From positions 1-39,573 of the forward strand of contig DVFI01000037.1 of assembly GCA_018713305.1 (NCBI GenBank): DNA of 39,573 nt, read 5' to 3'. Under the pieces are notes generated by a model that worked only from the letters and a program-made list of their open reading frames with translations, had not been told where the DNA came from and made no database searches. Position 1 is the stretch's first letter. Every line of letters begins with the position of its first letter. Both the position numbers and the translations under genes were made by a program. Origin of the DNA: Candidatus Avichristensenella intestinipullorum (GTDB lineage Bacteria; Bacillota; Clostridia; Christensenellales; Aristaeellaceae). Shown piece by piece: positions 1 through 39,573 of this stretch.

Positions 1-133
1 CCAGATTGCCGTCGATGACAAGGGGCTCGGTGGCTTTGTAGGCGGTCGCGGTCGGTTGTTCGGCCAACGCGGGCACAGCAAGCATGGTCAGGGCCATAAC
101 GGCGGCAAGGAGTCGCAGCAGTTTTTTCATCAT
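1..133 (-). CDS. Secreted CBM9-like protein, N-terminus only (partial)
   Basis: Only the first 44 codons lie in the window; the gene runs off the left edge. The ATG at 133 (or the next codon, 130) follows GAGGTG at a normal distance. The product starts with a signal peptide (MMKKLLRLLAAVMALTMLAV, then PALA before the predicted cut), followed by a motif reading VIDGNL. The same signal-peptide plus VIDG(N/D)L arrangement opens the CBM9-like protein at 14628-15446, so I infer a second carbohydrate-binding domain protein of the same family. It lies downstream of GH3 no. 1 on the same strand, separated by a terminator-like hairpin (176-199). Function beyond sugar binding cannot be judged from the fragment. 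Confidence 0.6.
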   Translation of the reverse strand, partial: MMKKLLRLLAAVMALTMLAVPALAEQPTATAYKATEPLVIDGNL

Positions 134-158
134 GTTCACCTCTTATCTCATCATCGAC

Positions 159-199
159 AAAAAGGAAAAAGGCGCGTGGGGCGGGCGAACCCGCCCCAC
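159..199 (-). terminator. Intrinsic terminator after GH3 no. 1
   Basis: On the minus strand a 10-bp perfect stem (176-185 with 190-199; arm GTGGGGCGGG) closes a TTCG tetraloop. It is followed by GCGCC and two T5 runs (to about 159). It sits 40 nt after the GH3 no. 1 stop and before the partial CBM9-like gene, so it should end or attenuate the GH3 transcript. Confidence 0.75.
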
Positions 200-238
200 A
201 AACAGGATAACCCAAATCGCCGGCACTGTAAAGCGTTT

Positions 239-2755
239 TTATTCCACAACGATGGTGGTGGTCATGTCGCCCAGTGCAATCTCATGCTCGCCCGCATCCA
301 GGGTGAGCTCCAGGGTGATGACGCGGAACTGGCCCGCATCCAGCGCCACGAACTTCTCCGCCAGCACGGTATCGCCTTCCGTAATCTGCGCGGTCACATG
401 GCCGTCTCCGCCGTTGTTCTTGGCAACGAACCAGACTTCGAAGGGCTCGCCGGCCTTCTGCACGGCGTTGGACACCACGACGCTGGTACGAGGACCCCAG
501 TTCGATTCCGTGACCACTTCTTCGCTCGTCTGCGGCACGGTCAGCAGGCTCAGCTCAATGTCCGCGGGGTTGGCATAGCTCATGCCGAAGTCGGTGGTGT
601 AGAGCACATCGCCCAGGTTGTTGGGCATGACGATGGTCGGATTCTCCTTGGCCAGCATCGCCATGTACAGGCGGGTCGGCTCGTCCACGCCGATATCCAT
701 CTGCAGCTCGCCCCAGGCAACGTGCGCGTCTTCCGCCGTGTAGGGCACTTCAAACACGGTGCTGCCACCGGGATCCTTCTGACCGAAGAGCATCTGGGCG
801 GTCACGGAAGGCGTGGCATAGCGGTAGAAGGAACCGACGGAGGAGCCATGGTCCGGGGTGTTGCTGTAGGTCTGCATGAGCACAGCATTGCTGACGGACA
901 CCTGCGCCCAGTACGGTTCGCCCTGTCCGCCGCTGCGGCCCACGGTGCCCTCATAGATGAGAACCAGGGGCTTGCCGGCGGCCTGAGAGTCTTCCACGAT
1001 GTAGTCGAAGTTCTCGTCGAAGGAAGTGGTATGGTAGACAATCACGTCCGCCTCTTCCATGGTTTCCACCACGGTGCCGTAGGCGGCCAGCGCGGCGGCG
1101 TCCGCTTCCTTGATGTTGGAGTTATTGCTGTCGCTGTAAATCTTGGCGCCCTCGGCGAGCGGCAGCGTGCCGTCGTTCTTGAGCATGATGGTGGACTTGA
1201 CCATCAGCTCTTCTTCCATCTCGGTAATCTCGGAGCGGCGCAGGGTGTTGATGGTCTCATTGTCCAGCGGGACGATGTCGCCGTCGGCGGCCTTGTATTC
1301 GTCGCTGCCAATCAGCTCAAGCGCCGCTTCCCAATCGGAGTAGGGATCTTCGAAGATGCCCAAATCGAACTTGTTCTTCAGCACGCGGCCGACATGCACG
1401 TCGAAGTCCTCGGCGGTCACCAGGCCCTGGTTCACGGCTTCGACGATGAGAGCCGGGAAGGCGCGGTTGGAGCATTCGGAGTAGGCTTCGATGTCGGTGC
1501 CGGGCATGGCGCCATAGCAGGAGAACACGTCGATGCCGGTGTTGAGGATAAGCGCGTAGCGCTCCACGGCGGACAGGGTGGAGACATCCACGCCGTCGGA
1601 GGTGGTGCCGGTCAGGCCCATGATTCTGGAGATATCCAGCGGCCAGTCAAGGCAGATGATCCCCTCGTAGCCCAGGTCATCGCGCAGCAGGGAGTAGGTA
1701 TCCTTGTCCATGTAGGTCTGCAGGGTGTTGCCGGTGACGCCGACGTTGTTGTTGGTCATAATCCACTGCGTGCCGGCATCCACAACGGCCTTCCAGCCCA
1801 CCATCCAGCTGTCAATCAGGTCGGCCGGGGAGCGCGCCGCGGTATAGGAATTGCGGCCGCCGCGGGCGATGAAGTGCTTGGAATGGCTGTTGAAGCCGTT
1901 GTCGTCATAGGCGCGGGTCTCGACGGCGGCCATCTTGGCGATGTAGTTGACTTCGTCGCCATACCAGGAGCCAATTTCGTTGCCGTAGCCGTGGAAAACC
2001 TGATGATAGCCGATGGCTACGGATTCCTTGGCGTATTCGGACACCAGGTCATAGAGCAGCTCTTCGTCATGCGCCACGCCCAGGGCATAGTGCGCCATGT
2101 CGATTTGGCCGCCCCAGGTATTGTAGGAACGGTCGCCGGAGAAGACCACCGGGATGCCCAGGCGGGTATCCTCCGCCATCGCCTGCAGGCCGTTGAACAG
2201 GTTCAGCTGGTCCTTGGCCGTGCCGGTCAGGGCGGCGATGTAGGTGGTAACGCCCATTTCCTGAATCTGATACTTGGTGGGCACGAAGGTGGCGTTGTCG
2301 ATGACGACAACCGGCTCCATGGTCGTGATGCCCGGGTGCTCCGCGGAGATAACCTTCGAGCTGGCCGCGGAATCATGGAACCCGTCGACGGCCATGTTGA
2401 AATCCGTCACGGTGGAGCCGTTGCTGCCCGCGATGCACGCGAAGATGAGCGTGCCGGCCTTTTCGTCCGGCGTCATCTGGCTCAGCAGGTCGTTGACGCG
2501 GTCGGTCACGTCCGCGCGGTAGTCCTCGTAGACATCCAGCGCGCCGTTGCCGTTAAGGTCTTTGAAGTACAGGCCGTCCACCTGGATGAACTTCTCCGCA
2601 GACGCGGCGCTGAGCTTTGCCTGCTCGCCCTCCGCCTCAATATAGTAGAATCCAGAGACGCTTTCTTTGATGACGCTTTCCTCTGCCACGGCGGACACCG
2701 CGAACACGGAAGCCAACATCATGGCTACCAGCAGCCAGGAAACCAGTTTCTTCAT
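239..2755 (-). CDS. Secreted glycoside hydrolase family 3-like protein (GH3 no. 1, divergent)
   Basis: 838 residues. Signal peptide at 1-24 (cut after AVA). An EF-hand-like loop, DLNGNGALDVYED, spans residues 66-78, then a GH3 N-terminal barrel (about 85-380), a GH3 C-terminal domain (about 500-665), and a final beta-sandwich-like domain (about 750-838) resembling CARDB/Fn3 modules. The SKHF motif (K293-H294) and an LDW motif with the likely nucleophile D370 are present. The DPRWGR substrate-site motif seen in the two paralogues is not; the equivalent stretch (about 250-268) reads HQVFHGYGNE and is unlike it. Family knowledge suggests a beta-glucosidase or related exo-enzyme outside the membrane, but substrate and even activity are uncertain. 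It probably has its own promoter (-10 at 2916-2921) and lies outside the transporter operon. Confidence 0.85.
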   Translation of the reverse strand: MKKLVSWLLVAMMLASVFAVSAVAEESVIKESVSGFYYIEAEGEQAKLSAASAEKFIQVDGLYFKDLNGNGALDVYEDYRADVTDRVNDLLSQMTPDEKAGTLIFACIAGSNGSTVTDFNMAVDGFHDSAASSKVISAEHPGITTMEPVVVIDNATFVPTKYQIQEMGVTTYIAALTGTAKDQLNLFNGLQAMAEDTRLGIPVVFSGDRSYNTWGGQIDMAHYALGVAHDEELLYDLVSEYAKESVAIGYHQVFHGYGNEIGSWYGDEVNYIAKMAAVETRAYDDNGFNSHSKHFIARGGRNSYTAARSPADLIDSWMVGWKAVVDAGTQWIMTNNNVGVTGNTLQTYMDKDTYSLLRDDLGYEGIICLDWPLDISRIMGLTGTTSDGVDVSTLSAVERYALILNTGIDVFSCYGAMPGTDIEAYSECSNRAFPALIVEAVNQGLVTAEDFDVHVGRVLKNKFDLGIFEDPYSDWEAALELIGSDEYKAADGDIVPLDNETINTLRRSEITEMEEELMVKSTIMLKNDGTLPLAEGAKIYSDSNNSNIKEADAAALAAYGTVVETMEEADVIVYHTTSFDENFDYIVEDSQAAGKPLVLIYEGTVGRSGGQGEPYWAQVSVSNAVLMQTYSNTPDHGSSVGSFYRYATPSVTAQMLFGQKDPGGSTVFEVPYTAEDAHVAWGELQMDIGVDEPTRLYMAMLAKENPTIVMPNNLGDVLYTTDFGMSYANPADIELSLLTVPQTSEEVVTESNWGPRTSVVVSNAVQKAGEPFEVWFVAKNNGGDGHVTAQITEGDTVLAEKFVALDAGQFRVITLELTLDAGEHEIALGDMTTTIVVE

Positions 2756-2915
2756 GGTGACAAGACTCCTTTCATTGTTCTTGCAAGGGTAGCTTGGCCG
2801 TCATCCCCGACGCTTGTTTTTCACCCCCTCGAACAGCTTGCTGCCGCATGATTTTGCATACATGCGGGGGCTTCGCCTTCGATGACGCCTATACACCCCT
2901 TTTGCTCCTAAGGAT

Positions 2916-2921
2916 ATTATA
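2916..2921 (-). promoter_or_regulatory. Candidate -10 of GH3 no. 1
   Basis: A perfect TATAAT on the minus strand, about 160 nt before the GH3 no. 1 start. No good -35 is visible at 16-18 nt (AGCCTG or GCCTGC). This fits an activator-dependent promoter, and two GCAC-type elements lie just upstream (2951-2961 and 2999-3013). The rest of the 287-nt gap (2756-3042) shows nothing else I can name. Confidence 0.5.
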
Positions 2922-2950
2922 ATCGCTTTCTTTCCCTGCAGGCTTTGAGA

Positions 2951-3013
2951 ATAAAGCACAGCAAATGAAAAAAACCAGTCTACATCAGAATCAATGCATA
3001 AAATCCAGCACAG
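2951..3013. promoter_or_regulatory. Two GCAC-type elements upstream of GH3 no. 1
   Basis: On the plus strand ATAAAGCACAG (2951-2961) and TAAAATCCAGCACAG (2999-3013) lie 52 bp apart. They match elements upstream of the response regulator and of the sensor kinase (AAATCCGGCACTG, AAATACAGCACAAG). Relative to the GH3 start they are on the opposite strand. Proposed as binding sites of the YesN-type regulator; inference from motif sharing only. Confidence 0.4.
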
Positions 3014-3042
3014 CTCATGCGCTTTTCAGTTTCCCCCGCGGC

Positions 3043-4182
3043 CTACTCCGATTCCGCAAAGACAATATCCGCCCCGGCCAGCAGGCTGTCCAGGCGTTCC
3101 TCCAGCCGGGCGTCCATCTGCTCGCCGTATAGCGCGGCGCGCAGCGCCTCGCGCAGGTCGTCCGTCAGCGCCACCGCTCCCGCCTCCACGTCCGCCAGGT
3201 AGTACAGGATGTGAACGTTGTCGCCGAACACCAACGGCTGGCTTACGTCCCCCGGCCGGGCCAGCGCGTCCGAAAACACCGCCTGCACAAAGCTTTCCTC
3301 CCAGAGGACGGAATCCGGGTGAACCTGGTAACCCGTCCTGGCAAACTCCGGGTCGTCAAAGGCGCTGTCCTCGCCGTATTCGGCAATCAGGCTTTCGAAG
3401 GCCTCGCCCGCCTCCAGACGGGCATAGATTTCGTCCGTCTTTTCCTCGACCGAGGCGAGCTTTTCCGCTTCGGTATCCCCTTGCGCGCTCAGCAGGATTT
3501 GCAGCACGGCGCGGTACCCCGCGGGGCGGTACCAGACCTCCTGCCCGCTGGCCAGCGCCGTTTCAAAGGCTTCCACATCCTGCGCATACAGGCCTTCGCT
3601 CTCGGCCACGCGCTGCTGGTACGCCGTCTCGACGGCCTCGTCCGTAACCGGGGCTTCCCCGCGCATGAGCCATGCCTCGTACCGTTCGGACGCCAGCGCG
3701 TTGCGATAGTAGTTTTCAAAAAAGCCGAGCGTATACCCCGCCGTCTCCAGGGCTTCCTGGGCGCGCTGCGCCGCGGCCGCGTCTCCGCCCTCTCCGCTCT
3801 CCTCCTGCCCGGCGTAGTAGGCCGTGTAGTCGGCCAGCAGCGCGTCGAACGCCGCCTGCGCGGAGGCCACCACGGCGCTTTCGTCCTCCGCGGTCCATTC
3901 ATACATCCCCTGCTCGGTCATATCGCGCGTCAACAGCCGGTCCTCTATGATTTGCTGCTGCGCCACGCTCTTGATGGTCGCAAGAACCGTCGCATCCGAC
4001 GTGTCCAGCCCCAGTCGGGCCATGCTTTCCGTCAGCGTGGCCATCATCGCGTCGATTTCCGCCTGGTAGACGGCGTCGCCGTTTACCCAAAAGGCCACGC
4101 CTTCGGCTTCGCTTTCGCCCTGCCCCATCGCCGGCAGGCACAGAACGAGCCACAGCAGGCACCATGCGCAGGCTTTTTTCAT
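3043..4182 (-). CDS. PrsA/SurA-like peptidyl-prolyl isomerase (secreted foldase)
   Basis: 379 residues from the ATG at 4182, which follows AAAGGAG by 9 nt; ten more in-frame codons upstream lack such a site. A signal peptide (MKKACAWCLLWLVLCLPAMG) is followed by a SurA-like N-terminal helical region that begins WVNGDAVYQAEIDAMM. A parvulin-type region (about 190-330) has the family pattern: an AVLQILLSAQ strand, ARLEAGEAFESLIAEYGED, FSDALARPGDVSQPLVFGDN, then HILYYL. There is no clear lipobox: the cysteine near residue 15 follows LVL. PrsA-type foldases assist folding of exported proteins, and its place beside three secreted GH3 genes suggests such a role. It could equally be a general chaperone with no link to the locus. 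Confidence 0.8.
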   Translation of the reverse strand: MKKACAWCLLWLVLCLPAMGQGESEAEGVAFWVNGDAVYQAEIDAMMATLTESMARLGLDTSDATVLATIKSVAQQQIIEDRLLTRDMTEQGMYEWTAEDESAVVASAQAAFDALLADYTAYYAGQEESGEGGDAAAAQRAQEALETAGYTLGFFENYYRNALASERYEAWLMRGEAPVTDEAVETAYQQRVAESEGLYAQDVEAFETALASGQEVWYRPAGYRAVLQILLSAQGDTEAEKLASVEEKTDEIYARLEAGEAFESLIAEYGEDSAFDDPEFARTGYQVHPDSVLWEESFVQAVFSDALARPGDVSQPLVFGDNVHILYYLADVEAGAVALTDDLREALRAALYGEQMDARLEERLDSLLAGADIVFAESE

Positions 4183-4210
4183 GCCGCACCGCTCCTTTGC
4201 GCTTTTTTCC

Positions 4211-4238
4211 ATTATACATCGGCCGGCAGGCCCGGCAG
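4211..4238 (-). promoter_or_regulatory. Candidate promoter of the foldase gene
   Basis: Minus-strand TATAAT (4211-4216) with CTGCCG 16 nt further upstream (4233-4238). It lies about 30 nt before the ATG at 4182, leaving a short leader that contains the AAAGGAG ribosome site. Confidence 0.5.
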
Positions 4239-4263
4239 TGGCGAAATCCCGTCAGGGCACAGC

Positions 4264-4364
4264 AACAATCCAGCACAAGCCGGCCGCAGCGGCTTGCGGC
4301 GCGGCGTTTCGCCTCCTGACCGGGATACAAAAATCCGGCACTGCCGGGAAAATAACCGGCACTG
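4264..4364 (+). promoter_or_regulatory. Three GCAC-type direct repeats upstream of the response regulator
   Basis: AACAATCCAGCACAAG (4264-4279), AAATCCGGCACTG (4331-4343) and AATAACCGGCACTG (4351-4364). The GCAC cores of the last two start at 4338 and 4359, so they are 21 bp apart, two helical turns on the same face. The pair ends just above the -35 region of the promoter whose -10 is at 4390. This is the usual layout for an AraC-type activator bound next to RNA polymerase. Similar elements occur upstream of the kinase and GH3 no. 1. Confidence 0.55.
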
Positions 4365-4366
4365 TG

Positions 4367-4395
4367 CTGAATCGTCCCATCCGATGTGCTATACT
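4367..4395 (+). promoter_or_regulatory. Promoter of the response regulator gene
   Basis: -10 TATACT at 4390-4395 with a poor -35 (CTGAAT, 4367-4372, spacer 17). The start codon lies 34 nt downstream. The weak -35 directly abuts the GCAC repeats, suggesting positive autoregulation. Confidence 0.55.
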
Positions 4396-4429
4396 ACGCA
4401 TGAAAAGGATTTGCGGAAGGAGCGTTGTC

Positions 4430-5905
4430 ATGTACCGTGTCCTGATTGCGGATGACGAGATGCCTGCTCTTCGCTTTACGCGCAATATCATCCAGCAGTT
4501 TTCTTCGCAGTTTCAGGTGGTGGACGCAGTCATCAGCGGAGAAGCCGCCCTGAAAGTTTTAGAGTCGCAGGCAATTGATCTGCTGATTACGGACATCAGC
4601 ATGCATGGCATGTCCGGCATCGAGCTGGCGAAGCATGCGAAAAAGCTTCAGCCGGATATCCATATTGTCATCATCAGTGGCTACGGGGAATTTGAATACG
4701 CGCAGGGCGCCATTCAGGCGGGCGTGGACGAGTATGTGCTCAAGCCGGTCAGCATCAGCAAAATGACGTCCATCCTTCAGACCATCCAGGGAAAGCTGGA
4801 CAGCGAACAGCAGGAACAGGCCGCCGCCATCCTGCCGGCCATCGCCTGCCGCCAGCCGTACGACGAGGCCGCGGCCGTCAAGCTCTACGCCCGCAGAGGC
4901 TGGTTTTTCGCCTATGTGCTATGGGGCAACCTGAACATGCGGCTTCCGAAAAAGCTGGGCGCCACGCGGCTGGTTTCGCCCTCGCAGGACAATTTCTTTA
5001 TCCTCAGCGGCCGCGACGACGAAGAGCATATCCTGATTTCCAAGGACGAAACCCTGGAAAACTTCCTCATGAACCTGAGCGTGTTCATGGCGCAGGCGGG
5101 CACCCGGCCGACCTGGACGGTGGTATACAACCCCACGCCGCAGCCGATGAAAACCCTGGCCGGCTTTGTGGACAAGGCGCTGGAGATGGTATACCAGAAA
5201 ACGGTAATCGGCAAGCACCAGATTCTCAAATACAGCGCCGGCTCCGTGCGCGAGGAGAGGCTTACCCTCTCCGCCGCTTCGCTGCGGCAGCTGGCCTATT
5301 TCGTCAGCACGGGCAAAAAGCATCTCGTGAAGGATTTTTTCATTTCCCACGCCGTGCAATGGGAAAACGGACAGATTTCCCAGCGCCAGGTGTGGCATAT
5401 GGTCCACCAGATTCTCTACCAGCTCGCCACGGCCCACCAGCCGATCAACAACCGCCTCACGGACATTTTGCAGGATACGGACGAGATGATTCACTGCGCC
5501 GCCTCGTACGGCGATTTGATGGCGGGCGTCTACAGCCTGCTGTTCGACAGCGACAATGCGCTCGACCGCAGGATGACCGCCCAGGAGCTCTACAACTGTG
5601 CCGTGGAGTACATTCAGGCAAACTATGCGCAGCCCCTGAGCATGCAGAGCATCTGCGACGAGCTGGGGATTTCACAGACCTATCTGAGCCGCCTGTTCCG
5701 CAAGTACGGGAACACGACTTTCAATACCTTCCTGACCCGCTGCCGCATGGACGCCGCCATTCAGATTCTGCAGGAAAAGCCGAATATGCTCCTGCGGGAG
5801 GTGGCGGCCTGCGTGGGCTATGAGGGCTCCTCGTATTTTTCCAAGGTGTTTCATCAGTACACGGGCAAAACGCCCTCGCAGTATTTTTCCGATGTGCAGG
5901 AATAG
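4430..5905 (+). CDS. YesN-type response regulator with AraC-family DNA-binding domain
   Basis: 491 residues from the ATG at 4430, chosen because GGAAGGAG sits 7 nt upstream and the product then starts as a canonical receiver domain (MYRVLIADDE). Receiver residues: acidic D8/D9, phospho-acceptor D55 (LLITD), S83 and K105 (LKP). A variable middle region (about 120-380) follows. The last 105 residues hold two AraC helix-turn-helix units, the first with MQSICDELGISQTYLSRLFRKY and the second ending in YFSKVFHQYTGKTPSQYFSD. Such regulators pair with YesM-type kinases; the only one here is at 15717-17564. The gene is divergent from the foldase and converges on the ABC ATPase gene. The GCAC repeats in front of it suggest autoregulation. 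Confidence 0.92.
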   Translation: MYRVLIADDEMPALRFTRNIIQQFSSQFQVVDAVISGEAALKVLESQAIDLLITDISMHGMSGIELAKHAKKLQPDIHIVIISGYGEFEYAQGAIQAGVDEYVLKPVSISKMTSILQTIQGKLDSEQQEQAAAILPAIACRQPYDEAAAVKLYARRGWFFAYVLWGNLNMRLPKKLGATRLVSPSQDNFFILSGRDDEEHILISKDETLENFLMNLSVFMAQAGTRPTWTVVYNPTPQPMKTLAGFVDKALEMVYQKTVIGKHQILKYSAGSVREERLTLSAASLRQLAYFVSTGKKHLVKDFFISHAVQWENGQISQRQVWHMVHQILYQLATAHQPINNRLTDILQDTDEMIHCAASYGDLMAGVYSLLFDSDNALDRRMTAQELYNCAVEYIQANYAQPLSMQSICDELGISQTYLSRLFRKYGNTTFNTFLTRCRMDAAIQILQEKPNMLLREVAACVGYEGSSYFSKVFHQYTGKTPSQYFSDVQE

Positions 5906-5943
5906 GGCGGGCGGCCTGCCGGAAAAGGGCGGCTGCGCAAGGC

Positions 5944-6058
5944 ATCCGAACCCGCCGCGCATGTCGCCGGGTTCGGATTGCATCGGGAGGGATTCGGCCC
6001 TCCCAGCCTCCCAATGGGGTTGTCGACGGTCTGGGGGCGGCATGGCCATGCCGCCCCC
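5944..6058. terminator. Row of three hairpins between convergent genes
   Basis: Three inverted repeats lie in series between the regulator (+) and the ABC ATPase (-). One has an 11-bp stem (ATCCGAACCCG at 5944-5954 with 5968-5978). The second has a 7-bp stem (GGGAGGG at 5985-5991 with 5998-6004). The third is a 26-bp perfect palindrome made of 13-bp arms (GGGGGCGGCATGG at 6033-6045, complement 6046-6058) with no loop. Only a poor T tract follows on the plus strand. Most likely a bidirectional terminator. Confidence 0.6.
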
Positions 6059-6073
6059 TTGCTTTGCCCATCG

Positions 6074-7198
6074 TTACGCGTTGATGCGGTTCTGGGTTTC
6101 CGGGTCGAACAGGTGCAGCTTGGCCAGGTTGGGAACCAGGGAAAGCTCCTTTTCCGTCGGCTTCTGCTCCCCGGTGTACTTGAACACGACCACCTTTTCG
6201 CCCACGCGCACATAGATAAGATACGCGTCGCCCAGCGGCTCAATGGAATCCACATGGGCGTGAATGGCGTTTTCGCCGCCCGCGGCAAGCTCAAAGTCGG
6301 ACGGGCGCACGCCCAGGTCCACCTTCCGGTCCGCATATCCCTCCAGCGAAGCCTTCAGCGCGTCGGGCACGGCGAGGCAGAAATCGCCGGCGTCCAGCGT
6401 CAGGGCGCCGCCGTCCCCGCGCCTGACCGTGCAGGAGAACAGATTGATCTGCGGCGTTCCCAGGAAACCCGCCACAAACTCGTTGGCCGGATGGTCGTAC
6501 AGGTCGTCGGGCGTTCCCTGCTGCATGATGCGGCCGTCCTTGAGCAGCACGATGCGATCGGCCATGGTCATCGCTTCGGTCTGGTCGTGGGTGACATAGA
6601 TGGTGGTGATGCCGAGCTGGAGCTGGATTTTCTTCAGCTCATAGCGCACCTGGTCGCGCAGCTTGGCATCCAGGTTGCCCAGCGGCTCGTCCAGCAAAAA
6701 CACCTGCGGGTCGCGCACCAGCGCGCGTCCCAGCGCCACGCGCTGGCGCTGGCCGCCGGAAAGCTCCGCGGGACGGCGATCGAGCAGCTGCTCGATGGAG
6801 AGCATCCGCGCCATATAGTCCACGCGCCTTTGGACTTCTTCCTTGGGCGCCTTTTTGGTCTTCAGGGCGAAGGACATGTTCTCGCGCACGGTCATGTTGG
6901 GATACAGCGCGTACTCCTGAAACACCATGGCGATGTTGCGCTCCTGCGGCGGCACAAACGTCTTGTCCTTGCCCTGGCCGCTCGCGCTGGTCATCACGTC
7001 GTCTCCAAAGCGGATTTCGCCATGGACAGGATGCAGCAGCCCGGCAATGCAGTGCATGGCCGTGGATTTCCCGCAGCCGGACGGCCCCAGAAATACGCAG
7101 AACTCGCCGTCCTGTACTTCGAGATTCAGCTTGTCCAGCACGTAGGTTTTGCCCCGGTTATACGACACACTCAGGTCCTTGATACTGATGGAAGCCAT
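6074..7198 (-). CDS. MsmK/UgpC-type ABC transporter ATPase
   Basis: 374 residues. It hydrolyses ATP on the inner face of the membrane to drive CUT1-type sugar importers. Walker A GPSGCGKST (38-46), Q-loop Q94, signature LSGGQ (146-150), Walker B VFLLDEP (166-172) and switch H204 are all intact. After about residue 235 comes the OB-fold regulatory domain of the MalK/MsmK family. AAAGGTG precedes the ATG. It is the last gene of the operon, 110 nt after GH3 no. 2. Having its own ATPase in the operon is notable because many Bacillota share one MsmK among several sugar permeases. No lone second copy is visible in the window. Confidence 0.93.
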   Translation of the reverse strand: MASISIKDLSVSYNRGKTYVLDKLNLEVQDGEFCVFLGPSGCGKSTAMHCIAGLLHPVHGEIRFGDDVMTSASGQGKDKTFVPPQERNIAMVFQEYALYPNMTVRENMSFALKTKKAPKEEVQRRVDYMARMLSIEQLLDRRPAELSGGQRQRVALGRALVRDPQVFLLDEPLGNLDAKLRDQVRYELKKIQLQLGITTIYVTHDQTEAMTMADRIVLLKDGRIMQQGTPDDLYDHPANEFVAGFLGTPQINLFSCTVRRGDGGALTLDAGDFCLAVPDALKASLEGYADRKVDLGVRPSDFELAAGGENAIHAHVDSIEPLGDAYLIYVRVGEKVVVFKYTGEQKPTEKELSLVPNLAKLHLFDPETQNRINA

Positions 7199-7308
7199 AT
7201 GATCACCTTTCTCAAACAGCAGATTGCTGGTCTTCTGCGGGGAAGAGGGGCCGGCGCGGCCGCCGCACGCGGCCCTCTGCCGGCACGCCTCCGCCCCGGC
7301 GCCGCGCG

Positions 7309-9198
7309 TCAGGCGCCGAAGCTTTCCACCTCAATGCCAAAGCCATACTCAAACAGCGGATCTTCGATATCCATGGGCAGATCCTCGCGCTGGTTGAGCA
7401 CCTGTTCCATGGTGCGGGGAATCTGGAAGGGCGTTTTGCCGGTAATGGGCGTCTCGCCATAGAGCGCGTTTACGACGGCCTCCGCGCCGCAGGTAACGCC
7501 GGGACGGTACGCCAGCAGCACGCTGTCGGCCAAATCGACCATCTCCGTCATCACATAAGCGCGGTTCATCAGCACCACTTCGACCACGTTCGCGCCGGCA
7601 TCCGCCAGGGCTTTGACCAGGTCCACCTGCTCCTGCGGGAACTCCAGGGTTTCCGTGCCCCAGGACGGCTCATGGGTGCCGCTCTCCTCGCCAATCACCA
7701 CAATGGCGGTCGTGCCGGTCAAATCGGCCGGGACCTGAGCCGCCTCGGCGATGTAGGTCACGTTCTCCGCGCCAATCTTGTTCTGGAACGCTTCCAGCAG
7801 GGTCGTGCCTTCGATTTCAATGGGGTCCTTGGCGGTCCAGCCGCTGTTGAGCGCGCGCACGTCCTGCGCCAGCTCGCCCGCCACCACAATCTTCTGTTCC
7901 GCCAGCGCAGCGGCGTTTTCGTACTTCAGCAGCGTCAGCGACCGGGCCGCGGCCTCCCTGGCAACGGCGCGATGCTCTTCGGAGCCGAGCACGGCCGCGG
8001 CGTTCTCCTCGTCCACATAGGGATTTTCAAAAATGCCCAGCTCGAACTTGGCCACCAGAATCCGGCGGCACGCGTCGGTGAGGCGCTCCTCGGCCACGCC
8101 CTCGACAAGCTGGCGGGTGGAGCGCACGCCCGCGCCGCCCAGGATATCCGCGCCCGCGTTGGCGGCGCCCACAAAGTTCAGGCCCCAGTCCGTCTGGATA
8201 ATGCCCGTGTAGCCCAGCTCGCCGCGGAGCAAATCGGTCATGACGGCGGCGGACTGGTCCGCAGAGTTTTCTACGGCGTCGCCGCCCAGATAGGGCACGG
8301 TGGAATAGCCGTACGGCATGACCGCCGCCACGCCCGCCTCAATGGCCGCCTTGAATCCGGCCAGGTGCAGGTCGATGGAATCCTCCTGAATGGTCAGAGG
8401 CGTGCCGTCCACGCCGTCGGTCTGCGCGCCGGCGCCCGGGAAGTGCTTGACCGTAGCGATGACGGAATCCTCCGTGAGGGTGCTGCCGACCTGCAGGGCC
8501 TGCACGGCCGCCACAATCAGCTCCTGGACGACCTCGGTGTTTTCAGAATAGCATTCCTGGTTCCGGCCCCAGCGGGGGTCGGTAATCAGGTCGGCGTCGG
8601 GGCTGAGCGCCATGCGCACGCCCACGGCCAGCAGCTCCTGACGGAGCACTTCGTTCAGGCGCGCCACCAGCTCGGGATCGCCCACGGCGCCCTGGTTGAT
8701 TTCATCGGGAAGGAAGGTGGCATCCTTGACAAACGCCGCGCCCGCCTCCGTGTCCATGGAGAAAATCAGCGGGATGCCAAGGGCCGAGCTTTCGGACAGC
8801 TCCTGGATTTCGTTGGTGCGCTGCGCGGCCTCCGTCGCGCTGTCGAAGATATATTCGTATACCAGCGCGAAGCCGACGTTGCTGTCGGTAAACCAGTCGT
8901 CCTTCTTGCTCACCAGCGTCAGATGCACCATTTGGGCGGCCTTCTGCGTGGCGTCCATACGGCCCAGCAGGTCCTCGGCGCGCTCTTCCGGGGTCAGCCG
9001 CCAGTCCTCGTAGGGGTCGAGCTCGCCGTTGTTGTTGAGGTCCTTAAACTGATAACCGTCCACTTCAATAATGTTCTTAACCCGCGCCACCAGCTCCGGC
9101 TGCACCGGCGCTTCCTCTGCCAGGACGGCCGGGCACGCCGAGAGCGTCAACAGCCCTGCCAGCAACACGGAAGCCAGCTTTCTCCACATGCGTTTCAT
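7309..9198 (-). CDS. Secreted glycoside hydrolase family 3 enzyme (GH3 no. 2)
   Basis: 629 residues. The export signal contains LSAC at 19-22, a plausible lipobox, so the enzyme may be a membrane-anchored lipoprotein; cleavage after VLA at 27 is the alternative. An EF-hand-like loop DLNNNGELDPYEDWR begins at D53. The GH3 barrel carries DPRWGR (207-212), KHFPGAG (251-257) and QTDWG with the predicted nucleophile D337. The C-terminal GH3 domain (about 410-600) completes the enzyme, with no extra C-terminal module. Beta-glucosidase-like action on oligosaccharides outside the cell is the best guess. It lies between the second permease (15-nt gap) and the ATPase. AAAGGAGAAGGAGA directly precedes the ATG. 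Confidence 0.92.
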   Translation of the reverse strand: MKRMWRKLASVLLAGLLTLSACPAVLAEEAPVQPELVARVKNIIEVDGYQFKDLNNNGELDPYEDWRLTPEERAEDLLGRMDATQKAAQMVHLTLVSKKDDWFTDSNVGFALVYEYIFDSATEAAQRTNEIQELSESSALGIPLIFSMDTEAGAAFVKDATFLPDEINQGAVGDPELVARLNEVLRQELLAVGVRMALSPDADLITDPRWGRNQECYSENTEVVQELIVAAVQALQVGSTLTEDSVIATVKHFPGAGAQTDGVDGTPLTIQEDSIDLHLAGFKAAIEAGVAAVMPYGYSTVPYLGGDAVENSADQSAAVMTDLLRGELGYTGIIQTDWGLNFVGAANAGADILGGAGVRSTRQLVEGVAEERLTDACRRILVAKFELGIFENPYVDEENAAAVLGSEEHRAVAREAAARSLTLLKYENAAALAEQKIVVAGELAQDVRALNSGWTAKDPIEIEGTTLLEAFQNKIGAENVTYIAEAAQVPADLTGTTAIVVIGEESGTHEPSWGTETLEFPQEQVDLVKALADAGANVVEVVLMNRAYVMTEMVDLADSVLLAYRPGVTCGAEAVVNALYGETPITGKTPFQIPRTMEQVLNQREDLPMDIEDPLFEYGFGIEVESFGA

Positions 9199-9213
9199 TC
9201 TCCTTCTCCTTTC

Positions 9214-10107
9214 TTACGATGCGGTCACAGCGCCGCTCATCTGTCCGCTGATGAGGTATTTGCCCATGAAGATATAAAGGATTAAAACCGGCAGCGCCAG
9301 AATCAGAGAGCCCGCCATCTGCACGTTAAACTCGGCCGCCATGGTACCGGCCAGCTCGTTGAGGGCGATGGTGGCGGGCTTGGAGTCGTAGCCGCCCAGG
9401 ACCAGGGCGAAGAGCATCTCGTTCCAAATGGAAGTGCACTGGAACACAAAGACGGTAATCGTCGCAATTTTGGTATTCGGCACCACAATCTTGCGGTAAA
9501 TCCGCCACATGCCGTTGCCGTCTATCATGGCCTGGCGTATCAGCGCGTCGGGCACGTCGGCATAGTAGCCGCGCATCATGACGGTGCACATGGGCATGCC
9601 GAATACGGAGTGAACCAGCACAAGGCCCCACACGTTGTCATACAGGTCCAGCGCGTTGATGGTTTGCAGCAGCGGAATGAGGATGGCCTGGTAGGGCAGG
9701 TAGGTAGCGGCGACCAGCGCGATGAAAAACACGTTGTTCATCCGGAACTTCCACTTGCTCAGCGCGTAGGCGCACACAGACCCCAGGAACACCGACCCCG
9801 TCGCGCCAAAGAGGGTAATAATCAGCGATATGCCCAGGGGCTGGCCCAGCTCCTCCATGGCGCTCGCATAGCCCTCCAGCGTCCATTCCGAGGGCGGCAT
9901 GATGGGCGTGGAGGTCATCACTTCGCTGTTGGTCTTAAAGGAGGTCATGACCGTTCCCCAGAACGGAAGCATGTAGAACACCAGGAAAACCAGCATAATC
10001 AGGTAGTATACCGCATGCAGCACCGTCATGTGCCACCGGGGCCGGATTCGCAGCGTTTGCGCCTGCTGGCCTTCCCGGCTGCGTTCAATGTTCATTTCGT
10101 TTTGCAT
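9214..10107 (-). CDS. CUT1 sugar ABC transporter permease, MalG type
   Basis: 297 residues with six predicted membrane segments after a charged N-terminus. The first starts near residue 29 (VLHAVYYLIMLVFLVFYML). The EAA coupling loop is present as ALIRQAMIDGNGMWRIYRKI followed by VVP, the site that docks onto the ATPase. Its partner is the permease encoded 4 nt upstream (10112-11143), and the pair should form the channel for the sugar caught by the binding protein at 13239-14606. AGGAGG lies 10 nt before the ATG. GtsC-like proteins of glucose/mannose transporters are the closest group I would test. Confidence 0.93.
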   Translation of the reverse strand: MQNEMNIERSREGQQAQTLRIRPRWHMTVLHAVYYLIMLVFLVFYMLPFWGTVMTSFKTNSEVMTSTPIMPPSEWTLEGYASAMEELGQPLGISLIITLFGATGSVFLGSVCAYALSKWKFRMNNVFFIALVAATYLPYQAILIPLLQTINALDLYDNVWGLVLVHSVFGMPMCTVMMRGYYADVPDALIRQAMIDGNGMWRIYRKIVVPNTKIATITVFVFQCTSIWNEMLFALVLGGYDSKPATIALNELAGTMAAEFNVQMAGSLILALPVLILYIFMGKYLISGQMSGAVTAS

Positions 10108-10111
10108 ACGC

Positions 10112-11143
10112 TTACTTCCTCCTGTTCGTCCAGTAAGTCAGCGGCAGAATCAGCACCAGCACCAGCGCCAGCAGGAAGCAGCTGATGGCCGCGGAATAGG
10201 CGAAGTTATTGCTCTGGAACGCTTCGTTGTACATCCAGACGGGCAGCGTCCAGGCCGAAGAGGTGGTGTAGCCCACCAGGGATACGATAAAGTCGAAAGA
10301 GCGCAGCGCGTACATGGCCAGAATGGTGATGCAGCTTCCCATGGCGCCCTTGAGCTGGGGAATGATCATTTTGCCATAAATCCGGGGCATATAAGCGCCG
10401 TCGAGCTTTGCGGCGTTGATGATGTTGGTGGGCACGTTCTTGATGGCCGCCAGGAAGATGACCGCCACATAGCCGGAGAACTGCCACACCATGGCGATGA
10501 TGATGGACAGCATAATGGTGGAGTTGGAGGAAGCCCACATCAGATGGCCTTCCCGCATCGCGGCGGATACGTTGACCCCCAGCAGGCTCAGGAACGAGTT
10601 GAGCACGCCGCCGGTCGGACGATACATATAGGCCCACACGGTGCCCGTAACCACGAAGGACAGCGCGAAGGGCAGCAGAATCAGCGTGCGGAACACGGCC
10701 GTCCCGCGCAGGCCCTGGTCCATAATCAGCGCCAGCCCGAGGCCCAGCAGCAGACACAGGGGAATCAGGCAGAAGAGCAGAAGCGTATTTTTCAGCGTGG
10801 GCCAGAACTGATCGCTGGTGAACATGCGGGCATAGTTGTCAAAGCCGCCCCATCCGTAGCTGGCTTCCAGGCTGCCCGCTTCCCAGTCGGACACGGACAC
10901 CCACAGGTTCCAGCCCAGCGATACATAGACGAAGTATATCAGCAGGCCGGCGGGAATCAACAGCCATACCAGCGGATGCCGCCGGAAAAAGCCGCGCACC
11001 GGCGCAATGCTTTTGGGCGCGAACGCGCCCAGAAGCTGGTAGAGAACCACGACCGCCACAACCACCGCCAGAGCAATCCAGAACCGCTCATGGGAAAAGG
11101 TCATGTAGCCGATGGTTTCCAGAAATTCGGAGAATGCTTCCAC
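10112..11143 (-). CDS. CUT1 sugar ABC transporter permease, MalF type
   Basis: 343 residues if started at the GTG at 11143, which has GGAGG 8 nt upstream; an ATG five codons earlier (11158) has no ribosome site. Eight or so hydrophobic segments are predicted: an extra N-terminal helix (ERFWIALAVVVAVVVLYQLL) and a second near PLVWLLIPAGLLIYFVYVSL, then the six core helices. The EAA loop reads INAAKLDGAYMPRIYGKMII. Partner of the MalG-type permease immediately downstream. The 120-nt gap above it (11144-11266) contains the end of GH3 no. 3 transcript leader and no separate promoter that I can see. Confidence 0.9.
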   Translation of the reverse strand: MEAFSEFLETIGYMTFSHERFWIALAVVVAVVVLYQLLGAFAPKSIAPVRGFFRRHPLVWLLIPAGLLIYFVYVSLGWNLWVSVSDWEAGSLEASYGWGGFDNYARMFTSDQFWPTLKNTLLLFCLIPLCLLLGLGLALIMDQGLRGTAVFRTLILLPFALSFVVTGTVWAYMYRPTGGVLNSFLSLLGVNVSAAMREGHLMWASSNSTIMLSIIIAMVWQFSGYVAVIFLAAIKNVPTNIINAAKLDGAYMPRIYGKMIIPQLKGAMGSCITILAMYALRSFDFIVSLVGYTTSSAWTLPVWMYNEAFQSNNFAYSAAISCFLLALVLVLILPLTYWTNRRK

Positions 11144-11266
11144 AGGCAGTGCCTCCATTCGTTCGTTTGCAGAAAACAGGAGCGGGAGAGGGGGCGCGGC
11201 GGTATGCGCAGGGGCGCGCCGCGCCGGAATTCCTCTGTGTTCCTGCTCCTGTCTCCCGTCTCCCCG

Positions 11267-13249
11267 TTACTCGTCGTAGCTCAGGCCCCAGCCATAGTCG
11301 TACAGCGGGTTCTCCAGATCAAAGGACACGTCGCCTTCCTGGTTGTTGACCGACGCCATATCGCGCGGGAACTGGATGGGCGTTTTGCCGGTGGGATTGT
11401 TCAGGCCATAGAGCGTTTCCGCAATGGCGATACCGCCCTGCTGTCCCGGATAATAAGCCTCCAGAATGGCGTTGGTGTTTTCGTCGCACCAGGTCAGGAT
11501 GTAGGGGCGGCCGCCGGTGACCACGGTCACGATGGGCTTGCCGCTGGCTTTGGCCACTTCCAGAATCTCCTGCTGGCTGGAGGTAATCTCCAGGGTATCA
11601 TAGCCCCACGGCGGATCGTGCTGGTAGCTGGGTTCGCCGACGGACACGATGATAACGTCCGCGTCCTCCGCCAGCTCGGCGATGCGCTCCAGGTCTTCCG
11701 GTTCATAGACGACGGTGGTGTTCTCGCCCGCATACGCGGCCACCGCGTCCGCGATGGTCAGGCCTTCCTGCGCCGAGGACCAGCCGCCCACCAGCGAATC
11801 CATATCGCCCGCGCGCGGGCCGCAGACCAGGATGTTCTGCTCCGCGTCGGGATCCAGGGGCAGGATGCCGTCGTTCTTCAGAAGGGTCATGGCCTTGCGG
11901 GCCGCCTCCAGGTTCACGGCCATGCTTTCTTCGTTGCCCACGAAGGACACGGCGTATTCCACGTCGCAGTAGGGATTCTCGAACACGCCCATTTCAAACT
12001 TGACCTTGACGATGCGGGTCGCGGCCGCGGTGAGAATCTCCTCGTCGATTTTGCCTTCATTGGTGTACTGCTCCATCTGGTCGATGAGGCGGATGCTTTC
12101 GCCGCCGATGCCGTCCACGCGGCTTTCGGTGATGCCAATCAGAATGGCCTCTTCATCGGAGACCTCTTCGCCGGTCATGGTGCCCAGCGCTTCCTGGATG
12201 GCCCAAATCATGCCCCAGTCCGTCTGGATGATGCCTTCAAAGCCCATCTTGTCGCGCAGCAGGTCCTGCAGCGTGGCCTTGGAGCCGATGGCGGAGTTTT
12301 CCATGTCCAGCGTGAGCGGCACGGAATAGTACGGCATGACGGCGGCCAGATTGACTTCCAGCGCCGCATAATAGGGCTTGAGGTGAATCTCCAGGGTTTC
12401 CTCGGTGGAGACGATGGGCGAGGTGTCCTTGCCGTCCATCTGCGGGCCGGCGCCGGGGAAGTGCTTCATGCACGCCACAATGGAACCGCTGTTGAGGCCC
12501 TCGGTGCCGTTCTGGAACGCCACGACCTGCGCGGTCACCATTTGCGTGACCAGGTCGGGGTCCTCGCCGAAGGTTTCCATGACGCGGCCCCAGCGGGGCT
12601 CGGAGGCGATGTCCGCCTCGGGCGAGAGCGTCATGCGCACGCCGACGGCCAGGTGCTCTTCGCGGGCGATTTCCGCCAGCCTGGTCACCAGCTCCTCGTC
12701 GCGGGTGGCGGCCAGGGCCAGGTTATGCGGCGTCACGGTGGAGCCCGATACATAGGACAGGCCGTGGACGGAGTCCATGGAGACCAGTACCGGCACGCCC
12801 AGGCGGGAGCCCTCGGCGTATTCCTGAATGACGTTCATGGTGGTAGCGGCCGCTTCGACGCTGTTCAGCTCGCGAATCAGCAGCATGCCGATGCTCTCCA
12901 GGTTGCACCACTCCTGCAGGTAGGAAGGGATTTCACCGTCCGCGCGGGGCAGGAAGGTGGGGTGCTGCATCTGCGCAATCTTTTCGCGCACGGTCATCTG
13001 GCTGACCAAATCCGCCGCGCGGGTGTCGGCGTCCTGCCGCCAGTCCTCGTACACGTCCAGCGCGCCGTTGTCGTTCAGGTCGATGAACTGATAGCCGTCC
13101 GCCTCGATGATGGATTTTACACGGGGGTTGAGCGTCGGCTGTTCGAAACTTTCTCCTTCGGCGAAGGCCGCGCCGGCCATGAGCGTGCATGCCAGCGCGA
13201 CGGCCGAAGCCAGGGACAGAGCCCTCCGCCACATTCTTTTAGTCAACAA
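11267..13249 (-). CDS. Secreted glycoside hydrolase family 3 enzyme (GH3 no. 3)
   Basis: 660 residues from a TTG at 13249 with AAAGGAG 9 nt upstream, inside the end of the binding-protein gene. That start gives an N-terminus (LTKRMWRRALS) that aligns with GH3 no. 2 (MKRMWRKLAS), which favours it over the ATG at 13234. The overlap of 11 nt implies translational coupling. A signal peptide (cut after AFA, about residue 30) is followed by an EF-hand-like loop from D57 (DLNDNGALDVYEDWR). Then come EPRWGR (217-222), KHFPGAG (262-268) and QTDWG with predicted nucleophile D344. The C-terminal GH3 domain contains LLKNDGILPL near residue 456. Likely a beta-glucosidase/xylosidase-type exo-enzyme feeding the transporter. 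Confidence 0.92.
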   Translation of the reverse strand: MLTKRMWRRALSLASAVALACTLMAGAAFAEGESFEQPTLNPRVKSIIEADGYQFIDLNDNGALDVYEDWRQDADTRAADLVSQMTVREKIAQMQHPTFLPRADGEIPSYLQEWCNLESIGMLLIRELNSVEAAATTMNVIQEYAEGSRLGVPVLVSMDSVHGLSYVSGSTVTPHNLALAATRDEELVTRLAEIAREEHLAVGVRMTLSPEADIASEPRWGRVMETFGEDPDLVTQMVTAQVVAFQNGTEGLNSGSIVACMKHFPGAGPQMDGKDTSPIVSTEETLEIHLKPYYAALEVNLAAVMPYYSVPLTLDMENSAIGSKATLQDLLRDKMGFEGIIQTDWGMIWAIQEALGTMTGEEVSDEEAILIGITESRVDGIGGESIRLIDQMEQYTNEGKIDEEILTAAATRIVKVKFEMGVFENPYCDVEYAVSFVGNEESMAVNLEAARKAMTLLKNDGILPLDPDAEQNILVCGPRAGDMDSLVGGWSSAQEGLTIADAVAAYAGENTTVVYEPEDLERIAELAEDADVIIVSVGEPSYQHDPPWGYDTLEITSSQQEILEVAKASGKPIVTVVTGGRPYILTWCDENTNAILEAYYPGQQGGIAIAETLYGLNNPTGKTPIQFPRDMASVNNQEGDVSFDLENPLYDYGWGLSYDE

Positions 13250-14606
13250 GGTTCCAGTCTCCTTTCACGTTCGCTTCCTTGAGGATGTTGACAATGCGGT
13301 TGGCGAAATACTCCGCGTCATGTTCTGCCGAGGTGGCGAACTCCTGAATCTGCGTTTGCAGGCTGGTGGAGGCGCTCCAGGGCAGCGCGGTGCCGTGGGT
13401 AAAGCTGGGGAAAACCTTGGTGGTCTCGGCGGTCAACTCGTTTTTAAACTGCAGGGTCAGCGCGTTGTAGGTCGTGTCTGCCGTGTCGGTATAGGGCGAA
13501 ATGGATTCCTTGAGGGTGGAGAAGGAGGTTTGCACCTCGGGCGTGGACATGCTGTACGCCCAGCGCAGACCGGCCTCCACGTCGGCGGAGTCGTTGCTGA
13601 CCACAAAACCGTCAATGCACATGCCAAACCAGTTGTCCGTGCCGGGGAAGGTGAACACGCCGTAGTCCTCTCCGTATACCTGGCCCATGCTGGTCATGAG
13701 CGGCTGCATCCACGCGCCCATAATCTGCATGGCGTACGTGCCGGCTACGAGCTGGCCGGAGGTTTCGTACCAGTCGCGGCTGGAATGGTCCGGCGCCACG
13801 TATTCCATCAGGCGGGCATAGGTGGACAGCACGGTGGTCACGTCTTCCACGTTATAAGTGCCGTTGATGAAGTCCTCGTAAATCTGGGGGTCGGTGCCCA
13901 TCATGATGTCCTCGAACACCTGGCAGGCGGGCCAGCCCTTGCGGTCGCCCAGGTCAATGGGGTATTCGCCGTCGGGCATGGCCGCGGCCAGCTGGTCGCA
14001 GATGGCCCAGAATTCGTCCCAGGTGATGTTCTGGTGGTCCGGGATTTCCACGCCGTACTTTTCAAACACATGGATGTTGTAGAAAATCACGTTGCTCTTG
14101 TGGATGCCGATGGGCACGATATACTTGTTGCCGTCGGAGGCCGTGCACAGCTCTTCCAGTCCGGGGAGAGCGCGGCTGGCGATATCGGCATAGTCCCACA
14201 CCTGGTTCAGGTTGAGCAGCAGGCCGGAGGTCAGGTACGGCTCGATTTCCTGGCCGGGGTGGGCCTGGAAGGTTTCCGGGCTTTTGCCCGCCTGCTGGAG
14301 CACCTTGACCTTCATGACCATTGCGCCGCCCGCGCCGCCGGGGATGGCGTTGGACTTGGCCCGGATGTTGGGATAAATATTGGAGAACCCATCGACGACG
14401 CTTTCGATGGCGTCCTTTTCGCCGCCGGCTGTCCACCAGTGGTATACGTTCACGGTGCCGTCCGCGTCCTTGCTTTCGATGATGGCGGGCATGTCCATCT
14501 CCTCGGCGACCCGCGTTTCGTTCCGGGCGGCCAGGGCGGCGGCGGGAAGCAGGCTCAGCACCAGAAGGGCGGCAAGAAGCATTGTGCCGAATCGTTTCAG
14601 AACCAT
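13239..14606 (-). CDS. Extracellular sugar-binding protein of the ABC transporter
   Basis: 455 residues. Signal peptide at about 1-26 ending in ALA. No cysteine lies near the cut, so no lipobox, which is odd for a monoderm binding protein. The mature start (VNVYHWWTAGGEKDAIESVV) and the IPGGAGGAMVMKVKVLQQAG and PETFQAHPGQEIEPY stretches follow the pattern of GtsA-type glucose/mannose binding proteins. The rest shows the family 1 solute-binding layout (ITWDEFWAICDQL, later MQIMGAWMQP). AAGGAGG lies 10 nt before the ATG. It is 21 nt downstream of the CBM9-like gene and overlaps GH3 no. 3 by 11 nt. A monosaccharide or short gluco-/manno-oligosaccharide is the likely ligand; that is inference. 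Confidence 0.9.
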   Translation of the reverse strand: MVLKRFGTMLLAALLVLSLLPAAALAARNETRVAEEMDMPAIIESKDADGTVNVYHWWTAGGEKDAIESVVDGFSNIYPNIRAKSNAIPGGAGGAMVMKVKVLQQAGKSPETFQAHPGQEIEPYLTSGLLLNLNQVWDYADIASRALPGLEELCTASDGNKYIVPIGIHKSNVIFYNIHVFEKYGVEIPDHQNITWDEFWAICDQLAAAMPDGEYPIDLGDRKGWPACQVFEDIMMGTDPQIYEDFINGTYNVEDVTTVLSTYARLMEYVAPDHSSRDWYETSGQLVAGTYAMQIMGAWMQPLMTSMGQVYGEDYGVFTFPGTDNWFGMCIDGFVVSNDSADVEAGLRWAYSMSTPEVQTSFSTLKESISPYTDTADTTYNALTLQFKNELTAETTKVFPSFTHGTALPWSASTSLQTQIQEFATSAEHDAEYFANRIVNILKEANVKGDWNLVD

Positions 14607-14627
14607 TTCCAGGAAGCCTCCTTCAAG

Positions 14628-15446
14628 TTACTCTTCGACAAAGGTCAGCGTTCCCCACAGGCTGGGGTTGTTGTCCACGTCGTAATCGGCGGGCGTGCGG
14701 TCGCGGCCTTCCAGGTTGGCGGAGGACTGCATCCGCAGGCTGTGAATGCCGGGGCAGGGCAGGTCCACGTCCAGAACGGAGAAATCAAAGCCGATGGTCA
14801 TGCCCGCCTGGGGAACCAGCTGGGGAATCTGCTCGTTGGACAGGTTGTGCAGCGGGATTTTGCTTTCCAGAATCCAGCCGCCGTACTCCTTGTCGCGCAC
14901 GGTCGCGGCCTCGTAATCGTCAAAGACAAGCTCGTCGCCGTATTCGCCCTGCGTGGCATAGCCCTGGTCATCGGCTACCATGCTGCGGTCCACAAAATTG
15001 AAAAAGTCATATTCGTCGGTGGACTGCACGATGCGCCAGTCGGTCGCCTCATAGGCGGTGCGGTCGGGGTCGGCCTCGGGGTTGGTGCTCAGGAACAGGA
15101 TGATGGCGTCCAGCTCGTCGAGGGGGAAGCCTTCGCGGTAGACAAAGGGCGTGTCATCCTTGACCCGCGCGCCGATGTAGAGGTTTTCCTCGTCCCACAT
15201 GGCGTAGATTTCCATGGAGCAGTCCTCGACGCCGTCCCAGTGCTCAATCTGATCGATAATCTGCGCTTCGCTGTCAATGGTCAGGCAGCGCGTCAAATCC
15301 CATTCGCTCAAATCGCCGTCGATGACGACGTTCTCAGCCCGGGGCGCTTCCAGGTTCCGGTCGGTATACGCAAGCGCGGAACCGGGTATGCCCAAAGCCA
15401 ACACAAGCAGCAGGCTCAACCATTTCAGAGATTTTACGGTTTTCAT
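14628..15446 (-). CDS. Secreted CBM9-like carbohydrate-binding protein
   Basis: 272 residues from the ATG at 15446; a TTG at 15452 is also possible since AGGAGG lies 5 nt before it. Signal peptide of about 26 residues ending SALA. The remainder is a single beta-sandwich domain typical of the CBM9/DOMON-like fold, opening with NVVIDGDLSEWDL and containing YAMWDEENLYIGARVKDDTP and GGWILESKIPLHNL. Alone in a short secreted protein, such a domain is expected to bind sugar rather than cut it. First gene of the transporter/GH3 operon, so it should be the most abundantly made. It may deliver glycan ends to the binding protein or act as a co-sensor; both are guesses. Confidence 0.82.
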   Translation of the reverse strand: MKTVKSLKWLSLLLVLALGIPGSALAYTDRNLEAPRAENVVIDGDLSEWDLTRCLTIDSEAQIIDQIEHWDGVEDCSMEIYAMWDEENLYIGARVKDDTPFVYREGFPLDELDAIILFLSTNPEADPDRTAYEATDWRIVQSTDEYDFFNFVDRSMVADDQGYATQGEYGDELVFDDYEAATVRDKEYGGWILESKIPLHNLSNEQIPQLVPQAGMTIGFDFSVLDVDLPCPGIHSLRMQSSANLEGRDRTPADYDVDNNPSLWGTLTFVEE

Positions 15447-15516
15447 GTTCAATGACGCCTCCTCGTTTCATCATGGTCTTGTTTCGGCGATATTCGTCCC
15501 GCCTTCTATCACCCCC

Positions 15517-15545
15517 ATTATAAGCTTCTCACGCCGCCGCGGCAC
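15517..15545 (-). promoter_or_regulatory. Promoter of the CBM9/transporter/GH3 operon
   Basis: Minus-strand TATAAT (15517-15522) with GTGCCG 17 nt upstream (15540-15545), giving a leader of about 65 nt. The GCAC elements at 15599-15634 lie further up and are shared with the divergent kinase promoter. Confidence 0.5.
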
Positions 15546-15598
15546 AGCAAGATATAAAACGCGCCATGCAAAAATCCACCCTTGTCGTCGCGAATAAC

Positions 15599-15634
15599 AA
15601 AATACAGCACAAGTACAGGTAAAATACTGCACAG
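15599..15634 (+). promoter_or_regulatory. Paired GCAC-type direct repeats in the kinase/CBM9 divergent region
   Basis: AAAATACAGCACAAG (15599-15613) and AAAATACTGCACAG (15621-15634); the GCAC cores are 22 bp apart. This is close to the 21-bp spacing of the pair upstream of the response regulator. Proposed YesN-type regulator site controlling both the kinase gene and, in the opposite direction, the transporter operon. Confidence 0.55.
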
Positions 15635-15658
15635 CGCGCGTTCTCCCGCCGCCGCAGC

Positions 15659-15687
15659 TTTTGCCGGATTTTCGGGCGTGGTATAAT
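15659..15687 (+). promoter_or_regulatory. Promoter of the sensor kinase gene
   Basis: Extended -10 TGGTATAAT (-10 hexamer 15682-15687) with TTTTGC 17 nt upstream (15659-15664). The layout is nearly the same as the dnaE promoter. A leader of about 23 nt precedes the ATG at 15717, with AGGCGGTG as a weak ribosome site. Confidence 0.65.
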
Positions 15688-15716
15688 GGTGCCATCATAC
15701 GACAGGCGGTGCAACC

Positions 15717-17564
15717 ATGAAGCTGTATATGAAAATGGTGCTCCTGTTTTCCGTCATGATGCTGGTGACGGTCGCCATTTTTTCCTCCTATTCTGTCAGG
15801 CTGAACTTCGAAAGCTTTTCCGACCTGTCGAATTTGCAGTATGTCAGCATCAGCCATACCGTGTCCGAGGCGCTGGATCAGCAGATCAGCCTGATGGATT
15901 TGGTGCTGGAGGAGCTGCTGGACAACGCGTCCTTCATGGCGGCGCTGAACCAGTTTGTGCGCGACGACAGCGGCGATCAGAAAATGGCCACCGCCGCCCG
16001 CAATATTGTGCTGCAGCAGCTTTACAGGTCGCCGCTGGTGGAAAATTTCTACCGCGTCAGCTTTTATACGCGCGAGGGGGAATTTGTCACCAGCCGCCCG
16101 GAAAAGGACGACTATCTGGCCAGCGGCACGAAGCGGGCGCAGGAGGTCATTTCCTCCCTGCCCTGGCTGGACGAGGCGGACCGCTCCCCTACCAGCCGTC
16201 ATATTCTCGCCGCCCATCCGGATTTCCTCTCCGTCCGGCGGGACATGCCGGTATACGGCATTGTGCGGGCCGTGGTATACCACGGGAACCATCTGGGCTA
16301 TCTGGAGGTCAGCAACGAATTCAGCGAGCTGGAAGCCATGATGGCCATCGCCCATCAGGCGGACGTCAGCGTGCAGGTCAGGTTTGACGACGGCACGCTG
16401 CTGTATTCCAGCACGGAAACGCCCCTGAATTATGCCGCGGACATGCCGCAGGGCGTGATTGTGAACTGGAGCGACGAGGACGCCGGCATCAGCCAGTCCG
16501 TCATGCACACCCGCGTGGAATGGCTCAATCTGAGCCTGTATGTCGCCAAGGACAAGGCGGTCATCGAGGCCAGCCTTGAGGACATCTTCCACTCCATCGT
16601 CCGGACGGCCGTCCTGATTACCATCCCCACGCTCCTGCTCGTCGCCCTGTTTTCCATGCAGCTGACGCAATCCATCCGCAAGCTCACCCGCAAGGTCCAG
16701 CAGTCGCCGGTGGACCGCTCGCCCGGCGACGAGGCGAGCATCCGTCAGGCGCTGTCCACGACCGTCACCTCCATCAGCGATCCGGAAATTCACGAGCTGG
16801 AGCTGACCTTTAACAACCTGATGCTCAAGCAGCGCGAAAGCACCATGAACGAAATCGCCATGCGCGAAGGCACCCTGCAGGCGCAGCTCAACGCGCTGCA
16901 AACGCAGATTAACCCCCATTTTGTCTACAACACGCTCAACATCATCAGCGCCAAATCCATGGAAAGCGGCAACTACGACGTGATTGAAATCTGCGATCAG
17001 TTCGCGCAGATGCTTCGCTATTCCACCGACACCCGCTCCCGCACCGCCACCATGGCGGAGGAGCTGGAGAACGTGCATTACTATTTGATGCTTTCCAAGG
17101 CGCGCTATGAGGAAAACCTGGAGTTTACCATCGACGTGCCGGACAACCTGGGCGGGCTGACGGTGCCCAAACTCACCCTGCAGCCCCTGGTGGAAAACGC
17201 GATTAACCATGGCTTCAACGGCAAAAACGCGCTGCGCAGGCTGTGGATTACCGGAAAAATCCAGGACTCGCAGTTTATCCTGGAAATCCGCGATAACGGC
17301 AACGGCTTTTCCGACGACCAGCTGATTCAGCTTCGCCAGAAGATTCGCCTGGTGGAGGCCAACCAGCTCTCCATCGAAAGCAACGACGGCCATATCGGCC
17401 TGATTAACACCTGTCTGCGGCTGCACTATTACAGCAAGGGCACCATGCATATGGCCCTGCGCAACGAAGATGGCGCCGTGGTCACGCTCACCTTCCTGTA
17501 TCCCGGAAACGGCAGGGAAGACTCCGGAGAAACGAAATCGTCCGCCAGGCCCGACAGGGCGTGA
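15717..17564 (+). CDS. YesM-type sensor histidine kinase
   Basis: 615 residues. Membrane segments at about 5-27 and 294-314 enclose a 265-residue extracellular sensor region of Cache-like size. A linker/HAMP region follows, then the His_kinase domain with LNALQTQINPHFVYNTLNII and phospho-acceptor H401. The ATPase domain has the N-box LVENAINHGF (492-500, N494 and N497) and DNGNG (526-530). These kinases sense extracellular sugars or binding proteins and signal to AraC-type regulators. The likely partner is the regulator at 4430-5905, about 10 kb away across the transporter operon, with which it shares an upstream element. The C-terminal tail (about 598-615) is charged and extra to the domain. 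Confidence 0.92.
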   Translation: MKLYMKMVLLFSVMMLVTVAIFSSYSVRLNFESFSDLSNLQYVSISHTVSEALDQQISLMDLVLEELLDNASFMAALNQFVRDDSGDQKMATAARNIVLQQLYRSPLVENFYRVSFYTREGEFVTSRPEKDDYLASGTKRAQEVISSLPWLDEADRSPTSRHILAAHPDFLSVRRDMPVYGIVRAVVYHGNHLGYLEVSNEFSELEAMMAIAHQADVSVQVRFDDGTLLYSSTETPLNYAADMPQGVIVNWSDEDAGISQSVMHTRVEWLNLSLYVAKDKAVIEASLEDIFHSIVRTAVLITIPTLLLVALFSMQLTQSIRKLTRKVQQSPVDRSPGDEASIRQALSTTVTSISDPEIHELELTFNNLMLKQRESTMNEIAMREGTLQAQLNALQTQINPHFVYNTLNIISAKSMESGNYDVIEICDQFAQMLRYSTDTRSRTATMAEELENVHYYLMLSKARYEENLEFTIDVPDNLGGLTVPKLTLQPLVENAINHGFNGKNALRRLWITGKIQDSQFILEIRDNGNGFSDDQLIQLRQKIRLVEANQLSIESNDGHIGLINTCLRLHYYSKGTMHMALRNEDGAVVTLTFLYPGNGREDSGETKSSARPDRA

Positions 17565-17603
17565 CGGCCGGCCGAGGCCGCGCCCTTGTCGGGGCCGGCC
17601 GTC
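17563..17603 (+). terminator. GC-rich hairpin after the kinase gene
   Basis: An 11-bp perfect stem (GACGGCCGGCC at 17563-17573 with 17593-17603) overlapping the stop codon. No T tract follows, so termination efficiency is doubtful. Confidence 0.4.
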
Positions 17604-17937
17604 GTCTGCGCCGGCCGTATCCGCTTTCTGCGCATCACCGGAGCAGGACGCCTTCCGGCGCCGCTTCGCCGGTGTCCGCGTGATCAGGAAAGACCGTACA
17701 CAGCAACGACAGCGTCAAACACCGCGAAACGGCCCCTGCGCCCATGCATAAGCAGGAGGCCTCCCTTTCCTTGTCGACAGGGCGCTTCATGATGCCATGG
17801 ACGCACGCCGCGCGCCCCCTGGCAGGGATGCGCGCAGGCGGCGACGGCGCGAAAAACGTCCGTCCCCGACTCAATCAATCCGCTGCGCCGCGCGTCTAAT
17901 GGGTGTAAGCGCGCTTGACGAAAAGGAGGGTGAGCAT
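17604..17937. other. Gene-free stretch before the ECF sigma operon
   Basis: About 330 nt with no convincing gene on either strand; short ORFs here have no ribosome site and look like GC-driven noise. The only recognisable signal is a possible ECF-type -10 near its end (17893-17898) and the ribosome site at 17924-17929. Confidence 0.5.
17893..17898 (+). promoter_or_regulatory. Possible ECF-type -10 (CGTCTA) of the sigma operon
   Basis: CGTCTA followed by ATGGGTG, 40 nt before the sigma start, resembles the CGTC-type -10 of self-regulated ECF promoters. The expected AAC-containing -35 about 16 nt upstream is not clear (CTCAATC), so this is weak. Confidence 0.3.
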
Positions 17938-18405
17938 GTGACAAGAGAGGACTTTGAAGAGCGCGTTCTGGGCGCGCGGGAAAAACTGTACCGCGTGGCC
18001 AGAAGCTATCTTCAAGGGGAGCAGGACTGCCTGGATGCGGTATCCGAGTCGGTACTCAGAGCCTGGCAAAAGCTTTCGACCCTTCGCCGTGAAGAATATT
18101 TCGACACCTGGCTGATGCGCATTCTGATACGGGAATGCGTCAACATGCAGCGGCGGCAACGCCGTGTAACGCCTGTGGCAAGCCTGCCGGAACAGGGGGA
18201 ATCCGACGCCGATACCGTCGCCCTGCGCGACGCGCTGGACGCGCTGCCCCAGAAGCTGCGCACCGTGACGGTGCTGTACTATATGGAAGGATACGGCGTG
18301 CGCGAGCTGGCGCGGATGCTGCGCGTTCCCAAGGGAACCGTCACGTCCCGGCTGCATATGGCCCGCGGGCGGCTGCGGGAGCTTTTGAAGGAGGAAATCG
18401 AATGA
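17938..18405 (+). CDS. ECF-type RNA polymerase sigma factor
   Basis: 155 residues from the GTG at 17938, which has AAAGGAGG 8 nt upstream; an overlapping ATG at 17936 is followed at once by a stop. Sigma region 2 covers about residues 5-75 (YRVARSYLQGEQDCLDAVSE, then RAWQKLSTLRREEYFDTWLM). Region 4 covers about 95-150 (LRTVTVLYYMEGYGVRELAR with helix-turn-helix VPKGTVTSRLHMARGRL). It directs RNA polymerase to a small regulon, normally including its own operon. The stop overlaps the next gene as ATGA, so the membrane partner is made in step with it. Stimulus unknown. Confidence 0.9.
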   Translation: MTREDFEERVLGAREKLYRVARSYLQGEQDCLDAVSESVLRAWQKLSTLRREEYFDTWLMRILIRECVNMQRRQRRVTPVASLPEQGESDADTVALRDALDALPQKLRTVTVLYYMEGYGVRELARMLRVPKGTVTSRLHMARGRLRELLKEEIE

Positions 18406-19199
18406 AACAGGAACTATGGCAACGCGCATATGCGCCTGATCCTGCGGCGCTGGAAACATGCGTGAAGCGGGCGCTGGCGCGTCTGGATACAGGCCGGGCC
18501 GCGCGCACGCATACCCTGCGCACGGTTTTGCTGGCGGCGCTGCTGCTGTCGCTGCTGGGCGGTATCGCGCTGGCAGCGCTGGAAAGCCGGACCGCGCAGC
18601 TTGCGGGCTGGCTGGCCGGACAGGACAGGGAGGAAGCGCTGCTGACGGGCGACATCGCGCTCTCCGGCAGCTCCACGCGGCTGGGCGACGTCGTCTATAC
18701 GCTGGACGACGTCATCTACAAGGACGGCATGGTGTACGGAAGCGGAACCATGCAGGCGGCGGAAGGCGCCAATATCGTCCTGATGGCCGAGGACACGGGC
18801 GTACATGAACCCGCCGGCTATCCCCTGCATTACGGCAAGGAATATACCGTGCCCGACGACGCGCCCAGCTACGCGGAGCTGGCGGAGGCGCGCGGCGCGC
18901 GCATCATCCTGGCAAAATGCGTAGCGGACGGCGTGCTGGACGCGCAGGGCGCGCTGGACGCCTCCGAAATCGGCTATGACCAGGTGCCCCAGCCGGACGG
19001 CTCCATCCGCTTCTATTTTGAGTTCGCCGGGGCGCAGGGCGGCATTGACCGCGCGCAAAGCTATGACGTCCAACTGTCCCTGGCCAACTGGGAAGTGACG
19101 CCGGAGGGCAAGTGGCTGCGCGAAGAGCCCGAAAACACCTGGCTTCAGAAAGAATGGGTCGTGACGGTCACGCCTGAAGCGAAAGGAGAAGCAGAATGA
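18402..19199 (+). CDS. Single-pass membrane protein, probable anti-sigma factor
   Basis: 265 residues. Short cytoplasmic N-terminus of about 37 residues, one membrane helix (about 38-60, RTVLLAALLLSLLGGIALAA), then about 200 extracellular residues. The operon position directly after an ECF sigma gene, with a 4-nt overlap, is the main reason to call it an anti-sigma. The topology matches DUF4179-like partners of Clostridial ECF factors. No zinc-binding HxxxCxxC motif is present. The outer domain (for example LGDVVYTLDDVIYKDGMVYG) may be a sensor, perhaps together with the downstream secreted protein, whose gene it overlaps by 4 nt. Confidence 0.65.
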   Translation: MKQELWQRAYAPDPAALETCVKRALARLDTGRAARTHTLRTVLLAALLLSLLGGIALAALESRTAQLAGWLAGQDREEALLTGDIALSGSSTRLGDVVYTLDDVIYKDGMVYGSGTMQAAEGANIVLMAEDTGVHEPAGYPLHYGKEYTVPDDAPSYAELAEARGARIILAKCVADGVLDAQGALDASEIGYDQVPQPDGSIRFYFEFAGAQGGIDRAQSYDVQLSLANWEVTPEGKWLREEPENTWLQKEWVVTVTPEAKGEAE

Positions 19200-20440
19200 A
19201 AAAGCGTATGATGTGCCTTTGTCTTTGCCTGTGCGCGATGATGCACGCGCTGCCCGCTCTGGCCGAGGACGACGCGCTGCATGTGCTCAACGACCGCTGG
19301 TTTGCGGTGGAGGCTTACCAGGCACAGTATCCCGACCGCCCGGTAGAGGTGACCAATCCGGAATATGACGACAATGGCATCGATACCAACCTGGAAACCT
19401 TGCTCCGGACGACCGATTGGGACGTGGCCTGCATTGCCACGGACGATTTCAGCCTGCAGCAGCTGGACGAGGCCGGCCTGCTGGAGGACATTACGGGCGA
19501 TTTCGGCGAGGAAGCGTTTTACCCCGCCGTCCGCAATGCCGTGACGGTGTCGGGGCGCATGCTGGGCGTGCCCACACAGGCCTGGTGTCTGGGAACAGCC
19601 TACACGATGTATTGGCTCGGCGAGGATACCTATGGACTTTCCCAAAGGCTCGGCCTGACGGCCGGGGACGAGCCGCACAACTACGGGGAGCTGTATGCGC
19701 TGGCGGAAAAGTACTTTTCTCTGGACCCGGAGCAGCGGCGCGGCACCTATTTCCTTTATAACGCGCTGGAAGGGAACGAGGCGAGTTTTCTCCTTTCCGG
19801 CTTTATCAGCCAGTACGCCGCGGAATTTGCCGACGCAGAGGGCCATGTTGACTATGACACCGACGTTTTCCGCGACGGCGTGGCGCAGATTGAAGCGCTT
19901 GCGGCGCTGCTGCGCGAGCATGCCAAGCCGCTCTACGAACCGGGTTCCACCAGCCTGCACATGCTGGTGGGCGACGCGTCCAACCATCCGCTGGGAAACA
20001 CAACGCCCTTTTATCTCGGGGAGACGCCCAACGTCCCCATGAAGCTGGAGGTATGGGTCGTCCGCGCCGGCACAGACAAACGGGACGCGGCCCTGGACCT
20101 GATTCGCGCGACGATGGCCGAAGGCGCGCCGCACTTCGCCCCCGCGCTGTACGAGGACTTCGACTACGACGCGCTGCGGCGGGCGAGCTATGACGCGCTG
20201 ATTGCCGGGCAAATACAGCAGGGCGAGGAGCAGAGCGTGATTGACCGCCTCGTCAGCCTGCGCGACGCCGGAGACGACAGCCAGTACTATTCTTCGGAAG
20301 AAATCGCGCGATACCGCGAACACGTCGCCCCCTACCTCACCTTTCCCCGCTGCGGCCGGGTGGCCAGCTGGTCCCTGGCCACGCGCTATCTGGACGGCGC
20401 GCTGGATTTGGAAGGCCTCATCGCCGCGCTGAGCGAGTAG
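19196..20440 (+). CDS. Orphan secreted solute-binding-like protein of the sigma operon
   Basis: 414 residues. The signal peptide is rich in cysteine (MCLCLCLCAMM) and ends PALA before EDD; none of the cysteines fits a lipobox. The body follows the extracellular solute-binding protein pattern. It includes DWDVACIATDDFSLQQLDEA (the typical 'where is the target' strand), a hinge-like VSGRMLGVPTQAWCLGTAYT, and NYGELYALAEKY. No permease or ATPase gene is nearby. Overlap with the membrane protein gene and a terminator just after it place it firmly in the sigma operon, so a role in sensing rather than import is inferred. A lost transporter is the alternative. Confidence 0.75.
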   Translation: MKKRMMCLCLCLCAMMHALPALAEDDALHVLNDRWFAVEAYQAQYPDRPVEVTNPEYDDNGIDTNLETLLRTTDWDVACIATDDFSLQQLDEAGLLEDITGDFGEEAFYPAVRNAVTVSGRMLGVPTQAWCLGTAYTMYWLGEDTYGLSQRLGLTAGDEPHNYGELYALAEKYFSLDPEQRRGTYFLYNALEGNEASFLLSGFISQYAAEFADAEGHVDYDTDVFRDGVAQIEALAALLREHAKPLYEPGSTSLHMLVGDASNHPLGNTTPFYLGETPNVPMKLEVWVVRAGTDKRDAALDLIRATMAEGAPHFAPALYEDFDYDALRRASYDALIAGQIQQGEEQSVIDRLVSLRDAGDDSQYYSSEEIARYREHVAPYLTFPRCGRVASWSLATRYLDGALDLEGLIAALSE

Positions 20441-20456
20441 CTCCATCCGTTCACGT

Positions 20457-20504
20457 ACCGGGGCCTGTCCGGCGCATGGCGCGGGAGGGCCCCGGTTTTT
20501 CGTT
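20457..20504 (+). terminator. Intrinsic terminator of the sigma operon
   Basis: A 9-bp stem (ACCGGGGCC at 20457-20465 with 20488-20496) followed by TTTTTCGTTT. A clear end of the three-gene transcript, 17 nt after the stop. Confidence 0.85.
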
Positions 20505-20510
20505 TCCCCC

Positions 20511-20539
20511 TTTTGCTCCGCGCCGTTCGGTGGTATAAT
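20511..20539 (+). promoter_or_regulatory. dnaE promoter with start codon at the expected transcription start
   Basis: TTTTGC (20511-20516), 17-nt spacer, extended -10 TGGTATAAT (-10 hexamer 20534-20539). The dnaE ATG begins at 20546, only 6 nt after the -10, so the transcript would start at or next to the start codon. Confidence 0.7.
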
Positions 20540-20545
20540 CGTGCC

Positions 20546-23500
20546 ATGAGCAGCTTTGTCCATTTGCATCTGCATACCGAATACAGCCTGCTGGACGGCG
20601 CCAACCCCATCGCCAAGACGCTGGACCGCGTCAAGGAGCTGGGCATGGACGCCTGCGCCATCACCGACCACGGCGTCATGTACGGCGTAGTGGATTTCTA
20701 CGCGGAGGCCCGCAAGCGCGGCATTCACCCGGTCATCGGGTGCGAGGTATACGTATGCGAGGATATGGAGGAAAAAACCTCCGCCGCGCGCGAATACAAC
20801 CACCTCATTTTGCTGTGCGAAACGCAGGAAGGGTACCGGAGCCTGACGCGCCTGGTGTCCGAGGCGTGGACGCGCGGGTTTTACTATAAACCCCGCGTGG
20901 ATTATTCGCTGCTGCGCCGGCACCACGAAGGGCTCATCGCGCTGTCCGCCTGCCTCTCCGGAGAAATCCCGCAGGCGCTGCTGGAGGGCCGGGAAGAGAC
21001 CGCGCGCCAGGCGGTCGCGCGGTATCTGGACATCTTCGGCAGGGATAACTTTTTCATCGAAATCCAGGACCATGGCCTGGCGGACGAACGGACGGTGCTG
21101 CCGCAGCTCGTGCGCCTGGCGCGCGAGACGGGCGTCGCGCTGGTGGCGACCAACGACGCGCATTACCTGCGCCGCGAGGATGCGGAAGCGCAGGAAGTGC
21201 TCATGTGCATCCAGACGGGCAAAACGCTCGAGGATGAAAACCGCCTGCGCATGAGCACGCGCGAGCTGTATGTAAAAAGCCCCGAGGAAATGGCGGCGCT
21301 GTTTCCGCAGTGGCCCGAGGCCCTGGAAAACACCGTGGCCATCGCGCGGCGCTGCCATGTGGCGTTTGATTTCAGCACCGTACACCTGCCCCGGTATCCG
21401 CTGGAGCCCGGACAGACCGCGGAGGGCCTGCTGCGCTCGCTGTGCGCGGAGGGCCTGGCGCGCCTGTACCCCAAGGACGACGGCGCGGCCCGGGAGAGGC
21501 TGGAATACGAGCTGGGAATTATTATCAAAATGGGGTATGTGGACTACTTCCTCATCGTCTGGGACTTCATTCGCTATGCCAAGGAGCACGGCATCATGGT
21601 CGGCCCCGGGCGCGGCAGCGGCGCGGGCTCCATTACGGCCTATACGCTGGGCATTACGGCGCTGGACCCGCTGAAGTATAACCTGCTCTTTGAGCGCTTC
21701 CTCAACCCCGAGCGCATTTCCATGCCCGATATCGACACAGACTTCTGCTACGAGCGCCGCCAGGAGGTCATCGACTATGTGGCCCGCCGCTACGGAGAGG
21801 ACCATGTGGCGCAGATTATCACCTTCGGCACCATGGCCGCCAAGGCGGTCATCCGCGACGTAGGCCGCGTGCTGGGCTATCCGTACGCCGAGGTGGACGC
21901 GGTGGCGAAGATGATTCCCTTTTCGCTGGACATGACGCTGGACAAGGCGCTGTCCATCAGCCCGGAGCTGCGGCGGCAATACGAGGAAAACCCCCGCACG
22001 CGCCGCCTGGTCGATACGGCCCGCGCGCTGGAGGGCATGCCGCGCCACGCCTCCACCCATGCGGCGGGCGTGCTGATTACGCGCAGGCCCGTGACCGATT
22101 ATGTGCCCCTGCAAACCAACGACGATGTCGTCACCACCCAGTTCCCCATGGGCACGCTGGAAAAGCTGGGGCTTTTGAAGATGGACATTCTCGGCCTGCG
22201 CACGCTGACCGTCATCCGCGACACGCTGGATATGATGCGCCAGATGGGCGTGGACATGAAGCCCGAGGAAATTCCCATGGACGACAAGGGCGTCTATGAC
22301 ATGATTTGCCAGGGCGATACGGACGGGGTGTTCCAGCTGGAAAGCGGCGGCATGCGGGCGTTTCTGGCCAACATGAAGCCCGACTGCTTTGAGGACATCA
22401 TCGCCGCCATTTCCCTGTACCGGCCGGGCCCCATGGATTCCATCCCGCGCTATATCGAGGGCAAGCACAACCCCGAAAGCATCCGGTATGCGGACGAGCG
22501 CCTGCGCCCCATCCTGGAGGTCACCTACGGTTGCATGGTCTATCAGGAGCAGGTGATGCAGATTGTGCGCGACCTGGCGGGCTATTCGCTGGGGCGCAGC
22601 GACCTGGTGCGCCGTGCGATGGCGAAAAAGAAAAAGGACGTCATGGCGCAGGAGCGGGAATACTTTATCCACGGCATGGTCGAGGACGGCCGGGTGATTG
22701 TGCCCGGCGCGGTGCGCAACGGCGTGCCCGAGGACGTGGCCGCGCGCATCTTCGACGAAATGACCGCCTTTGCCTCCTACGCCTTTAACAAGCCGCACGC
22801 GGCCTGCTATGCGGTTGTCGCCGTGCAGACCGGCTGGCTCAAGCTCCATTATCCGGCCCAGTTCATGGCGGCGCTGATGAACAGCGTGACCGGCAGCGCC
22901 GAAAAAATCGCGCAGTATATCCAGTATTGCCGCAAGCACGGCATCGCCGTCCTGCCGCCGGACGTGAACCGGAGCGGGCGTAAATTCAGCGTCGAATTCG
23001 ACGCCGCGACCCGGCGGCCTGCCATCCGTTTCGGCCTGGGCGCGGTCAAGGGCGCGGGCGCGGCGGCGCTGGACGCGATTGTCCGGGAGCGGGAGGCGCG
23101 CGGCCCGTTCCGGGATATCTACGATTTTGCCCAGCGCGCCACGGACGAGCATCTCAACAAGCGCATGGTGGAGGCGCTCATTCGCGCCGGCGCGTTCGAC
23201 GCAACCGGCGCAAACCGCGCGCAGCTGCTGGACGTATACGAACGGGCCCTGGACGGGGCGGCGCAGGTGCGCAAAAAGAACGTCGCGGGCCAGCTGTCGC
23301 TCTTTGGCGCGCTGGAAGACGACATGTCGGCTTCCGGCGTCCGTCCCAGGCTGCCCCGCCTGCCCGAGCATCCGCGCCGCGTGCTGCTGGCGATGGAGAA
23401 GGAAACGACGGGCGTATATATTACCGGCCATCCGCTGGACGAGTACCGGGAAACGCTGGAGGCCATGGAGTTCTCCGCCGCGTTTATCGACGGGCTGACG

Positions 23501-24091
23501 GAACGGGAGGACCGCGGCGTGGCCTTCGACGGCAGGCGCATACGCCTGGGGGGGCTGCTGGCCGACGTGCGGTCCAAGGCCACGCGCGCCAACTCCCTGA
23601 TGGGGTTCGTCATCCTGGAAGACCTGACCGGGCAAATCGAGGGCATGGTTTTCCCCAAGACGTGGGAACGCCTGAGCATGGAATTGACGCAGGACCGGCC
23701 GGTCGTGCTGGCGGGCCGGCTGTCCATGCACGAGGACGAAGCGCCCAAGCTGATTGTCGAAGAGGTGTATCCGCTGCAGAAGACGGGGGAAAAGCCGTCC
23801 CCCGCGCAGGACGTCTCTCCGTCCCCCGCGCAGGCGCCGCCCGCCTCATCCGCCGCGCCGCCCAAACTCTATCTGCGCGTCCGGGCGCGCGCGGACATGG
23901 AGCGGGCGCTCCCCCTGCTGGAGGGAAAACCCGGTCCCTCGCCGGCGCTTTTCTATCTGGAAACGGAGCGCATCACACTGCGCGCGCCGGAGCGGTACTG
24001 GTGCGACGCGGACGAAGCGCTGCTGCAGGCGCTGCGCGACTGCCTGGGCGCGGAGAACGTCAAGCTGCGAAACGGGGAAACGGCGCGATGA
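20546..24091 (+). CDS. dnaE: DNA polymerase III alpha subunit (DnaE)
   Basis: 1181 residues, usual for DnaE1. It copies DNA at the replication fork. The start MSSFVHLHLHTEYSLLDG is the canonical PHP-domain start, with metal-type histidines H6, H8 and H10 retained. Other PHP elements (ITDHG, TNDAHYL) are also visible, so a proofreading PHP activity is possible. The polymerase core has GPGRGSGAGS, MPDIDTDF (catalytic D395 and D397) and KMDILGL (D547). Later come the helix-hairpin-helix region and an OB fold (about 990-1060, VILEDLTGQIEGMVFPKTWE). No ribosome site precedes the ATG and the -10 is 6 nt upstream, suggesting a leaderless mRNA. The stop overlaps the DUF1294 gene as ATGA. Confidence 0.97.
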   Translation: MSSFVHLHLHTEYSLLDGANPIAKTLDRVKELGMDACAITDHGVMYGVVDFYAEARKRGIHPVIGCEVYVCEDMEEKTSAAREYNHLILLCETQEGYRSLTRLVSEAWTRGFYYKPRVDYSLLRRHHEGLIALSACLSGEIPQALLEGREETARQAVARYLDIFGRDNFFIEIQDHGLADERTVLPQLVRLARETGVALVATNDAHYLRREDAEAQEVLMCIQTGKTLEDENRLRMSTRELYVKSPEEMAALFPQWPEALENTVAIARRCHVAFDFSTVHLPRYPLEPGQTAEGLLRSLCAEGLARLYPKDDGAARERLEYELGIIIKMGYVDYFLIVWDFIRYAKEHGIMVGPGRGSGAGSITAYTLGITALDPLKYNLLFERFLNPERISMPDIDTDFCYERRQEVIDYVARRYGEDHVAQIITFGTMAAKAVIRDVGRVLGYPYAEVDAVAKMIPFSLDMTLDKALSISPELRRQYEENPRTRRLVDTARALEGMPRHASTHAAGVLITRRPVTDYVPLQTNDDVVTTQFPMGTLEKLGLLKMDILGLRTLTVIRDTLDMMRQMGVDMKPEEIPMDDKGVYDMICQGDTDGVFQLESGGMRAFLANMKPDCFEDIIAAISLYRPGPMDSIPRYIEGKHNPESIRYADERLRPILEVTYGCMVYQEQVMQIVRDLAGYSLGRSDLVRRAMAKKKKDVMAQEREYFIHGMVEDGRVIVPGAVRNGVPEDVAARIFDEMTAFASYAFNKPHAACYAVVAVQTGWLKLHYPAQFMAALMNSVTGSAEKIAQYIQYCRKHGIAVLPPDVNRSGRKFSVEFDAATRRPAIRFGLGAVKGAGAAALDAIVREREARGPFRDIYDFAQRATDEHLNKRMVEALIRAGAFDATGANRAQLLDVYERALDGAAQVRKKNVAGQLSLFGALEDDMSASGVRPRLPRLPEHPRRVLLAMEKETTGVYITGHPLDEYRETLEAMEFSAAFIDGLTEREDRGVAFDGRRIRLGGLLADVRSKATRANSLMGFVILEDLTGQIEGMVFPKTWERLSMELTQDRPVVLAGRLSMHEDEAPKLIVEEVYPLQKTGEKPSPAQDVSPSPAQAPPASSAAPPKLYLRVRARADMERALPLLEGKPGPSPALFYLETERITLRAPERYWCDADEALLQALRDCLGAENVKLRNGETAR

Positions 24092-24372
24092 ACGCGCTGG
24101 ATTGGGGCATACTGATTGCATACGCGCTGGTCAACCTCGTCGCCTTTGCGCTGATGGGCCTGGACAAGCGCAGGGCCAGACGCGACGCCTGGCGCGTGCG
24201 GGAGAAGACGCTGCTGCTGTGGTGCGCGTGCTTCGGCGCGCTGGGAGGCCTGACGGGCATGCGCGTGTTCCGGCACAAGACCCGGCACGCCGCGTTTTCT
24301 GTCGGCGTGCCGGCGATGATGGTGGTGCAGCTGGCGCTGCTGACCGTATACTGCGTCTATGGGCGCGGATGA
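24088..24372 (+). CDS. DUF1294 family small membrane protein
   Basis: 94 residues with three hydrophobic segments, including ILIAYALVNLVAFALMGLDK near the start and VGVPAMMVVQLALLTVYCVY at the end. The middle carries the family signature: DKRRARRDAWRVREKTLLL, then GGLTGMRVFRHKTRH. Members are found throughout bacteria and their role is unknown. It overlaps dnaE by 4 nt and so is translated by coupling from the dnaE mRNA. Confidence 0.85.
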   Translation: MNALDWGILIAYALVNLVAFALMGLDKRRARRDAWRVREKTLLLWCACFGALGGLTGMRVFRHKTRHAAFSVGVPAMMVVQLALLTVYCVYGRG

Positions 24373-24390
24373 AACGGAGGGAATGCTTCC

Positions 24391-25383
24391 ATGGGCAAAA
24401 TCAAATACCTGTTGCAGCGCATGCGGCGCATGGACTACCGGGCGATGTGGAAGACGGCGCGCATGCTCCACGAAAAAACGGGGCGCGCCACGCTCGGTCT
24501 CCTGCTGGATATGGGCCGCTGCGCTTTTCAATACGGCGCCGGATATATGGACTATAAAATCGCGGAAATGTATCGCCTCACGCCCGCGCAGCGCGCCACG
24601 CAGATTACGCGCGCCGCGTCCAACCGCATTGTCGCGCGCATGAACGACAAAGCGTACTGGCATTTTTTTGACAACAAAGCGGAGTTTAACACCCTCTTTG
24701 CCGAGCAGGTGCGTCGGGACTGGCTGGACCTGCGCGACGCCACGCAGAACGACCTGGACGCCTGGGTCGCCGCTCACGGCGACGTCATTGGAAAACCGCT
24801 GGAAGGCTCCAGCGGCCAGGGCATCGTCAAATACAGCCAGGGCCGGATTCCGCCTCTGCAGGACATCCGCGCGCAGGGCATCGATTTGCTGGAGCCCTGC
24901 GTCGTGCAGCATCCCGCGCTTGCGGCGCTGTGCCCCACCTCCGTCAACACGCTTCGCATCGCGACGCTGCTGGGCGATAAAAAGCAGGGCGTGGTCTACG
25001 CCTACATCCGCATCGGCAACGGCGGCGTGGTCGATAACGTGGACCAAGGCGGCATGGCCGCGCCCATTGACCTGGAAACCGGCACGATATCCGGCGTGGG
25101 CGCGGACAAAAAGGGCAACCGTTTCCAGACCCATCCCATGACGGGCGCCGTTATCCCCGGTACGCCGATTCCGTACTGGAAAGAAGCGGTGGATATGTGC
25201 CTTGCCGCCTCGCAGGTGGTTCCGCGGGTGCGCTTTGTGGCCTGGGACGTCGCCATCACGCCCGAAGGCCCCGTGTTTATCGAGGGCAATTCCTTCCCCA
25301 GCCATGCCATCCCGCAGTTTGCCGCCCACTATCCCGACGGCATCGGGATTCTGCCGCGCTTTGCGGAATTCATTGATTTGTAA
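24391..25383 (+). CDS. Sugar-transfer-associated ATP-grasp family protein
   Basis: 330 residues. After a charged helical N-terminus (about 1-80) comes an ATP-grasp-type domain. It has a glycine-rich nucleotide loop (KPLEGSSGQGIVKY), the STNV-like segment SVNTLRIATLL and the metal-site end FVAWDVAITPEGPVFIEGNS. ATP-grasp enzymes join a carboxylate to an amine or thiol via an acyl-phosphate. This subfamily is often found with exopolysaccharide genes, but its substrate is not established. GGAGG lies 10 nt before the ATG. It follows DUF1294 by 18 nt and converges on the P-loop gene at 25466; a strong hairpin separates them. Confidence 0.75.
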   Translation: MGKIKYLLQRMRRMDYRAMWKTARMLHEKTGRATLGLLLDMGRCAFQYGAGYMDYKIAEMYRLTPAQRATQITRAASNRIVARMNDKAYWHFFDNKAEFNTLFAEQVRRDWLDLRDATQNDLDAWVAAHGDVIGKPLEGSSGQGIVKYSQGRIPPLQDIRAQGIDLLEPCVVQHPALAALCPTSVNTLRIATLLGDKKQGVVYAYIRIGNGGVVDNVDQGGMAAPIDLETGTISGVGADKKGNRFQTHPMTGAVIPGTPIPYWKEAVDMCLAASQVVPRVRFVAWDVAITPEGPVFIEGNSFPSHAIPQFAAHYPDGIGILPRFAEFIDL

Positions 25384-25411
25384 TTTGTAAGCCCGGCCGC
25401 CGCAAACGCCG

Positions 25412-25455
25412 CCCGCGGCGCAGGCGCATGCAACAAAACGCGCCTGCGCCGCGGG
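25412..25455. terminator. Bidirectional hairpin between convergent genes
   Basis: A 16-bp perfect stem (CCCGCGGCGCAGGCGC at 25412-25427 with 25440-25455) around a 12-nt loop. No T tract follows on either strand, but the position between two convergent stops makes termination the likely role. Confidence 0.6.
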
Positions 25456-25465
25456 CCGTAACGGC

Positions 25466-26389
25466 TTACAGCCGGATTTGATTCAAATCCCGCAGGTTGC
25501 CGGTGGGCTCGCCCACCAGGCCGACCAGCAGGAATTTGGCGCGGATAGGATCGAACCGGAACTCCTTGAGCACGCGGAAGTTTTCAATCTGTCCGGTCGA
25601 CGTGACATGCATGCGCGGCCCGGTGCAATGGTGCAGCTTTTCTCCGAACCGGATGTGCTCGTCGTCCACATAACAGACCGGCAGATTCTGCGCGATATGG
25701 TCGAGCACCCACGCCTCCAGCAAATCCAAATCCACGTCCGGGCACTGATCGAATTCCAGCACAAACCCGTGATGGACGTCCGAATGCGTGTACTCCCCGT
25801 GGTAGGGATCCCACAGGTAGCGCTCCACCAGGTCCTCCGCGGTATGCGCCATGCGGCGGTATTTGATGGACTTGAAGGCGATGTCGGCGATATCCTGGGG
25901 TTCCGGGCCGAAGAGGGTGGGCCGGGTGACAATGATGTCCTCCCCCACGCCGATGAGCAGCTCCGCGTTCATGTCCAGGTGAGGATAGAGCAGCTCGAAA
26001 TGCTCCACCACCACGCGCCGGCCGCGATGGATGGCCTCCTTGACCGCGTCCGCCAGCACGTGTACCTGGGTAAAGGCCATTTCAAAGCGCATGTCGATAT
26101 GATAGGTATGCGGCTGATAAAAGCCGCCCCCGTCCAAATCGAGGATGGGCAGGGGCCTTACGTTGACGCCGTTGTCGTCGTTGGAAAGCTCCAGCCCCGG
26201 AAACATGCCGCGCATCAGGATGCTCTTGCCGGAGCCGGCGTCGCCCACCACGCCGATGAGCCGGTCGAACGCGCTGAGGTGGCGTTGGGCAATCTGCATG
26301 CCCATGACCGTCATGCGCACCGCGCCGCGCGGCGCAAAATAGACGCTGTAGAGGCAATGATCGTCCAGGCTGAAGTGACGCTGCGGCAT
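25466..26389 (-). CDS. P-loop NTPase with C-terminal tRNA-SAD-like segment
   Basis: 307 residues. A P-loop GDAGSGKS (49-56) follows the conserved-looking ATPase start IGVVG. The middle has VVVEHFELLYPHL, which may be the Walker B region. The last 55 residues (C255-TGPRMHVTSTGQIENFRVL...) follow the pattern of the second additional domain of alanyl-tRNA synthetases (CGGTHV..TGEI..F). Here the spacing between the cysteine and histidine is five residues instead of three. I recall similar Clostridial proteins named for this domain; their function is unknown. AAGGAGGAG precedes the ATG. It may belong to the SDR/fusion operon but is set off by 230 nt. Confidence 0.65.
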   Translation of the reverse strand: MPQRHFSLDDHCLYSVYFAPRGAVRMTVMGMQIAQRHLSAFDRLIGVVGDAGSGKSILMRGMFPGLELSNDDNGVNVRPLPILDLDGGGFYQPHTYHIDMRFEMAFTQVHVLADAVKEAIHRGRRVVVEHFELLYPHLDMNAELLIGVGEDIIVTRPTLFGPEPQDIADIAFKSIKYRRMAHTAEDLVERYLWDPYHGEYTHSDVHHGFVLEFDQCPDVDLDLLEAWVLDHIAQNLPVCYVDDEHIRFGEKLHHCTGPRMHVTSTGQIENFRVLKEFRFDPIRAKFLLVGLVGEPTGNLRDLNQIRL

Positions 26390-26540
26390 GAGGACTCCTC
26401 CTTGTCGGTACGGTCCGGCGCGGTGGCGCCATGACGGCTTCGCGCCGTAGTAGAGGCAAAAGGGATGCGGGCCGCGCCGGGAAAAGGGGGCGGGCGTCTG
26501 CGCCCAGGGTGGCCGCCCGTGCGCCGTTTTGCGGGCATGC

Positions 26541-26576
26541 GCCCCGCTCCGGCCGCAGCGCCGGCAGGCGCGGGGC
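26541..26576. other. GC-rich hairpin in the gap before the P-loop gene
   Basis: GCCCCGC (26541-26547) pairs with GCGGGGC (26570-26576). It lies in the 231-nt gap 26390-26620, which otherwise holds no gene or promoter that I can recognise. No T tract is present, so a terminator role is uncertain. Confidence 0.3.
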
Positions 26577-26620
26577 GTTCCGGCGAAAGGGCGGGCGAAG
26601 CGGGGGCCTTCGGCAGGGGG

Positions 26621-27097
26621 TTACGACGCCGTTTCCGCAAGCTCGCGAATGGAAGAGACGGGGACGATTTCCTTCAGCTCGCTGTGCAAATCCAGATAAT
26701 TCTCCAGCGCCTCCACCAGCCGGGCGATATCCTCCTTCGCCCGTGCCAGGAGCGTGTCCGCGTCGGTCTGCGCCATGGCGCAGGCCAGGATATACACATG
26801 GCGCGGCGTCAGGCGGCATACGCCGTATACCACGCCGCGCTCTTCGCGGGGAAGGAGATTGCCCACCGCCACGCGCAGGCGGTCCCTGCCGTAGCGCCAG
26901 ATATGGTTGAGGTATGCGTCGCCGTGCTGCAGGCGCAGCACGCACCGGCAGCAGGGCGCGTCCGCGCGCAGCGGCAGCTCCAGCACCGAGAGCCTCCTGT
27001 CCAGCGCCGAGGCGTTGGAAATCTGCCCATGCCACAGCTCGTCCCAGAAGTCAAGGCGCATTTCCGGCAACAGCACACCCAAAGAATTGCTCTGCAT
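26621..27097 (-). CDS. Small protein resembling the middle domain of YesN-type regulators
   Basis: 158 residues from the ATG at 27097, which has AAGGAGG 9 nt upstream. No receiver or DNA-binding domain and no signal or membrane segment. The pattern is reminiscent of the region between receiver and helix-turn-helix in YesN/AraC regulators. It includes LDFWDELWHGQISNASALDR, then CCRCVLRLQHGDAYLNHIWR, a mid-protein VAVGNLL and a helical end LLARAKEDIARLVEALENYL. This likeness is by eye only. It lies 17 nt after the acyl-ligase/SPT-like fusion gene and so is probably co-transcribed. It could be a regulator remnant or a free-standing ligand or partner domain. Confidence 0.5.
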   Translation of the reverse strand: MQSNSLGVLLPEMRLDFWDELWHGQISNASALDRRLSVLELPLRADAPCCRCVLRLQHGDAYLNHIWRYGRDRLRVAVGNLLPREERGVVYGVCRLTPRHVYILACAMAQTDADTLLARAKEDIARLVEALENYLDLHSELKEIVPVSSIRELAETAS

Positions 27098-27114
27098 GAA
27101 TGTTTTCCTCCTTG

Positions 27115-30100
27115 TCAGGCACACGGCGCCGCGTTGGGTTTCCCATCGGTGGGCGGCAGTTCAATGCGCAGCTCCGCCGCCGTCTCTACCAGCAAATCCA
27201 GCGCCTGGATAATTTGCTCCGGCCTGTGCTCGGATATGACGCAGAAGCGCAGGCGGGCTTTATTCTTGGGCACGGCCGGATAGACGGCGGGCGGCACGAA
27301 GACCCCCTTGTCCCCCAGCGCCGTGGAAAGAAGGAAGGCGTCCTCGTCGCGGCCCACCAGGATGGGGACGATGGCCGTCTCGGCGGCGAGGCAGGTGTTG
27401 AGGTTGCGCTTGTGCGCCTCCTCGAGGAATACGGCAATGTTGCGGCGCAGATTCTCCATGATTTCGGGATGCGACTGCAGCGCCCGGACGGCGGCCAGCG
27501 TCGCCGCGGCCAGCGGCGGAGAGATGCCGACGGAGAACACGAACCCGGGCAGGCTGTAACGCAGATAATCAATCAGGCATTTTTTGCCCGCCAGATAGCC
27601 GCCGCAGGTTCCCAGTCCCTTGGACAGCGTGCCCATTTTGATGTCGATATCGTCGTGCGCCAGGCCGAAGTATTCGTCCACGCCGCCCCCGGTCTTGCCT
27701 ATGACGCAGGCGGAGTGCGCTTCGTCCACCATCAGGAAACAGCCGAACTGCTTTTTCAGCCGCACGAACTCCGGAACCGGCGCGATGTCGCCGTCCATGC
27801 TGTAAGCGCCCTCCACGACAATGAGCACCTTGGCAAAGCGGTGGCGCTGCGTGCGCAGGATGCTCTCCAGCGCCGCCACGTCGTTGTGGGGGAAGGGCTT
27901 GCTGGTCGCTCCGGACAGGCGGCAGCCCTCCTGGATGGAATTGTGCGAGAGCGCGTCGTAGACGATCAGGTCGTTTTTGCCGCAGAAATTGCCCACGATG
28001 GTCACGTTGGTCGAATGGCCGCCCACCAGCACCAGGGCGGCTTCGGCGTGTTTCCAGCGCGCCAGCTCGCGCTCCAGCTCCTGGTAGAGCGATTTTTCGC
28101 CCGCAAGCAGCCGGCTGCCGCTGGCGGAGGTGCCGTATTTGTCAATGGCGGCCTTGGCCGCTTCCATGGTTTCCTTGCGGCCGGACATGCCTACATAGTT
28201 GTAGGAGCCGAAGTTGAGCACGCGGCGTCCGTCCATCAGGGAGGTGTCCGACAGCGCGGATTCATGGCAGACAAAGTAGGGGTTGCGGCTGCCTTCCATG
28301 CTCTCCAGCCGCTTTTGAAACGCCTGGTACTCGGGCGTGTCTTCAAAGCGGACGATGGGTTCGATGGGTTCGCTTTCGTCCCGCTCGGCCTGCGACTGGT
28401 ACGGGCCGTGGCCCTGCATGTGCGCGTAGACCAGCGCGGTCAAATCGTTGACGCTGGTGCACTGATAATACTCTTCCGTGGGGATGACGACGCCGAAAAT
28501 CTCCTCCACCTTCAGCGAGACGCCCAGGCTTTGCAGGCTGTCCCCGCCCAAGTCCTCAATAAAATGCGCGTCGTCGCCGATGGACGCCTCGTCGGTTTCC
28601 AGGACCTCCGCAAAGCAGGCCCGCACCTTACGGCGCACCTCGTCCAGCTGCAAATCGTCCGGCTTCTGCGCGGGCCGGGGAAGGCTTTCCTGCGGCTGCG
28701 GCGCGCCGGACACCGGCTGGCCGACCGCCTGGTCGGACAGCATCCGGTATGCAATTTTGCGCGTCTCCAGCTGCTGGCGCAGCGCAATGCGCTTGACCTT
28801 GATGCCGTTGACCACGGGCAGCGCGTCCGGGGTGGCCAGCACGCGGCGCACCCGGCGAAGGGGCTGCAGGGCGCGGTTGCGCTGCCTGACCTGGCGGGCC
28901 AGGTTCAGCAAAAACGCCTCGTCTCCATAGCGCGCGCCCACGGCCAGCACCAGCGTGGCCTGGTCGTAGCCGTCCAGCGCCGTGCCCAGCACGCACATCT
29001 GCTCCACGCCTTCCATGCCCGCAAAGGCGTCCTCCAGCTCGTCCGGATAGATGTTCTCGCCCGATTCGCCGATAATCACGTCCTTGATGCGGCCTTCCAC
29101 CCACATGCGGCCGTGGCGGCCGATGCGCACCACGTCGCCGGTCGCATACCACCCTTCCGCGTCCGTTCGCGGCGGCAGCAGCTTCCCTTCCTCCAGACAG
29201 CCGATGTGCATCGCCTCCGAACGGATGAGAAGCTCGCCCCGGTTGGGGTTTTTCCCGTCCGGGTTCACCCGGTAGGCGCTGATGGAAAACGGCCAGCCCA
29301 CGCTGCCGGTCAGGCGGCTTCGGAGGTTAATCTTGATTTCCGCGGAGGTGACGGCCGTTTCGGTCATGCCAAAGCCGCTGGTGACCGCGTAGCCCAGCGC
29401 ATTGATGGTGTATAGGTGCTCCCGCGGGGTATGGCTGCCGCCGACGATAATCTGCTCCAGCGCATCGCCGAAGAGGTTCCGGTTGATGCGGCGGAAAAGC
29501 CGGCGCGCCATCGGAAGGCCCAGGCGGGGCTCGACGGCCTGCACCGCCAGGGACAGGGAGCGCATGGCGTAAAACAGCGCGCGCGTGGCGACGCTTTCCT
29601 TGGCCAGGCGGCGCTGCAGGGTGACGGAAAGGTTGTTGACCAGGAGCGGTACGGCCAAAATGAACTGCACGCGCAGCGCGCGGCAGGTTTCCAGGATGGT
29701 CTGGGGCGCGCGGTCGCGCAGGTATACCTGCGGATACCCCACAAAGCTGGTCCAGATAACATTGGTCATGAATCCGAAAACATGATTGAGCGGCAGAAAG
29801 CACAGCGTGCGCAGCGGGCCGCGCTTTTCCCGGAACGTCCAGGCCTTCTGCTGCTCTTTTACAATCGCCAGGGTCTGTACGCACACCGCCCGGCCGTCGT
29901 AGACGAATACGCGCGCCGTGGCCGTGGTGCCCGAGGTACACAGCGCCAGGCGGTCCGCCCAGCGCGGAGAAAAAGAGGCGTCCGCCGCCCCGTCCGCCAG
30001 CAGCGCTTCCGGCGTGACCTGCACGCAGGTCATCTCCAGCGACCGCTTGCGCCGGCAAATCAGCGCCCCGGCGCCCGCTTGGCGCATCAGATGCGCGATG

Positions 30101-30411
30101 GGCGCGTCGTCCAGCGAGGGATCGAGCAACAGAGGCTGCCGCCCCGCGGCCACCAAGCCCCAAAACAGCACGGGCCAGTCCGGACAGGTATCCACCGCCA
30201 GCCCTACCCAGCCTTCCGGAACGCCCAGCGCGTCCAGGCGCGCCGCGCAGGCATACGCCCGCGCGCGCAGTTGGCCGAACGTATAGCCGCGCTCCTGTCC
30301 CTCCTCCAGCCACAGCGCGGCCTGCGCCGATTCCTCGCCGCACAGCAGCGCGAAGAAGCCGCGCAAGGTCATGTCCTTTTCCAGCAACGCGCATTTTTCG
30401 CTTCGGGTCAT
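27115..30411 (-). CDS. Fusion: acyl-AMP ligase - acyl carrier protein - SPT-like alpha-oxoamine synthase
   Basis: 1098 residues from the ATG at 30411, with AAGGAGGG 6 nt upstream. Residues 1-560 form an acyl-adenylating domain with TSGTT (159-163), GFGMTET (346-352), YATGD (422-426) and GRIKD; the usual PK after the A3 glycines is AR here. Residues 585-665 are a carrier protein with phosphopantetheine site S625 in GGDSL. Residues 700-1080 are a PLP enzyme with NFGSYNYVGM, SHNSI (H823), VDEAHS (D896, H899) and PLP lysine K931 in TLSKGLG. This part is more like serine palmitoyltransferase (VVEGAYSMDG, EYFGL, GKK.LIDYLR) than BioF or KBL. Predicted: activate a fatty acid, load it on the carrier, condense it with an amino acid to a 3-keto amine. 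The ATG overlaps the SDR stop by 4 nt. Confidence 0.9.
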   Translation of the reverse strand: MTRSEKCALLEKDMTLRGFFALLCGEESAQAALWLEEGQERGYTFGQLRARAYACAARLDALGVPEGWVGLAVDTCPDWPVLFWGLVAAGRQPLLLDPSLDDAPIAHLMRQAGAGALICRRKRSLEMTCVQVTPEALLADGAADASFSPRWADRLALCTSGTTATARVFVYDGRAVCVQTLAIVKEQQKAWTFREKRGPLRTLCFLPLNHVFGFMTNVIWTSFVGYPQVYLRDRAPQTILETCRALRVQFILAVPLLVNNLSVTLQRRLAKESVATRALFYAMRSLSLAVQAVEPRLGLPMARRLFRRINRNLFGDALEQIIVGGSHTPREHLYTINALGYAVTSGFGMTETAVTSAEIKINLRSRLTGSVGWPFSISAYRVNPDGKNPNRGELLIRSEAMHIGCLEEGKLLPPRTDAEGWYATGDVVRIGRHGRMWVEGRIKDVIIGESGENIYPDELEDAFAGMEGVEQMCVLGTALDGYDQATLVLAVGARYGDEAFLLNLARQVRQRNRALQPLRRVRRVLATPDALPVVNGIKVKRIALRQQLETRKIAYRMLSDQAVGQPVSGAPQPQESLPRPAQKPDDLQLDEVRRKVRACFAEVLETDEASIGDDAHFIEDLGGDSLQSLGVSLKVEEIFGVVIPTEEYYQCTSVNDLTALVYAHMQGHGPYQSQAERDESEPIEPIVRFEDTPEYQAFQKRLESMEGSRNPYFVCHESALSDTSLMDGRRVLNFGSYNYVGMSGRKETMEAAKAAIDKYGTSASGSRLLAGEKSLYQELERELARWKHAEAALVLVGGHSTNVTIVGNFCGKNDLIVYDALSHNSIQEGCRLSGATSKPFPHNDVAALESILRTQRHRFAKVLIVVEGAYSMDGDIAPVPEFVRLKKQFGCFLMVDEAHSACVIGKTGGGVDEYFGLAHDDIDIKMGTLSKGLGTCGGYLAGKKCLIDYLRYSLPGFVFSVGISPPLAAATLAAVRALQSHPEIMENLRRNIAVFLEEAHKRNLNTCLAAETAIVPILVGRDEDAFLLSTALGDKGVFVPPAVYPAVPKNKARLRFCVISEHRPEQIIQALDLLVETAAELRIELPPTDGKPNAAPCA

Positions 30412-31241
30412 CGCCTTCCCTCCTTCTTTGGGGGACTGTAGTACGCCGCAAGGATGCGGTAAAACCAATGCCCCGGCAATAAATCATGGAGCCAGGCGGC
30501 CAGGCGCTGATCGGGCCCGGCGACAATGATGCGGGCCGGAGGACGCCGCCTGCGCAGCGCGCGGGACACGGCCCGGGCCACCCGCTCGGGCGGCAGGCCG
30601 CCGCTTTCGTCCGCGCGGATGCGCGCACAGGCGCCGGCATACGACGCGGCATAGGGAGAGCCTTCCAGCCCGGCGGCCCGGGCATGCAGCCGGTACGCGT
30701 CCGACCCGCCCCGGCAGTCGCCCGGAGCCACCAGCGTGACCTGCACGCCGAAGGGACGCGTCTCCATCGCCAGGCATTCGCTCCATCCTTCCAGCGCGTG
30801 CTTGGAGGCGGTATAAGCGCCCTGGAAGGGAATGCCGAACAGGCCGTTGAGCGAGGAAAACTGCACGATACGCCCGCCGCCCTGCGCGCGCATCGCCGGG
30901 AGCACCGCCTGGACCATGCGCACCGCGCCCAGGAAATTGGTGTCCAGCACGCGCCGTATTTCCTCCACGCTCGTCTCCTCGCCGCTGCCCAGCGTCAAAA
31001 GCGCCGCGCAGTTGACCAGCGCATCGATGCGGCCTTCGGCGTCGAGCACACGCCGCACGCAGTCGGACACGGACGCGCCGTCCGTCACGTCCAGCGGCAC
31101 GGCCTGACAGCCCTCGGGCGGAGCTTCTCCGCGGGCAAAGGCGCGCGCCCCCGCATAGGTGCGCCATCCGTCGGCGGCCAGCCGGCGCGCCACCGCGCGC
31201 CCCAGGCCGGACGAAGCGCCCGCCACCAGCGCCACCGGCAT
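30408..31241 (-). CDS. Short-chain dehydrogenase/reductase, candidate 3-keto-base reductase
   Basis: 277 residues. Rossmann motif GASSGLG (8-14), NCAA (77-80) in place of the usual NNAG, S129/S130, and the catalytic Y143-TAS-K147. The C-terminal tail (about 235-277) is hydrophobic and basic (LHDLLPGHWFYRILAAYYS), which could hold the protein at the membrane. It is a classical NAD(P)H-dependent SDR. Co-expression by a 4-nt overlap with an SPT-like fusion suggests reduction of the 3-keto product to an amino alcohol, the role of 3-ketosphinganine reductase. The pairing is the evidence; sequence alone does not fix the substrate. GAGGG lies 7 nt before the ATG. Confidence 0.85.
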   Translation of the reverse strand: MPVALVAGASSGLGRAVARRLAADGWRTYAGARAFARGEAPPEGCQAVPLDVTDGASVSDCVRRVLDAEGRIDALVNCAALLTLGSGEETSVEEIRRVLDTNFLGAVRMVQAVLPAMRAQGGGRIVQFSSLNGLFGIPFQGAYTASKHALEGWSECLAMETRPFGVQVTLVAPGDCRGGSDAYRLHARAAGLEGSPYAASYAGACARIRADESGGLPPERVARAVSRALRRRRPPARIIVAGPDQRLAAWLHDLLPGHWFYRILAAYYSPPKKEGRR

Positions 31242-31277
31242 TGCGCATCCCTCGCTTCCTGCATATTACGACCACAT

Positions 31278-31327
31278 ATTATACGATAAACCTCAGGATT
31301 GCGCAAATCCTATTTTTACGGTATGAT
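31278..31327. promoter_or_regulatory. Compact symmetric divergent promoter for SDR and HAD genes
   Basis: The 8-bp palindrome TTGCGCAA (31299-31306) supplies a TTGCGC -35 to both strands. Leftward, a 17-nt spacer leads to TATAAT (31278-31283, minus strand). Rightward, a 17-nt spacer leads to TATGAT (31322-31327, plus strand). An inverted repeat AGGATT-GCGCA-AATCCT (31295-31311) covers both -35 sites and could be an operator. Confidence 0.7.
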
Positions 31328-31353
31328 ACTTGAGAAGAAAGAGGGGAGCGCCT

Positions 31354-32166
31354 TTGCACGTCATTCATGCCCTGATTAGCGACCTGGACGACACGCTTTT
31401 GACAGCGGAACACACCCTCAGCCCCCGCACGGTGCGGACGCTGCAGCGCATCCAGCGCCAGGGGGTCAAGGTCATCCTGGCGTCCGGTCGGGCCGCCGCC
31501 TCCATGCGCCCGTATGTGGAAACGGTCGGCACGCCGTGGCCTTATATTGCCTGCAACGGCGCGCAAATCGTGGACGCGCACAGCGGCGAGGTGCTCGCGT
31601 CCAGCGAGCTGCCCGTGGCGCTGGCGCGCGAGATGCTCGCCTGGCTCAAGGCGCGCGATGTCTATGCACAGCTGTACGAAGAGGACGACTGGTGCTACGA
31701 CAAGCCCTGCCGGTATGCCGACGACTATTGCCGCTCTTCCGGCGTCATGGGCCGCCGGGTGGACGATTTGGCCGCCTATATCCAACGGCCCACGGCCAAG
31801 CTGCTGGCGGTTGACGAGCCCGAGCGCATTCGGGCCCTGATTGCCGAAGCGTCCGATGCTTTCCGGGGCCGCCTGAGCGTGGCGACGAGCAAGCCGTATT
31901 TCATGGAAGTCACTTCGCTGGAGGCAACCAAGGGCAACGCGGTCAAAAAGCTGGCGGCCATGCTGGGCCTGACGCCCGAGACCACCATCTGCGCGGGCGA
32001 CTCCCTCAACGACCTGTCGATGCTTTCCTGGTCGCAGCTGCCGGTATCGGTGTCCAACGCGCGCGACGCGGTCAAGGCGGTCGCCTGGCGCGTGGCGGGG
32101 AACGGGCAGCAGGACGGCATCGCCGAGCTGCTGGACGAATTGATTCCGGAGGGATACACATGTTAG
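31354..32166 (+). CDS. Cof-type HAD family phosphatase
   Basis: 270 residues from the TTG at 31354, which has GAGGGG 7-8 nt upstream; no ATG gives a full first motif. HAD motif I is DLDDTLLT near residue 10, motif II VILASGR, motif III around KGNAVKKL, motif IV GDSLNDLSML. The C2-type cap and the 270-residue length fit the Cof/YidA group, which removes phosphate from sugar phosphates and similar compounds in the cytosol. First gene of the HAD-hprK-glk-rsmG-mntP run; the stop overlaps hprK by 7 nt. Confidence 0.9.
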   Translation: MHVIHALISDLDDTLLTAEHTLSPRTVRTLQRIQRQGVKVILASGRAAASMRPYVETVGTPWPYIACNGAQIVDAHSGEVLASSELPVALAREMLAWLKARDVYAQLYEEDDWCYDKPCRYADDYCRSSGVMGRRVDDLAAYIQRPTAKLLAVDEPERIRALIAEASDAFRGRLSVATSKPYFMEVTSLEATKGNAVKKLAAMLGLTPETTICAGDSLNDLSMLSWSQLPVSVSNARDAVKAVAWRVAGNGQQDGIAELLDELIPEGYTC

Positions 32167-33083
32167 TAGACAAAACGCAGTTTGTCAAGGCGCTGAAGCT
32201 GACCGAGCTGGTGCCCTGCAAGCGGGAAAAACTCGCCATCGTCTCCGCCGAGCAGGCGCGGCCGGGCCTGCAGTTTTCCGGATATTTCACCCATTTCGCC
32301 TACGAGCGCATGCAGATTATCGGCCTGGCGGAGATGACGTATCTGGATACGCTGGCGCCGGATTTGCGCCAGGCGCGCCTGCGCGAGTTTTTCAGCTATG
32401 CCCTGCCCTGCGTGGTCATCTGCCGGAGCATGCCGTGCCCGGACGATATCGCCGCCCTGGCCGCGGAGCAGGACATCCCCGTCTACGGCTCCCCGCAGCA
32501 TACCACGCACTTTCAGACGGCGGCCATCATCTACCTGAACCGCCTGCTCGCCCCGCGCGAGACGATGCACGGCGTGCTCATCGACGTGCACGGCGTGGGC
32601 GTGCTGCTGACGGGCGAATCGGGCGTGGGCAAGAGCGAGGCGGCGCTGGAGCTGGTCAAGCGCGGGCATCAGCTCGTTGCGGACGACGTGGTGGACGTCA
32701 TGCGGGTCAACGAGACGCGCCTTATCGGCGAGGCGCCGGAAATGGTGCGCCATTTCATGGAAATCCGCGGCATCGGCATCATCGACATCCGCGCGATGTA
32801 CGGCATCGGCTCGGTCGTTCATTCCAAGTCCATCGACATGGTCATCCATCTGGAGCACTGGGTGCGCGAGCATGCGTATGACCGCCTGGGCATGACGGAG
32901 GATACGACCGAGCTGCTGGGCGTGCGCGTGCCGCGGATTCTGATGCCGGTGCGCCCGGGCAGAAACCTGGCCATCGTCATTGAGGTGGCGGCGCGCAACT
33001 ACAGCCTGCGCCGCATGGGCTACAACGCGGCGGTGGAGCTGGAAAAACGGCAGGAAGAACTCATCAAGGGAGGAATGTCTTGA
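32160..33083 (+). CDS. hprK: HPr kinase/phosphorylase
   Basis: 307 residues, the usual length. It phosphorylates or dephosphorylates Ser46 of HPr to signal carbon status. The N-terminal domain is followed by catalytic H137, Walker A GESGVGKS (152-159), ADD at 174-176 and the signature EIRGIGIIDI (201-210). GGAGG lies 7 nt before the ATG. It overlaps the phosphatase gene and its stop overlaps the glucokinase start (TGATG), so sugar phosphorylation and catabolite control are coupled in one transcript. No HPr or other PTS gene is in the window. Confidence 0.96.
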   Translation: MLVDKTQFVKALKLTELVPCKREKLAIVSAEQARPGLQFSGYFTHFAYERMQIIGLAEMTYLDTLAPDLRQARLREFFSYALPCVVICRSMPCPDDIAALAAEQDIPVYGSPQHTTHFQTAAIIYLNRLLAPRETMHGVLIDVHGVGVLLTGESGVGKSEAALELVKRGHQLVADDVVDVMRVNETRLIGEAPEMVRHFMEIRGIGIIDIRAMYGIGSVVHSKSIDMVIHLEHWVREHAYDRLGMTEDTTELLGVRVPRILMPVRPGRNLAIVIEVAARNYSLRRMGYNAAVELEKRQEELIKGGMS

Positions 33084-34021
33084 TGCTTTCCATAGGCATC
33101 GACTTGGGCGGCACCAACATCGCCGCGGGCGTGGTGACGTCGGAGGGCAAGGTCATTGCGCAGGCCCAGCGCCCCACGCTGGCGCAAAGGCCGTGGCAGC
33201 AGGTGGTCGAAGACATGGCGGAGGTCAGCCTGGACGCGCTGGCCATGGCGGGCGTGGGCGTGGAGCAGGTGCATGCCATCGGCGTGGGCGTGCCCGGCAA
33301 CTACGACAGGAAAAACGGCGTGGTCGTTTTCTGCACCAACCTGGGCTGGCATAACGTGCCGCTGCGCGAGGCGATGCGCCGGTATATCGACGTGCCGCTG
33401 TACGCCGACAACGACGCCAACGTCGCGGCCTTTGCCGAAGCCATGGCCGGCGTCAGCCGGAACGTATATTCCAGCCTGCTGCTGACGTTGGGCACGGGCG
33501 TGGGCAGCGGCATCATCGTGGACGGGAAAATCTGGTCCGGCTCGCACGGCGTGGCGGGCGAAGTGGGGCATATGATTTACCGCGCGGGCGGCGAACAGTG
33601 CACGTGCGGCCAGCGCGGCTGCTTCGAGCGCTATGCGTCGGCCACGGCGCTCATCCGCATTGCCCGGGAAGCCACCATGCGGTATCCCGACAGCGAGATG
33701 AAGTCGATTCCGCCGGAGCGGATGAACGCCAAGACGGTCGTTGATGCCGCGCGGCGCGGGGACGAGGCGGCCATGGAAGCCTTCGACGAATACACCACGC
33801 ACCTGTCCCTGGGCATCGTGTCCTGCATCAACGTGTTCGACCCGGGGATGATCGTGCTGGGCGGCGGCGTGTCCCGGGCGGGCGACTTTCTGCTGGAGCC
33901 GGTGCGCCGCAAGGTGGAAAAGCAGAAGTTCTTCAAGGCATTGCCCATCGGCGGCGTGGAGCTGGCGACGCTCGGAAACGACGCGGGCATTATCGGCGCG
34001 GCGCTGCTGCACCGCACGTGA
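33083..34021 (+). CDS. ROK-family glucokinase
   Basis: 312 residues from the ATG at 33083, with GGAGG 9 nt upstream. It phosphorylates glucose or a related hexose using ATP. The N-terminal phosphate loop is GIDLGGTN (5-12), the catalytic base D111 lies in DNDAN, and the ROK zinc site is H163 with C173, C175 and C180 (CTCGQRGC). These fit glucokinase (GlcK) better than NagC-like repressors, as no DNA-binding domain is present. In a cell that imports sugar by ABC systems this is the step that traps glucose released by the GH3 enzymes. The stop overlaps rsmG as GTGA. Confidence 0.9.
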   Translation: MLSIGIDLGGTNIAAGVVTSEGKVIAQAQRPTLAQRPWQQVVEDMAEVSLDALAMAGVGVEQVHAIGVGVPGNYDRKNGVVVFCTNLGWHNVPLREAMRRYIDVPLYADNDANVAAFAEAMAGVSRNVYSSLLLTLGTGVGSGIIVDGKIWSGSHGVAGEVGHMIYRAGGEQCTCGQRGCFERYASATALIRIAREATMRYPDSEMKSIPPERMNAKTVVDAARRGDEAAMEAFDEYTTHLSLGIVSCINVFDPGMIVLGGGVSRAGDFLLEPVRRKVEKQKFFKALPIGGVELATLGNDAGIIGAALLHRT

Positions 34022-34701
34022 TTGGCGCGGGCGTATCGGCCGTCCATGCTTTGCCGGAGGGGGCGGCCGCGCGGTTTGACGCGTTTCATGCGCAGCTGAC
34101 GGCGTGGAATGCCCGCATGGATTTGACCGCGGTGCTCTCCGAGGAAGAAGCGCTTTACCGTCACTATCTGGATTCCCTGACCGCCCTGCCGCTCCTGCCG
34201 CAGGGCGCGTCGGTGGTGGACGTGGGGACGGGCGCGGGCTTTCCGGGCGTGCCGCTGCTGCTGGCGCGTCCCGACCTTTCCCTGACGCTGCTGGACGCGC
34301 TGAAAAAGCGCATAGATTTTTTGCAGTCGGCCTTGGCCGCGCTCCACGTTTCCGCCCGGGCGGTGCATGGCCGGGCGGAGGATTTTGCGCGCGAAACGCG
34401 CGAGGCGTTCGACGCGGCGGTCAGCCGGGCGACGGCTTCTCTGCCCGTGGCGCTGGAGTGGATGCTGCCGCTGGTTCGCGTGGGCGGCCGGTGCGTGGTA
34501 TGGAAGGGGCCGGGCGCGCGGGAAGAGCTGCCGGATGCCGAACGGGTCAGCCGGATGCTGGGCGGGGGCGAAGTGCAACTGCGGGAAGCGCCCGTCCCCG
34601 GGCGGGACTGGCGGCATGTGCTGGCGGTGGTGGAAAAAGAGCGGGAGACGCCGGCGCGCTTTCCGCGCCGCGCGGGGATGGCGCTGAAACGGCCGCTGTA
34701 A
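34018..34701 (+). CDS. rsmG: 16S rRNA (guanine-527-N7) methyltransferase RsmG
   Basis: 227 residues from a GTG at 34018 that overlaps the glucokinase stop; no strong ribosome site, so coupling is assumed. The SAM-binding motif VVDVGTGAGFPGVPLLL (near residue 66) and the preceding RHYLDSLTALPLL are typical of RsmG. KKRIDFLQ and the AVSRATASL stretch also match. Cytosolic, modifies the ribosomal small subunit. Confidence 0.93.
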   Translation: MIGAGVSAVHALPEGAAARFDAFHAQLTAWNARMDLTAVLSEEEALYRHYLDSLTALPLLPQGASVVDVGTGAGFPGVPLLLARPDLSLTLLDALKKRIDFLQSALAALHVSARAVHGRAEDFARETREAFDAAVSRATASLPVALEWMLPLVRVGGRCVVWKGPGAREELPDAERVSRMLGGGEVQLREAPVPGRDWRHVLAVVEKERETPARFPRRAGMALKRPL

Positions 34702-34716
34702 AGGGAAGCAGGAAGG

Positions 34717-35298
34717 GTGTTGTCGTTGGGGGTTTTGGAATTGTTGATGGTGGCCGGCGCGCTGTCGATGGACGCGTTTGCCGTAGCGCTGTGCAGGGGG
34801 CTGAGCATGCAGCGTTTTCAACCGCGCGGCGCGGCGATTACGGCGCTGTTCTTCGGCGGGTTTCAGGCGCTGATGCCGCTGCTGGGCTGGCTGCTGGGCA
34901 CGCAGTTTCAGCGGTTCATTACGCCGGTGGATCACTGGATTGCCTTTGTGCTGCTGGCGCTCATTGGCGGAAAGATGATATGGGAAGCGCTGCACGAGGA
35001 CGACGGGACGGAAAGCGCGGACGACGGGGAGACGCTCCGCCTCAGGGAGCTGCTGCTCATGGCCATCGCCACCAGCATCGACGCGCTGGCGGTAGGCGTG
35101 ACGTTCGCGTTTTTGCAGGTGCGCATTCTGCCTTCCGTGACGCTGATCGGGCTGGTGACCTTTGTCCTTTCTTTCGCGGGCGTGGCTGTCGGCAACCGGT
35201 TCGGCGCGCGCTTTGAGAAAAAGGCGGAGCTTGCCGGCGGCGTTGTTCTGCTGCTTATCGGTTTGAAAATCCTGCTGGAGCACCTGGGCGTCCTGTAA
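34717..35298 (+). CDS. mntP: Manganese efflux pump MntP
   Basis: 193 residues, six membrane helices. Two inverted repeats carry the family's paired acidic motifs, SMDAFAVALCRG near residue 18 and SIDALAVGVTFAF near 119. Exports Mn2+ from the cytosol. The start is unclear: GTG at 34717 (AAGGGA 10 nt upstream) or TTG at 34726 (AGGAAGG 9 nt upstream). It follows rsmG by 15 nt, so no room for the manganese riboswitch often seen before mntP. Confidence 0.92.
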   Translation: MLSLGVLELLMVAGALSMDAFAVALCRGLSMQRFQPRGAAITALFFGGFQALMPLLGWLLGTQFQRFITPVDHWIAFVLLALIGGKMIWEALHEDDGTESADDGETLRLRELLLMAIATSIDALAVGVTFAFLQVRILPSVTLIGLVTFVLSFAGVAVGNRFGARFEKKAELAGGVVLLLIGLKILLEHLGVL

Positions 35299-35341
35299 AA
35301 AAACCGGCGGGAGAGCCTGCCCGAAGCCCGCTCTCCCGCCG
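35297..35341 (-). terminator. Intrinsic terminator of the hsp20 gene
   Basis: On the minus strand a 12-bp stem (35330-35341 with 35305-35316; plus-strand arm CGGCGGGAGAGC) is followed by GG and T7 (35297-35303). It also lies at the end of mntP on the plus strand, where it lacks a T tract. Confidence 0.85.
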
Positions 35342-35358
35342 ATGCGTTCCGGCGCCCG

Positions 35359-35784
35359 TTATTGCACCGGGATATGCCGCGCCTGCGCGTGGGTTTCTTC
35401 CCGGCGCTTGGGAAGCGTGACGACGAGCAGGCCGTGCTGGGAGCGCGCGGTCACGGCCTCCTCGTCGACGTGCTCCAGGGAGAACGTGCGCCGCATCTGT
35501 CCGGCATGGCGCTCGCGGTATACGGTCTCCGGTCCGCCGGAGGCGTCCGACGTCCGTGCCGAAATGGTCAGCATGCCCTGCTCGACGGAAACATCGATTT
35601 CGCGCGGGTCCACGCCCGGCATTTCGGCCAGGAGCAAATAATGCTCGCCTTCGTCGCGGATGTCCACGCGGAAAGTATCGCGCGGCATATCCGCCATGCG
35701 GAAGAAGGCGTTGAGAAAGCCGTCTCCCCAGAAGGAATCCGCGGCGCGGCGCAGGCTGCTGGCGTAGGGAATCATGGAATGCAT
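35359..35784 (-). CDS. Hsp20/alpha-crystallin small heat-shock protein
   Basis: 141 residues from the ATG at 35784, with CGGAGGTG 7 nt upstream. After a hydrophobic N-terminal arm (about 1-35, MHSMIPYASSLRRAADSFWG) comes the alpha-crystallin domain, with FRVDIRDEGEHYLLLAEMPG, then IDVSVEQGMLTISA and the LLVVTLPK strand near the end. Such proteins hold unfolded clients in the cytosol without ATP. Divergent from the alpha/beta hydrolase gene with only 55 nt between starts. No CIRCE element is visible there. Confidence 0.9.
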   Translation of the reverse strand: MHSMIPYASSLRRAADSFWGDGFLNAFFRMADMPRDTFRVDIRDEGEHYLLLAEMPGVDPREIDVSVEQGMLTISARTSDASGGPETVYRERHAGQMRRTFSLEHVDEEAVTARSQHGLLVVTLPKRREETHAQARHIPVQ

Positions 35785-35839
35785 GGCAAAACACCTCCGT
35801 CTGTCTTTGCCATCAGCCTTTCCCATGGGAGGAAAAACT

Positions 35840-36508
35840 ATGCGCACCTTTGGCGAGGGCGCGCCCCTGCTCATGCTGGCCGGCGCGGGCGGACGCGGCG
35901 CGGGGTTTATGCCGCTGGCACGGCGCTGGCGCGCGCAATACCGCGCCTATATGCCCGATCCCTGCGCGCCCTTTGCGCCGGAGGAGGCGGCGCGCGGGCT
36001 GCTGGCACGCATGCGGGAGGCGGGCGTGGAGCGGTTTGATGTGCTGGGCGCGTCGCTGGGCGGCTGTACGGCGCTGGCGATGGCCGCTCTGGCGCCGGAG
36101 CGGGTGCGCTCGTTGACGCTCTGCGCCGCCTTTGCGCGCCTGGACGAAGAGACCGCCGGCCGCCTGGCGGCGCTGCGCGGGCGGAGGCTGGCGCTGCCGG
36201 ACGATGCGTTTGACGCGGAATGGATGGATTTGCTCTACGGCGACATGCCGCGGCCCGCGGGAAGCGGCGGCGTGCCGGCGGACGCGCTTGCGGCGCAGCT
36301 GGAGGCGGCGCTGGCCTTTGACGGCAGGCCGCTGCTGCCTCGGATTCGCTGCCCGGTGTGCGTCACCTTCGGGCGGGAAGACCGCCTGATCCCGCCGCGC
36401 CTGTCGCGGGAGCTTGCGCGCGGGGTGGCGGGCGCGGCGCTGGAAGCATATCCGGGCGGCCATATGCATTTCCTTGCGCTGCAAGCGCCGGCCTTCATGG
36501 GATTTTAA
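35840..36508 (+). CDS. Alpha/beta hydrolase family protein
   Basis: 222 residues from the ATG at 35840, with GGGAGG 7 nt upstream. The full catalytic triad is visible: nucleophile S72 in GASLGG, D181 in FGREDR and H208 in GGHMHF. A short lid (about 100-160) separates the halves. The GAGGRG stretch near residue 17 may form the oxyanion loop. Serine hydrolase of unknown substrate. Ends 30 nt before the promoter region of the E2-like gene. Confidence 0.85.
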   Translation: MRTFGEGAPLLMLAGAGGRGAGFMPLARRWRAQYRAYMPDPCAPFAPEEAARGLLARMREAGVERFDVLGASLGGCTALAMAALAPERVRSLTLCAAFARLDEETAGRLAALRGRRLALPDDAFDAEWMDLLYGDMPRPAGSGGVPADALAAQLEAALAFDGRPLLPRIRCPVCVTFGREDRLIPPRLSRELARGVAGAALEAYPGGHMHFLALQAPAFMGF

Positions 36509-36509
36509 T

Positions 36510-36538
36510 TTTACAACGGGCAGTTTTTGCGGTATACT
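36510..36538 (+). promoter_or_regulatory. Promoter of the E2-like acyltransferase gene
   Basis: TTTACA (36510-36515), 17-nt spacer, TATACT (36533-36538). The stretch 36525-36545 around the -10 is almost the same (19 of 21 positions) as that at 37649-37669, in front of the next gene. Confidence 0.7.
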
Positions 36539-36571
36539 GTTTGTATATTGAAACAGAAAGGAGGGATGGTC

Positions 36572-37489
36572 ATGTTCGGTTTTCGTCCGGACGGGCGGCG
36601 GCTTTCCAACATTGATCCCATCGTGGGGCTGACGCCTTATCTGATGCCCAAACGCAACGACGCCATGGTCAATGTGCCGCTGCAGGTGGATTGCGACACG
36701 CTCACCCGCTATATCCGCCAACAACGGGACAAGGGACATGTGATTTCCTACCTGGATTTGGTCGTGGCGGGCTATGTCCGCACCATTGCGCAGTTTCCGG
36801 AATTGAACCGCTTTATCGCCAACAAACAACTCTACGCGCGCAACAGCATCTGCGTTTCCATGACGGTGCTGAAGCAAACGGGCACGGACGAACTGCTGGA
36901 GACCACCATCAAGCCACATTTTGACCCCAGGGATACGCTCTTTGACGTGCATGCGAAGCTGCAGGCAGCCATCGATGAAAACCGCAGGATGGAGATGGTC
37001 AACGATACGGACGCCATCGCTCGCCTGCTGCTGAAGACGCCGGGGCTGCCCACGACGGTGGTGTCCCTCGTGCGGCTGCTGGATCGCGTGGGCATCCTGC
37101 CGCGTTTCCTGCTCAACGCCAGCCCGTTCCATACGGGCATGTTCCTGACCAATATGGCGTCCCTGGGCATGCCGTATGTGTACCACCATATTTATAACTT
37201 TGGGACCACCTCGCTGTTTGTGGCCATGGGCAAGGTGGAGCGCGTGCCGCTGCCCGGCCCGGACGGCCAGGTCATCTTCAAGCGGGTGATTCCGCTGGGC
37301 GTGGTGGTGGACGAACGCATCACCAGCGGCGCGTCGTATGGGCAGGCCTTCGGGTACTGGCGCGACTTGCTGGCCGACCCGTGCCAGCTGGAGACGCCGC
37401 CGGAGAGCGTCCGCTACGACATTGAGCCGGAGGAGAAAACCGCCTCCCGGAAAAAAAGCAGGCGCGCACGGCGCACGCTCAGCGCCTGA
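36572..37489 (+). CDS. 2-oxoacid dehydrogenase E2-like CoA acyltransferase homologue
   Basis: 305 residues from the ATG at 36572, with GGAGGG 6 nt upstream. Only the trimeric catalytic-type domain is present; there is no lipoyl or peripheral-subunit-binding domain. The equivalent of the active-site motif (DHRxxDG in E2) reads DERITSG, so the catalytic His and the Asp are both changed. I recall similar standalone Clostridial proteins that also have DER here, so the His loss is probably family-wide. The change of Asp to Ser is further from the family. The PFHTGMFLTNMASLGM and YNFGTTSLFVAMGK stretches are typical. Its role is unknown. A basic tail (KKSRRARRTLSA) ends it. Confidence 0.75.
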   Translation: MFGFRPDGRRLSNIDPIVGLTPYLMPKRNDAMVNVPLQVDCDTLTRYIRQQRDKGHVISYLDLVVAGYVRTIAQFPELNRFIANKQLYARNSICVSMTVLKQTGTDELLETTIKPHFDPRDTLFDVHAKLQAAIDENRRMEMVNDTDAIARLLLKTPGLPTTVVSLVRLLDRVGILPRFLLNASPFHTGMFLTNMASLGMPYVYHHIYNFGTTSLFVAMGKVERVPLPGPDGQVIFKRVIPLGVVVDERITSGASYGQAFGYWRDLLADPCQLETPPESVRYDIEPEEKTASRKKSRRARRTLSA

Positions 37490-37540
37490 CCCTGCGACAG
37501 AACGACCGATTTTCTTAGGATTTATTGCCCCTGTTTTTCG

Positions 37541-37584
37541 CAGGCCGCCGTGTGCAACAGGCAACGGCGGCCTGTTTCGTTTTC
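37541..37584 (+). terminator. Intrinsic terminator after the E2-like gene
   Basis: An 11-bp perfect stem (CAGGCCGCCGT at 37541-37551 with 37564-37574), a 12-nt loop and TTTCGTTTTC after it. Confidence 0.88.
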
Positions 37585-37648
37585 GTCCGCCGCAACCCCG
37601 GCCCGGCATCCCGCCCGTCCGCGTTTTTCCCTCTGGCGCAATGGCACG

Positions 37649-37669
37649 TTTTGCAGTATACTGTATGTA
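37649..37669 (+). promoter_or_regulatory. Promoter region of the small P-loop gene with CAGTATACTG palindrome
   Basis: -10 TATACT (37657-37662) within a 10-bp palindrome CAGTATACTG (37654-37663). The preceding TTTTGC and the following TATGTA match the promoter of the E2-like gene. No good -35 at 17 nt. Confidence 0.5.
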
Positions 37670-37702
37670 ACGAATCCATCCATGAAAGGAGTGGTACGGC
37701 CA

Positions 37703-38113
37703 GTGATTCAGGTAATTTACGGAAAGAAGGGCTCCGGAAAGACCAAAAGACTCATTGATTTGGCCAATGACTCAATCAAGGAGCAAAAAGGCGACGTACT
37801 CTTCATAGACGATGACAATCGGTACATGTTCGACCTGCGCCATGAAATCCGCTTTATCAACGCCGGCGAATACGACGTGCATACCGCACAGATGTTCAAC
37901 GGCTTTGTCTGCGGGCTGCTGGCGCAGAACTTTGATATCAGCCTGGTGTTTGTGGACGCCTTTTTGAAGCTGGTGCGCGAGGACATCGCCGAATTGCAAT
38001 GGCTCTTTGACCGGTTGAAGGCCGTCAGCAATCGTCATAACGTTCGCTTTGTGATAAGCTGCAACGGCGATCCGGACACGGCCCCCGAATACCTGAAAGA
38101 ATACTTGATTTAG
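37703..38113 (+). CDS. Small P-loop ATPase-like protein of unknown function
   Basis: 136 residues from the GTG at 37703, with AAAGGAG 11 nt upstream; an ATG at 37682 has no ribosome site. The Walker A loop GKKGSGKTK sits at the very start. VLFIDDDNRYMFDLRHEIRF and NFDISLVFVDAFLKLV follow, the latter a Walker B-like strand ending in Asp. Similar short Clostridial proteins are sometimes mis-named twitching-motility PilT; no pilus gene is near. It precedes threonine synthase by 11 nt and is probably co-transcribed with it. Confidence 0.7.
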   Translation: MIQVIYGKKGSGKTKRLIDLANDSIKEQKGDVLFIDDDNRYMFDLRHEIRFINAGEYDVHTAQMFNGFVCGLLAQNFDISLVFVDAFLKLVREDIAELQWLFDRLKAVSNRHNVRFVISCNGDPDTAPEYLKEYLI

Positions 38114-38124
38114 GAGAGACGACC

Positions 38125-39573
38125 ATGCTGCTCAGCACACGCGGTGGCGCGCCCGTTACGGCCTCCGGCGCGATTCTGGCGGGCCTTGCGCCCGACGGGG
38201 GCCTGTATGTACCGGAACATTTCCCGAGCTTTTCCCTGGCTGCCCTGACTGCTCTTTGCCCCATGTCCTATGCGGAGCGGGCCGACCGCATTTTGCAGGC
38301 GCTCCTGGATGATTTTACGCCGGAGGAAACCGCGCAGGCCGCACAGGCGGCCTACGGCGCGCGCTTTGAGAACAGCCGGCCCGCGCCGCTGCGCGCGCTG
38401 GGCGGCGGGCGGTACCTGCTGGAGCTGTACCACGGCCCCACGCTGGCGTTTAAGGACATGGCGCTGCAGATTCTGCCCCATTTGCTGGCGCTTTCCGCGC
38501 GCAAGCAGGGAATGCACAAGGAAATCTGTATCCTGGTCGCCACCTCGGGCGATACCGGCAAGGCGGCGCTGGAAGGGTTCTGCGACGTGGCGGGCACGCG
38601 GTGCGCGGTGTTCTATCCCCGCGACGGCGTCAGCCGCGCGCAGCAGCTGCAGATGGTCACGCAGAGCGGGAACAACACGCACGTCATCGCGGTCGAGGGC
38701 AACTTTGACGACGCGCAGACCGGCGTGAAGCGGATTTTTGCCGACGAGGCGTTCGCCCGCCTTCTCGACGGCCAGCATCGCGTGCTCACCAGCGCCAACA
38801 GCATCAACTTCGGCCGCCTGGCGCCGCAGGTCGCCTACTATTTTTCCGCATACGCCGATTTGCTGGCCCAGGGCGCCATCACCCCGGGCGACCCGGTGCA
38901 TTTTGCCGTGCCGACCGGCAACTTCGGCAACATTCTCGCCGCCGCCTATGCGCGCAGGATGGGGCTGCCGGTTGGAAAGCTGCTGTGCGCCTCCAACGCC
39001 AACCGTGTCCTGGCCGACTTTATTCAAACCGGCGAATACGACGCCAACCGGCCCTTCCACAAGACGCTCTCCCCGTCGATGGATATTCTGATTTCCTCCA
39101 ACCTGGAACGGTATCTGTTCGAGCTGTGCGGCCGCGACGCCGCGCAGGTCAGGTCGTGGATGGACGCGCTGCGCCGGACGGGGCGCTATCGCGTGGACGG
39201 CGCATGCCTGCGGACGCTGCAGCAGGAGATGGAAGGCGGCTGGGTGGACGACGCGCAGGCGCAGGCGGAGATTCGGCAGATGCTGGAGGAAACCGGCGCG
39301 CTCATCGACCCGCATACCGCCGTGGCCGCGGCGCTTACGCGGCGCTATCAGGACCGGACGGGGGACAGGACGCCCGTGGTCGTCGTGTCCACCGCCAGCC
39401 CGTTCAAATTCGGCCGCGCGGTCGCGGACGCGCTGGGCCTGGACGGCGTGGACGATTTCGCCTGCTGCCGCGCGCTCTCGGAGCGCACCGGCCTGCCGGT
39501 GCCCGCGCAGATTGCCGCGCTGGAAACACTGCCGGTGCGCCATACGCTCCGCTGCGCGCCGGAAGAAATGAAA
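38125..39573 (+). CDS. thrC: Threonine synthase (3' end beyond window)
   Basis: 483 codons are present and still open at the window edge. Converts O-phospho-homoserine to threonine with PLP. The N-terminus MLLSTRGGAPVTASGAILAG and LYHGPTLAFKDMALQ with PLP lysine K110 are the hallmarks. SGDTGKAALEGF (the phosphate cup) and SINFGRLAPQVAYYF follow the class I (long) form. AGGAG lies 8 nt before the ATG. No other threonine gene is in view. Confidence 0.95.
   Translation, partial: MLLSTRGGAPVTASGAILAGLAPDGGLYVPEHFPSFSLAALTALCPMSYAERADRILQALLDDFTPEETAQAAQAAYGARFENSRPAPLRALGGGRYLLELYHGPTLAFKDMALQILPHLLALSARKQGMHKEICILVATSGDTGKAALEGFCDVAGTRCAVFYPRDGVSRAQQLQMVTQSGNNTHVIAVEGNFDDAQTGVKRIFADEAFARLLDGQHRVLTSANSINFGRLAPQVAYYFSAYADLLAQGAITPGDPVHFAVPTGNFGNILAAAYARRMGLPVGKLLCASNANRVLADFIQTGEYDANRPFHKTLSPSMDILISSNLERYLFELCGRDAAQVRSWMDALRRTGRYRVDGACLRTLQQEMEGGWVDDAQAQAEIRQMLEETGALIDPHTAVAAALTRRYQDRTGDRTPVVVVSTASPFKFGRAVADALGLDGVDDFACCRALSERTGLPVPAQIAALETLPVRHTLRCAPEEMK

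Follow-up and report, generated by a model that had tools for sequence, protein, structure and literature searches.

A ligase-carrier-synthase fusion coupled to an SDR as a candidate sphingoid-base pathway in a family of Clostridia

The locus described here raises the question of whether a Clostridia genome encodes its own route from fatty acids to sphingoid bases. In the window, by which we mean the whole stretch of 39,573 nucleotides of Candidatus Avichristensenella intestinipullorum that was analysed, an SDR gene is coupled to a gene whose single product joins an acyl-AMP ligase, a carrier and an alpha-oxoamine synthase (Table 1). The host genome (G000) comprises 2.35 Mb on 151 contigs and is 95.6% complete. 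The G+C content is 63% in the window, 65% in the fusion gene and 72% in the SDR gene, and the named relatives of the fusion protein among the matches listed in the protein search are from Clostridia or related assemblies.

Table 1. Positions of the genes, domains and related loci (window coordinates; locus names where no coordinates apply)
Feature	Position	Strand	Remarks
Ligase-carrier-synthase fusion CDS	27115-30411	-	ATG start, 1098 aa plus stop
Acyl-AMP ligase N-terminal domain (PF00501)	29209-30312	-	residues 34-401, 123 bits
Carrier domain (PF00550)	28429-28632	-	residues 594-661, 54 bits
Alpha-oxoamine synthase domain (PF00155)	27196-28224	-	residues 730-1072, 150 bits
SDR CDS, likely 3-ketosphinganine reductase	30408-31241	-	277 aa; best NCBIfam model KdsR, under cut-off
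Coupling junction	30408-30425	-	AAGGAGG ribosome-site-like stretch and ATGA overlap
167-aa ORF, overlaps the fusion 3' end	26621-27124	-	relative of the C-terminal part of a 257-272 aa protein
Bacteroidota-SPT-like loci of G002, G006, G021, G026, G032, G033, G441, G454	L066, L070, L071, L072, L068, L067, L137, L138		

An earlier note on this DNA had described a 1098-residue protein with three domains, and this description is borne out: Pfam gives the order AMP-binding, PP-binding and Aminotran_1_2, each above its cut-off, and S625, K931 and the motifs VVEGAYSMDG, EYFGL and GKK.LIDYLR are all found in the sequence. The P-loop of the ligase is CTSGTTATARVF, with an arginine at the position of the lysine in the usual motif, and this arginine is common to most of the fusion relatives among the matches listed. 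In the structure comparison, MenE and other adenylating enzymes superpose on residues 12-559 of the fusion model, and the closest solved relative of the ligase by sequence scores 61 bits, which is weak. The hallmark of an FAAL is a CoA-rejecting pocket and insertion (PMC8460268). The predicted phosphopantetheine site of the carrier is S625 in GGDSL, and a single ACPS-family gene, with an open frame of 126 aa, was found in the genome.

At the junction of the two genes, the SDR stop overlaps the fusion ATG, as the earlier note had observed, the shared stretch being the four bases ATGA, and AAGGAGG lies 7 bases 5' of this ATG. The best of 217 matching NCBIfam models for the SDR is NF049977 KdsR (3-ketodihydrosphingosine reductase), with 215.2 bits against a cut-off of 400. 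The SDR is likely a 3-ketosphinganine reductase by sequence; the earlier reading is supported by this best model, though at a score under the cut-off. An SDR lies directly upstream of the fusion in 15 of the 23 fusion loci, namely those of the window, G001, G012, G015, G020, G023, G433, G434, G438, G458, G459, G460, Clostridium sp. N3C, L013 and L015. The loci without an upstream SDR are those of G005, G007, G008 and G014, which were covered by the search for distant SDRs and have a 44-55% SDR relative elsewhere, and G431, G456, L012 and L014. Across 24 family genomes, the SDR was found in 12 and the fusion-type synthase in 14; 11 genomes hold both, 3 the synthase only, 1 the SDR only and 9 neither (Fisher p 0.003, with the line at E <= 1e-60 set after the hits were inspected). 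The lone SDR, in G009, lies 35 bases from a contig end.

In pairwise comparison, the window synthase has 49.9% identity with the C-terminus of a Planktothrix polyketide synthase. For a synthase domain within a Streptomyces protein of 1607 aa, and for stand-alone enzymes from Pseudomonas, Sinorhizobium, Paraburkholderia and Shinella, the figure is 42-46%. It is 40% for an Acidisoma synthase, 39.9% for KBL of Bacillus velezensis, 37% for SPT of S. multivorum and 31% for BioF and KBL of Escherichia coli. Across the seven polyketide-linked rows, identity to the window synthase spans 40-50%. For four of the seven, the annotation places a type I polyketide synthase (PKS) either at the synthase itself or in its vicinity; the 2502-aa neighbour of the Sinorhizobium synthase is annotated as an SDR and is a putative PKS. 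The stretches from Shinella, Sinorhizobium, Acidisoma and Pseudomonas each show an SDR. The Planktothrix gene, a type I PKS at 13584-21182 of Planktothrix agardhii plasmid p3 (L088; C-terminal synthase 50% identical to that of the window), has glycosyltransferase and fatty acyl-AMP ligase genes in its neighbourhood. No PKS family was matched among the 25 window ORFs run through Pfam; a ligase and a carrier are present instead.

Two trees, both built without a CqsA row and without the Pseudomonas synthase PfSgaB described below, were used to place the synthase. In the tree of 49 rows, the fusions form a clade (100/99) that groups with the polyketide-linked synthases (100/99), and a 98/92 branch separates fusions, polyketide-linked synthases and SPTs from BioF, KBL and ALAS. 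In the 43-row tree, which adds the S. wittichii SPT, plant LCB2a and a Thermus enzyme (ThAOS), the fusion clade (100/99) is sister to the polyketide-linked synthases with a joint support of 100/98. LCB2a attaches to these two groups at 97/86, where its exact place is unsure because it is a long branch. A 95/89 branch sets the fusions, the polyketide-linked synthases, LCB2a, the bacterial SPTs and a Bryobacterales row apart from KBL, BioF, ALAS and ThAOS. A position inside the classical bacterial SPTs was considered and discarded, as these lie across a further 93/81 branch from the fusion side. When the fusion and polyketide-linked rows were held with all SPTs minus the Bryobacterales row, no rejection resulted (p 0.21). 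When they were held with BioF or KBL, the tree was rejected with p-AU values of 0.0006 and 0.0016, so the grouping that had been set beforehand as the refutation of the earlier reading is excluded. The synthase is thus placed firmly on the SPT side by its sequence, apart from BioF and KBL; the earlier description of it as SPT-like is right as to the side of the split and misses that it is closest to polyketide-linked synthases rather than to the classical SPTs of bacteria.

The NCBIfam models are all below their cut-offs: the SPT equivalogs NF047600 (312.6 of 640), NF047599 (284.3 of 500) and NF047603 (229.9 of 670), the KBL models TIGR01822 (235.2 of 493) and NF005394 (290.3 of 460), and CqsA NF005526 (161.7 of 428). 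BioF TIGR00858 is also below (347.7 against 426.45), yet it is the best model by bits.

In the alignment with S. multivorum SPT, H823, D896, H899, T928, S930, K931 and R1055 match, and the synthase has the features of an alpha-oxoamine synthase, namely the PLP lysine K931, the stacking histidine H823, D896 and the carboxylate arginine R1055 (residue roles as given in PMC9304779 and PMC10196870). Fourteen of the 22 compared positions are identical, including His138, Ser185, Asp210, Ala212, His213, Thr241, Ser243, Lys244, Ser273 and Arg367 of S. multivorum, and the eight that differ are 52, 53, 79, 83, 112, 114, 271 and 274. Asn52 corresponds to Tyr737 in the fusion, and the motif GSYNY is present in all 120 fusion relatives listed. 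Tyrosine at this position is also found in the five polyketide-type rows shown, in LCB2a and, by motif, in the S. wittichii SPT (GSYNYLG, GTYNYMG), and asparagine in the six KBL, BioF and ALAS rows and the Bacteroidota-SPT rows shown. In the SPT template, Thr112 contacts the phosphate (PMC3870968, where this residue is numbered one lower); its counterpart is Gly797 in the fusion and likewise a glycine in Planktothrix.

Two characterised systems resemble parts of the locus. In Pseudomonas fluorescens MYb115, the polyketide-linked synthase PfSgaB converts L-serine to 3-ketosphinganine with a near-exclusive preference for L-serine; the proposed reductase of this ketone is a KDSR homologue (PMC12134224). 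Homologues of the SgaB kind form the sister clade of the window synthase, and the PfSgaA-SgaB-SgaC cluster also includes an SDR; the acyl chain there comes from a PKS, whereas a ready-made acid, delivered by the fused ligase and carrier, is predicted here. Unlike the fusion, around which no capsule-type genes were seen, the polyketide-linked plasmid homologues of Shinella, Pseudomonas, Sinorhizobium and Acidisoma adjoin such genes. We take rkpA/G/H to be the rhizobial names for similar polyketide-linked clusters. For the SPTs of three Rhodobacteria, AcpR acylated by AasR is the preferred substrate, and in Caulobacter an acyl-ACP synthetase, a dedicated carrier and an SPT cooperate in the same manner (PMC9386255). 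The Caulobacter system differs in having three genes where the window has one chain, in belonging to another SPT branch, and in its reductase CerR, which acts after N-acylation in one model (PMC11087976).

The sequence itself shows which three domains are present and in which order, that the catalytic residues are kept, that the fusion gene overlaps the SDR gene and where the synthase falls in the tree. The fusion-SDR pair probably makes a sphingoid base. The carrier would be primed at S625 by the one ACPS-family enzyme of the genome, and a free fatty acid would be converted to acyl-AMP and then to an acyl-S-carrier on S625. Serine, bound as an aldimine on K931, would undergo decarboxylative condensation with this acyl group to give 3-ketosphinganine, CO2 and the free carrier, and the SDR would reduce 3-ketosphinganine to sphinganine. 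What Caulobacter does with three proteins, AasR, AcpR and SPT, would here be united on one chain, and the PKS feeding PfSgaB would be replaced by a fatty-acid loading module.

The same machine could instead accept alanine, glycine or another amino acid and yield a 1-deoxy-type amino alcohol, a secondary metabolite or a signal. The amino acid cannot be fixed from sequence; the pocket differs from that of S. multivorum SPT by Ala79 to Ser764, Met271 to Val958 and Ala274 to Val961, and neither head-group nor N-acyltransferase genes were found in the vicinity. We nevertheless regard this outcome as unlikely, as Gly765, Ser766, Ser930, His823 and Arg1055 match SPT and PfSgaB strongly favours serine over alanine and glycine (PMC12134224). 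Cysteate in place of serine would lead to 3-ketocapnine, as with SulA, a synthase that has the same fold and depends on acyl-ACP (PMC9304779). Such a sulfonolipid route is very improbable, since the lysine that marks cysteate use (the SulA Lys281 position) is absent, being Val961 in the fusion, and GFVFSVG is found in all 120 relatives listed.

A role in biotin synthesis, with a pimelate loader, a carrier and BioF producing 8-amino-7-oxononanoate, is suggested by the rank of TIGR00858 among the models and by the JGI label '8-amino-7-oxononanoate synthase/acyl carrier protein' on several relatives. The score under the bioF cut-off and the AU rejection of the BioF grouping speak against it, bioB is unmatched in the own genome and above cut-off in only 1 of 24 genomes searched, and the biotin route, from general pathway knowledge, has no role for an SDR; we give it hardly any credence. 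Least credible is a KBL-type enzyme acting on short-chain CoA, which shares the fold (structural Z values tied within 1) and has its B. velezensis member at the identity given above. The AU test rejects the KBL grouping, the other synthase of this fold in the same genome, at C122, already groups with E. coli KBL in the 49-row tree, and a fused loader and carrier would be ill-suited to a short-chain CoA enzyme.

The fusion is a conserved family and not a chance joining. The protein search with the fusion gave 880 matches at E <= 1e-3 among 7993 scored candidates, and all three Pfam domains are present in each of the 120 matches listed (of the 880), with lengths of 1073-1141 aa and identities of 56-100%; the three-domain order, for which the earlier note had proposed looking in other genomes, was therefore found there. 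Neither S625 nor K931 varies among the 33 family members aligned. The named-genome scan gave 11 loci, of which L009 and L010 correspond to G001 and G014. Five are further fusion loci (L011-L015), one of them in Clostridium sp. N3C, a record without a MAG label, and the copy at L015 is broken into three ORFs; the remaining four are partial or distant.

Relatives with the synthase only, of about 67-70% identity, were seen at L061, L062 and L121-L127. The two synthase-only copies put on the tree, those of G004 and G010, nest within the fusion clade, which suggests that the loader was lost. Among the 120 matches listed in the search with a synthase-only copy, 34 have a carrier domain and many are near 500 aa, several of them marked partial; proteins of carrier and synthase therefore probably exist too.

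The synthase survey covered 100 relatives, 60 of the window's family and 40 of other families. A fusion-type synthase is present in 29 of the 60 family genomes, as 17 full fusions, 3 contig-end pieces (G019, G022 and G023) and 9 without a fused loader. Another 8 of the 60 carry a second, Bacteroidota-SPT-like synthase that is 68-100% identical to that of G006; outside the family, 12 of the 40 genomes have one, at 57-69% identity. None of the 60 holds both types (hypergeometric P 0.003, with kinship ignored). An SDR of the same kind adjoins the Bacteroidota-like SPT in 8 of the 12 loci read, and the locus of G031, one of the four without it, is cut by a contig end. KdsR is again the best model for both scored SDRs beside this synthase, and two of the synthases reach 504 and 509 bits to NF047600, below its cut-off of 640. 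The Clostridia-type genomes with a Bacteroidota-SPT-like synthase beside a KdsR-like SDR, eight of these being adjacent pairs, belong to the same taxonomic order (G002, G006, G021, G026, G032, G033, G441 and G454).

Two genomes with the second synthase type, G439 and G465, also hold loader-only proteins. In G439, a ligase-carrier piece (L136, 2-1222; 48% identical) has its stop right after the carrier and its N-terminus lost at the contig end. In G465, two such proteins (L140 and L141; 36 and 32%), one of which has 673 aa and stops after the carrier, are on different contigs from the Bacteroidota-like SPT. Perhaps the same loader serves a separate synthase in these genomes. We tentatively propose, as a possibility that falls a little short of probable, that this gut-member family of Clostridia makes sphingoid bases by two mutually exclusive routes, each with a reductase of the same kind. 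One route would use a single-chain synthase that loads itself and is closer to eukaryotic LCB2 than to the classical SPT of bacteria, and the other a Bacteroidota-like SPT. With this two-type pattern, the reasons for the exchange of one synthase for another within a lineage become open to test.

The domain order itself is not new, since A-CP-PLP2 proteins were catalogued in 2013, without a product, in Microscilla marina (A1ZVW4) and Blastopirellula marina (A3ZWL3), together with an AMP-binding enzyme that has such a PLP domain in Synechococcus PCC 7002 (B1XHP8; PMC3870968). A1ZVW4 and A3ZWL3 share, by their published description, the domain order of the fusion, but belong to phyla other than that of the window's Clostridia. 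The Bacteroidota SPT and KdsR likewise combine a synthase with a KdsR-type SDR, but that synthase is stand-alone and on a separate branch, and the window proteins are under the NCBIfam cut-offs. What is added here is the Clostridia family, the coupling to the SDR, the placement of its synthase as sister to the polyketide-linked ones and the occurrence of two synthase types. The earlier statement that such a pathway is not established for Clostridia is consistent with the open-licence literature, to which the search was confined; no paper on the fusion protein in Clostridia was found among the papers listed. Where PMC12134224 names the makers of sphingolipids, it lists Bacteroidetes, Chlorobi, some Proteobacteria and potentially Actinobacteria, and does not name Clostridia. 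Bacterial sphingolipids can act on a host, as those of P. fluorescens MYb115 alter the sphingolipid metabolism of Caenorhabditis elegans and its survival of infection (PMC12134224). If the pair works as proposed, at least 29 of the 60 family genomes would be candidate makers of long-chain bases, and the fusion would be a compact enzyme for producing a sphingoid ketone from serine and a free fatty acid.

With regard to the surroundings of the pair, no N-acyltransferase was found among the 45 proteins run through Pfam (25 from the window and 20 from other neighbourhoods), some of which matched no family, and to this extent the earlier remark that none is evident holds. The 167-aa ORF, a third gene that the earlier note does not mention, gave no Pfam match; it resembles proteins at L129 (E 7e-23) and L082 (E 9e-10). 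In G438, the order of SDR, fusion and a 257-aa protein is that of the window, and it is the second half of this protein that the ORF resembles (E 7e-23). In G005, G010 and G014, the SDR is directly followed by a relative of the 257-272 aa protein and then by an SPFH-type protein, and the synthase is on another contig. At positions 239-13249 of the window, there are ABC sugar transport genes with three genes like those of family 3 glycoside hydrolases among them.
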